44,522 bases of DNA from an uncultured Ignavibacteriota bacterium (GTDB lineage Bacteria; Bacteroidota; Ignavibacteria; UBA10030; UBA8401), in assembly GCA_903958625.1 (NCBI GenBank), contig CAJBTU010000328.1:1-44522 (forward strand). The letters run 5' to 3'. The first letter of the stretch is position 1, and each line of letters begins with the position of its first letter. The position numbers were made by a program, and so were the translations under genes. Shown here piece after piece: positions 1 through 44,522 of the stretch. The notes under the pieces are model-generated. The model was not told the DNA's origin. It saw nothing but the letters and a program-made list of their open reading frames with translations, and made no database searches.

Positions 1-1963
1 AGGCGATCCCATTTTTTGTGTCGAACGCGATCGAAAGGACATTGTCGTCCAGCATCTTGCCGCCGGAGATCTCTACATTGTATTGCTGAAGCAACTGCGT
101 TCCATCCGGCGAGAGAACAAAGACACCGGTTGATGTCGCAACCCATTTGTTGTTCAGAGGATCGACAGCAATGCAATTAATGTACTGGTCACGAACAGCT
201 CCAAGAAAAACTTTTGATACGCGCGACTTCGGACTGCTGACATCCGTGATGATCGTGATGCCGGTGCCGGTGCCGATCCAGAGATCGCCCTCTTTGTCGA
301 CCACCATTGTTTCCGTCTGCAAATTCGTGGCACCGTCTTCCTCTGTTATCGTTCCCCATCCGTCCGTAGTCCCGGGGATGTTTTTCCCCTCATTATAATA
401 GACGATGGTTGGCCAACTCGCTCCACCGTGAACGGAATTAGTGAACCACTTTGTTTGATTCTGATCGATACAGATTCCGAACATGAAGGACGGAAATGGG
501 CCGTAGAGCGAACCGGAAAAGGATTCCCACGTTGAATCCGGTTTCATTTTCCATAGTACTTTTTTATTGTCAACGGAAAGATAACTTGATACCCATACAT
601 TCCCGGACCTGTCTGATGCAACCTTTGATGGTACAATATACGACGGCAGACCCGTTCCATCGCTTCGCACCGGCCCAATAAAGCCGGGATTTGTATAATC
701 AAACCGCTTAACAACATCTCCATTACCGTTCACCAGAATCAAGCCATCTCCCCACGTGCTTATCCATTTAGAATTATTTGGTCCAAGTGATACGGCAAAA
801 CAATCGTTATTCAACAACGCGGGAGTGTTCGCGGTCGTGTAATTCCTCCACTTCGTCCCGTCAAAACTGTAGAATCCATATCCGCTGTTGTATTGTCCGG
901 ACGCCGACCACAGGACTCCTTTTTCATCCATCACCAATTGATAAAACGCGTTCGAATTCGGTCCGTTGGGTATATAAAGTTCCCAGATCGAGGCATTCTT
1001 GAGCGTACCTATACCGTTTGTTTCGAAACCTAAAAAAACCTTCCCGTTCAATATCGCGCCGCAAGAAACGGCAGCCGGTATAGACGAGGAAATAACGGAG
1101 ACGGTATTATTCGTGTTCAACGATTTGAGCGTACTCCCTTCGATACACAGCAATGATGTATCGAGCGCGGAGATTATTTTCACACCGGAGAGCAAGCCGC
1201 TGACCGGGGTCCAGGCATTGGTCTGAAATTTCATCAGGCCGCTTGCCGTGGAGACGAAGAGACTGCCGTTGAATTGGGCAAGGGTATTCCCGGTGGTGAC
1301 CGGAGAGAGGAACTCCCACGATTCGGGTGCAGCGAGATTCACCGATGACGCTTTTGAAGTTACGATGCCGGAATTTGTGGATGCAAAAACCCTGTTCTGG
1401 AAAAAATACACCGAGGATATGTTCGGCTGAATCACGGTACTTGTGCTTTTCGGATCGCCAAAATTTGTATAGGTGTCTGAAAATTCAAATTTTGTGATCG
1501 AAAATACCGCTATTCCAAATGCCGTGGCAATGTACATCTTGTCGCCGGAACGAAAGAAACTATTGATCGCACGATTCGTTTTTCCAGACATTGCCACATC
1601 GGTGACGTATTTCCAGGAAGAATTCTTTGAATTGAAGACATCAATATAACCCGATTGGTGCCCGATCCAGACCAATCCCGTTGAATAGGTGAAGACTGCC
1701 GTAACATTATTGGTAGAAAGACCGTCGGAGTTGACGAATTTTTGGTAGGTTGAATCTACAGGATCAAACCGGAAAACACCGCCGGACGTTGCCGCCCAGA
1801 TCGTTTTCCCGTCGGCAGCAACAGCGCGGACACTTTTCATTGACGTAAAATTCTTCCAGGCACCAATCCCGGCAACACTCTCGTTCGAGAAAAATACCCA
1901 CGAAAAAATCAGTATTAAAGCAAACAGCCAGCGACTCATCATCAAAACAATTCCAGCACGCAT
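1..1963 (-). CDS. Two-component-regulator-type beta-propeller protein, 3'-truncated by the left window edge
   Basis: The minus frame is open from ATG at 1963 to the window edge (MRAGIVLMMSRWLFALILIFSWVFFSNESVAGIGAWKNFTSMKSVRAVAADGKTIWAATSGGVFRFD...). Signal peptide and repeated 'xWIGTxxGI / xWVATSTGVF' propeller motifs. Not in the ORF track because no stop lies in the window. Confidence 0.8.
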   Translation of the reverse strand, partial: MRAGIVLMMSRWLFALILIFSWVFFSNESVAGIGAWKNFTSMKSVRAVAADGKTIWAATSGGVFRFDPVDSTYQKFVNSDGLSTNNVTAVFTYSTGLVWIGHQSGYIDVFNSKNSSWKYVTDVAMSGKTNRAINSFFRSGDKMYIATAFGIAVFSITKFEFSDTYTNFGDPKSTSTVIQPNISSVYFFQNRVFASTNSGIVTSKASSVNLAAPESWEFLSPVTTGNTLAQFNGSLFVSTASGLMKFQTNAWTPVSGLLSGVKIISALDTSLLCIEGSTLKSLNTNNTVSVISSSIPAAVSCGAILNGKVFLGFETNGIGTLKNASIWELYIPNGPNSNAFYQLVMDEKGVLWSASGQYNSGYGFYSFDGTKWRNYTTANTPALLNNDCFAVSLGPNNSKWISTWGDGLILVNGNGDVVKRFDYTNPGFIGPVRSDGTGLPSYIVPSKVASDRSGNVWVSSYLSVDNKKVLWKMKPDSTWESFSGSLYGPFPSFMFGICIDQNQTKWFTNSVHGGASWPTIVYYNEGKNIPGTTDGWGTITEEDGATNLQTETMVVDKEGDLWIGTGTGITIITDVSSPKSRVSKVFLGAVRDQYINCIAVDPLNNKWVATSTGVFVLSPDGTQLLQQYNVEISGGKMLDDNVLSIAFDTKNGIA

Positions 1964-2027
1964 ACGAAAGACTCCTTTTCCCAAGTTATGATCAGTGTAT
2001 CAAGAGGTCTTTCGTGCTTTCCTTTTA

Positions 2028-2522
2028 TTATGAAACAAATTGTGAGAATAGATTCGACATCTCGATGGCGCCCAGTGCAGCATCGTACCCTTTGTTGCCG
2101 ACGCTTCCACCGGCGCGCTCCATTGCCTGTTCAAACGTATCCGTTGTTAAAACGCCGAACATCACCGGTAATCCGCGATCATGCGAGACCTGACCGATCC
2201 CCCGTGCGCATTCCTGACAGATATAATCAAAGTGCGGAGTCTCGCCGCGGATAACGGCGCCGAGACAAACAACCGCATCGTATTTCTTTTTTTGTGTGAT
2301 GAATGATGCAACCTGGGGAAGTTCGTACGCACCGGGACAATGAAAGACATCCACATCCGCAGCACCATTCTTCCGGAAACATTGCAGCGCACCATCGAGC
2401 AATTTTTGCGTTACGGATTTATTGAATGCACTGACAACAATAGCGAATTTTTTTTTGTCCGCACCAAGAGCGCCTTCAAAGACACGAGGAAAAACTTCGG
2501 TAGCCATGTTCTGCAGAATCAA
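2028..2522 (-). CDS. ribH: 6,7-dimethyl-8-ribityllumazine synthase
   Basis: FAIVVSAFNKSVTQKLLDGA, CPGAYELP, AVVCLGAVIRGETPHFDYIC, PVMFGVLTTDT and GNKGYDAA are canonical lumazine synthase motifs. Confidence 0.95.
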   Translation of the reverse strand: MILQNMATEVFPRVFEGALGADKKKFAIVVSAFNKSVTQKLLDGALQCFRKNGAADVDVFHCPGAYELPQVASFITQKKKYDAVVCLGAVIRGETPHFDYICQECARGIGQVSHDRGLPVMFGVLTTDTFEQAMERAGGSVGNKGYDAALGAIEMSNLFSQFVS

Positions 2523-2532
2523 CGTCCTCTTA

Positions 2533-3366
2533 CTATTGTGGGTTATTGGAGAAAAGCCTGTGTTTCATCATATTGACACGAACTTCATCAATATAATAAT
2601 TTCCGAGTACTTCATCATCATTTTTTTTGCCGCCGTGGAAGTCCGAACCTCCGCTTTCCAGCAGAAAATACTCATTTACCACTCCGCGGTAGTAGAGCGT
2701 ATGACTTTGCTGATGCGACGGATGTATCACTTCGATACCGTCGAGACCGGACCTGATCGTCTGCTGCAGCAATTCTTCCGTTGTGTACCGGCCGGGATGC
2801 GCAAGAAACGACAATCCGCCGGATGAAGAGATCAATTTGATCGCATCGGTTAAGGTAAGCTGAAATTTCTTTTCGTATGCCGGACCGCCATTGCCGATGA
2901 ACCGTTCGAACGCCTGCTGATATGAATCAATATACCCTTTTTCAACCATGGCCGATGCAATATGCGGTCGTCCAACCGCGCCCTTTCCGGCTCTCTCCAT
3001 CACAGTTTCCAACTTCAGCGGAACATTGATGTTGTTCAATTTTGCAACGATACGTTCCGCACGTTTCACACGCTCACGTCGAAAAAATTCAAGATACTCC
3101 AGCAGATTGGGATTCGTATAATCAACAAAGTATCCGAGGATATGAACGTCTTTATCGTCAACCAGCGCGCTGAGCTCAACGCCGGGAATCACTTCCACTC
3201 CGAATTCTTTTCCATACGCAATGGCATCCGGAAATGCTTCAACACTGTCGTGATCCGTGATACTAATTATCGAAAGACCTTTTTGTTTACACTTCTTGAT
3301 CAATTCGTACGGTGAGAACACGCCATCCGAAAATGTCGTATGCGTGTGCAAGTCTGCTTTTACCAT
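2533..3366 (-). CDS. PHP domain metal-dependent phosphoesterase
   Basis: ADLHTHTTFSDG, SITDHDS, VIPGVELS, LAHPGRY and GSDFHG metal-ligand motifs. Confidence 0.9.
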   Translation of the reverse strand: MVKADLHTHTTFSDGVFSPYELIKKCKQKGLSIISITDHDSVEAFPDAIAYGKEFGVEVIPGVELSALVDDKDVHILGYFVDYTNPNLLEYLEFFRRERVKRAERIVAKLNNINVPLKLETVMERAGKGAVGRPHIASAMVEKGYIDSYQQAFERFIGNGGPAYEKKFQLTLTDAIKLISSSGGLSFLAHPGRYTTEELLQQTIRSGLDGIEVIHPSHQQSHTLYYRGVVNEYFLLESGGSDFHGGKKNDDEVLGNYYIDEVRVNMMKHRLFSNNPQ

Positions 3367-3384
3367 TATTCCGTCAACCGTCTA

Positions 3385-4098
3385 TTAAGAGTGAAGTGTT
3401 TTGAAATTTTCATAATCGTTAATGATCAGTTTGCTCCCCTGCAATTGCAGGTAACCCTTTTTAATGAACTTGTGGATCATTCGTGAGATCGTTTCGCGCG
3501 ATGTTCCGGCCATATTCGCAAGATCCTGCTGCAACGGCAGTTCGTCGATCTCAACCTTGCCTTTCCGGAACACACCAACATCATCGGCGAGCTGCAGCAC
3601 AACATTGGCAACGCGTCCCGCCGCGTCCTTCAGCGACAGACTCTTGATCTGTGCATCTGCCTTGCGCAAGCGTCCTGTCAACTCGCGGAGAAGGCCGATG
3701 GATACCGAAGGATAATCGGTCAGCGATTTCAGAAAATCTCCGCGATGGATCATGAACAATTCCGATTTTGAAGTTGCCACAACACTTGCGGAACGTGTTG
3801 AACCATCGAGGATCGCCATCTCGCCGAAAAAATCGCTTTCACCGAGGATCGACAATATGACCTCGCGACCGTCGTCATCCATCCGAACGATCTTCACTTT
3901 GCCGGTAATTATAACAAAAAGTGCCGCTCCGGTCTCTTCTTCCAAAAGGATGATACTTCCTTTTTTATATTTTTTTCTTACACCAAGTGCGGCAATATGT
4001 TCTAGATCTTTATCGCTTAATTCGCTAAAAATAGGAACATTTCGAAGGACATCGACTTCTTCAGACATTGGGGCCACCCTGGAAAGTTGATTGGACAA
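3385..4098 (-). CDS. Crp/Fnr family transcriptional regulator (start may be 4068)
   Basis: cNMP-binding domain (GDFFGEMAILDGSTRSASVVA) plus C-terminal HTH (LANMAGTSRETISRMIHKF). Confidence 0.92.
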   Translation of the reverse strand: MSNQLSRVAPMSEEVDVLRNVPIFSELSDKDLEHIAALGVRKKYKKGSIILLEEETGAALFVIITGKVKIVRMDDDGREVILSILGESDFFGEMAILDGSTRSASVVATSKSELFMIHRGDFLKSLTDYPSVSIGLLRELTGRLRKADAQIKSLSLKDAAGRVANVVLQLADDVGVFRKGKVEIDELPLQQDLANMAGTSRETISRMIHKFIKKGYLQLQGSKLIINDYENFKTLHS

Positions 4099-4165
4099 AT
4101 GAGACTAAACTGTGTTAATATAGAGCCTGATGTGATGAAAGTCAAGATAGGGAAAAAAACAATAA

Positions 4166-5335
4166 TCACCGGAAAAGGTAGATCGTTTTGTCTTCGGCGG
4201 CGATGATAACGGAATTCTTCCAGACAAGCGGCGTTGTTTTGATACGGCTTTCAAAATCATGATACCATAAAACCGTTCCATCAAAAGGTGAGACGGCATA
4301 GAGACGCTGATCAAGCGATGCCACAAATATTGCCGTCGGCGTTACGATAGGTGTTGTATTGATAGCACTTTTTGACTGAAACTTCCACCTGAGCGTTCCA
4401 TCGGATAGCGAAAACGCGAGGAGAGAACCATCGAGCGATGGAACAAAAACATTATTTTCATCAACGGCCGGTGCCGACATGATCTTATTGCCGACCGGTA
4501 TCTTTTTATCCACCGCGCCGGTAACGGCATCAAAGATATAGAGATTAGAATCTCGGGAAGCGACAAAAAGCCTTCCCTGAGAAGCAGTTAAACCGGCAAA
4601 AACAGCATTGTTCGTCCCAAATTTCCAGCGCAGTACGCCGGTGTTCTTCTCCAATGCAAATACGGTTCCCCGTGTGTTGGCGCAAAAGACAAGATCGCCC
4701 CATGCGCATGGGGATGACCGGATAGGATTTTCAGCATCGAATATCCATTTTTTTGTACCGTACGCCGCTTCAAGACAATAGAACTTTCCATCCAACCCGC
4801 CGGCAAAAAGAAGAGAATCTTCGACCATCGGCGATGATGCCACCCCGCCCAAATTTTTCGACCAACGGATTTCGCCGTCATCGGTATCGATGCAAAGAAG
4901 ATTTTCGTTGTTCGATTCCGTCCCGACAATAAGATATTTATTGAAGATTACTGGCGAAGATGAAACCGGAGAGTACGTCTTCATATAACTGATCTTTTTC
5001 CCGGTCTCAATATCCACCGCATGGAGTTCCCCCTGCATCGTTCCCATGAACAAAATATTCCCGGCAACAATGGGCGAACCATTCCCGAACCCGGCCGATG
5101 CATCGTATTGCCATGCGACCGACAACGGAAATGTGAATAAGGAAGAATCAAGGAACATTCGGGACGGTATTTTGCCGAACATCGGAACATCGGTTGATAA
5201 ATGGTTTAACGGTGCACGCAATTTAAGCGTTGATGCACAGCCGCATAATAAAATAGCCAACATACCAATGAATAGAAGCCCCGGTGATCTCATGGATCGA
5301 AAAATATTTTTTTGCATGATCACTAAAAATCCCAT
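4166..5335 (-). CDS. PQQ-like (BamB-type) beta-propeller lipoprotein (start may be 5314)
   Basis: Lipobox LLCGC. Repeats such as LYAVSPFDGTVLWYHDFESRIKTTPLVW and FYCLEAAYGTKKWIFDAENPIRSSPCAWGDLVF. Confidence 0.85.
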   Translation of the reverse strand: MGFLVIMQKNIFRSMRSPGLLFIGMLAILLCGCASTLKLRAPLNHLSTDVPMFGKIPSRMFLDSSLFTFPLSVAWQYDASAGFGNGSPIVAGNILFMGTMQGELHAVDIETGKKISYMKTYSPVSSSPVIFNKYLIVGTESNNENLLCIDTDDGEIRWSKNLGGVASSPMVEDSLLFAGGLDGKFYCLEAAYGTKKWIFDAENPIRSSPCAWGDLVFCANTRGTVFALEKNTGVLRWKFGTNNAVFAGLTASQGRLFVASRDSNLYIFDAVTGAVDKKIPVGNKIMSAPAVDENNVFVPSLDGSLLAFSLSDGTLRWKFQSKSAINTTPIVTPTAIFVASLDQRLYAVSPFDGTVLWYHDFESRIKTTPLVWKNSVIIAAEDKTIYLFR

Positions 5336-8142
5336 CCGAAGAAAAATTGATAGAACAGTCCTTTTTGAAAATCATTGAAGTCGTCGATGATCCGTTTCCC
5401 GACATCATAACGAAGAACAAAAACTCCGCCGATGTTCCACCGCAATCCCATGCCAACGCTTCCGAGTGTTGTGCGATAGACATTATCCCACGCACTACCG
5501 GCATCAAAGAACGCCGCGCCGCGGAACGATCCAAGTCCGAAGTTAGCGAAGGGGAACTTGATCGCCAGCTGATCTACGAACGGGAATCGGAATTCGTGGC
5601 TCATGATCCATATTTTTTTTCCGCGAATAGACCACCGGGGCCAGCCGCGGAGATCCCAGCTTCCGCCCATAAAGAACCGCCGTGCTTCCTTCCCTTCGTT
5701 CGACATTAGCGTAAAGCGGGATGCCAACGAAGTACGTACGCTCGTTCGGTTATAGATCCTGTAATCGGCTATTGCCGTATAGTATCCGACATTTCCGTAC
5801 TGAACGTCCTGCGTAAACGCCACGGTGGTTGAAAAGCGGGAACCGTCGATCGGCCCGGTCTGCATCCACAACGAATTATCGTGGACAAAGGTGAATGAGT
5901 TCGAAAGGATCAGCGCTTTCCGCGGACGGAGATTGATGTAATTATCTTTATCCGAATTGCTGAAACTGATCCCTCCTTCGATTCGCTGGAACTTTGAGAG
6001 AGGATACGAGAGGACAAAATATCCTCCGAAACTCCGTTCATAAAAGAACAGGTCCGGATCGGTAAGATCGTACCGGCGTCCGGCAAAATGGAAGATGCCG
6101 GAAGCATAATTCATCCGCTGGCCGAGAGAAACACGGGTAACGGCAAGGTTGAAACTTCCGAGAAATTCATCCGATGATTGCGCGTTGTTGAACAGCAGGA
6201 AATAATATTGGTCGTTTCCCAGCACATCGCTCACGGCAAGAGCGGCACCGCCGGATGTTCCGAACACAGGATCGGTTGAGACCTGGCTTTGCGCGATATC
6301 CAGTGAATATTCCCCCTGATACTGCTCGAATTTCACCAGTGAATCCGACCGGATCATTCTGGGCTGCCACGGCACAACCATCGGGGGAAGCAAGCAGGTA
6401 TGCCGATTTGACGATGAATCAATAATCACAGAAGCTTTTGGCATCGCGTAAATTCTAAAACTGTAATTTTCGAAGCCCGAGAAGATAATTTCGCCGCTGT
6501 CAGTCCACCGGGGATCGAATGCCGCGCTTGTAAAATGAGTCACTTTCGTCATCGTCGAAACGCCCTGGCCGATCCGTACTGCCGGAATGCTCCAAATATT
6601 TTGCGCGCCGTCCTCGTTGGAAACAAACGTCAGATATTTTCCGTCGGGTGAAAATGAAGGCGAATAATAATTCTCTTCACCATGAGTGACGGAAGATATT
6701 TTTTTTGTGTTTACTTCGATCTGAAATAAATTATAGATATCCGCACGCTCGAAATTCGTCCGGTCGGAACTGAAGAATATCTTCTCTCCATCCGGCGACC
6801 AGACAGGATCGCGGTCGTCGTATGAATCATTGGTCACGCGCACCAATTCTTCGCGCGGAAGATCATAGATATAAATGTCCATCTTCCCGGATTTGTCGCA
6901 CGCCGCAAACGTGATCTTTTTTCCATTGTTAGACCAACCCGGGGATGCATAGGCAACAAGACCGGAGAATTGCATTGTGCGGACGAGTTCATTTTTTTTA
7001 ACGTCGTACAAATGCAGGGCGTCCGTCTCACCTTTTTTTGTAATAAAGGCCAGGATGCCATCCTTGGAGATATCCATTTTACTTTGAAAGACGTGGAACG
7101 ATTCAAACTCATCGCTCTTTTCTCCCTGGATCACCAACTGCGGTTCCTGCTCTTCATCTGCCGTACCATTGAGGTTCACTTTATAGATGGATGTATAGCC
7201 GGTGTGGTTGCCGATAAAATAGACCTCGCGCGCCGTATCATTCCGGAAGAAGACAGGTTTGGTGTTGAAACCTTTCTTCACGACCGTAGTGGAAACCTGA
7301 CTTGTAAAATCGCTCGTCGATAAGACGGGGTAATATCTTTTCTTGAACGCATAGATCCAATCTTCGTCCAGCTCTTTGTAATTCTTTCCGATGGTGGCTT
7401 TCATGACCTCGGTGAAGGAAGAACTTCTCCAGAAATTCTCTATCAGCAGCATGATCCTCTCTTCGCCGTATTTCTCTTCAATGTATTTCAGAATGTATTG
7501 ACCCTGTTTATACATCTGGAATGTACCATAGATCGCCTCCATATTTTGAAGCGGGACGATATAATTGTTCAGCACGGCATCGCGGATCAGCATTTCGGAC
7601 TGATCATCCGCAGAAGTTGACCAGAGCTCAGCCAATCCTTCGGTAAACCAGAGAGGAGGCATTCTATCCTGCGGCAATCGGTGATCGATAAGGACTCTGG
7701 CGATCTTACTGTGCATAAAGACGTGAACAAGTTCGTGACGGATAACATGACGAAACCGTGAAAGCGATCCGTCCGCAGGAATGACAACGCGCCCTTTCAT
7801 GAATTCAAAAAACCCACCAACCCCTTCCGGAATAAATCCTCCGGTAGTGTTCGTCTGTTCAAAATGAAGATGGGACGAGTAAAAAACTAGAGGAACACGG
7901 TTATTGAGCGAGTGGTTGAACTTGCTTTCCAGCTGATCATACGCCTCTTCGGCAAAAAATGCTCCCTGCTGCGCAAGTTCCTTCATTTCCGGATAATAAT
8001 AGATATCGAAGTGTTCCGTGCGGAGGATCTGCCAGTCAAATTCGGTGTATTGAACTTTATTATGACCGAAGTACGAGAATTGTGCCGTGAGTGACAGCGT
8101 GCAAATGCAGAAAAGGATGATATGAAAATATTTTCGCCGCAT
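5323..8142 (-). CDS. Peptidase MA-like zinc metalloprotease, PD40/TolB-like propeller and BamA-like outer-membrane barrel fusion
   Basis: HELVH with downstream WFTEGLAELW (gluzincin pattern). SPDGKYLTFVSN / WSPDGEKIFFSSD PD40 repeats. C-terminal GLGSFRGAAFFDAGSAWDN...FFGWDF barrel. Confidence 0.85.
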   Translation of the reverse strand: MRRKYFHIILFCICTLSLTAQFSYFGHNKVQYTEFDWQILRTEHFDIYYYPEMKELAQQGAFFAEEAYDQLESKFNHSLNNRVPLVFYSSHLHFEQTNTTGGFIPEGVGGFFEFMKGRVVIPADGSLSRFRHVIRHELVHVFMHSKIARVLIDHRLPQDRMPPLWFTEGLAELWSTSADDQSEMLIRDAVLNNYIVPLQNMEAIYGTFQMYKQGQYILKYIEEKYGEERIMLLIENFWRSSSFTEVMKATIGKNYKELDEDWIYAFKKRYYPVLSTSDFTSQVSTTVVKKGFNTKPVFFRNDTAREVYFIGNHTGYTSIYKVNLNGTADEEQEPQLVIQGEKSDEFESFHVFQSKMDISKDGILAFITKKGETDALHLYDVKKNELVRTMQFSGLVAYASPGWSNNGKKITFAACDKSGKMDIYIYDLPREELVRVTNDSYDDRDPVWSPDGEKIFFSSDRTNFERADIYNLFQIEVNTKKISSVTHGEENYYSPSFSPDGKYLTFVSNEDGAQNIWSIPAVRIGQGVSTMTKVTHFTSAAFDPRWTDSGEIIFSGFENYSFRIYAMPKASVIIDSSSNRHTCLLPPMVVPWQPRMIRSDSLVKFEQYQGEYSLDIAQSQVSTDPVFGTSGGAALAVSDVLGNDQYYFLLFNNAQSSDEFLGSFNLAVTRVSLGQRMNYASGIFHFAGRRYDLTDPDLFFYERSFGGYFVLSYPLSKFQRIEGGISFSNSDKDNYINLRPRKALILSNSFTFVHDNSLWMQTGPIDGSRFSTTVAFTQDVQYGNVGYYTAIADYRIYNRTSVRTSLASRFTLMSNEGKEARRFFMGGSWDLRGWPRWSIRGKKIWIMSHEFRFPFVDQLAIKFPFANFGLGSFRGAAFFDAGSAWDNVYRTTLGSVGMGLRWNIGGVFVLRYDVGKRIIDDFNDFQKGLFYQFFFGWDF

Positions 8143-8392
8143 AAAAGACTCTGTTGAAAGCTACATTTTGGCGGGAAAAGTAGCAACTACAATCATAAGG
8201 GTATAAATATTGACTATCTGCTTCACCGCTTTTAGCCATTAACGGTGTCCCGCATTCCCCGCATAATCCACTGGGATTGTTTGATTATGGTCTGAACAAC
8301 AACTACCACACTCATCGCATATATAATAGCCATACCCGTTCAAGTTCTTCGAATGCCTACAATTCAATATTGTTTTCGGTAATCTTCGCCAT

Positions 8393-9478
8393 TTACTTTT
8401 TCAGTATGTCGAACAGTTTTTTATTGAAGTACAGTTTTTCCTTGCCCACTTTTTTACTCTTGAACACGCCGATGCGCTCTAATTCGTTCAGATAAACGCC
8501 GGCGGTTTTCTTCTTCACCAATTGTGCATCCTCCAGAAACTTCCGCTTGCAATACGGCTGACGGAAGATAACCTCCACTAACTCTTTGGAGTACATATCA
8601 GGCAGTTTCGCTTTTACTTCCTGCTCTGTCTTGTTTCGAAGGTCAATGATCGCATCGATCTTGTTCTGGGTATATAATGCCGTCTGTTCAACACCGTCAA
8701 GAACATACAGTATCCAGTCTTTCCAATCGTTCTTATCGGTTACGTTACGCAGACTGGTATAATATTTTGGTTTGTGATCCATAATGTATTTACTCAAATA
8801 CAAAATGGGAATTTCCAAAAGATTATTTTTCACCAGATAGAGAATGTTCAGTATGCGTCCTGTTCTTCCGTTGCCATCGGTGAACGGATGGATTGCTTCG
8901 AACTGGTAATGCATCACCGCCATCTTGATCAACGGATCGACCCCATCGTCATCCAGATTCACATACTGCTCCAAATTGTGCAGTAATTTTTTGATGACAT
9001 CCTCTCCCTCGGGGGGCGTATAGATTACTTCGCCGGTTTTATGATTGGCGATTTTTGTGCCGGTTGTTTTCCTGATGCCGGCATCCGTTTCTTTAATGAT
9101 GTTGCAGATGGAGACCATAAGATTCGTAGTGATGAGTCCGCGTTTTTTTACGGTCTGGAATCCCTGCCACAATGCTTCCTGATAGTGCAGCACTTCCTTG
9201 GTGTTGGGATCGGATATTTTTTTGTCCGATGCAAATGCCTGATACAACTCATCGTTCGTGGTGATGATGTTCTCGATTTCAGAACTGAGTTTTGCCTCAT
9301 GCAGAACAATGGAGTTAAGAAGTATTGATTGATTGGGGAGTTGTTTGCCCGAACCAACTAATTTCGCCAGAGCCTTGTTCGCCGTAATGGCTTTCTTAAG
9401 AACTTCTTTGGTCTCGATCTCTCCTTTTGGCGGCAGCAGAGGGAGATTGTTATAGGGAAGATTTTTGTTAAATGACAT
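8393..9478 (-). CDS. Fic family protein (ORF extends to 9547)
   Basis: Fic motif HPFTDGNGRTGR. N-terminal SSEIEN matches the (S/T)xxxE(G/N) inhibitory helix. C-terminal winged-helix-like tail. Confidence 0.92.
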   Translation of the reverse strand: MSFNKNLPYNNLPLLPPKGEIETKEVLKKAITANKALAKLVGSGKQLPNQSILLNSIVLHEAKLSSEIENIITTNDELYQAFASDKKISDPNTKEVLHYQEALWQGFQTVKKRGLITTNLMVSICNIIKETDAGIRKTTGTKIANHKTGEVIYTPPEGEDVIKKLLHNLEQYVNLDDDGVDPLIKMAVMHYQFEAIHPFTDGNGRTGRILNILYLVKNNLLEIPILYLSKYIMDHKPKYYTSLRNVTDKNDWKDWILYVLDGVEQTALYTQNKIDAIIDLRNKTEQEVKAKLPDMYSKELVEVIFRQPYCKRKFLEDAQLVKKKTAGVYLNELERIGVFKSKKVGKEKLYFNKKLFDILKK

Positions 9479-9707
9479 ATTGAGGGCTTTCAATGACCTT
9501 GTTTTTTGAACGAGGGCAATATAAGCATAATAATGCCCTCGTTGCAACTACGGGGGCATTGGGTACGCACGTGAAAAATCGGTTGTATTTATTACACTTT
9601 TACTCTCACCTCACTGACGTCCTCAATTATTTCAAGAAAACATTTGTATATGTGGTCATACAATTCAACAGTTCCCTCCCGCAAGTTATTCTTTGAGAAC
9701 TCAATAA

Positions 9708-9932
9708 ATTCAGAATAAAGATTTTGGGATTATCTCTACTGGACTTACACCGTTTGATACTAAAACAAATCTATTCCTTCGTAAAGAACAGAAGCAAATC
9801 TCTTTCTATGTTAAAACAGAATCAAACAAGATAAGGGTTGCTATTTCGTTTCGCCCATCAAGCGGGCTTGATCCAGACCTCGTTTATGACAAAATGTTTA
9901 CCGGATTAGAAACATTTTTAATCAAAAAATAA
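9708..9932 (+). pseudogene. Possible 3' remnant of a coding gene (no plausible start codon)
   Basis: The frame reads IQNKDFGIISTGLTPFDTKTNLFLRKEQKQISFYVKTESNKIRVAISFRPSSGLDPDLVYDKMFTGLETFLIKK*. Protein-like composition, but preceded by an in-frame stop (9705-9707) with no ATG until near the end. Confidence 0.4.
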
Positions 9933-10003
9933 CCGTTGATAAATTCAGGGGTATTATCAATCACGTGTTTTTATAATGTCCGACAATCACGCTAACATTA
10001 AAT

Positions 10004-10036
10004 AAAAAAGCATCAACCAACGTTGATGCTTTTTTT
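10004..10036 (-). terminator. Bidirectional-looking rho-independent terminator
   Basis: AAAAAAGCATCAAC-CAAC-GTTGATGCTTTTTTT perfect hairpin with A/T tracts, just downstream of the minus-strand isomerase. Confidence 0.85.
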
Positions 10037-10101
10037 ATCTACGGTTCTGCGGCAGTCTCCGCAACATTCCGGACAAATTATCCGAAAAAAGGGAGAACGG
10101 G

Positions 10102-11151
10102 TTATTTCACTTTCCCCAATTCCTCCTTCAAGAAATCGATCTTCTTCACCGGACTCGGGTCAACACCGTTGAGCATTGCCAAATAAAAACTGAGCCAGTC
10201 GGCAAGATACAGCAGCGAGAATGTGCGCGTAAGAAGCGATTTTCCTTCGGTAAAGACCTCGGTAATTCCATCAGCAAGTCCGCCGACGATCCCTTTGGAA
10301 ATATCCATGCGGAGTTTGATCCGCTTATAATCTTCATTGTCACGCAGGATCACCACGTGGATCTTTTTCATGATATCCGTGAGCACTTCCCATCCGACGA
10401 TCTCGTTATGATTTAGTTCCGGAAAGACATGGCCGAACGCGAGGGTCTTTGCATTCTCGGTGATCTGACCACGCCAGCGTGTGTTCACCGTATCGAACTT
10501 GTCCGCGCCGGAATAGATGAGCGGGAGTTTCCCGCGGAGCGTTTTTGCCAGTTTCAACGCGCGGTTATCCGGAGCGTTGTGATCCGAATAACGGGCAGAC
10601 AGCGTGTTCAGCAGTGCCAGAGTTTCTTTGATCTCTTTCTTCTGATCCTTGATAAAACCGAGTTTGCTCAATGCAATAAGCGTGGGAAAGAATGAATAAC
10701 CCAGCGCTGCCCGCGGAGGGAGTCCGCCGGGGATCTTGATGTAAGGATGCTTGTTCTTCTTCGCGATCCGTTCCACTTCGCCGCCGGAGGTGATGCAGAA
10801 GATCATCGCTTTACGTTTGACGGCATCTTTGTATGCGGAGACCGTTTCTTCCGTATTGCCGGAGTAGCTGGAAATGATCACAAGCGAATGCTTACCGACA
10901 TACTCCGAAAAATAATAGTGCCGGTTCACGATGACCGGAACATCGCATTTGTCCGCAAGGTATGCACGAAGCAGATCGCCGCCAATGGCAGAACCGCCCA
11001 GACCGGTGATGACAATATTCCGGATCTTTGAGGTTTTCAGTTTAATCGCAGCAGCATAACCAATGGCGACGGCCTCTTCGGCCTGTTTGGGGAAATTGAG
11101 AATAAGATTTCTCATTCCGCCGGGATCGTGTTGTTGAATTAATGTATTCAT
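10102..11151 (-). CDS. Bifunctional phosphoglucose/phosphomannose isomerase
   Basis: ITGLGGSAIGGDLLRAYL, SYSGNTEETVSAYKDA, FPELNHNEIVGWE motifs typical of the SIS-domain bifunctional PGI/PMI. Confidence 0.92.
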   Translation of the reverse strand: MNTLIQQHDPGGMRNLILNFPKQAEEAVAIGYAAAIKLKTSKIRNIVITGLGGSAIGGDLLRAYLADKCDVPVIVNRHYYFSEYVGKHSLVIISSYSGNTEETVSAYKDAVKRKAMIFCITSGGEVERIAKKNKHPYIKIPGGLPPRAALGYSFFPTLIALSKLGFIKDQKKEIKETLALLNTLSARYSDHNAPDNRALKLAKTLRGKLPLIYSGADKFDTVNTRWRGQITENAKTLAFGHVFPELNHNEIVGWEVLTDIMKKIHVVILRDNEDYKRIKLRMDISKGIVGGLADGITEVFTEGKSLLTRTFSLLYLADWLSFYLAMLNGVDPSPVKKIDFLKEELGKVK

Positions 11152-11248
11152 AATAATCTGATAAGAATGTTTAAGTGAAAATGAATTGATTTAAGGCCTC
11201 ATGTTTCCAGATGCATCGGGCCGGGTGTTAAAAATAGGTCGTAATTAT

Positions 11249-12997
11249 TTATTCCATGAGCAATTCCGGAACCATGGACTGCAGATTGACACGGAGAAAA
11301 TCTTTGATGTCGTCTTCCGTTTTCATATCAAGAACATGCCGTGCGATCTCTTCCGCTTCAGCAAATGAAACGGAACGGATGATCTTCTTGATCTCCGGAA
11401 GGACGTGCGGCGTCATACTGAACTCATCCAGCCCCAGTCCCAGCAACAAAAGAAGCGCAACAGGATCGCCCGCCATTTCACCGCACATGCTCACCGGTTT
11501 TCCGGCACGGTGTGCTTCGTTTATGATATTCTGTATCGTTTTAATAACGGCAGGATGAAATTCCTGGTACAAGGAAGAGACAACTTCATTGCCCCGGTCA
11601 ACGGCAAGAAGATATTGAATAAGATCGTTCGTGCCGATACTCAGAAAATCAACTTCCTGCGCGATCTCCCCCGCAAGGATCGCCGCTGACGGAACCTCGA
11701 TCATCGCTCCGATCTTAATGTTCTCGTCGAACGGGATGTTCTTATCCCGAAGTTCTTTTTTTGCTTTCTCAAGAAACTCTTTCGATTGTCTGATCTCTTT
11801 GATCCCCGAGATCATCGGAAGCATGATCCACACTTCACCATGCGCGCTGGCGCGAAGCATTGCCCGCAACTGCGTCAGGAACACTTCCGGCATATCGAGC
11901 AGAACGCGAATTCCCCTCCAGCCAAGGAAAGGATTTTCCTCGCTCGCCGAACTTGATACCACTTTATCGCCGCCGATATCTAGTGTCCGCATGATCACTT
12001 TGTGAGGATGGGACTTTTCAACGACGGCCCGGTATTCCGTGTATTGCTCCTCTTCGCTGGGATAGTTTTCCGTACGCAGAAACAATCCTTCGGTACGGTA
12101 GAGACCGACGCCGGATGAGCCCTGCGCGTGAACATTGCCTGCCTCTTCGCTAAACTCGATATTGCATGAAAGATAGACGATCTTTCCGTCCGTTGTCTGC
12201 GCAGTAAATTCGCGTATCTCTTTCAATTGCGCATCGAACAGCTCGTGTTCCTTCTTCCTTTCGCTGCAGCGTTCGATCGTCTCTGCCGACGGGTGAATAA
12301 TGACATTTCCGGTATAGCCGTCAACGATGATCGCATCACCGATCTGAGCCTGCTTTGTAATCTCTTTCAAACCAACAACGGAAGGAATATTGAGCGACCG
12401 GGAAAGGAGAGCGGCATGCGAAGTGACTCCTCCCATATCCGTTGCATATGCCAGAACTTCGTTGCGGCTGAAGAGCACGGTATCGGCCGGGGTCAGGATC
12501 TCCGAAATAACAATGGAGTTCGGTTCGAACCGGGAGATCAATTTTTCCTGCTGGATATTCCTGATGATACGGTTCTTTACATCCTCAACATCATGGGCAC
12601 GTTCGCGCATGTACTCATCGGATGAGTTCATCATCAATTGCTGATACTTTGAGATCTCACGGTGCACGGCAAACTCGGCACACTTCAGATCCTTCTGGAT
12701 CCGTTTCCGGATAGATCCGAACAGGACCGCATCGGCAAGGATCATGATCTGCGCTTCGAAGATCTTCGCTTTCTGGCTTCCAATTTTTTGTTCAGTCAGC
12801 TGAAGAACTTTCTGCAGTTCCTTCTCGGACCGGTCCACTGCGTGCTGCAGCCGTTCCAGTTCAAGAGCAACCTCGTTCTCTATGATCGATTTCTCTTCTA
12901 CGCGCGGAGCCTGTTTAGCAAACACATACGCTTTGCCGAAAACGATCCCCGGTGAAGCCGGTATGCCATGAAGCACTATTTCTTTTTGTGGTTCCAC
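11249..12997 (-). CDS. ptsI: Phosphoenolpyruvate-protein phosphotransferase (enzyme I)
   Basis: GGVTSHAALLSRSLNIPSVVG active-site His, RTLDIGGDK, LSIGTNDLIQYLLAVDRGN, VSMCGEMAGDP. Confidence 0.96.
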   Translation of the reverse strand: MEPQKEIVLHGIPASPGIVFGKAYVFAKQAPRVEEKSIIENEVALELERLQHAVDRSEKELQKVLQLTEQKIGSQKAKIFEAQIMILADAVLFGSIRKRIQKDLKCAEFAVHREISKYQQLMMNSSDEYMRERAHDVEDVKNRIIRNIQQEKLISRFEPNSIVISEILTPADTVLFSRNEVLAYATDMGGVTSHAALLSRSLNIPSVVGLKEITKQAQIGDAIIVDGYTGNVIIHPSAETIERCSERKKEHELFDAQLKEIREFTAQTTDGKIVYLSCNIEFSEEAGNVHAQGSSGVGLYRTEGLFLRTENYPSEEEQYTEYRAVVEKSHPHKVIMRTLDIGGDKVVSSSASEENPFLGWRGIRVLLDMPEVFLTQLRAMLRASAHGEVWIMLPMISGIKEIRQSKEFLEKAKKELRDKNIPFDENIKIGAMIEVPSAAILAGEIAQEVDFLSIGTNDLIQYLLAVDRGNEVVSSLYQEFHPAVIKTIQNIINEAHRAGKPVSMCGEMAGDPVALLLLLGLGLDEFSMTPHVLPEIKKIIRSVSFAEAEEIARHVLDMKTEDDIKDFLRVNLQSMVPELLME

Positions 12998-13127
12998 TGT
13001 AATATTTAATTTAGAAATTCTATTTTGGGTGTTTTGGTCTTTTAGAACGTTTGCATGGAAATTTCAGTTAATCATGAACTCCATATCTCATAACAATCTG
13101 CTCGGATTCCATCGCTCACAGAAACAA

Positions 13128-13394
13128 CTACATTTCGTCAAACCCCCGATCAAACAGACCGACGATCGCCTGAGCCGCCTGTGCTTCATCGGAACCATCG
13201 AACTTCAGTTGCAATGTCGAGCCTTGCTCGGCGGCGAGCGTCATCACTCCGATAATACTCTTGCCGTTGATCTCAAATCCATCCTTATAAATAAAGAATT
13301 CCGACTGGAACTGCGCTGCAAGTTTGACCAGTGCCGCCGCCGGCCGCGTGTGTAAACCGGCCCGGTTCATTATCGTTACAACTTTATCAATCAT
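13128..13394 (-). CDS. HPr family phosphocarrier protein
   Basis: NRAGLHTRPAAALVKLA (His15 motif) and INGKSIIGVMTLAAEQGS (Ser46 region). Confidence 0.95.
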   Translation of the reverse strand: MIDKVVTIMNRAGLHTRPAAALVKLAAQFQSEFFIYKDGFEINGKSIIGVMTLAAEQGSTLQLKFDGSDEAQAAQAIVGLFDRGFDEM

Positions 13395-13397
13395 ATT

Positions 13398-14378
13398 CTA
13401 AAACTGCCTGTTCAGCACCATGTTGGAAAACCACTGCAGCATCTCCCGTGCGGAAGTGTCGCGTAATTTTTCCAATTGGAGGTTAGCCTGCCGGATATCC
13501 TTATCAATGGATTGTTTGGCAAGCTGAATAATGTCATACCGCTCATAGATCTCTTTGACCAGCGGAATGTTCTTTTTGGATGTTCCCTTATTCTTGATGA
13601 TCGCCGTGATCAGCTTCTTGTCTTTTCCCTGCGCCCGTTCGTACGCCTTAATCAGAAGGAATGTTTTCTTTCCTTCCACAATATCGCCGCCGATCGTCTT
13701 GCCGAATTCCTTTTCGTCTGCAATGATATCAAGAAGGTCGTCCTGGATCTGAAATGCGCGTCCGATGTATGTTCCATAGGATCGAAGCGCCCTGATCTCT
13801 CGTTCCGTGCCGCCTCCGATAAGACCGCCGATCTCGGAAGAGACGGAGAATAATTTACCGGTCTTCTTTGCGATCATCAGCAGGTAGTCGTCGATGGATA
13901 CATCATGCAGCATTTCAAATTCCTTATCGTACGCCTGACCTTCGCACACTTCAACGACCCCTTCCGTAAAAACATCAGCCACCTGCGCAATGGCCTTGGA
14001 CTTGGTCCGCAACAGTTCGCGGTACGCCAGCGCCACCAGTTCGTCTCCGACAAGGATCGCCACATTGCTGTCCCAGCGAACGTGAACGGTTGCTCGCCCG
14101 CGGCGCGATTCCGCATTATCCATGATGTCGTCGTGGACCAGGGTAAAATTGTGCAGCACTTCTATCGCCACGGCGGCATTCAAAGCTTCGTTCATTGTGC
14201 CGCCGACCGCTTCACACGACAGTACGATCAGCAGCGGACGCATCCGTTTCCCGCCCGCCGACAGAACATATTTCACCGGTTCATACAAAGAGACCGGTTC
14301 GTTTTTGCGAACACAGGAATGGATCTTTTGGTCGATCAGTGATTTATACCGTTGATATTTCTTTTCGTAGGATATCAT
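13398..14378 (-). CDS. Polyprenyl synthetase family protein (ORF extends to 14468, overlapping the next gene)
   Basis: GGKRMRPLL, LVHDDIMDNAESRRG and FQIQDDLLDI motifs (FARM/SARM). Confidence 0.94.
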   Translation of the reverse strand: MISYEKKYQRYKSLIDQKIHSCVRKNEPVSLYEPVKYVLSAGGKRMRPLLIVLSCEAVGGTMNEALNAAVAIEVLHNFTLVHDDIMDNAESRRGRATVHVRWDSNVAILVGDELVALAYRELLRTKSKAIAQVADVFTEGVVEVCEGQAYDKEFEMLHDVSIDDYLLMIAKKTGKLFSVSSEIGGLIGGGTEREIRALRSYGTYIGRAFQIQDDLLDIIADEKEFGKTIGGDIVEGKKTFLLIKAYERAQGKDKKLITAIIKNKGTSKKNIPLVKEIYERYDIIQLAKQSIDKDIRQANLQLEKLRDTSAREMLQWFSNMVLNRQF

Positions 14379-15421
14379 GTTTTCCGATGTAAAGCCTTCG
14401 TAAACTGCAATTGTTTCACGGAAGCCGCGCCGATCAAGAACATTGCGCCTTTGGCCTCCGTCGTCCATTGTTCAATTTTTTTTCGTAATCCTTTTTTGCC
14501 GCCGAGCATAAGCGCCTTCAGCATCGGCCGCGCCGCTGCCGTCATATCCGCACCAAACGCTATCGACTTTGCGCTGTCAAGTCCGTTCGCAATTCCTCCC
14601 GATGAGATGACCACAAGACCGGGAAATTTCTTTTTCAGCGGAACAACATCCAGCAATGCATCCGTTGTCCTGATTCCCCAATCCCAAAACGGGTTCCAAT
14701 CACTCTGTTCCTCTTTTCCCCGGCGGAGGATCTCCACTCCCGCCCAGCTCGTACCGCCCGCACCGGCAACATCAATATATCGGACGCCAACATTCGCCAG
14801 CCGTTCGGCAACATCCCTTGAAATTCCTGCGCCAATTTCCTTTACGATAACGGGAATCGGCAACTGTTTCACCAATTTTTCAATTCCATTCAACACACCG
14901 CGAAAATCTGTATTCCCTTCCGGCTGCAAAAATTCCTGCAGAGGATTGAGATGCACCGCAAATGCATCAGCGCGGATCATTTCGGCAAGCTTCATGATCG
15001 GCGAAATATCTTTTAAGGCTGCCACTTCGGGTGCGCCGATATTTCCAACCAGCGGAATCGACGGCGCTGAACTTCTCGCAATAGAAAACGACGAATGGTA
15101 CGCAGAATCTTCCATTGCCTGTCGCTGGCTTCCCACCCCCATCGCGAGACCTAATTCTTCACAGACTTCCGCTATCTGTCTGTTGATCGTTTCCGCTTCA
15201 TCGTATCCGCCGGTCATGCAGGAGATCATCAGCGGGAACGATAATTTTTTTCCGAGAAAATCCGTTGCGGTATCGATCCCGGAAAGATTGATCTCAGGAA
15301 GAGCGTTATGGATAAATACCCACTCTTCGAATCCCGCCGTTTTTTCACGGAACGCAACATCTTTTTTCACTGCCAGTTCCACATGGTCGCGTTTGCGTGA
15401 AGATGTCGTTCGCTTTTTCAT
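14375..15421 (-). CDS. fni: Type 2 isopentenyl-diphosphate delta-isomerase
   Basis: PLMISCMTGG, GLAMGVGSQRQAM, VGNIGAPE, VDVAGAGGTSWAGVE-like (IDVAGAGGTSWAGVE), SSGGIANGLDSAKSIAFGADM. Confidence 0.94.
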   Translation of the reverse strand: MKKRTTSSRKRDHVELAVKKDVAFREKTAGFEEWVFIHNALPEINLSGIDTATDFLGKKLSFPLMISCMTGGYDEAETINRQIAEVCEELGLAMGVGSQRQAMEDSAYHSSFSIARSSAPSIPLVGNIGAPEVAALKDISPIMKLAEMIRADAFAVHLNPLQEFLQPEGNTDFRGVLNGIEKLVKQLPIPVIVKEIGAGISRDVAERLANVGVRYIDVAGAGGTSWAGVEILRRGKEEQSDWNPFWDWGIRTTDALLDVVPLKKKFPGLVVISSGGIANGLDSAKSIAFGADMTAAARPMLKALMLGGKKGLRKKIEQWTTEAKGAMFLIGAASVKQLQFTKALHRKT

Positions 15422-15478
15422 TCAAAAAATAATAGCCAAATAATAAGGAATATGCAAGAAAGTGAATGAAGTGAATTT

Positions 15479-16009
15479 TTACGGCGTTCTTTGCCGCTTA
15501 GATTTCGATCGGAAATATTCCAGAGGCCGCAATGCCGTGACCGCACTGACGATGCCCTTGAATACGATCTCGCCGAAAATGATCGAGGCAAGTTCCAGAT
15601 TGGAAAAGAGACCGGCAAACGCAATAAGGTTGAACAGCAGGCTATCCAGCGGAATGCTGACGGAATTGCTTTTCAAAACGCGCATTCCCCAAGTATTATC
15701 TATGAAGTGCTGATAGATCTCGGTATCTGCAGTTTCGGCTAGCACGATGGCGATCAGCGAGGCGGCAACAATGCGCCATTCAACTCCGCCGACTACGGTA
15801 ACGATCACATTCAAAACAGCCGCAATCGCTATCATTATGTATACATTTGTCCGTCCAAGCGTACTATGCACGCGGTCGCGGGCCGTAAATGTTATCCCGA
15901 AAATGAATGTTGCAACGGAGACCTGACCGAAGACCGGGAAATGAATAAACCACGTTGCCGTATAATTGGCCGCTAGAGTGGCAAGAATATAGACGATAGC
16001 AAAGTACAT
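15479..16009 (-). CDS. Queuosine precursor transporter-like (VUT/YhhQ family) membrane protein
   Basis: Polytopic protein with FGITFTARDRVHSTLG and AETADTEIYQHF motifs. Confidence 0.75.
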   Translation of the reverse strand: MYFAIVYILATLAANYTATWFIHFPVFGQVSVATFIFGITFTARDRVHSTLGRTNVYIMIAIAAVLNVIVTVVGGVEWRIVAASLIAIVLAETADTEIYQHFIDNTWGMRVLKSNSVSIPLDSLLFNLIAFAGLFSNLELASIIFGEIVFKGIVSAVTALRPLEYFRSKSKRQRTP

Positions 16010-16079
16010 CTCTTAAAGAAAATTTGCCTTCCAAAGTTGCAGTTTTATTATTATATTCATACTGTAATTTGTTCAGGAA

Positions 16080-16153
16080 GTAGCTCAGCCCGGCTAGAGC
16101 GTGGCGCCTTCGGCGCCAAAGTCGCGGTCGGATTGAACACTCCACGAAAGATA
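16080..16153 (+). pseudogene. Degenerate tRNA-like copy (shares the tRNA-Pro 5' half)
   Basis: GGAAGTAGCTCAGCCCGGCTAGAGCG matches the adjacent tRNA-Pro D-half. The anticodon arm is replaced by TGGCGCC-TTC-GGCGCCA and the T arm/acceptor do not pair well. Confidence 0.5.
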
Positions 16154-16171
16154 CAGCAATATTTTTATTCA

Positions 16172-16246
16172 CGGGAAGTAGCTCAGCCCGGCTAGAGCGC
16201 TTGGTTTGGGACCAAGAAGTCGCAGGTTCGAATCCTGTCTTCCCGA
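16172..16246 (+). tRNA. tRNA-Pro(TGG)
   Basis: CGGGAAG...CTTCCCG acceptor stem, CTTGG-TTTGGGA-CCAAG anticodon arm (anticodon TGG), GCAGG-TTCGAAT-CCTGT T arm. Confidence 0.95.
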
Positions 16247-16250
16247 CAAC

Positions 16251-16287
16251 AAGAATCCTCACATAATCTGTGGGGATTCTTCGTTTT
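16251..16287 (+). terminator. Rho-independent terminator after tRNA-Pro
   Basis: AAGAATCC...GGATTCTT hairpin with internal CACA/TGTG, followed by CGTTTT. Confidence 0.65.
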
Positions 16288-16291
16288 AAAG

Positions 16292-16323
16292 AATAATGGC
16301 TCGATCCATACCGAGCCATTATT
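16292..16323. repeat. 12-bp perfect inverted repeat
   Basis: AATAATGGCTCG-ATCCATAC-CGAGCCATTATT, directly after the tRNA terminator. Confidence 0.7.
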
Positions 16324-16433
16324 CAGGACTGATGACGTTTTCCCAGAAATCTTAAAAGAAAATAGTCATTTTCTCTAAATTTTGGAATGAAAATTTTGTA
16401 TTTTCTTTGGACTTGTCCACTCTATAATATCAC

Positions 16434-18530
16434 ATGAATTTTTTCTCTCGACTATCCTTTCATCATCGCATTTTCGTCCTTATCGGACTGTTTGTGATCG
16501 TTTCGATCGCCGTGATGTGGTTTTTCATCCGCCCAATGTATGAGCGGCAGGTCGTTGAAGAACGTACTACCGTTGTACAGCAACTGCAGCATTTTGCTCT
16601 CCGCTCTATCGATGAAAAGTTGAATCAATGGATCGGTGTCGCGCAATATCTTGGATGGAACCTGCAGTCAAGACCGAATGACGTTGATGTGCTGATCCGT
16701 CAACAGATCGCCTTCGACACTTCACTTATTCAGATCGTTGTTTCATCGCCGGAACTTACGGACGAATTTGTCGCCACAAGTTCCGCCCATCCGGCATTCA
16801 CATTTTCCCGCAGCGACGAAGTATGGACCATTTTTCAAAACGACACATCGGTTTCAACACTTTGGATAAACGATTCGGTCTCCGGCAGACAAATCTTCGG
16901 CATGCAAAAAAAGGTCCGCGTTGACAATAAGCTGATCTTTCTCACTATGTTTCTGGACTCAAAGAATCTGCTTCAGCAACTTGACAAAATACCCATCGGC
17001 GGAACATTTACGGTCCAGGTCGGCAATGAAAAGGGATTGATCTACAGCAATGCTTCTATCGCATTTCCCGCTCTTACCGGGTCGTGGCAAAATCTGACCG
17101 TGATGAACGATGTTACAGTACAAAAGACCGAATGGAAACTTTTCTACTCAAAATTTTCCACGGTGCCGATGTATCTGCTTATCGGTATTCCACGGGATGT
17201 GATCGTTCAGCCGGTGCAGAACCTCTTGTTCACTTCTCTGCTTGTTCTGGTTGGTCTTACTTCCCTTGTTGCGGTCTTTGGATGGATCTTTTCGCGTCAG
17301 CTTTCGAAACCGGTAACGCAATTGGTCCGCGACGTTGAACATTTGAAGACGCTGGATTTTTCCCGGCCGGTCTCGGTACCGGAATTGCGCGAGATCGCAT
17401 CGGTGGCCGCCACCATCGAATCGATGCGCACAGTGCTGGAACGGTATCAACGGATAAATGTCGAGAAGATCATCTTCGAAGAATGGAAGAACAAGTTCTT
17501 TCTGTCGCACAGCGAGGATGGAATCAGCATCACCGACGGGAACGGAGTGTTCACGTTTATGAACGACCGTTTTGTGCAAGTGTATGACGAACTGCAGCGA
17601 TCTTCGCCGGTCCGGAACAGAGAAGATCTGTTCGTCCACCCTAACATAGGAAAGTCGAAAGAAACATCGCGCGAAGAGAGGAGCGGGTCGTACACGATCT
17701 TGTTTCATCAGAAGGAAATTATGGTCGGGTCCCAGAATGCCGAACCGCAGTATTTCCGGCTGCATGATGTGACGATCACCCGCGATTCGGAACAACTGGG
17801 ATCGCTTATTGTGCTGCACGACCTGACGCAGGACCGGATGATCGACAAAATGAAAACGGAGATGATGAACTTTATCGTGCATGAACTGCGAAATCCGCTG
17901 AACAGCATTATGGGATTTGCCTCATTTATTATGGATGATCCGGAGATGGAGGTCAGTGAGCGGACGGAATATATCCGTATCATCCAGAGCAGCAGCCGAA
18001 CGATGAATCAGCTGGTGAACCGGTTTTTGGATGTTCAGCGCCTCGAATCGCGCACGGTGGATTACCATAAAGAATCGTCCGATCTTGTTTCCATCGCAAA
18101 ACTTGTCTGCGATTCGCAAAAGCCACAACTCAAGGAAAAATCCATTGAGCTCACATTCCGCGCCGAAGAGAACATACCCCGCACCATCGTATCACCCGAT
18201 CTGATGCGTGAAGCGTTCCTCAACCTTGTATCGAACGCCATAAAATACGGCGATGAAAACAGAACAATTGATGTTGAAATGAAACGAAACGGAGAGAACA
18301 TACTCTTTATTATTACCGACCACGGTTACGGCATCCCGGCCGAGGACCAGGAAAAACTCTTCTCCAAATTCTTCCGGGTAACGTCGAATAAAAAAGCGGC
18401 GACACAAATCGGAACCGGACTCGGACTGGCGCATGTTAAAGAAGTGATGGCCTACCATAAAGGTCAAGTGTCGCTCGAATCAAATTCGAATATCGGATGC
18501 AAATTCACGTTAACGATCCCAATAGAATGA
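16434..18530 (+). CDS. Membrane sensor histidine kinase (extracytoplasmic sensor, HAMP, PAS, HisKA, HATPase)
   Basis: Two TM segments, HAMP-like linker, IVHELRNPLNSIMGFASF H-box, NLVSNAIKYGDE N-box, TDHGYGIPAEDQEKLFSKFFR, GTGLGLAHVKEV G2 box. Confidence 0.93.
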   Translation: MNFFSRLSFHHRIFVLIGLFVIVSIAVMWFFIRPMYERQVVEERTTVVQQLQHFALRSIDEKLNQWIGVAQYLGWNLQSRPNDVDVLIRQQIAFDTSLIQIVVSSPELTDEFVATSSAHPAFTFSRSDEVWTIFQNDTSVSTLWINDSVSGRQIFGMQKKVRVDNKLIFLTMFLDSKNLLQQLDKIPIGGTFTVQVGNEKGLIYSNASIAFPALTGSWQNLTVMNDVTVQKTEWKLFYSKFSTVPMYLLIGIPRDVIVQPVQNLLFTSLLVLVGLTSLVAVFGWIFSRQLSKPVTQLVRDVEHLKTLDFSRPVSVPELREIASVAATIESMRTVLERYQRINVEKIIFEEWKNKFFLSHSEDGISITDGNGVFTFMNDRFVQVYDELQRSSPVRNREDLFVHPNIGKSKETSREERSGSYTILFHQKEIMVGSQNAEPQYFRLHDVTITRDSEQLGSLIVLHDLTQDRMIDKMKTEMMNFIVHELRNPLNSIMGFASFIMDDPEMEVSERTEYIRIIQSSSRTMNQLVNRFLDVQRLESRTVDYHKESSDLVSIAKLVCDSQKPQLKEKSIELTFRAEENIPRTIVSPDLMREAFLNLVSNAIKYGDENRTIDVEMKRNGENILFIITDHGYGIPAEDQEKLFSKFFRVTSNKKAATQIGTGLGLAHVKEVMAYHKGQVSLESNSNIGCKFTLTIPIE

Positions 18531-20282
18531 AAAAAATATTCCTCTTTTTTTTTGGTGCTTTTCTGTGCGGATGTCGCTGCGGCACAACTTACTTTCACCT
18601 CCGGCGACATCAATAAAACCACCGTAGTGCTGACAGGCGATCCATCGGTATGGGGAGTCGTTGTTTCATTCGCTGTCCGGGACGAAGAAACAAATACTTT
18701 CTTTCTCTCAAAAGACGCTTTGATACAGATAAAAACATTTACAAAATTCCATCGGACCGTGAATGATGGAAAGGCATTCTTCAACAAACTGCTGAAAGCG
18801 GGCGCACGCGTGTTTGCTCCGGAAGAATTGCAGCGTGCGACAACGCTCGGAACCGAATATGACGCTCAGGTGAAAGAAGCAAATGTCGCGGAACTAACGA
18901 GGCTTGGCGGTCTCTATCTGCAATCACTGGACAAAATAAAAAAAGAGATCGAGCAAAAACGGAACGAGGACATAGACGCCCTCATCGCCGAAAAGAACGG
19001 CGATGTGAACAAACGCAAAGGCTTTCTCGGAGCTTGGAATGCAGCGCAAAAGGGTGATATGCTGACGCAGGCTGACGGACTAAGAACCGGTAATGCAAGT
19101 TTTGCACAACTTGCCTTCACCGACGGCGTTGAAGTGACGATCGATCCGAACTCAACCGTGCTGATCCGTGCTTCAACCATGGACAAGCTCGACCAAAGCG
19201 TGCGGCGCGATATTGCGCTGGTAAAAGGAAGCCTTCTTACAAAACTGACGGAAAGTGCAAAGGAGAGAAATAATTTTACGTTCCAGGCAGGCACATCAGA
19301 ATCTCAAGTCCGGTCCGGCAAGTTCTGGGCAAGTGCAGTTGAAGAACGGCGTGTAAAACTCTCCAACTACGACGGCACCATGGAAGTGTCCGCCAATAAA
19401 AGAAAAGTGAAACTACGGTCCAACGAGGGAACAATCGTTGAAAAAGGAAAGGATCCGCTCCCTCCTGTTCCGCTCCTTCCATCGCCGCAGCTTGCCTGGG
19501 ATGGAATCGATTCTGTCATCTATTCGGACCATCTGAATCTCCGGTGGACTCCGGTAGAATTTGCCACCGGCTACAAGATTGAACTGTGCAAAACGAAAGA
19601 GTTCAATACTGCAACAAACGGATTTTCCACAATGCTGCCGACATTGAATTTGCAAAACATAGAATTGGGAATCATCTTTGTACGGTTGACGGCGGTCGAT
19701 AAATTCGGCCTCCGCGGAATGGAAAGTCCGGCTTATAAGATACTGCGAGTTGAAGACAAACTGCCTCCGGCAATCTATGTTCATGGATGGGAAACCAACA
19801 GGCGATACACCGCTCTTCCGCATATCACCATCACCGGAAACACAGAAGCCGATGCAGAACTTACGGCCAACGGAAAAACCGCTCCGCTTGACCCAAACGG
19901 GGCATTTTCGCTGAACATTACCGTCGAACAAACGGAGAAACAAATAATCCTGCGATCCACCGACCGCTCGGGAAATACGAGAGAGCGGCTGCTTTCCATC
20001 GTTCAGATCGATACGAACCGCGTTACCGCCATCGAGTGGAATTGCCCGGTTGACGGCGCTGCATTGTCGCCAACGTCGGACGAGATTTCGGCAAAGGGAA
20101 CAGCATATCCATCCATGAGAATTTCTGTTATGCACGGAGACCAACGTTCGGCCGTTCATACCGATTCCCAGGGGAATTGGGCAGTATCAATAAAACAAAT
20201 AAAAGGTGCACTGTTGACTCTGGTATTTGAATCAATTAGTGATAATATTACAGTCTCAACAAAAAATTATCAGGTAAAATAA
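18527..20282 (+). CDS. FecR-domain protein, with an apparent +1 frameshift in the signal peptide at a 9-T run (track ORF begins at TTG 18552)
   Basis: FecR-like core LAFTDGVEVTIDPNSTVLIRAS...RRDIALVKGSLLTKL. The ATG at 18527 overlaps the kinase stop (ATGA) but is out of frame by one T. Confidence 0.8.
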
Positions 20283-23200
20283 ATGCAGACTTCCGAATTC
20301 TTTAGATATCCATTGGCACAGAAATTTTTCTCCGGCAACTCCAACCGTATGGGACGGAGGGCACTGTTTTTGCTGGTCATGGCTCTATCTCCTTCCCTTA
20401 TATTTTCTCAAGAAGTATTCCTTTCCGTTTCCGGAAAGCAGGCGCTCTTAAAAGAAACGGGGGACAAAATCCATCAATACGATTTCTGGATCAAACCGGA
20501 GGCAAATGCAACGACAGCATCACTGCATCTTTTTGATGCCGGACTCGGCGGAGTGGCCGATGTTGTCAATGGAATAATGGAAACCAAAACAACCTTTGAA
20601 CTCATTCCGTTCGACGCACTCTATTCCTACGCGAATGGAAAGCTTTCCGTAACGGCAAAAACAGCCAAGGCAGCAGAAAAATTAACGGCACGTGACGAAC
20701 AGCAGTATTACAATCGCTGGAAAAAATTCGCCTCACTCGATGCATCGCAAAAGAACGGTTGGATACTGCGTGTGCGTGCCGGCGACGGCAATGATGTCAA
20801 CAGTTTTCAGCTTATTGTTGCCGACTCCAACTCCGTAACATCAACGCGGAATGATTGGTCGATTCTTGCCGTAGATCTTTCCGTCTGCCTGTACCGCGTT
20901 CCTCAGAATGCGGAGATGCAATTGCGGCCTTTTCAACCGGCGGAAAATTCAAGCAGGTCATTCGCATCGTTCGGAGAAGAACAGCATCAGGTAGGAATCC
21001 GTGATGAATTCGGTAATTTTTCGAAAATTCCCGTTGCAAAGGGATTCTTCGTTCCAACGCTTCCCAATGGGATGAAGAATGCATGGGGTCTTACTATTTC
21101 CGGTTCACCGTTAAAGGTGAACAACCTCGTTATTAAAGGTATCTCTACGCCGGTCCTGTGGGATCTAAAACCAGTGATCGTACGTCAGCCGCAAAAGCCG
21201 GCCATCGACGCGGTACAACTGGCCAGTTCGTCGTGCAACAATGTGGTTCTCGCTCTAACGGAAGCAACAAAGAAGAACCTTTTCGTCGGTGTGCCGATAT
21301 GGAGTTTCGGAAAAACGATCGTGGAAAAAGATTCTGCTGATATCGATTTCAAACGGCCGGGTAAGAGTATGGTATCCTTGTTTGTTCCAACGCGCGGAAT
21401 CTATTTCCCGAAATACTGGCGGCAGGAAATTACCGTTCATGTGAATGCCGCACCGAAAGCCGTCATCACTGCCGATAAACTCATCGTAGCTCCGGGTGAA
21501 ATCGTTACGCTCTCGTCGGCCTCTTCGTCTGATCCTGAACGTTCTCCCCTTACATACCAATGGTTTGTCAACGGCGAATTCCGCGGCGACGAAAAGATAC
21601 TGACGCTTTCGAGTCTTTTGCCGACAACCTATAATGTTAAACTCATCGTGGACGATGGTGCACCAAACTCGTCGTGCACGGAAGCAGAGGCGCAGCAGAA
21701 TATCCGCATCAACGCACAGCCGTATGTGGATGTGAACTTCCGGACGATCTTCGGACGATCCACCACCGTACCGTTCGTGGTAGAGAATGTTGCCGATAAT
21801 GATAACGATATGCTTGATTTTCTCTGGAAAGGTGCCGGAATTGTCAGCGCAACCAAAGGAAATTCAATCACCGTGCGGCACGATAAGGCCGGAACATATT
21901 CTCTAACGTTGACGGCAAATGACAGGACCAACACGTCGAATTCTACATTCACTCAAACGATCGTCTATCGGGTCAATGCCGAACCTTTTCCTTCTTTTGA
22001 ACTGGTGAAGCAGGCTGCGCCAGGCGACATGCTGAACGTGCGTGCTTCGGCCACTGATGATGACAATTCCTCGGTTGCGTTCTCGTGGACTTCATCGGAA
22101 GGACATGCCTTGACCGGAAAAGATGCACAGATCTCCTTCACGTCTCCGGGCAATTTTTCTGTCACACTCACCGCCGATGACGGCGAGAACGTTGAAAACT
22201 CCGTTCAGTCGATAACAAAGACCGTTCACATCAATGCACCTCCGATCCCGGCGATTATTGCGGAAAAACGTTCCATCTCTGCGCGGCAAAAGATCTCCGC
22301 AGAGAAAACGATCGATGCTGACCAAAAAGATCTTCTCTATACATGGAATTTTGGCGATGGTACGACCGGAAGCGAAAAAAATGTTGTCCACGAATTCCAG
22401 CGGAGCGGACGGTATGTCATCACCTTAACCGTGGATGACCGGCAGAAGCAATCAAACAGCATCCGGTCAACAACGCACGAACTAGTGATTAACCGTTATC
22501 CGACGGCGCAATTCTCACTCCCAACGCAATGGGAACCGACTCGTCCGTTACAGGTGGACGGTTCAGTCAGCAGCGATCCCGATGGTGCAATCTCGGCATA
22601 CGCCTGGTACGTAAATGGGAAAGAAGTTGCACAAGGAGTGAATCCATTCATAACATTCGATGAAGCGGGTGATTACGCCGTAGCGCTAAAAGTCACCGAC
22701 AATTCCGGATTCGATGATGCTGTTGCCATCAAAACAATTCCGATTCACATAAATTATCCGCCGGCGGTACGCTGGAAAATGGTCCCCGATGTTGCGGAAC
22801 CGAATGTTGCCGTAACATTCGAGGCTAGCGCATCTACCGACAGGGAAACAAAAAGTCTGAAATCTGTCCGGTGGAATTTCTCCGACGGCACAACAGCCGA
22901 AGGAATGAGCATTAAGAAAACTTTCTCCCGTTCCGGAACCATAACGGTGAGCGCTATCGTGGATGATGGTGCGGGATTTGCAAATTCCGCTCAATCACTG
23001 CAAAAAAATATTCTCGTGAATGCATCACCGATCATCGTCACCAAAACGCTGATCAGAACCAATTCGCGCCGCATTGTTCTTGATGCAAGTCAAAGTTACG
23101 ATATCGATAAACATGCCGTCCATTTTGAATGGCTGCTTCCGGATAGAACGCGCGTCAATAAAGCCTCGTTCACCTGGGATGCACCTTCGGGAGGCGTTCA

Positions 23201-25070
23201 TTTTATCACTTTAACGGCAAACGACAGACAGGGACGGAAGAACAGCATCACGCGAGAGACAATTAAGATTCTCGTCAACCGTCCGCCGGTTGCCGTCGTT
23301 GATTCGCTCGTCTATTCGTGCACAGGCCAAACCATTCTCTTCAACGGCTCGCTGTCTTACGATCCGGACGGCGATGCGATTTCAACCAAATGGGATTTCG
23401 GTGATGGAGCATCATCGACAGAAACAAATCCTGCACACACGTATAAGACTCCCGGATACTATACGGTGAAACTGCTGCTCGACGATGGTTTTGCCGATCA
23501 GCCAACAACCGCAACGATTCCGATCATTATTGAAGGTTCGCCGGTCGCATATCAAACATTCACCGATACGACCATCTGCGTGAATGTTCCGCTTGATTTT
23601 GACGGAACCCGTAGCATCGACCCGAACGGACCGATCGGTTCTTACACATGGGATTTCGGCGACGGCATCAATTCGTTCGGATCGAAGGTATCGCATGCTT
23701 ACACCAAAGCAGGAACATATTTTACCACGCTTACCGTCGTTGGCAGCGGGAGCGGACGATGCAGCAAGGTCAGCCAGGCAACCTCAACGATCCATGTGAT
23801 TGAAGGACCCACGGCAAAGTTCACTATGCCCGAACGGGTAAGCATCGGAGAACTGGTCAGTATCAATCCCTCTATTTCCAAACCAAATGGTCCGGTCTCG
23901 TCCGTGCGGTGGAAACTGGGAAAAGACACAACGATCATTGCACTACAGCTGGAACAAGTACAATACCGGTTCAAAAAAGCTGGAACGTATGAAATAGAAT
24001 TGATGATCAACATCCAGTCAACGACGAACTGTAATTCTGCGGTAGCAATGAAAAAAATCATCGTGAATGAACCTCCCGCCATTGTCTGGAACATCCCGAC
24101 CGATGCGGCGCTTGGCGACCAACTGGTTCTTGATGCGTCAAAATCATTCGATGCTGACGGGATCATAGCGCAATATCATTGGAGGATCGACGGAAACCAT
24201 ATCGGAACAACACCGATCGTTACCGCCGCAAATCTCTCGGCAGGAAAGCATACCGTTGAACTGACGATCACCGACAATTCGCAAACACTATCACAATCCG
24301 TGAGCACACAAGCGACGGTCCGGATCAATTCAAAACCGAATCCGACATTTACTTTATCCGAACCGCTCTATGAAAATGAAACCGTCGTTTTGAAGCCCGA
24401 ACAGCTTAACGATGCCGATGGTGATCCTTTAACATTCATCTGGAGAGTGAACGATTCTGCCGTTCCATCCGATTCCGTCCGGCTTTCTGCGGGAAGAACG
24501 ATCGTAACGCTGATTGCGGATGACGGAAAGAAGGTGCGCAATTCGAAAGATTCCGTCCAGAAGGAATTCTTTGTGACGGCAAAGCCAACCTTTGAGATTG
24601 ACTATCCGGAGAATTGGATCGTGGGAACAGAGATCAACATCAATAAACTCTTCAACAGCGGCACAGTCAATTTCATTGCCAATAACGCCATACTGCCGGC
24701 GTGGACCCCGAAGACGTCCGGCAAACAATCTGCCGCCATCGCTTGGACTCCAAAAGGGAAACCGCTCTCCGAAACATTGTTGAATGTTACGGTATGGGAT
24801 TCGCTCGCCTTTTCCGAAAAACCGGCGGCGATGAAAATGATTTGGAATCCGTCGAACCCGACGATCATTCTTACGGCTCCTATGGTGAATCGTCCAGACA
24901 ATGCAAAAGTTATTTATGAATGGCGAAAAGGTAAGGCAGCATTTGGTGTCGGTAAAGTTGTAGATGTGTTGTTAAACAAAGGAAAGAATGTTTTCACCGT
25001 TCGCGCTATCGATCAGGAGATCATGGGAGCACATCCGGTGGAGATCGATATCGTAGTGATCTGCGAATAG
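20283..25070 (+). CDS. Giant multi-PKD-domain secreted protein (1595 aa)
   Basis: Many PKD signatures: YTWDFGDGINSFGSKVSHAYTKAGTYFTTLTV, TKWDFGDGASSTETNPAHTYKTPGYYTVKLLLDDG, YTWNFGDGTTGSEKNVVHEF. Signal peptide near the N-terminus. Confidence 0.92.
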   Translation: MQTSEFFRYPLAQKFFSGNSNRMGRRALFLLVMALSPSLIFSQEVFLSVSGKQALLKETGDKIHQYDFWIKPEANATTASLHLFDAGLGGVADVVNGIMETKTTFELIPFDALYSYANGKLSVTAKTAKAAEKLTARDEQQYYNRWKKFASLDASQKNGWILRVRAGDGNDVNSFQLIVADSNSVTSTRNDWSILAVDLSVCLYRVPQNAEMQLRPFQPAENSSRSFASFGEEQHQVGIRDEFGNFSKIPVAKGFFVPTLPNGMKNAWGLTISGSPLKVNNLVIKGISTPVLWDLKPVIVRQPQKPAIDAVQLASSSCNNVVLALTEATKKNLFVGVPIWSFGKTIVEKDSADIDFKRPGKSMVSLFVPTRGIYFPKYWRQEITVHVNAAPKAVITADKLIVAPGEIVTLSSASSSDPERSPLTYQWFVNGEFRGDEKILTLSSLLPTTYNVKLIVDDGAPNSSCTEAEAQQNIRINAQPYVDVNFRTIFGRSTTVPFVVENVADNDNDMLDFLWKGAGIVSATKGNSITVRHDKAGTYSLTLTANDRTNTSNSTFTQTIVYRVNAEPFPSFELVKQAAPGDMLNVRASATDDDNSSVAFSWTSSEGHALTGKDAQISFTSPGNFSVTLTADDGENVENSVQSITKTVHINAPPIPAIIAEKRSISARQKISAEKTIDADQKDLLYTWNFGDGTTGSEKNVVHEFQRSGRYVITLTVDDRQKQSNSIRSTTHELVINRYPTAQFSLPTQWEPTRPLQVDGSVSSDPDGAISAYAWYVNGKEVAQGVNPFITFDEAGDYAVALKVTDNSGFDDAVAIKTIPIHINYPPAVRWKMVPDVAEPNVAVTFEASASTDRETKSLKSVRWNFSDGTTAEGMSIKKTFSRSGTITVSAIVDDGAGFANSAQSLQKNILVNASPIIVTKTLIRTNSRRIVLDASQSYDIDKHAVHFEWLLPDRTRVNKASFTWDAPSGGVHFITLTANDRQGRKNSITRETIKILVNRPPVAVVDSLVYSCTGQTILFNGSLSYDPDGDAISTKWDFGDGASSTETNPAHTYKTPGYYTVKLLLDDGFADQPTTATIPIIIEGSPVAYQTFTDTTICVNVPLDFDGTRSIDPNGPIGSYTWDFGDGINSFGSKVSHAYTKAGTYFTTLTVVGSGSGRCSKVSQATSTIHVIEGPTAKFTMPERVSIGELVSINPSISKPNGPVSSVRWKLGKDTTIIALQLEQVQYRFKKAGTYEIELMINIQSTTNCNSAVAMKKIIVNEPPAIVWNIPTDAALGDQLVLDASKSFDADGIIAQYHWRIDGNHIGTTPIVTAANLSAGKHTVELTITDNSQTLSQSVSTQATVRINSKPNPTFTLSEPLYENETVVLKPEQLNDADGDPLTFIWRVNDSAVPSDSVRLSAGRTIVTLIADDGKKVRNSKDSVQKEFFVTAKPTFEIDYPENWIVGTEININKLFNSGTVNFIANNAILPAWTPKTSGKQSAAIAWTPKGKPLSETLLNVTVWDSLAFSEKPAAMKMIWNPSNPTIILTAPMVNRPDNAKVIYEWRKGKAAFGVGKVVDVLLNKGKNVFTVRAIDQEIMGAHPVEIDIVVICE

Positions 25071-25104
25071 TGATTTACTGTTGATGCAGATCTTGCACAA
25101 AGAG

Positions 25105-25142
25105 AAAAAGTCCGGCATACGAAACGTGCCGGACTTTTTTTT
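25105..25142 (+). terminator. Rho-independent terminator
   Basis: AAAAAGTCCGGCA-TACGAAACG-TGCCGGACTTTTTTTT. Confidence 0.9.
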
Positions 25143-25364
25143 GGGTTATCCTTCGCATAAATATTTTTTCTCTTGCAAAGGATGGCGCCATAAGTATTCC
25201 ACAATATTATTCTGATCTCCTCTATTCAATTGCGGTGGAAATAATTTTTTAGACCTCCTTTATTTTTTCACCCCCGTCCGAAAAAAACGGTCGCCCTTTC
25301 CGAAAATCAAATCAAGACATTTCGCTCCGTTGCATCTTTTTCTTGTCTTGTTCAAGGAGGGAAA

Positions 25365-27140
25365 ATGCGCTACCTTTTGAGAACAATATTTCACACCATT
25401 CCATTGAGGCAATTCATGAAAGCTCCGGTCAAACTTTTTGATGTTCCGGCAATAACTTCACTTCAAGACATGATCATTCAGTCGGCGAACAGGTACGGCG
25501 ACAAACTCGCCCTTGAAGATCTGAATGATACACCGATCCCCCGGCTGACATATAGCGCATTGTTGAAGCATATCCTGAAATTCGGTTCTGCATTGAAAGC
25601 TTTGGGCGTAAAAGAACGAAGTCACATAGCGGTGATCGGCGAAAATCGGGTCCAATGGGCCCTCAGTTATTTAACGATGTCGTGTTTTAATTACGTTGTT
25701 GTGCCGATCGACAGGAACCTGAATCAAAACGAGATCCTGAACGTCATCCACGAATCCGACGCCGAAGCGGTCATCTTCACATCGCAATACGAACAGATCT
25801 TCATTGAGTCGCACTCATCGCTGCACAAAGTAAAACAGTACATCTCCATGGATCCGATATCATACGGACATAATTTTTCTTCAATGGCAGAACTGATCAG
25901 AACGTCACACGGCTGCTCCACCGATGAACTTCCGAAGATCGATCCGAAAGAAATGGCCGCCGTTATTTTCACCTCCGGAACGCTCGGCAGGGCAAAAGGC
26001 GTAATGCTTTCGCAGAACAATATCTCGTCGAATTTAATGGCAATGCTCAGTCTGTTTATGATGTACCCAAGCGACCGGTTTCTATCCGTTCTGCCGATGC
26101 ACCATACCTATGAATGCAACTGCGGATTGCTCTGCCCGCTGTATGCCGGCTCATCGATCCATTTTGCCCGTTCCCTGAAAACCGTCGTTGACGATCTGCA
26201 GCGGGTGCGCGCAACAATTCTGCTCGGCGTGCCGCTGTTGTACGATAAAATGTTCAAACGGATCCACAAAGGAATTCAGGAGAAAAAAACCGTTGCGAAA
26301 GTATTGAGCCCATTGATCAAACTCACCGATATCATGCAGAATGTCGGCTGGAAGAATGCAAAAAAATCTATCTTCAAGGATCTCCACCACAAGTTCGGCG
26401 GATCGATCCGGTTCTTCATTGCCGGCGGAGCCGCACCGGATCCTCTCGTAGCGAAAGGCCTGCGTGATCTTGGATTTAATTTCATTCAGGGTTACGGACT
26501 GACAGAAACATCGCCGATCCTTGCCTTGAACTCACCGTTCAAACTAAAAGATGATGCTGCCGGGATTCCGCTGCCGGGAACGGAGATACGCATCAACGAA
26601 CCGGACAAAGAAGGGATTGGCGAGGTCTACGGAAAAGGTCCGAATGTGATGCTGGGATATTACAAAAATCCGAAAGCGACGGCGGACGTCTTTCAGGATG
26701 GTTGGTTCAAAACGGGTGATCTGGGTTATTTTGACGATGACGGTTTTCTTCATATCAGCGGACGGAAAAAGAACGTGATCATTTCCAAATCGGGAAAGAA
26801 TGTCTTTCCGGAAGAGATCGAAGACGTGCTGAACCGAAGTCCGTTCATTCTGGAATCGCTCGTTTACGGGGCAGAAGATGCAAAGCAGGATGAGGTCATC
26901 GCCGCGCAGGTCGTTGTCGATGCGGAAGCGTTCATCGAACTGGCGGAATCGTCAGGAAAAGAAATCACGAAGGAGTTCCTGCACCAGATCATTGCCGATG
27001 AAGTTTCAAAAGTGAACAAACAGCTCAGCAGTTATAAACAGATCCGGAAGTTCGTCATCCGAGACCAGGAGTTCCAGAAAACAACAACGCAAAAGATCAA
27101 ACGTTTTGCGAACCTTGCGCCCCAACCGGTGGAAGAATAA
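25365..27140 (+). CDS. Long-chain fatty acid--CoA ligase / AMP-dependent synthetase
   Basis: AVIFTSGTLGRAKGVMLSQNN, GYGLTETSPILALN, WFKTGDLGYFDDDGFLHISGRKKNVII. Strong RBS AAGGAGGGAAAATG. Confidence 0.94.
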   Translation: MRYLLRTIFHTIPLRQFMKAPVKLFDVPAITSLQDMIIQSANRYGDKLALEDLNDTPIPRLTYSALLKHILKFGSALKALGVKERSHIAVIGENRVQWALSYLTMSCFNYVVVPIDRNLNQNEILNVIHESDAEAVIFTSQYEQIFIESHSSLHKVKQYISMDPISYGHNFSSMAELIRTSHGCSTDELPKIDPKEMAAVIFTSGTLGRAKGVMLSQNNISSNLMAMLSLFMMYPSDRFLSVLPMHHTYECNCGLLCPLYAGSSIHFARSLKTVVDDLQRVRATILLGVPLLYDKMFKRIHKGIQEKKTVAKVLSPLIKLTDIMQNVGWKNAKKSIFKDLHHKFGGSIRFFIAGGAAPDPLVAKGLRDLGFNFIQGYGLTETSPILALNSPFKLKDDAAGIPLPGTEIRINEPDKEGIGEVYGKGPNVMLGYYKNPKATADVFQDGWFKTGDLGYFDDDGFLHISGRKKNVIISKSGKNVFPEEIEDVLNRSPFILESLVYGAEDAKQDEVIAAQVVVDAEAFIELAESSGKEITKEFLHQIIADEVSKVNKQLSSYKQIRKFVIRDQEFQKTTTQKIKRFANLAPQPVEE

Positions 27141-27143
27141 TTC

Positions 27144-27174
27144 AAACGCCGACCTCTGGTCGGCGTTTTTGTTT
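27144..27174 (+). terminator. Rho-independent terminator
   Basis: AAACGCCGACC-TCT-GGTCGGCGTTTTTGTTT. Confidence 0.9.
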
Positions 27175-27213
27175 ACAAAAAATCTGTGCGGCAATGTGCC
27201 GTGATATGCTGGT

Positions 27214-27729
27214 TTAATCCCTCAGCCACGCCATAAAGATATCATCCTCAAATCCGCCCTTAACACTCCGGATCCTTTTTTCCAGGCGTCCCTCACGTTT
27301 AAATCCGAGCGACTCGTAGAAACGAAGGGCCCGTTCGTTGCTTTCCCTGGCAATTAGTTCTATCCGCAGTATATCAGGACATTTTGTGATGACCTCATTC
27401 AGCAATTCCGTAAAGAGCAGTTTCCCAATCCCCTTACCCTGATATTCAGGGTCGACGGCTATGGTCAGATCGCCCAGCACATGCGCAAATGTTGCCACGC
27501 CGTTCCGGTAGCAATGCACTTCGCCGATGATCCGGCCGGCGCTGTGTGATGACGCAACAAGTTCGATCCCGTCCGAAATGCTTTTTGAAACAAAATGTTC
27601 TACATGCTCGCGCGTGATCTCCGGAACGGTCCGTGCTAGTCCGCCTTCAATTTCCGCTACGCGTAGGTATAGTTCTTCGATGGAAGGAATGTCATTAACG
27701 AACGACCTGCGGATAAGAATATTGTCCAT
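27214..27729 (-). CDS. GNAT family N-acetyltransferase (ORF extends to 27765)
   Basis: LTIAVDPEYQGKGIGKLLFTEL acetyl-CoA motif and NERALRFYESLGFKREGR. Confidence 0.92.
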   Translation of the reverse strand: MDNILIRRSFVNDIPSIEELYLRVAEIEGGLARTVPEITREHVEHFVSKSISDGIELVASSHSAGRIIGEVHCYRNGVATFAHVLGDLTIAVDPEYQGKGIGKLLFTELLNEVITKCPDILRIELIARESNERALRFYESLGFKREGRLEKRIRSVKGGFEDDIFMAWLRD

Positions 27730-27801
27730 CGTCTTTAAAATATCATCAGCGCGGACATTCTGCATTTTTTGCAGAGAAGCCGCGCCGATGGTAAAAATAG
27801 T

Positions 27802-30204
27802 CTAATGCTTCTTTCCCTCGATCGCTGCAATCTCGTTCAGCAGATCACGTTTTGTAAATCCCGATTTCTTCATCAGCGAAACCACGAATCCTTCCAGCTG
27901 TTCGCGGGTCTCATCATCGATCTCCATGGAGGTCATGATCATCACCGGAATTGTATATGTTGCCGAACTATGTTTCAATTGATAGGCAACGCTGAAGCCG
28001 GACATTTCCGGCATTACAAGGTCCAGAATAATCAGGTCCGGTTTTTCCTTTTCTGCCAGCACAAGTCCATCTTTGCCGTTATGCGCTTTGATCACCGTGC
28101 AGCCTTCAGCTTCCAGAATTATCTGGACAAGATCGGTAACCGACCGGTCATCGTCGATCACGAGAATCTTCGCAGAATTCTGCGCACTTCTTCCCTCCAC
28201 TTTTTTCACTGCAGCGATCAGATCATCTTTCTGCACCGGCTTCACAAAATATTCCACTGCGCCGAGACCAAACCCGACATTCCGTTCATCCACCATGGAG
28301 ATGATGATCACGGGAATCTCCCGGCAGAGCGGATGATCCTTCAGTTCCCGCAGCACCTGCCAGCCATCCTTCACCGGTATCAAAATATCGAGCGTGATCA
28401 CATCGGGTTTCCATAATTTCGCTTTTTCCAGCGCTTCTACTCCGTTCGTCGCTATCTCTACCATATAACCGGATTCCGTCAGATACGTGTGAAGCAGCGT
28501 GCGGGCATGCGGTTTATCTTCAACGATCAGCACCCTCTTTTGACGGCTACCGTCTGTGGTTTCCGAGATCTTTTTAAACACCTTCTCTGCCTCGTTCTCT
28601 ACCTGAACCATCATCGGAATTCGGGCAATGAATGTGCTTCCTTCACCGTATTCGCTCACAACAAACAGCGAACCGCCGTGCAGTTCCGTCAGTTTCTTGG
28701 TGATGGCAAGTCCAAGACCTGTTCCTTCGGTCTTCTTCGATCCCTGATCGGTCTGCTGGAACGGCTGGAACAATGATGTGATCTCTTCTTTGCGGATACC
28801 GACACCGAAATCCTGGACGGAAAATTCGATTTCGTTCTGCCTCCGTTTAGCAGAGATGATTACCTTCCCTTCTCCATGGCTGAACTTTATCGCATTCGTC
28901 ACAAGATTCAGCAGTATCTGTTTCATCCGCACGCCGTCTGCAATAATATCATCCAGTTCGCCATCCATGGATATCTCTAAAGAGATCTTCTTGGCTTCTA
29001 GCTGCGGCTGCACAACGTGCCTTACGCTGTCAAAAAGAGTGCGGATACCGACAGGAGCAAACCGGAGGTCCATTTTCCCGGCTTCGATCTTCGAAAGGTC
29101 CAAAATATCGTTGATAAGGTGGAGCAAATGTGTTCCGCTTGATTTGATCGCAGAGTTAAACTGTACCAGCGAATCGTGCTTTATTGCCGAGCCTTCTTCG
29201 GTGATCAGATCCGAAAATCCGATGATGGAGTTGAGCGGAGAGCGGAGTTCATGACTGAAAAAAGCCAAAAATCGTTTCAATTTTTCATGCGCTTCCATCG
29301 TTTGCGCACGCTGGATCTCAAGATCCACATTCTTTACGCGCAATTCATCGATCAAACCGCGGCGACTGACACCGACGGTAATCTCGCTTGCCAAAAGCGA
29401 AAGGAACGACAGTTCCTTCTCAACAAGTTCGCGCGAACTCTGGAGAAGGATCTCCAGCACGCCAAGTTTCTCTTTTTCAATACGAAGCGGAAGGGAGATG
29501 AGCGTTGTTACGGTCGAAGTGATCACCATTTCCGGTGCGAACGAGAACAATACGCTGCGCGCAAGATCGGTCGTAACTATCTTGTTCCCGGTGGAGAATG
29601 CCTCGATGCTGGAAAAGTTGGAATTGTTGGCAATCGAGAGTGCATAGATATTCTTCTGCAGATCGGTCAGCGGTAATTCCGGCGCCAGCAGTATCAATTG
29701 TTCGTCCGCCGGACGATGAAAATAGAGCAGAACATTCTGAGGAGGCAGTTCGTATCTTTTTGCGATCACACGGACCACTTCGGAACAGAGATCCTCCAAT
29801 TGACTTGCGGTATTGATCGCGTGAGAGATATCGAGTAGCGTCTCACGCTGGCGTTCTTCGATCTTCCGTTCGGTGATATCCGTTAGAAAAACGGACAAGC
29901 CGTTTTCATTTGGATAGATCCGGAAATCATACCACTTTTCCATTGTGAGATCTTTGGTATGATTTGTGGCGGTCTGGAAGGTGTTCGTTTCGATCGCAAG
30001 TTTGTATTTGATCCCGACATCGTGTTTTTCAAGGTTCGGAAAGATCTCGAAGATATTCTTTCCGATCACGTCGTTGCGTTTCCAATACGTTCCCTCTTCC
30101 GCCGCTTTGTTCCAATACGTGATGTTGAAATTTTTATCCAGAGCGAAAAATCCGCCGGAGATGCTTTCAAGTATTTCTTGTGAATTGAGATTGGGATGGG
30201 ACAT
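27802..30204 (-). CDS. Hybrid sensor histidine kinase: PAS, GAF-like region, HisKA, HATPase, two receiver domains (ORF extends to 30237)
   Basis: FSHELRSPLNSIIGFSD H-box, GTGLGLAITKKL, then receivers with PDVITLDILIPVKDGW and PDLIILDLVMPEMSGF phosphoacceptor Asp motifs. Confidence 0.94.
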   Translation of the reverse strand: MSHPNLNSQEILESISGGFFALDKNFNITYWNKAAEEGTYWKRNDVIGKNIFEIFPNLEKHDVGIKYKLAIETNTFQTATNHTKDLTMEKWYDFRIYPNENGLSVFLTDITERKIEERQRETLLDISHAINTASQLEDLCSEVVRVIAKRYELPPQNVLLYFHRPADEQLILLAPELPLTDLQKNIYALSIANNSNFSSIEAFSTGNKIVTTDLARSVLFSFAPEMVITSTVTTLISLPLRIEKEKLGVLEILLQSSRELVEKELSFLSLLASEITVGVSRRGLIDELRVKNVDLEIQRAQTMEAHEKLKRFLAFFSHELRSPLNSIIGFSDLITEEGSAIKHDSLVQFNSAIKSSGTHLLHLINDILDLSKIEAGKMDLRFAPVGIRTLFDSVRHVVQPQLEAKKISLEISMDGELDDIIADGVRMKQILLNLVTNAIKFSHGEGKVIISAKRRQNEIEFSVQDFGVGIRKEEITSLFQPFQQTDQGSKKTEGTGLGLAITKKLTELHGGSLFVVSEYGEGSTFIARIPMMVQVENEAEKVFKKISETTDGSRQKRVLIVEDKPHARTLLHTYLTESGYMVEIATNGVEALEKAKLWKPDVITLDILIPVKDGWQVLRELKDHPLCREIPVIIISMVDERNVGFGLGAVEYFVKPVQKDDLIAAVKKVEGRSAQNSAKILVIDDDRSVTDLVQIILEAEGCTVIKAHNGKDGLVLAEKEKPDLIILDLVMPEMSGFSVAYQLKHSSATYTIPVMIMTSMEIDDETREQLEGFVVSLMKKSGFTKRDLLNEIAAIEGKKH

Positions 30205-30223
30205 GCTGTAATGGGAAAAGTAA

Positions 30224-30270
30224 GATACCGGAAACATGATACTGGAATTTCCACTATCATGTTTCAGTAT
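30224..30270. repeat. Imperfect long inverted repeat upstream of the hybrid kinase
   Basis: GATACCGGAAACATGATACTGGAA-T-TTCCACTATCATGTTTCAGTAT. The inner arms match 11/12 (ATGATACTGGAA / TTCCACTATCAT). Confidence 0.7.
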
Positions 30271-30324
30271 GGGATAATTAAAGACTCATTGTGCTGTTTT
30301 TTTCTTCCGTAACTTGATTCAACC

Positions 30325-30582
30325 TCATCGATTCAAGTGCGGAGGTTGAAATCCGCGGTATGTATCGAACTGTGAATCGTAAAAAACAAGATTAAAATTG
30401 CTGTCGCGTAATGTTCCGCCCGATGGATACAGATAGAATTCCGAAAGGTCCTCTGTTCTTGTCTTGGCAAGCAAACCGCCGGCCGTATAGAATTTTACCG
30501 TATAAAATCCCTGCGTGAACGGCGCTGTCTTCAATTGGCAGTGGAGATTCGCTTCAGTGAAAATGAAGATATCGTCGTTCAT
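30325..30582 (-). CDS. Small hypothetical protein overlapping the GroES-like gene end
   Basis: 85-aa ORF whose start overlaps the stop of the upstream gene. The FYTVKFYTAGGLLAKTRTEDLSEFYLYPSG beta-rich sequence looks like a real protein. Confidence 0.6.
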   Translation of the reverse strand: MNDDIFIFTEANLHCQLKTAPFTQGFYTVKFYTAGGLLAKTRTEDLSEFYLYPSGGTLRDSNFNLVFYDSQFDTYRGFQPPHLNR

Positions 30583-30977
30583 CCTCTCGCCGGCCCTATT
30601 CCCAGATCAGCAAGGGTGTCCGGACGCAGCAGCATCAGCAGATGCGATTGCTGAACGATCAAATATTGTTTCCCTTCGAATTCAATTTCGATCGCCGCAT
30701 CACGGAGAAACAACGCATAATCTCCCTCTTCCGCCTGCAACGGAATATATTTGACGGGATCCTTCGGCGCCGACCACGATTCCTGATCCATAAAATTCGG
30801 ATTGACCACCGGATACCCCGGACCCGCCTTGATGATATATCCCGCCTGCACTTTATCCTTTTCCTTCACACCGGGCGGAAGGTAGAGCCCGTGAGGTGTC
30901 TTTTCCTGTCCTTGATCAGGTTCGATCAGTATCCGGTCACCGACAAGGAATATTTTTTTCTTTAACGAAAGTGTCAT
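30579..30977 (-). CDS. GroES/Cpn10-like co-chaperone family protein (ORF extends to 31019)
   Basis: LVGDRILIEPDQGQEKTPHGLYLPPGVKEKDKVQAGYIIKAGPG. No groEL adjacent in the window. Confidence 0.8.
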   Translation of the reverse strand: MTLSLKKKIFLVGDRILIEPDQGQEKTPHGLYLPPGVKEKDKVQAGYIIKAGPGYPVVNPNFMDQESWSAPKDPVKYIPLQAEEGDYALFLRDAAIEIEFEGKQYLIVQQSHLLMLLRPDTLADLGIGPARG

Positions 30978-31123
30978 ACTGTTTGTGCACAAATATACGA
31001 AGTTTTTCTCTTTCTCCAACGACGAGCATTTATCATTTCTTAGAAAAGATACCGGTTGGACGCACCACGGCCCAACGCGGCTTGAATGTTACATCGGTTG
31101 AAAAAAGGAGAGAAAACCGGGGA

Positions 31124-32422
31124 TCACATTTGCAGTGTATGCATCTCCACGCCGACCGTTTTCAAAAATTCAAACGGCAATTCCCCTCCGGCAAAAATGA
31201 AGACGTAATCGTTAGGAATTTCGTTCTCTCCCCCGGGTGTGGAAAGGATAACGGAATTTTCCCGTATCTCCTTCACATCGGAACTGAAGATCACCGTGAG
31301 TTTTTTGTTCCGGGTGTATTCCTCGATATGCTGTTTATTGCGTTCTTTTATGCGGGTAAATTCCTCTTTCCGGTACGACAGCGTCACCGTGTTCCCTTTT
31401 TGAATAGCAAGACCAACGGCCGCTTCAATGGCTGAATCGCCTCCTCCTACCACCAGCAGATTGTTGTTGTTGAATTGCGACGCATCGATAAGTTTGTACA
31501 TCGCTTTCGACAATTCTTCTCCCGGCACGTTCAACTTCCGCGGGGTTCCGCGCCGTCCGAGGCCCAGCACAACCCTCGCCGCCGTCATCTTCCGCTGAGA
31601 CGTTGTCAGAATAAAATGACCGTTTGCTTTTTCCACCGAGAGGACCTTTTCGTTGATGGAGATGTTCAGGGAAGCGTGAGCGATAATCTTTTGCCACACT
31701 TCAAGCAGTGCTTCCTTTTTTACTTCCGTTAACTTCAACTTACCCCACAACGGCAATTCTACGGGAGATGTCATCACAACTTTTGCGCGCGGAAAATGCA
31801 GGATTGCGCCTCCTATATCGCTTTGCTCAATAATAATGGATTTCAGATTCAACGATTTCGCCATCAAGCCCGACGCCAAACCGGACGGACCAGCACCGAC
31901 GACAACAATATCATAATCGGCATTATGGGGAGATAATTTTGACGCGATATATTCTACGGCAGCCTTTCCTTGCGTAACCGCATTTTTAATCAAACCGATG
32001 CCGCCAAGTTCACCCACAATGAATACCCCGGGCACGCTTGTTTCATAATGTTCGTCGAGAACCGGAACACCGGCGCTGCGGCTTGGTTTTGCCGGAAGAA
32101 GCTCAATGGCACCGACCGGACAGGCATCGGCACATAATCCGTGTCCGACACATTTCGCTCCGTGTATCAGCGCCGCCTTCATATCAATGAGGGCGATGAC
32201 ATCACCTTCCGGACAAGCACCGACACAACCTCCGCATCCCAAACAATTGGTAATGTCAATATGCGGGTGCATTGTTGTTGCTTCGTGCAAACCGGTCACT
32301 TTCAGTTCCTGGAATTTTTTCCGCGCTTTCGCTTCCTTTTTTTTCACACTCCGTACATACGGAATGACGGTGATCGAAATCAGGAGCGTTGTAACAACCA
32401 GTGTAATAAGGGTTTCATTCAT
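31124..32422 (-). CDS. Membrane-anchored ferredoxin-like (2x[4Fe-4S]) / thioredoxin-reductase-like FAD-NAD(P) oxidoreductase
   Basis: N-terminal TM segment, CLGCGGCVGACPEGD and CVGHGLCADACPVGA clusters, DIVVVGAGPSGLASGLMAKSL FAD site, LLVVGGGDSAIEAAVGLA NAD(P) site, FIFAGGELPFEFL. Confidence 0.88.
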   Translation of the reverse strand: MNETLITLVVTTLLISITVIPYVRSVKKKEAKARKKFQELKVTGLHEATTMHPHIDITNCLGCGGCVGACPEGDVIALIDMKAALIHGAKCVGHGLCADACPVGAIELLPAKPSRSAGVPVLDEHYETSVPGVFIVGELGGIGLIKNAVTQGKAAVEYIASKLSPHNADYDIVVVGAGPSGLASGLMAKSLNLKSIIIEQSDIGGAILHFPRAKVVMTSPVELPLWGKLKLTEVKKEALLEVWQKIIAHASLNISINEKVLSVEKANGHFILTTSQRKMTAARVVLGLGRRGTPRKLNVPGEELSKAMYKLIDASQFNNNNLLVVGGGDSAIEAAVGLAIQKGNTVTLSYRKEEFTRIKERNKQHIEEYTRNKKLTVIFSSDVKEIRENSVILSTPGGENEIPNDYVFIFAGGELPFEFLKTVGVEMHTLQM

Positions 32423-32428
32423 AATGTT

Positions 32429-34054
32429 TTAAAATCGCATTCCGATTTCAGCAAAGACCCTGTAACTATTCATTGTAGTATCAAAAACACCGTCCATGGA
32501 AAGAGACGTATACCACATTTTCGAAAGACGGTAATAGAGATTGGCCGTTGCTGTTTGAGTTGTATACGTCTGCTTCAGGGAAACAATAGTGTATTGATAG
32601 TAATCGTAGCGCAGTGAGACCGACAGGGCATAAAAGAATGTCCGGTCGAAATCGACTGTATAATTATTCCCTTCCGAAAATTCACCGACAATGCGTGCAT
32701 AGCGGACGCCTGCATTGACATCCGAATTCAGGATATCGCTCATCCGCAGTGATGTACCCAAATTATACGCATCACGCGTATTTCCGCTGCGCGTGCGGTA
32801 CGTTCCATTGGTGGAGAGCGTAATGAAATACGGAAGTCGGAACGTGACGCTTCCGCGAAAACCCTGCAGGATATTCTTATCGAACAGTGTATCCGAGATG
32901 GTTTTCATGGATTCAAAAAGATACACGCTCCGCGATGCGTCGTACCCGATGCTTGTGGTAAGCCATTGCACGGGATAATAATTGACCGTGAAGAATGTGT
33001 TGGACAATCTTAATGCCCCTGTCCGCACTCCGTTCGTGATATCGTTCAGTTCAAGTTCCGTACTTTCGTACAAAGAAAGTTCGGGACCAAGTGACAATGA
33101 ATTTTGCAGATAGATGAATTCCCGGTCGAGTCTGGAACTGACCATCTGGCGTCCATAGGCGATCGTTCCATCAAACTGATGGAAGAAATCGATTCCCTGC
33201 CGGTAGTTCAGGAAGAACGATGCTTTGGTATCATTGGTATTTACCGAAAGAGAACGGTTGGAAACCTGCGCACCGCCCAGCACACCGGCAGTGAAATTAT
33301 CATACCGGTAGAACATCTGGAAACCGTCAAACGTCCCCATTCCGCCGACATAGCGGGATGTCATCCTGCCGAAACCATAACCATAGTCGGACCCGGCAAC
33401 ATCCCGCTGGACAGTGAATTCATAGATGCGATGATTCAATCCCGACGAACTTCCGTACATTGCATAGGCTTGTTTTGATTCGTAATAACTCCTGTCATAG
33501 AAGGAAAGCATCGCCCCTGTGCCGAAGAGATTCTGCACATCCAATCGAAGCACCGTTGAGGGCTGACTGACATTAAAACGTGAATTTTCTGCCGTGATGG
33601 AATTGTATTGTACACCGACCCTTCCGGAAACGATGTTCTCCGTGCTCTGAACAATAACCACCGCCGGTATTTTCATGGATGCTCCGGAAGAATCACGCTT
33701 AACCGAGGCGGCCGTATCCGTTTTTGCTTGTTCATTACCCGCTATGGTTTCAACAATCTCTTTTACGATCACCGCTTCATTCCCTACGGAAAATGGCGAT
33801 TTCTGTGAAACGATCTGAGCGGCGCTGGAACGACGCGAAACGGCGGTAACGGCCACAGAACCAATCTCTTTTCCTGCATTGTAAATTTTCAACGTATCTC
33901 CCACCTCAATGCGGCGTTCTCTTCCGGCATCAATATACACAACCGATGATGCGACATAGGAAATCGCAAAGCGAAGTTCTTTTTTTGTTTGGCTATTGCC
34001 AAAGGCCGCAAACAACGATGTAAATAAAATTATGGTAAGGAAAATCTTTCTCAT
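32429..34054 (-). CDS. Outer-membrane beta-barrel protein candidate with an N-terminal small beta domain
   Basis: Signal peptide, alternating amphipathic strands over the C-terminal ~370 aa, C-terminal aromatic ...RVFAEIGMRF. Embedded in a multiheme cytochrome operon. Confidence 0.7.
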   Translation of the reverse strand: MRKIFLTIILFTSLFAAFGNSQTKKELRFAISYVASSVVYIDAGRERRIEVGDTLKIYNAGKEIGSVAVTAVSRRSSAAQIVSQKSPFSVGNEAVIVKEIVETIAGNEQAKTDTAASVKRDSSGASMKIPAVVIVQSTENIVSGRVGVQYNSITAENSRFNVSQPSTVLRLDVQNLFGTGAMLSFYDRSYYESKQAYAMYGSSSGLNHRIYEFTVQRDVAGSDYGYGFGRMTSRYVGGMGTFDGFQMFYRYDNFTAGVLGGAQVSNRSLSVNTNDTKASFFLNYRQGIDFFHQFDGTIAYGRQMVSSRLDREFIYLQNSLSLGPELSLYESTELELNDITNGVRTGALRLSNTFFTVNYYPVQWLTTSIGYDASRSVYLFESMKTISDTLFDKNILQGFRGSVTFRLPYFITLSTNGTYRTRSGNTRDAYNLGTSLRMSDILNSDVNAGVRYARIVGEFSEGNNYTVDFDRTFFYALSVSLRYDYYQYTIVSLKQTYTTQTATANLYYRLSKMWYTSLSMDGVFDTTMNSYRVFAEIGMRF

Positions 34055-34060
34055 TGTATT

Positions 34061-34870
34061 TTATTCTGCCAGACCTTGGGGATGACACCGGTAACAGGCT
34101 TGACTTTGATAGCTGTAATTCCGGATACCACCGTGATGACTGTCCGTTGATGATTTGTTATGCTCATGACAATTGATGCACTCGAACAACTGATAATTCG
34201 ATTGTGTTGTATGACAATCCCCGCACGAATTCCACCTGCCCGGACGGTGTTTTGCACCGGTACCGATCGGAAAATTACTATGTGGAAACAATGCCGCCGG
34301 CTGCCACGTTAATGCACGGTGGCAGAATGCGCAATCGGTCGGGAACCTTGCCGTTTGATGATCCGGATTTCTTGTGGCAGCATATTCGGTTTGATGACAC
34401 GCGATACATTGCATTGGAGTTCCGCGAAAAATATTATTCATATGACACGATTTGCAGGCAACGGCTGCGTGAGCCCCGCGCGTAGGAAACTGAGTCATAT
34501 TATGGTCGAAATCAACCTGCCACGAAACGGCACTTTGCCGGTGACACTGACTGCATTCCGTACTGAATCCTGCCGTCCGGTGATTGATCGATATCGCCGC
34601 ATCATAATCGTTTTTATGACAGGAGATGCAGACCTTCGATAATCCAACAAACTTTAAGGTCGTGTGACAATTTCTGCAAGCGGTATTTCTATGCTGTCCT
34701 TCCAGAACATATCCGGCGGCAGCATGATTGAATTTCATCGGCAAAGAAAGTTCATTCCATCCTTCGGTCGAATGACAATCGCTGCAGATATAATTCAGCG
34801 GACCGTGCGGCGAATCCTGACCAAACAGTGCCGAGCTGACGGTGATCAGCAGAATGGAAATCACTCGCAT
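34061..34870 (-). CDS. Decaheme c-type cytochrome (10 CXXCH); caps shared with the 37-heme protein (ORF extends to 34900)
   Basis: 10 CXXCH motifs counted by reading. Signal peptide MRVISILLITVSSALFGQ. Organisation 2 + 2x3 + 2 hemes. Confidence 0.93.
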   Translation of the reverse strand: MRVISILLITVSSALFGQDSPHGPLNYICSDCHSTEGWNELSLPMKFNHAAAGYVLEGQHRNTACRNCHTTLKFVGLSKVCISCHKNDYDAAISINHRTAGFSTECSQCHRQSAVSWQVDFDHNMTQFPTRGAHAAVACKSCHMNNIFRGTPMQCIACHQTEYAATRNPDHQTARFPTDCAFCHRALTWQPAALFPHSNFPIGTGAKHRPGRWNSCGDCHTTQSNYQLFECINCHEHNKSSTDSHHGGIRNYSYQSQACYRCHPQGLAE

Positions 34871-34872
34871 CA

Positions 34873-37671
34873 CTATAAGGTCCTGCCTGTCGGGTGACAT
34901 TTATAGCACGCGGCGCTTGAATACAAATACCCCGTGCGTCCTCGGTGTTCCGAATCCATGCTCGCTTTGTCGTGTTCGTGACAATTGATACATTCGAACA
35001 CTTTGGAATTCGTCGGATTTGTATGACAATCGCTGCACAAAGTCCACCGGCCCGGTCTGTGTTTTGCCGACGCATCGATCGGGAAAAACGGCGTATGATT
35101 GAATGTTGACGGTTTCCATAACGACGTCGTGTGACACGATTTGCAATCTGTCGGATACTTTGCCGCAGCATGGTTCGGATTGACCGCGGTATTATAGTCT
35201 TGAGTATGGCATGTATAACAATCCGTCGGCGTTCCTGCAAATTTTCCGCCGACATGACAATTTGCGCATGGTGCAGAAACGTGTGATCCCGTCAGCGGGA
35301 AGATGGTTTTATTATGATCAAACATCGCCGGACTCCAGCCATTCATCGAATGACAGCTGGTACAGTTATGGTCAAAATTACCCGTAACGTGATTGGGATC
35401 TGCCGCGCTGTTAAAATCGGACAAATGACAGGTATAACAGACCGTTGTTGTTCCTTTATACTGTCCGTTCTTGTGGCAATCTGAACATAACACCGCAGCG
35501 TGGGAACCCTGCAGCGGAAAGCTCGTATTCGCATGGTTGAATGTTGACGGTTTCCAAGCAATGTTCGAATGACACGTTAAACAATCGTGCGAAAATTGTG
35601 CTGTAACATGGTTTGGATTTGTTGTGCCGGTAAAATTGTTCATATGGCAGGAATAACAATCGGACGGTAATCCTTTGTAAACACCGCTCGAATGGCACGA
35701 CACACAAGACGCAGAAACGTGAGCGCCGATCAGCGGATAGTTTGTGCCGGCGTGGTTGAATGTCGACGGTTTCCAGGCAATGTTCGAATGACACGTTAAA
35801 CAATCGTGCGAGAATTGTGCCGACACGTGATTCGGATTTGTTGTGCCGGTAAAGTTGCTCATATGACAACTGAAACAATCGGATGGCAGTCCTTTATACA
35901 CCCCGTTTTTATGACAATCACTGCAAATAACAGCACCGTGTGCACCAACCAGCGGAAAGTTTGTTGCTGCGTGATTGAATGTTGAAGGTTTCCACGCCAT
36001 CGTATTATGACATGATAAACAGTCATGCGAAAATTGCGCTGCGGCATGATTTGGATTTACTGTTGTGATGAATGAATTTTGATGACAACTGTAACAATCG
36101 GACGGTAATCCCTTAAACACACCGTTCTTATGGCACGATTCGCACGCAATAGTTACGTGAGCTCCAACAAGCTGAAAATTGGTCTTTGCGTGACTGAATG
36201 TAGACGGTTTCCAAGCATTCATCGAATGACATGTTAAACAATCACGGCTGAATTGCGCGACGGCATGATTTGGGGCAACAGTTTTTGCAAAATCCTGCTG
36301 ATGGCATGAGTAACAGTCGCTCGGCAAACCGATGAATTTACCGGAGGTATGACACGAGGCGCAATTGGTAGCCGCGTGAGCACCAATAAGCGGAAAATTT
36401 GTCTTGGCATGATCGAATGTCGATGGTTTCCACCCGTTCATGGAATGGCATGAGACACAATCCTGACTAATGAGCGCCGTTTGATGATTCGGCGAAGTTG
36501 TCTTTTTATAATCAACCTGATGGCAGGTGAAGCATTCGGTATTTAATCCTTTATAAATACCGGCGGAATGACACGAAGCGCAATCGGTGTTTTTATGAAC
36601 ACCAAGGAGCGGATAATTCGTCTTCGCATGATCAAACGTGGAGGGTTTCCATGCGAGCAGATTGTGACAGGTAAGACAGTTACGATCGAACTGCGCTTTA
36701 AGATGGCTTGGTTGCTTAACATCATTGAAATCTTTTGTATGACAGGTAAAACAATCTTTCGTCAATCCTTTAAACTGTCCTGTGCTATGGCAGGAAGAAC
36801 ATTCCGTTGCCATGTGGGCGCCGGCCAGCGCAAAATCCGTTTTGCCGTGATCGAATGTCGAAGGTTTCCAGCCGTTGATGGTATGGCACGTCAGGCAGTC
36901 GCGGGAAAATTTTCCTGTGGAATGATTCGGCGCAGTTGTCTTTGCAAAATCCTTCTGATGACAGGAATAACAATCGGACGGAAGAACGGTGTATTTGCCG
37001 CCGGCATGACAACCGGAACAATCAACCGACCGGTGTGCGCCGGCCAGCGGGAAATTGGTCTTCGCATGATCGAATGTTGCCGGCTTCCATCCGTTCATTG
37101 TATGACACGTTAAGCACGAATGAGTAAAGCGGCCCTGCACGTGGTTTGGTGCAACGGCATTGGTAAAATCCTTTTGATGGCAGAAAAAACATTCGTGTGA
37201 AAGTCCGGTAAATTTATTGTTGGCATGACATGATGCGCAATCGACGCTTTGATGAGCGCCGATCAGCTGAAAATCAGTCTTGGAATGTTGGAAGATTGAC
37301 GGCTTCCATGCATTGAGCGTATGACAGGTAAGACATTCGCGGGAGAATTTCCCTAATTGATGATTTGGTGTAAACGCCCGGACAAAATCCTTTTGATGAC
37401 AGGAGAAGCACGCCGTCGGTGTTCCGGAAAATTTTTTTGCCGTATGGCACTGAATGCACGCAACATTGCTATGCTGACCGTCCAATGCAAAGCCGGTCAC
37501 CACGTGACTGAATTTCATCGGACGGGCCAATTCCTTCCACGAATCGGTCGTATGACAATCCGTACAGGCGATGGAAAGCGGCCCGTGAGGAGATTTCTGA
37601 GCGTTGCCGTACGAAAGAAATATTACATTCAAAGCCAGAATAATGATCGTATGGAAGGCGATCCTTTTCAT
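34873..37671 (-). CDS. Giant 37-heme c-type cytochrome built from 11 triheme modules (ORF extends to 37698)
   Basis: 37 CXXCH motifs counted by reading. Signal peptide MKRIAFHTIIILALNVIFLSYGNAQ. Organisation 2 + 11x3 + 2 hemes. Start overlaps the upstream stop (ATGA). Confidence 0.95.
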   Translation of the reverse strand: MKRIAFHTIIILALNVIFLSYGNAQKSPHGPLSIACTDCHTTDSWKELARPMKFSHVVTGFALDGQHSNVACIQCHTAKKFSGTPTACFSCHQKDFVRAFTPNHQLGKFSRECLTCHTLNAWKPSIFQHSKTDFQLIGAHQSVDCASCHANNKFTGLSHECFFCHQKDFTNAVAPNHVQGRFTHSCLTCHTMNGWKPATFDHAKTNFPLAGAHRSVDCSGCHAGGKYTVLPSDCYSCHQKDFAKTTAPNHSTGKFSRDCLTCHTINGWKPSTFDHGKTDFALAGAHMATECSSCHSTGQFKGLTKDCFTCHTKDFNDVKQPSHLKAQFDRNCLTCHNLLAWKPSTFDHAKTNYPLLGVHKNTDCASCHSAGIYKGLNTECFTCHQVDYKKTTSPNHQTALISQDCVSCHSMNGWKPSTFDHAKTNFPLIGAHAATNCASCHTSGKFIGLPSDCYSCHQQDFAKTVAPNHAVAQFSRDCLTCHSMNAWKPSTFSHAKTNFQLVGAHVTIACESCHKNGVFKGLPSDCYSCHQNSFITTVNPNHAAAQFSHDCLSCHNTMAWKPSTFNHAATNFPLVGAHGAVICSDCHKNGVYKGLPSDCFSCHMSNFTGTTNPNHVSAQFSHDCLTCHSNIAWKPSTFNHAGTNYPLIGAHVSASCVSCHSSGVYKGLPSDCYSCHMNNFTGTTNPNHVTAQFSHDCLTCHSNIAWKPSTFNHANTSFPLQGSHAAVLCSDCHKNGQYKGTTTVCYTCHLSDFNSAADPNHVTGNFDHNCTSCHSMNGWSPAMFDHNKTIFPLTGSHVSAPCANCHVGGKFAGTPTDCYTCHTQDYNTAVNPNHAAAKYPTDCKSCHTTSLWKPSTFNHTPFFPIDASAKHRPGRWTLCSDCHTNPTNSKVFECINCHEHDKASMDSEHRGRTGYLYSSAACYKCHPTGRTL
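34993..37410 (-). repeat. In-gene tandem array of 11 triheme-encoding units (219 bp each, final unit 228 bp)
   Basis: Unit CxxCHxxDF...PNH...FSRDCLTCHxxxxWKPSTFxHxKTxFPLxGAH...CxxCHxxGxxxGLPSD is 73 aa in the modules counted. At DNA level ATGTTCGAATGACACGTTAAACAATCGTGCG recurs 219 bp apart (about 35561 and 35780). Confidence 0.92.
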
Positions 37672-39308
37672 TGCTTGTCCGTATGACAGTCTGTGCATAA
37701 AAGCCCCAGTGGTTTATATTTGGTGATCTTCCGCCCATTGACGGTATATTGTGCATGACACTTCATGCATTGCACTCCGGCGTGCTTGCCCGTTAAAGCA
37801 AAACGGGCTTCGGTATCATGATTAAACGTTACCTTTTTCCAGGATACCGAGCTATGACATTTTTCACAATTCGTTACGGCATTCACGGCAAATTGACCAT
37901 CATGTTCATCGGTATGACATGAGGTACATTCTTTGCGAACAGCAGTGTATTTTACCGGCGTGCCGTCCGTTGTTTTTTTGTGGCATTGATCGCATCGAAC
38001 TTCAGCATGTTTACCCTGCAACGGAAAGGTTGTTTTGTCGTGAGAAAAAAGAAGTTTATCCCAGGCTGAAACTGTATGGCACGTTTCGCACCCTTTGGTC
38101 ATTATCTTTGCAAATTGGCCCTTGTGAATATCTTCATGGCAAGTGATGCATTCTATTGATCCATCCCAGTGGAATTTACGAGTGCTCTTTGCTTTCACTG
38201 CACCGCCGGTATGGCAGGCTACGCAGGGAATGGCCGTATGAGCGCCGGCCAGCGGAAACCGCGTAGTTTGGTGCTGCTGATAAGCGAAACGGACAATGGT
38301 AAATCCTTCTTCCGTATGGCACGATTCGCACTTTCCTTTATCAGCACGATATAAGAACTGCAGTGCATGAGCATCGGCATGGCAGTTCGCACACACCTGA
38401 AATTTTGTGATACGGTGACCAAGTTCTCCGCTAGCGTTCAAGCTTTTGGGATTATTGTTGTGACATTGTTCGCACTTCAACTGAGCATGCTTCCCTTTCA
38501 GCGGATATTGCGTGGACGCATGATCGAACTGTCCTTTTGAGATCTTATGAAAATCCTCCGTGGAGTGACATGCATTGCACTCCTGTTTGAACTTACCCTT
38601 ATGCGGATCGACGTGACAATTGCTGCACGAGGAGAATTCCATTTTTACAAATCGGACTGTCTTACCATCACCAAGCATTTTGTTGTGACACTTCATACAT
38701 TCCGTTTTTTTATGACTCCCCGTCAGCGGATAATTCGTCCGGTCATGGGAGAACTTGAGAACGGCCTTCCACTGGTCGATGGTATGACACGATGAACATT
38801 CCCGTCCGGCAAACTGACCTTTATGCTTATCCTCATGGCACGAAGAACAATTTGCCGACAATCCCATGAATGTTCTTTTCTTATACTCGTCCGCTAATTT
38901 CTGCACGTCCGGCGCCGCAATGCGCTCTTTGTTGTGACAATCCCTGCATTCAATTTTTTTATGCTTCCCTTCCAGAACAAATCCCACGGTGGAATGATCG
39001 AATGTTTTCGTATCGAACCGAATGATCTGAAAATTCCGTCCGTGATGTTCCTTGTGGCACTCTTCGCACAACTTTGCACCGATGGTCGCGTGAAATCCTT
39101 TTTTCTGTTTCATCCTTCCATTGATCTCTTTATGACAATCCAGGCATCGTTCGTTTGAAAGGGACTTCCCCACGGAATGGCATTTCGTGCAGTTCTCGAC
39201 TCCTTCCAGGTCCTTATGGGCATTCGTCAAATCACCGGGGGAAATTTGCGCAAACGCGTACGTTGACAAAAGGACGAACAAAGCGATATTGACGAAACAA
39301 CGGAGCAT
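37668..39308 (-). CDS. 20-heme c-type cytochrome
   Basis: 20 CXXCH motifs counted by reading. Signal peptide MLRCFVNIALFVLLSTYAFAQ. Repeated CxxCHxDxHKGQF...CxxCH...FxHDxTxYPLxGKH...CxxCH modules. Confidence 0.94.
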   Translation of the reverse strand: MLRCFVNIALFVLLSTYAFAQISPGDLTNAHKDLEGVENCTKCHSVGKSLSNERCLDCHKEINGRMKQKKGFHATIGAKLCEECHKEHHGRNFQIIRFDTKTFDHSTVGFVLEGKHKKIECRDCHNKERIAAPDVQKLADEYKKRTFMGLSANCSSCHEDKHKGQFAGRECSSCHTIDQWKAVLKFSHDRTNYPLTGSHKKTECMKCHNKMLGDGKTVRFVKMEFSSCSNCHVDPHKGKFKQECNACHSTEDFHKISKGQFDHASTQYPLKGKHAQLKCEQCHNNNPKSLNASGELGHRITKFQVCANCHADAHALQFLYRADKGKCESCHTEEGFTIVRFAYQQHQTTRFPLAGAHTAIPCVACHTGGAVKAKSTRKFHWDGSIECITCHEDIHKGQFAKIMTKGCETCHTVSAWDKLLFSHDKTTFPLQGKHAEVRCDQCHKKTTDGTPVKYTAVRKECTSCHTDEHDGQFAVNAVTNCEKCHSSVSWKKVTFNHDTEARFALTGKHAGVQCMKCHAQYTVNGRKITKYKPLGLLCTDCHTDKQ

Positions 39309-39907
39309 TATTCCATTTTCCCTAACTGTTTGAGTGCATCAACGGCATTCTTTGCTTCATGGCTTTCCGGTGCGACCAGTATCAGTTTTTTCCATGTCTG
39401 TTCGGCTTCTTTCCGTTTCCCCTGTCGGGCATAAATGGCTCCCTTATTATAGAGAGCGGTTGAATTCTTCGGGTCTTTGGTGAGCAGAACATTGGTGATT
39501 TTCATGGCTTCATCAATATTGCCTGTTTGAGCATAGCAAACGCTCAGATCTAAAAGAACTGATGAGTTCACCGGTTCCAACTTACGTGCCCGTTCAAAAT
39601 ATTGGATCGCCTCTTTGGGATTATGCCCATCCATCAACATGGAGGCAAGCATCGTGAGATGCGAAAGATTTTTAGGATCTTTATCGACCGATTTTTTCAA
39701 AGCGTCGAGCTGTTGTGAATACTCCTTGGCAACATTTCCTTTGCCCGGTGCCTGGGGCTGACCGGCAGGAAATTCTTTGTCCGTCTTTTCGGGCTGTTCG
39801 GAATTCTTCAGCATCCTTCCGCTGTCGCGTGTGAGAACAAAAACGATCGCGGCGATGAGGATAAAGGGAAAAATAAGTCTGCGGGACCAGATGATCAATG
39901 TTTTCAT
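39308..39907 (-). CDS. Membrane-anchored tetratricopeptide repeat protein (ORF extends to 40072)
   Basis: N-terminal TM (RRLIFPFILIAAIVFVLT) followed by TPRs (AIQYFERARKLEPVNSSVLLDLSVCYAQTGNIDEAM). Confidence 0.85.
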   Translation of the reverse strand: MKTLIIWSRRLIFPFILIAAIVFVLTRDSGRMLKNSEQPEKTDKEFPAGQPQAPGKGNVAKEYSQQLDALKKSVDKDPKNLSHLTMLASMLMDGHNPKEAIQYFERARKLEPVNSSVLLDLSVCYAQTGNIDEAMKITNVLLTKDPKNSTALYNKGAIYARQGKRKEAEQTWKKLILVAPESHEAKNAVDALKQLGKME

Positions 39908-39908
39908 A

Positions 39909-40787
39909 TCAGAATATCCAAGTATAGCCGAACGTGATAGCAACGCCCACATGCACCAGCAAGACAACAAACATGATAATGCTGAAGGGTAAGTGAATAA
40001 CATGCCAATAATGGAAAATCTCCTGAACTTTTTCCAGCACGGCAATGCGCTGCTGAAAAACAATATGGTCATTCACAATAGCAACGACCTTTTTCATTGA
40101 ATGCTTATCGACAGAATATTTATTCAGCGTATTTTTGATCAGCATAATTCTACGCTTTTGCGAAAGATCGCTGATCAAAAGATACCATAGAAGGGTGAAT
40201 AATCCTGCCTCATCGATATGCGCCATCGGTTTCCCCAATTCACGAAGAGCTTTCACCGCCTGCTCGTTCAGCGCATAGGTTGAATGAAGCGAATCAAGCA
40301 TCATCTTTCCTTTTTCTTCAAGTTCTTTCGCACTTAATTCATTTCCTTCGATATTCTTCGGTATATGCTGATACAAATACCGACCAAGCACACCGCTAAA
40401 CGCAACAGCGGACATGCTCCAGAAACTCACCGCCACCAATCCGCCGAACTTGAACGTGGTATGATATAACACCAACACCGGTCCGATCAGACAGAGAAAA
40501 ATATGGAACTCGAGAAAATATTTGATCTTTCCGATCTGCCTGAATGCACGGACTCTCTTTCGGCTGGAATACATGATCACACCGATCGTGACCATTGCGG
40601 TTCCGATGATACCATATCCGTGACTTTCTATACCGGAAGGTTTAAGATCGTTATACCGTTCATGAAACGGCCTTTCCTCCATCGGCAGGAAATAGTATTC
40701 TACATTTCTGGCAAGAACAGCTACCGCTATCAAAATCCCGAACAATATTAGAAAGGAAAGAAATAAGCGATGGGAAAGTTGATTCAT
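39909..40787 (-). CDS. Diheme b-type cytochrome integral membrane protein (ORF extends to 40814)
   Basis: Multiple TM helices and two Hx13H pairs (HIFLCLIGPVLVLYH and HLPFSIIMFVVLLVH), the spacing expected for bis-His ligation of two b hemes. First gene of the cytochrome operon. Confidence 0.75.
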   Translation of the reverse strand: MNQLSHRLFLSFLILFGILIAVAVLARNVEYYFLPMEERPFHERYNDLKPSGIESHGYGIIGTAMVTIGVIMYSSRKRVRAFRQIGKIKYFLEFHIFLCLIGPVLVLYHTTFKFGGLVAVSFWSMSAVAFSGVLGRYLYQHIPKNIEGNELSAKELEEKGKMMLDSLHSTYALNEQAVKALRELGKPMAHIDEAGLFTLLWYLLISDLSQKRRIMLIKNTLNKYSVDKHSMKKVVAIVNDHIVFQQRIAVLEKVQEIFHYWHVIHLPFSIIMFVVLLVHVGVAITFGYTWIF

Positions 40788-41354
40788 GATTGTTATAGGT
40801 GGTAAATCGGACAAATTGGTTTATTACTTACATGGTACTGAATTTCAACTGTTTTTGAAAGAATTGATATCACATACTTCATTGGTAACAAGAGTGTTTT
40901 GTCTTGTATTAACATTAATAATCGTTCTACCTGTAGGCACACAAAAGGAGAGGAATAATGATAGGCTGTTTCGATTTCACGCAAAAAACACAACTTGTTC
41001 CTTCGTTTGTCCATTGTTCATATTTTATAAAATCTCTTAACAACCTATACCAAATGCAATGCCACTTTTTAACGTGTAAATATTAGATAAATTGTAATGT
41101 TGATCTATCGGCTGTGTCTATATTTTAAAATGTGTCTATTTATTTTACATGCTCAACGGGGATTTATCTTTCTTAAGGGACAAATGAAATATGACATGAT
41201 TTGATGTAGATTTGCTATGGATTTCATCTTAGTCAATTGTTGCTGGATGGTTTTTTTCGAGATGGGATCAGCGGTGTTCAACCGTAAGACTGCAAGTTAA
41301 TGGTAATTAAAGAAGCGGAATTGAAACACAATTATTTATTTGTCGATATCGTAA

Positions 41355-41406
41355 AACAAAAAAAGCCTGCTTTACAAGTCGTCTTCGACAAGTTAGGCAG
41401 GCTTTT
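41355..41406 (-). terminator. Rho-independent terminator for the beta-helix T9SS gene
   Basis: AAAAGCCTGC...GCAGGCTTTT stem. T tract on the minus strand (GGCTTTTTTTGTTTT). Confidence 0.75.
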
Positions 41407-41427
41407 CCTTTACAGAATTATACGATA

Positions 41428-43572
41428 CTATTTCATCAGCAACATTTTCCTGGTTTCAACTAAATTTTTGCCGGAGGTCTGTTGCGATACTGCTTCTAAA
41501 CGGTAGAAATAAATACCGGACGGCATCTGAGAAGCGTTGAATGAATATTCATACACTCCGGCATCGATAATTCCATTTTCTACGGTTGATACTAATTGTC
41601 CCAAAGCGTTATAGACCGTCAACATTACAGCACTTCTCTCGGTGACACTGAAACTGATGGTTGTTGAGGGATTGAACGGATTAGGATAATTTTGTTCCAA
41701 TGCGAACTTTGAAGGAGTGGATGAAGATCGTTTCGTTTCGTCCTTGACAGACAATGAAACATTTCTTAACCATAGCGAATAGAGGGTAAGGTTTGTCGTT
41801 GCAGAATATGCCGCTCCGGTTGCATACGACGTTCCCGAACCATTAGGATTTGTATTCCATCCATTAAAGGTATATCCGCTTCTCACCATCGTGCCTGGAC
41901 CCAATATGGTCGTTGCAGTGGTAAAAGTTCCTCCGGCCGGTACAGTTCCGCCGGTATATTTATACCCAACATACGTTATAGTATATTGGCCGCCAGCAAG
42001 GGCAGTAAAGATAGGAATTAGTGTAACATTATTACTCGGCATTAAGAACGTGTAAGGATTGCTTGTCGAAGCCTGTCCTGATCCGCCGACCGCATAATCC
42101 CACCGTGTAAACGTATACCCGGCATTTGGCATTGCTGTCAGTGTCACTGATGTTCCTACGGGATACGAGTCTCCATAAATTGTTCCGCCGCTGACAGAAC
42201 CGCTTGAGGATGCATTGACTTTCAAAACGTACAAGTTATCAATGCTTCCTTCCATCGCTCCGCGGTTTGGGGGATCGAGTCTGGCTGCACCTACTTGATC
42301 AAGCAGTACTTCCTGGCCAGCCGCGCTTGTTCCAGTAAGATTCACATAGCTGGTCCCGTTCCAATATGCAACAACAGGAGTAACATTATTATTATTGGCA
42401 AACCGTGTGCGGGTTCCTTTGTTGCTGAAAACAAAGCTTCCACTTTTCAATGTGGGTGCCACCGTACCGGTGTTAGAATAGAGTAACGGACGGAATATTT
42501 GTTCGCCGATCTCCAATCCACCGGCATCCGTAATTTTCGCCAACACTCCCCCCGAAAATATTGTATTGTTGCTTCCACTGATTGCACCCGTGTACAACAC
42601 GTTGCTTGCTGTAGCTCCAATCCCTGCCGGAACAGCGGCATGAAGGATAGAATAATAGACCGATACACCAGCTTGACCGGTATACGCAACAATATCATCT
42701 AGAACAAAACCCGTCGGATTTGTAACGGTTCCCGTTGTTCTGCGATAATTGTGAGCGAGAAGTGAGTTTACAATTTTTACTGTACCATTATTATTACCAA
42801 TGGCTCCTCCCGAGTAATTTCCATAGGCCACATTACCGGTAGCGCTGCTGTTGATGAACCATACAGTTGAGCCAAGATTATTAATCGCACCGCCGATTTC
42901 CGTGCTTTGATTATTGGAGAGGGTCGAATTATTAAAATATATTACCGCGGCGTTGTTATTTTCAACGGCGCCACCACCGCCGCCGCTCGAGGTTGACCGG
43001 TTTTCGATCAACGTGCTGGATTCAAAATACGCCCGTGCCGCCGATCCGCTATTCAATAATCCACCGCCATACGAGGCGGCGTTGCGCTTGATGAAACTAT
43101 TATTCAGATAAAGAATCCCTACATTATAAATTCCGCCGCCGCTTGCGGCACTCGAATTCGAAATAATGCAGTTATTTAGAATGAGAGTTCCCGAATTAAT
43201 AATAGTTCCTCCGCTCCCCAACACTGCTCCACCCTTAAGACTCAGATTATTTAGGGTCACAATTTTGCTGACCGTGGTGATCGAAAATACATTGAACGCC
43301 GATGGAGTAGAATTCACTCTTCCCATTTCATCCAATCCGGGACGAGGAACAGTGATCAAGCAATCATTTCCCTTAAAGATTAATGTTTTATTGATGGTGA
43401 TTGGCGCCGTAACAACAATATCACCGACGATATTGATGATATCACCATCCACGGACGCGATGATCGCCGCTGCCAGTTCGGCATACGTACCAGCGTTCCG
43501 GGTGGTGGCAAAAGATTGATGCGAGATCAACAGAAAGAGTAATGATACGAAGAGGTACAGATTATTTTTCAT
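41428..43572 (-). CDS. T9SS-sorted right-handed beta-helix-like protein with InlB-type B-repeats
   Basis: Signal peptide. GGGIYNVGILYLNNSFIKRNAASYGGGLLNSG repeats, SGYTFNGWNTNPNGSGTSY InlB B-repeat, and C-terminal FALEQNYPNPFNPSTTISFSV...LVETRKMLLMK type A sorting domain. Confidence 0.9.
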   Translation of the reverse strand: MKNNLYLFVSLLFLLISHQSFATTRNAGTYAELAAAIIASVDGDIINIVGDIVVTAPITINKTLIFKGNDCLITVPRPGLDEMGRVNSTPSAFNVFSITTVSKIVTLNNLSLKGGAVLGSGGTIINSGTLILNNCIISNSSAASGGGIYNVGILYLNNSFIKRNAASYGGGLLNSGSAARAYFESSTLIENRSTSSGGGGGAVENNNAAVIYFNNSTLSNNQSTEIGGAINNLGSTVWFINSSATGNVAYGNYSGGAIGNNNGTVKIVNSLLAHNYRRTTGTVTNPTGFVLDDIVAYTGQAGVSVYYSILHAAVPAGIGATASNVLYTGAISGSNNTIFSGGVLAKITDAGGLEIGEQIFRPLLYSNTGTVAPTLKSGSFVFSNKGTRTRFANNNNVTPVVAYWNGTSYVNLTGTSAAGQEVLLDQVGAARLDPPNRGAMEGSIDNLYVLKVNASSSGSVSGGTIYGDSYPVGTSVTLTAMPNAGYTFTRWDYAVGGSGQASTSNPYTFLMPSNNVTLIPIFTALAGGQYTITYVGYKYTGGTVPAGGTFTTATTILGPGTMVRSGYTFNGWNTNPNGSGTSYATGAAYSATTNLTLYSLWLRNVSLSVKDETKRSSSTPSKFALEQNYPNPFNPSTTISFSVTERSAVMLTVYNALGQLVSTVENGIIDAGVYEYSFNASQMPSGIYFYRLEAVSQQTSGKNLVETRKMLLMK

Positions 43573-43885
43573 TCTTGTGTATTTCCTTCCAGTAATATTT
43601 GTTCATTATTTTAATGTTCACTTTGGTGTAACAAAGAATAATTCATGAGCGCTAAAGTAAATCGTACCTCCACACTTCAATTCAACCACATCAATTGCCG
43701 TGATGAGATTTTCATGCCTAATAACCCATAAATACTATGTTGATTGCATTAATTACAAAAACCATACCAAACAAAATCACCCGTTTTTTTTGATTTCTGA
43801 AGCTTAATATTTTTATTATGTCTTTTTTTGTTTACACTGTAAAGATTTTTTCATGTTTTTCTTACAGAAGTCATACGCTGAACGT

Positions 43886-44030
43886 CTCCGCTCGAGGTGA
43901 TATCGGGAAGTTTAGACTATCACTGATATTGGGGATTACATAGTCACGCGGAGCGAGTCCGGCGTTGTATGCCGGACGAGTCTCCCGAAGGTATGCCCTT
44001 GGCAGAAGCGGTGTGCGAATCACACTTCGG
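43886..44030. other. Hairpin-dense intergenic element (candidate structured RNA or palindromic repeat)
   Basis: Stems CTCCGC/GCGGAG, GACTAT/ATAGTC, GTCCGGC/GCCGGAC, CCGAAG/CTTCGG, TGCC/GGCA and TGTG/CACA, nested in about 145 nt of otherwise AT-rich intergenic DNA. Confidence 0.5.
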
Positions 44031-44074
44031 CGACTGCTTAGTGTGAACATATTTTATTGAGTAGCTTTACTATA

Positions 44075-44522
44075 TTATTTCATCAATACTAATTTTCTCA
44101 TCTGCGTTTTACTATCCGATGTAAGTTTAGCAAAATATATTCCACTGGATAATCTTGCGCCGTCGAACTGCACACTATGTGTTCCCGCTTCTTTCACTTC
44201 GTTCACCAGCGTCGATACTTCTTTGCCGATCGCATCGTACACTATTAATGACGTGAAGCCGTTCGTTGAGAGCTGATAGCTTATAGCTGTCGTGGGGTTG
44301 AACGGATTGGGATAATTCTGTTCCAGCGCAAAAGCTTTTGGTGTGTTTGCGGCGGTCACTTCAACCGTTTGTGAATACTCGAATTTGCCATCACGGTCAA
44401 TCTGTTTTAGCCGGTATGATGTTTTGCCTGATGCGGATTTGTCGTTGAATGAGTACGATTTTGGGGCGTTGGTGGTGCCGTTTCCTTCCACGAAGCCGAT
44501 TTTTGTCCACTCGCCCTTCGAC
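44075..44522 (-). CDS. T9SS type A sorting domain-containing protein, 5'-truncated by the right window edge
   Basis: Frame open to the edge (SKGEWTKIGFVEGNGTTNAPKSYSFNDKSASGKTSYRLKQIDRDGKFEYSQTVEV...FALEQNYPNPFNPTTAISYQLS...RKLVLMK). Confidence 0.92.
   Translation of the reverse strand, partial: SKGEWTKIGFVEGNGTTNAPKSYSFNDKSASGKTSYRLKQIDRDGKFEYSQTVEVTAANTPKAFALEQNYPNPFNPTTAISYQLSTNGFTSLIVYDAIGKEVSTLVNEVKEAGTHSVQFDGARLSSGIYFAKLTSDSKTQMRKLVLMK

Follow-up and report, generated by a model that had tools for sequence, protein, structure and literature searches.

The window, i.e., the whole stretch of 44,522 nucleotides that was analysed, contains a seven-gene block on the minus strand (31124-40787 according to ORF calls), whose genes overlap or nearly touch each other (Table 1). 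C20 and C37 share an ATGA at their junction and TPR and C20 share a TAATG, while the remaining junctions are gaps of 1-6 nt. The start positions of CYTB, TPR, C37 and C10 were refined using signal peptides and spacing. CXXCH motifs were counted in the c-type cytochromes, yielding 20 for C20, 37 for C37 and 10 for C10 (67 in total). C20, C37, C10 and BARR each have a single N-terminal hydrophobic segment, which is consistent with signal peptides, and FAD and TPR each have one N-terminal TM segment. Thus, the seven-gene layout, heme numbers and overlapping junctions listed in the initial annotation were all recovered from the ORFs and motif counts, and the hydrophobic-segment analysis agrees with its signal peptides and TM segments.

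Table 1. Coordinates and features of the seven-gene block in the window.
Gene	Position	Strand	Feature
CYTB	39909..40787	(-)	five-TM diheme b-type cytochrome, 292 aa
TPR	39308..39907	(-)	membrane-anchored TPR protein, 199 aa
C20	37668..39308	(-)	20-heme c-type cytochrome, 546 aa, signal peptide
C37	34873..37668	(-)	37-heme c-type cytochrome, 931 aa from internal ATG, signal peptide
C10	34061..34870	(-)	10-heme c-type cytochrome, 269 aa from internal ATG
BARR	32429..34054	(-)	signal peptide and predicted outer-membrane barrel
FAD	31124..32422	(-)	membrane-anchored Fe-S/FAD/NAD(P) oxidoreductase

The hydrophobicity profile of CYTB shows four strong TM segments and a weaker fifth (about residues 52-72). 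The protein lacks CXXCH, but four histidines are invariant, namely H94/H108 on TM3 and H264/H278 on TM5. Both HX13H pairs and an SGXXG motif on TM4 are kept in 21 of 21 family members. Two full WX3HX13H motifs are found in 13 of these, and the other eight, including the window protein, have only the one on TM5, as the tryptophan on TM3 is absent. Applying the positive-inside rule, an RKR loop would be cytoplasmic, and presumably also the insert of about 110 residues separating TM4 from TM5. In Pfam, 10/21 members matched DUF4405 and 4/21 matched Ni_hydr_CYTB, all of them weakly. The predicted structure gave no match in PDB; the model was poor, with one helix of 58 residues, and was set aside.

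The putative cytoplasmic counterpart of CYTB is the FAD protein, a YpdA/TrxR-like flavoprotein with an FAD motif (GAGPxG) and an NAD(P) motif (GGGDSA...YR), both conserved in relatives. It additionally carries two Fe-S motifs (C60-C63-C66-C70P and C91-xx-H94-xx-C97-xxx-C101P). Judged by motifs alone, NAD(P)H/FAD sites and a two-heme HX13H b domain resemble the logic of NOX/FRE-like enzymes, although this likeness concerns the mechanism and not the family, and the sites are split here over two polypeptides.

The three c-type cytochromes differ in how constant they are. Heme number is fixed in C20-type relatives (20 in 57 proteins, 23 in 17), and C20 is presumed to be a wire spanning the periplasm. 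The large C37-type cytochrome, in contrast, varies from 10 to 85 hemes, following 3n+1 in 57 of 70, with the variation confined to the middle and constant N- and C-terminal ends. C37 itself is strictly periodic, containing 11 tandem 73-aa units of three hemes each (heme spacings 16-25-32). C10 is a short paralogue of C37 with the same end motifs and fewer modules. We presume that C37 is an outer-membrane or surface wire, and C10 is a candidate for a trans-barrel plug. Non-motif histidines outnumber hemes in all three proteins (46/37 in C37, 12/10 in C10, 24/20 in C20), as bis-His ligation requires. A profile of the C37 module weakly matched high-molecular-weight cytochromes c as well as sixteen-heme and nine-heme cytochromes. 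In general, CXXCH-rich proteins give inflated similarity scores. Neither C37 nor C20 had a match in PDB at 1e-3, and an identity with the solved nanowires was rejected. TPR scored above the cut-off for CcmH/CycH TPR and is probably a helper for apocytochromes or heme loading; since its homologue adjoins CYTB in some relatives only, it appears to be optional.

For BARR, structure prediction yielded a small beta domain (residues 24-99) followed by 22 transmembrane strands (142-540). BARR is therefore predicted to be an outer-membrane barrel, as had been proposed initially, and no match above cut-off was found to MtrB/PioB or to the barrel families of Pfam and NCBIfam.

Next, the conservation of the gene set was assessed. 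CYTB occurs with the same partners in 20 of 20 fetched relatives, and a public scan revealed at least 552 loci with CYTB relatives; homologues come mostly from MAGs. Among 38 Bacteroidota loci with enough flanking sequence, FAD adjoins CYTB in all 38 and is its tightest partner, followed by a C20-type cytochrome (36/38), a large cytochrome (35/38) and a barrel (33/38). Moreover, CYTB and BARR occur together in 35 of 36 genomes compared to 0 of 113 others (Fisher p ~ 2e-33). Homologues thus co-occur in other genomes, as would be expected for the functional unit suggested by the initial annotation, and such synteny in relatives indicates that the gene set is far beyond chance. Outside the block, no neighbouring gene was common to the majority of loci. 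Judged from their sequences, sensor-kinase-like proteins lie close to 14 loci and assembly proteins similar to CcsBA close to 5.

The gene set recurs across Bacteroidota, and carriers include cultured isolates, e.g., Emticicia oligotrophica DSM 17448, where it is located on plasmid pEMTOL02 with FAD and CYTB encoded by EMTOL_RS21090/21095, and Maribacter sp. PR1. Both come from lineages that are generally considered aerobic. The source genome of the window encodes two heme-copper oxidases. A single match labelled 'Thermoanaerobaculia' was dismissed as a carrier from another phylum, since a phylum search returned the same Bacteroidota genomes and the record is probably mislabelled.

Distant CYTB homologues (hhalign probability 99.3) were detected on plasmids, with an FNR-type Fer2/FAD/NAD protein on one side and a 7-heme c3 cytochrome on the other. 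Such operons exist in Alteromonas, Bradyrhizobium, Methylophaga and Qipengyuania and also in Spirosoma (Bacteroidota), and the Bradyrhizobium copy is located with zwf, gnd and tal. Their 7-heme c3 is homologous to the N-terminal half of C20. Like the window operon, they combine homologous b and c3 cytochromes with an NAD(P)-binding flavo-Fe-S partner. However, this flavoprotein is of the FNR/Fer2 type, whereas the window FAD is YpdA-like with Fer4, and neither a barrel nor a C37-type giant cytochrome was found next to them.

Taken together, the observed gene set, the heme numbers and motifs, the synteny and co-occurrence, and the barrel prediction give good support for a trans-envelope electron conduit, in agreement with the initial annotation. 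We consider it probable that this is a conduit of the PCC3 type, a porin-cytochrome architecture known from Proteobacteria, which has its own cytoplasmic entry. The membrane-anchored FAD protein would oxidise NAD(P)H on its FAD at the cytoplasmic side, and electrons would then pass its two Fe-S clusters to reach the cytoplasmic-side heme of CYTB. From the second b-heme they may proceed to C20, whose fixed length would span the periplasm, and further to C37 and C10, which would sit inside the 22-strand barrel or attach to it, and finally to the outside. The acceptor might be Fe(III), humics, electrodes, other cells or O2. As the large cytochrome grows in steps of complete 3-heme modules while its ends stay constant, reach and charge storage could be tuned, and TPR probably assists heme loading. 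The more far-reaching proposal, that export from cytoplasmic NAD(P)H is a phylum-wide trait of Bacteroidota which bypasses the quinone pool and terminates in a modular surface wire evolving by 3-heme units, is put forward tentatively, as we give it somewhat less than even chances. With some carriers from aerobic-type lineages and two heme-copper oxidases in the source genome, the physiological need for the conduit is not obvious.

The same carriers are in favour of a purpose different from respiration. With identical anatomy, the operon could be an NAD(P)H sink which conserves no energy, or provide a reductive service at the surface, such as redox balancing or the reduction of extracellular oxidants or of iron(III) that is to be taken up, a logic comparable to NOX or ferric reductases. 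The pentose-phosphate genes adjoining distant CYTB relatives also fit this. Nevertheless, 67 hemes are costly if iron is merely to be reduced for uptake, and no conserved iron-uptake genes were found around the block; we regard this explanation as rather unlikely. Slightly less credit is given to a quinone-linked PCC3, in which menaquinol is the redox partner of CYTB, respiration uses the conduit as its exit (or electrons from Fe(II) enter by it), and the FAD protein is a side input. In the published PCC3 model, He et al. suggested a quinone-linked role of the inner-membrane protein (PMC5566968); the rest of the gene set matches PCC3, and quinol enzymes are found among diheme b proteins with comparable motifs. 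On the other hand, the FAD protein is the most constant CYTB partner at the long loci, and in the related compact operons a member of this b family is combined with an NAD(P)H reductase of the FNR type.

Electron uptake, which the initial annotation had considered besides export, would mean that Fe(II), Fe(0) or other cells donate electrons to the conduit and that, inside the cell, the flavoprotein reduces NAD(P)+ or ferredoxin. PCC3 was indeed found in iron oxidisers (PMC5566968), the flavoprotein is in principle reversible, and multiheme wires conduct both ways. On energetic grounds, however, this is the less likely direction and improbable in our view: NAD(P)H (-320 mV) should lie lower than most extracellular donors, and the membrane potential should oppose inward electrons, with no coupling partner encoded. 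Finally, the very large heme numbers could indicate a periplasmic electron store only, with an unrelated porin as barrel; a capacitor role was speculated for giant Saprospiraceae cytochromes with very high heme numbers (PMC11495043). Since BARR is in the same operon and co-occurs with CYTB almost perfectly, we think this very improbable.

PCC3 conduits were recognised from sequence in 2017, and their function and point of electron entry have stayed hypothetical. In the present family, each of the long loci examined has a flavo-Fe-S protein with an NAD(P) motif next to the inner-membrane cytochrome, so that electron entry becomes accessible to a direct test. It also follows that much of Bacteroidota, cultured strains among them, might be capable of electron exchange with their surroundings. 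Furthermore, fixed, presumably periplasmic and variable, presumably surface-located cytochromes form a natural series for examining wire length versus conduction.

Family searches gave no match to a characterised pathway outside extracellular electron transfer. MtrCAB, MtoAB and PioAB likewise bridge the outer membrane by a barrel and multiheme cytochromes, but membership was ruled out: MtrB_PioB matched neither BARR nor anything else in the genome, and of the decaheme MtrA/DmsE family, C20 reached 56 bits to TIGR03508 (cut-off 192) and C10 had no match; no MtrA/MtrC family match exceeded its cut-off. Geobacter OmbB-OmaB-OmcB, Ext, CbcL and ImcH share the logic of an outer-membrane conduit, and CbcL also has an inner-membrane b cytochrome. 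A CbcL-type fusion of a b domain with a multiheme c-type cytochrome is excluded by the lack of CXXCH in CYTB; the operon is thus distinct from both MtrCAB and CbcL, as first suggested. The matches of C20 to ExtN/ExtO were local and scored far under the cut-off, and the heme numbers differ from those of 8-heme OmaB and 12-heme OmcB. OmbB-like PCCs reported in Ignavibacteria (PMC7399161) might represent the present family. An uncharacterised cluster of anode Bacteroidetes with a barrel, several multiheme cytochromes and Ignavibacteriae relatives could be a related locus (PMC8258643). A set linked to cytochrome b and a flavoprotein is not among the features in the accessible parts of this report and of that on Saprospiraceae. 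No paper on the exact seven-gene operon was found in the literature collection that was searched, which does not prove that none exists.

The closest resemblance is to PCC3, described in 2017 from Proteobacteria including Sideroxydans and Leptothrix (He et al. 2017, PMC5566968). PCC3 comprises a porin, a periplasmic cytochrome (median 21 hemes), a very large cytochrome built of repeats (median 34 and at most 85 hemes; 22-39 residues per heme) and an inner-membrane protein of ~300 aa that has five TM segments, an SGXXG in TM4 and a WX3HX13H motif in each of TM3 and TM5, which the authors compared with NOX/ferric reductase (PMC5566968). The window operon shares the porin, the ~20-heme cytochrome, the very large repeat cytochrome and the ~300-aa five-TM protein, so that all four cluster components are present, their cellular locations being presumed. 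CYTB carries the PCC3/PCC4 inner-membrane signature (SGXXG on TM4, HX13H on TM3 and TM5), and heme density is similar, with 24-31 residues per heme across the family in cytochromes of 10-85 hemes. Differences are the host phylum, the gene order, as CYTB comes first and the barrel at or near the end, and the number of barrel strands, i.e., 22 predicted for BARR compared to up to 42 reported for PCC3 porins (PMC5566968). The operon hence fits the PCC3 architectural type by described layout and CYTB motifs. Consequently, the initial view that the layout cannot be named does not hold for cytochrome b, ~20-heme cytochrome, large repeat cytochrome and porin; it is the linked Fe-S/FAD oxidoreductase that stands out, which, sometimes together with TPR, is additional here. 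New compared to PCC3 as described are this flavoprotein beside CYTB and the phylum-wide spread in Bacteroidota.

All seven genes which the initial annotation had assigned to the operon were found in an ORF check of the window, on the minus strand and with coordinates unchanged, and the CXXCH motifs counted in the translations agree with its heme numbers (20 in C20, 37 in C37 and 10 in C10). The C20/C37 junction is ATGA, that between the membrane-anchored TPR protein and C20 is TAATG, and the remaining junctions measure 1 to 6 nt; a gap of approx. 0.6 kb separates the cytochrome b gene CYTB from the nearest upstream gene. No conserved genes neighboring the operon were found when the flanks of relatives' loci were compared. 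Behind the operon of the same-genus locus L033 lie ORFs similar in size to the GroES-like ORF and the hybrid histidine kinase, and sensor-kinase-like proteins are close to the operon loci of 14 relatives.

Coordinates of features in the window
Feature	Coordinates	Strand	Position
Operon, seven genes	31124-40787	minus	
FAD protein	31124-32422	minus	
T9SS-tailed secreted protein, InlB-type and Listeria-Bacteroides repeats	41428-43572		upstream of operon
GroES-like ORF	30579-31019	operon strand	104 nt past FAD
Hybrid histidine kinase	27802-30237	operon strand	after operon
Fic/DOC family protein, SoFic-like C-terminal domain	8393-9547		

The seven-gene set is a real unit. Strong CYTB matches occur in 36 of 149 class genomes, and 35 of these also have strong matches to the predicted outer-membrane barrel BARR, the remaining genome being 79% complete; Fisher's p for this co-occurrence is approx. 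2e-33, which is indicative since the genomes are related. All 20 fetched loci contain CYTB, FAD, a 20-heme cytochrome (as two fragments in L052) and a large cytochrome that differs among loci (cX); 18 of them also have BARR, while the contigs of L039 and L051 stop before its position. A public scan yielded at least 552 loci with CYTB relatives; nearly all of the best 80 carry a Bacteroidota label, including Ignavibacteria, Bacteroidales, Saprospiraceae and Maribacter sp. PR1. Among the 38 of these 80 with 9.5 kb downstream, FAD was found in 38, a C20-type cytochrome in 36, a large cytochrome in 35 and BARR in 33; CYTB-FAD-C20-cX-BARR is the commonest order (20 loci) and FAD-last, as in the window, a minority. 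The genomes compared are mostly MAGs.

Profile searches assigned CYTB to no curated family, DUF4405 and prokaryotic cytochrome b561 recurring among members as weak matches. In the alignment of members, H94/H108 and H264/H278 are conserved, with 13 residues between the two His of each pair, as are S130-G131-x-x-G134 and R75-K76-R77. TPR scores over the CcmH/CycH TPR cut-off. BARR was modeled as a small beta domain plus 22 strands (mean pLDDT 75); its Foldseek matches (FimD, AlgE, Occ barrels), with low TM-scores, reflect the predicted barrel fold, not kinship. Extra BARR copies, seen in G018, G028 and G112 in a search of class genomes, hint at duplicated conduits.

In FAD, a TM segment at the N-terminus and two Fe-S motifs are joined to a YpdA/TrxR-like flavoprotein, whose FAD- and NAD(P)-site glycine motifs show little or no variation across 21 sequences. 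One Cys of the first Fe-S motif is Ser in 9 of 21. The second (residues 91-101, C-x2-H-x2-C-x3-CP) has an invariant His in 21 relatives where Cys is usual, suggesting a His-ligated or 3Fe cluster.

C20-type proteins have fixed CXXCH counts (20 in 57 proteins, 23 in 17). Large cytochromes of relatives' loci (n = 70) contain 10 to 85 hemes at 24 to 31 residues per heme; both termini are conserved in the alignment and the middle expands. Their heme number equals 3n+1 in 57 of 70 (p approx. 2e-16 against 1/3, only indicative as related proteins are non-independent). Neighboring C37 modules share 45-81% protein identity. C10 and C37 have common ends and, therefore, follow a single design at two lengths, C10 being the shorter. 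The 85 CXXCH motifs of the large cytochrome in L115, a Bacteroidetes MAG, equal the maximum reported for the porin-cytochrome conduit PCC3 (He et al., 2017; PMC5566968).

Among cultured carriers, Maribacter sp. PR1 (L099) has CYTB-FAD-C23-C25-BARR, and plasmid pEMTOL02 of Emticicia oligotrophica DSM 17448 encodes the whole set (L135, 7830-19628), with cytochromes of 23 and 40 hemes, and a CcsBA-type gene for cytochrome c assembly immediately precedes it; the conduit may thus travel with its own maturation factor. Plasmid searches also revealed distant CYTB homologs (hhalign 99.3, E 7e-21) adjoining an FNR-type protein that has FAD, NAD and 2Fe-2S domains. Most of these loci also contain a 7-heme c3, which is similar in sequence to C20 over the N-terminal half of the latter. 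Such compact operons (L136, L137, L139, L140, L141) are carried by plasmids of Proteobacteria and of Spirosoma, and some have zwf-gnd-tal, hydrogenase or copper-resistance genes nearby; in Bradyrhizobium BTAi1, the trio is located with zwf, gnd and tal. They are apparently an uncharacterized NAD(P)H-to-periplasm electron module.

For the window's conduit, we infer locations, topology, donor and acceptor: electrons would pass from NAD(P)H via flavin and Fe-S to b and c hemes. On general bioenergetic grounds, outward flow would be favored, since NAD(P)H donates electrons at low potential and the membrane potential promotes their exit. Such export alone would conserve no energy; therefore, respiration and redox balancing are equally plausible roles. 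A genome search detected two heme-copper oxidases and cytochrome c assembly genes in the window's genome, and MtrB was not found there.

OmbB-like and MtrB conduits are on record for Ignavibacteria (PMC7399161), as are an uncharacterized cluster for Bacteroidetes (PMC8258643) and giant cytochromes for Saprospiraceae (PMC11495043). PCC3, described from Proteobacteria, comprises a porin, an extracellular multiheme cytochrome (median 34 hemes), a periplasmic one (median 21) and an inner-membrane protein (PMC5566968). The latter has five TM segments, an SGXXG motif and two of the WX3HX13H type, and was compared with NOX/ferric reductase and cytochrome b. The same set was reported from Gallionellaceae, with 21-27 and 10-35 hemes (PMC10734462), and its function is described as untested up to PMC12442390. 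The window operon matches the PCC3 layout and motif set as published. The published model passes electrons to the quinone pool (PMC5566968); in the present family, the most constant neighbor of CYTB is the FAD protein with its NAD(P)-binding and flavo-Fe-S motifs.

What the first reader, a model, noticed from the sequence alone, without database searches (positions are those of the whole stretch)
34061..37671. Two paralogous cytochromes with identical caps but different numbers of triheme modules (2 vs 11)
The 10-heme protein reads as 2 + 2x3 + 2 hemes and the 37-heme protein as 2 + 11x3 + 2. Their N-terminal caps (SPHGPL...CxDCHxTxxWxEL..PMKFxH...GxxLxGQHxNxAC) and C-terminal caps (AKHRPGRW..C.DCHT...FECINCHEHxKxSxDSxH...ACY.CHP) align directly. 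This implies expansion or contraction of an internal module, consistent with heme wires of different reach.
Basis: partly seen in the sequence, partly recalled or inferred. Interest (0 to 1): 0.88.

Follow-up and report, generated by a model that had tools for sequence, protein, structure and literature searches.

The report
Modular heme wires of quantised length
Next to a predicted outer-membrane pore this bacterium encodes two related proteins studded with hemes, one short (10) and one long (37), and in related bacteria the long kind comes in sizes from 10 to 64 hemes that grow almost only in whole three-heme steps, a natural length series for asking how far a protein wire carries electrons out of a cell.

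Summary
P0001 (37 CxxCH) and P0002 (10 CxxCH) are adjacent paralogs with homologous, not identical, caps (54% and 52% identity). The caps are degenerate modules, so the heme count is better written 1+3n (n=12 and n=3). The search for intermediates succeeded: the pair lies in a conserved cluster (inner-membrane b-type protein, 20-heme cytochrome, variable cytochrome(s), 22-strand barrel, FAD/Fe-S oxidoreductase) found across Bacteroidota, Ignavibacteria and Calditrichota, and in the isolate Emticicia oligotrophica. In 89 complete relatives the variable cytochrome has 9-64 hemes and 79 obey 3n+1; in a second set 19 of 20 do, the exception being a masked gene. Partners stay fixed: 20 hemes (23 in some lineages) and a barrel of about 540 aa. 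In the window's family the short paralog is a separate clade fixed at 10 hemes; the long one ranges from 22 to 43 and grows by recent in-frame 219-bp duplications in its centre. Gene content, order and inner-membrane motifs match the porin-cytochrome complex PCC3 of iron oxidisers, whose extracellular cytochrome is also known to vary. Best reading: a PCC3-like trans-envelope electron conduit with an outer wire of modular length. Linearity was not tested: the AlphaFold model failed (pTM 0.24).

The parts
34873..37671 (-). Long paralog 'H37' (P0001), 932 aa, 37 CxxCH, Sec-type signal peptide
34061..34870 (-). Short paralog 'H10' (P0002), 269 aa, 10 CxxCH
37411..37593 (-). N-terminal cap of H37 (residues 27-87)
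   Evidence: 54% identical to the H10 N-cap
35131..37410 (-). Triheme repeat region of H37 (73-aa / 219-bp unit)
   Evidence: spacing 25/32/16 repeated without deviation; identity matrix
34876..35130 (-). C-terminal cap of H37 (residues 848-932, AKHRPGRW...CHP)
   Evidence: 52% identical to the H10 C-cap
34631..34813 (-). N-terminal cap of H10 (residues 20-80)
34064..34318 (-). C-terminal cap of H10 (residues 185-269)
37668..39308 (-). 'H20' (P0003), 546 aa, 20 CxxCH, constant-size partner, proposed periplasmic relay
   Evidence: 20 hemes in 77 of 94 unique relatives and 23 in 13; profile hits MtrF and the 6r2q_A chain (MtrA by my own knowledge)
32429..34054 (-). Outer-membrane beta-barrel, 541 aa: 22 predicted strands (141-540) plus an N-terminal small beta domain
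   Evidence: AF2 pLDDT 82.8, pTM 0.68; Foldseek hits are outer-membrane barrels
39909..40814 (-). Inner-membrane protein with two HX13H motifs and SGxxG (start probably ATG at 40784)
   Evidence: H104, H118, W270, H288 and S140/G141/G144 100%, H274 98% across 61 relatives plus the window
31124..32422 (-). Membrane-anchored FAD (YpdA-like) oxidoreductase with two 4Fe-4S motifs
   Evidence: Pfam and NCBIfam scans; conserved in the cluster
39308..40072 (-). TPR protein between the inner-membrane protein and H20; present in part of the relatives

Best explanation
The cluster encodes a PCC3-like trans-envelope electron conduit of the Bacteroidota/Ignavibacteria group. The inner-membrane two-b-heme protein and the FAD/Fe-S oxidoreductase exchange electrons with quinone or NAD(P)H. 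The fixed 20-heme cytochrome crosses the periplasm. A 22-strand barrel opens the outer membrane. One or two cytochromes built as N-cap, n triheme modules and C-cap carry electrons through or beyond the barrel. The caps dock to conserved partners, so modules can be added or removed in frame (219 bp) in the centre without disturbing docking; this gives a short fixed 10-heme form and a long variable form in the same operon. Shown here: gene content and synteny, modular 3n+1 arithmetic, fixed partners, separate short and long lineages, recent central duplications, barrel fold. Inferred: location, order of electron flow, linear heme array, docking by caps, reach.
For: Cluster conserved in named Ignavibacteria, Kryptoniota, Calditrichota, KSB1, Bacteroidales, Flavobacteriaceae, Saprospiraceae and Fibrobacteria contigs, and on plasmid pEMTOL02 of Emticicia oligotrophica DSM 17448, with 23 and 40 hemes. 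Complete variable cytochromes: 79/89 are 3n+1 counting CX2-4CH; second set 19/20, the exception holding masked bases. H20 is 20 or 23 hemes in 90 of 94; the barrel is 544 +/- 39 aa with no correlation to heme count (Spearman 0.11, p 0.39), median gap from variable cytochrome to barrel 1 nt. H10 orthologs are one clade (100/100), all of 10 hemes (one with a CX3CH), the long ones another. Recent duplications in the centre. Two-barrel genomes (G016, G021, G049) are those with the cytochromes in separate loci, each beside its own barrel. Inner-membrane motifs and gene order match PCC3 as described in PMC5566968 and PMC12016527.
Against: No localisation, redox or growth data. The AF2 model of the long cytochrome failed. 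Homology to proteobacterial PCC3 proteins could not be tested by sequence. The cluster also occurs in lineages with aerobic cultured members (Flavobacteriaceae), where extracellular respiration is not obvious. With two variable cytochromes and one barrel in this operon the stoichiometry is unexplained.
Confidence: 0.6

Rival explanations
1. The variable cytochrome is an electron store (capacitor): heme number sets charge capacity, not reach.
For: Capacitor roles are proposed for GSU1996 (PMC10138318) and for very large MHCs of Saprospiraceae (PMC11495043). The wide range, up to 64 hemes, fits a quantity with no geometric optimum.
Against: The cytochrome is coupled to a barrel with a median gap of 1 nt, and its caps are conserved as if both ends dock. 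Storage alone does not need a barrel.
Confidence: 0.2
2. Module number drifts neutrally by unequal recombination between repeats; length has no selected function beyond a minimum.
For: Congeners differ (31, 34, 37, 40, 43 hemes) and duplications are recent and central. A short protein with few repeats offers little substrate for slippage, which alone could explain why H10 is frozen.
Against: H10 is fixed in all 16 orthologs down to 51% identity and H20 is nearly fixed. No habitat or selection test was made, so this cannot be excluded; it is compatible with the conduit reading and rivals only the claim of tuned reach.
Confidence: 0.35
3. The variable cytochromes are periplasmic conductors between the membranes and do not project outside.
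For: Sec signal but no lipobox and no T9SS sorting domain seen in P0001 (sequence). GSU1996-type triheme polymers are periplasmic.
Against: By the rough scale of 1 nm per heme (inference) 37-64 hemes exceed a periplasm of about 20 nm, and the 10-64 range does not suit a fixed gap, while the constant H20 does.
Confidence: 0.2

Closest known systems
PCC3 porin-cytochrome complex of Fe(II) oxidisers (He 2017, PMC5566968; Gallionellaceae 2023, PMC10734462)
   Same: Inner-membrane protein with two HX13H and SGxxG; periplasmic MHC with about 21 hemes; long variable extracellular MHC (10-35 in Gallionellaceae, up to 85 elsewhere); barrel; order IMP, cyt-p, cyt-e, porin as Slit_1446-1449; 22-39 aa per heme
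   Different: FCB-group lineages; FAD/Fe-S oxidoreductase in the cluster; near-strict 3n+1 heme number (Gallionellaceae counts listed include 11, 12, 14, 15, 18, 26, 29, 33, 35); separate fixed 10-heme paralog in the window's family; sequence homology not testable here
GSU1996/GSU0592/GSU2210 triheme 'nanowires of hemes' (Geobacter)
   Same: Tandem triheme domains in one chain; the family profile matches chain 3ov0 (E 2e-10)
   Different: No porin partner described in the source read; one His-Met heme per domain (PMC10138318), whereas these modules have three invariant non-CxxCH His and no conserved Met
MtrCAB/MtoAB
   Same: Cytochrome and barrel conduit; the H20 profile hits MtrF and the 6r2q_A chain
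   Different: Barrel predicted with 22 strands and no family hit; larger heme numbers
Burkholderiales S13 and Rifle PCCs (PMC7399161)
   Same: Two large MHCs (24 and 49 hemes) before a porin; larger one varies by insertion or deletion of CxxCH domains while its neighbours are 96-98% identical
   Different: Proteobacterial; three genomes; no quantised series described in the passages read

Membership tests
PCC3 | Barrel gene with the cytochromes | tested here: met
   22-strand barrel, pLDDT 82.8; directly downstream of 65 of 90 variable cytochromes
PCC3 | Inner-membrane protein with HX13H on TM3 and TM5 and SGXXG on TM4 | tested here: met
   H104-x13-H118, W270-x3-H274-x13-H288, S140-G-x-x-G144, 98-100% conserved; the W before the first HX13H is absent
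PCC3 | Five transmembrane helices in that protein | tested here: inconclusive
   Simple hydropathy finds four clear segments
PCC3 | Order IMP, periplasmic MHC, extracellular MHC, porin | tested here: met
   Window order IMP, (TPR), H20, H37, H10, barrel; compare Slit_1446-1449
PCC3 | 22-39 aa per heme; very many hemes | tested here: met
   25.2, 26.9 and 27.3 aa per heme for H37, H10 and H20
PCC3 | One MHC periplasmic and one extracellular | not testable with these tools
   Needs localisation experiments
PCC3 | Sequence homology to S. lithotrophicus PCC3 proteins | not testable with these tools
GSU1996 triheme nanowires / TIGR04257 | Match to the nanowire_3heme model | tested here: not met
   No hit for P0001 or P0002 at E<=0.01; P0003 below cutoff
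GSU1996 triheme nanowires / TIGR04257 | One His-Met heme per triheme domain | tested here: not met
   Three invariant non-CxxCH His, no conserved Met
MtrAB | MtrB-family barrel with a DmsE/MtrA-family decaheme | tested here: not met
   No Pfam or NCBIfam hit for the barrel; DmsE-family hits for P0001 and P0003 far below cutoff and none for P0002

The most novel reading that the evidence does not exclude
The short paralog is a fixed-length plug that spans the outer membrane in the barrel, and the long paralog is an extracellular cable whose reach is tuned by whole triheme modules between shared docking caps. The family would then be a natural length series of one-chain heme wires on constant partners, with length under selection.
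Probability: 0.25. Interest if true: 0.8.

Novelty: new variant of a known kind. Interest (0 to 1): 0.6.

Why it matters
Variation in heme number between homologous giant cytochromes was called an 'exciting unexplored area' (PMC7399161). This family supplies a clean case: about a hundred relatives, one module, a 3n+1 rule that held in a second sample, constant partners, and a cultured host (Emticicia oligotrophica) that carries the cluster on a plasmid. It makes it testable whether wire length sets reach, charge storage, or nothing. It also offers a gene-cluster context for giant cytochromes that have been reported in Bacteroidota without description (PMC11495043).

Tried and rejected
One search used a wrong CxxCH pattern (TGYNNNTGYCAY) and was ignored; one search repeats it correctly. 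AF2 of P0001 gave pLDDT 54.5 and pTM 0.24, so no fold search or heme geometry was attempted on it. 'Identical caps' was rejected (52-54%). Chance repetition was rejected (spacing invariant; BLASTP E 2e-69). Assembly collapse was rejected for the window (module DNA identity at most 73%) but may lower counts in some MAGs. Apparent exceptions to 3n+1 often carry CX3CH, CX4CH or wider motifs near the C-terminus; the rest include truncated or altered genes and were not all resolved. Plasmid hits in Alteromonas, Methylophaga, Methylocystis and Spirosoma were set aside as a related porin-less type with a 7-heme cytochrome.

Full report
OBSERVATION. H37 (P0001, 34873-37671, minus strand) has 37 CxxCH and H10 (P0002, 34061-34870) has 10. 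Heme spacing is invariant: 36 16 25, then 32 16 25 ten times, then 36 15 28 in H37; 36 16 25 33 16 25 36 15 28 in H10. There is no Cys outside the heme motifs in either. The caps are homologous (54% over 61 columns, 52% over 85) and closer to each other than to internal modules, so 'identical' is too strong. The first heme plus complete triplets gives 1+3n (n=12 and 3); the caps are degenerate modules. Over 95 modules from 11 proteins, 22 of 73 positions are at least 90% conserved, including three non-CxxCH His (17, 42, 53), one candidate sixth ligand per heme, and no Met.

SURROUNDINGS. The minus strand carries, in order: an inner-membrane protein (39909-40814), a TPR protein (39308-40072), a 20-heme cytochrome H20 (37668-39308), H37, H10, a barrel (32429-34054) and an FAD/Fe-S oxidoreductase with an N-terminal membrane segment (31124-32422). 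Genes are nearly contiguous. The barrel is predicted with 22 strands (residues 141-540), pLDDT 82.8, pTM 0.68; Foldseek matches are ushers, porins and receptors, i.e. general barrel similarity, not a named family.

RELATIVES. In 60 related genomes, 30 encode relatives of H10. Reading those loci showed a near-unvarying 20-heme partner, an unvarying 10-heme short paralog in the window's family, and a long paralog of varying length, with synteny of the partners. A scan of genome contigs with the H20 alignment returned 80 named loci, most with the same cluster as far as the contig reaches. Emticicia oligotrophica DSM 17448 has it on a plasmid, with 23 and 40 hemes. In a sample of 395 genomes of the phylum, 39 (31 of 172 genera) carry H20.

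ARITHMETIC. Of 89 complete distinct variable cytochromes, 79 have 3n+1 hemes when CX2-4CH is counted, against one third expected if counts were indifferent to the module (binomial p 2e-27). The sequences are related, so this p-value overstates independence. As a check, 30 regions were then taken from genomes found by a separate search. Twenty complete variable cytochromes not in the first set gave 10 to 58 hemes and 19 were 3n+1; the exception contains masked bases. H20 was 20 hemes in 21 and 23 in one. Over the first set H20 has 20 or 23 hemes in 90 of 94, and barrel length does not follow heme number (Spearman 0.11, p 0.39).

HOW LENGTH CHANGES. In a tree of caps, 16 short proteins are one clade and 11 long ones the other (100/100), so the duplication precedes the family. 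The short ones all have 10 hemes (one uses CX3CH). The long ones vary. Compared with its nearest relative G004 the window's modules 1-6 pair in order (71-90%) and module 9 pairs with G004 module 10 (79%), while G004 modules 7-9 are 92-96% identical to one another and 86-93% in DNA; G001 shows a two-module block copied; G016 modules 5-7 are alike. Growth is therefore by whole in-frame modules in the centre. C-caps can differ: G004, G007 and G001 long proteins have a CX3CH/CX4CH-type cap, and G001's short protein has a similar one.

MECHANISM. Gene content and order match PCC3, defined in iron oxidisers as an inner-membrane protein with two HX13H and SGXXG, a periplasmic MHC (median 21 hemes), an extracellular MHC (median 34) and a porin (PMC5566968; order Slit_1446-1449 in PMC12016527). 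The window's inner-membrane protein has both HX13H pairs and SGxxG at 98-100% in 61 relatives. In Gallionellaceae the extracellular PCC3 MHC has 10-35 hemes and the published models are long and mostly linear (PMC10734462). Location by analogy: H20, constant in size, suits the periplasm; the variable ones suit the outside. This is inference. Each variable cytochrome tends to sit beside a barrel, and genomes in which short and long forms lie in separate loci have two barrels, while those with one operon have one. Whether H10 and H37 share or alternate on the one barrel is open.

LIMITS. AF2 failed on H37 (pLDDT 54.5, pTM 0.24), so 'linear wire' was not tested. Profile similarity to 3ov0 (E 2e-10) and to the 16-heme cytochrome 1z1n (E 1e-10) is of modules and not of overall shape. 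Homology with proteobacterial PCC3 was not testable. No experiment shows electron transfer.

NOVELTY. Large modular cytochromes, PCC3 and variable heme numbers are known. What I did not find described in the papers read is this FCB-group cluster, its near-strict 3n+1 series from 10 to 64, the fixed/variable paralog pair, and the module-by-module mechanism. The literature library is partial (open-licence papers), so priority is not certain.

Noticed in passing
window 31124-32422: In the FAD/Fe-S oxidoreductase the second cluster motif reads CxxHxxCxxxCP (C91, H94, C97, C101 at 100% in 68 relatives plus the window), suggesting a His-ligated or modified 4Fe-4S cluster.
   Followed up: partly
L050, L058, L065 C-termini: Some C-caps use CX3CH, CX4CH or CX5CH in place of CxxCH, so simple CxxCH counting under-reports hemes.
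   Followed up: yes
window 30579-31019: A Cpn10 (GroES-like) gene follows the cluster and is retained beside it in several relatives.
   Followed up: no
window 27802-30237: Hybrid PAS histidine kinase with two receiver domains downstream of the cluster.
   Followed up: no
window 20283-25070: 1595-aa protein with at least ten PKD domains.
   Followed up: no
L167, L168, L169, L170: Plasmids of Alteromonas, Methylophaga, Methylocystis and Spirosoma carry a distant inner-membrane homolog beside a 7-heme cytochrome, without a porin named in the annotation.
   Followed up: partly
L101, L121, L144, L162, L165: Pairs of variable cytochromes of different length in one locus recur outside the window's family.
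   Followed up: partly
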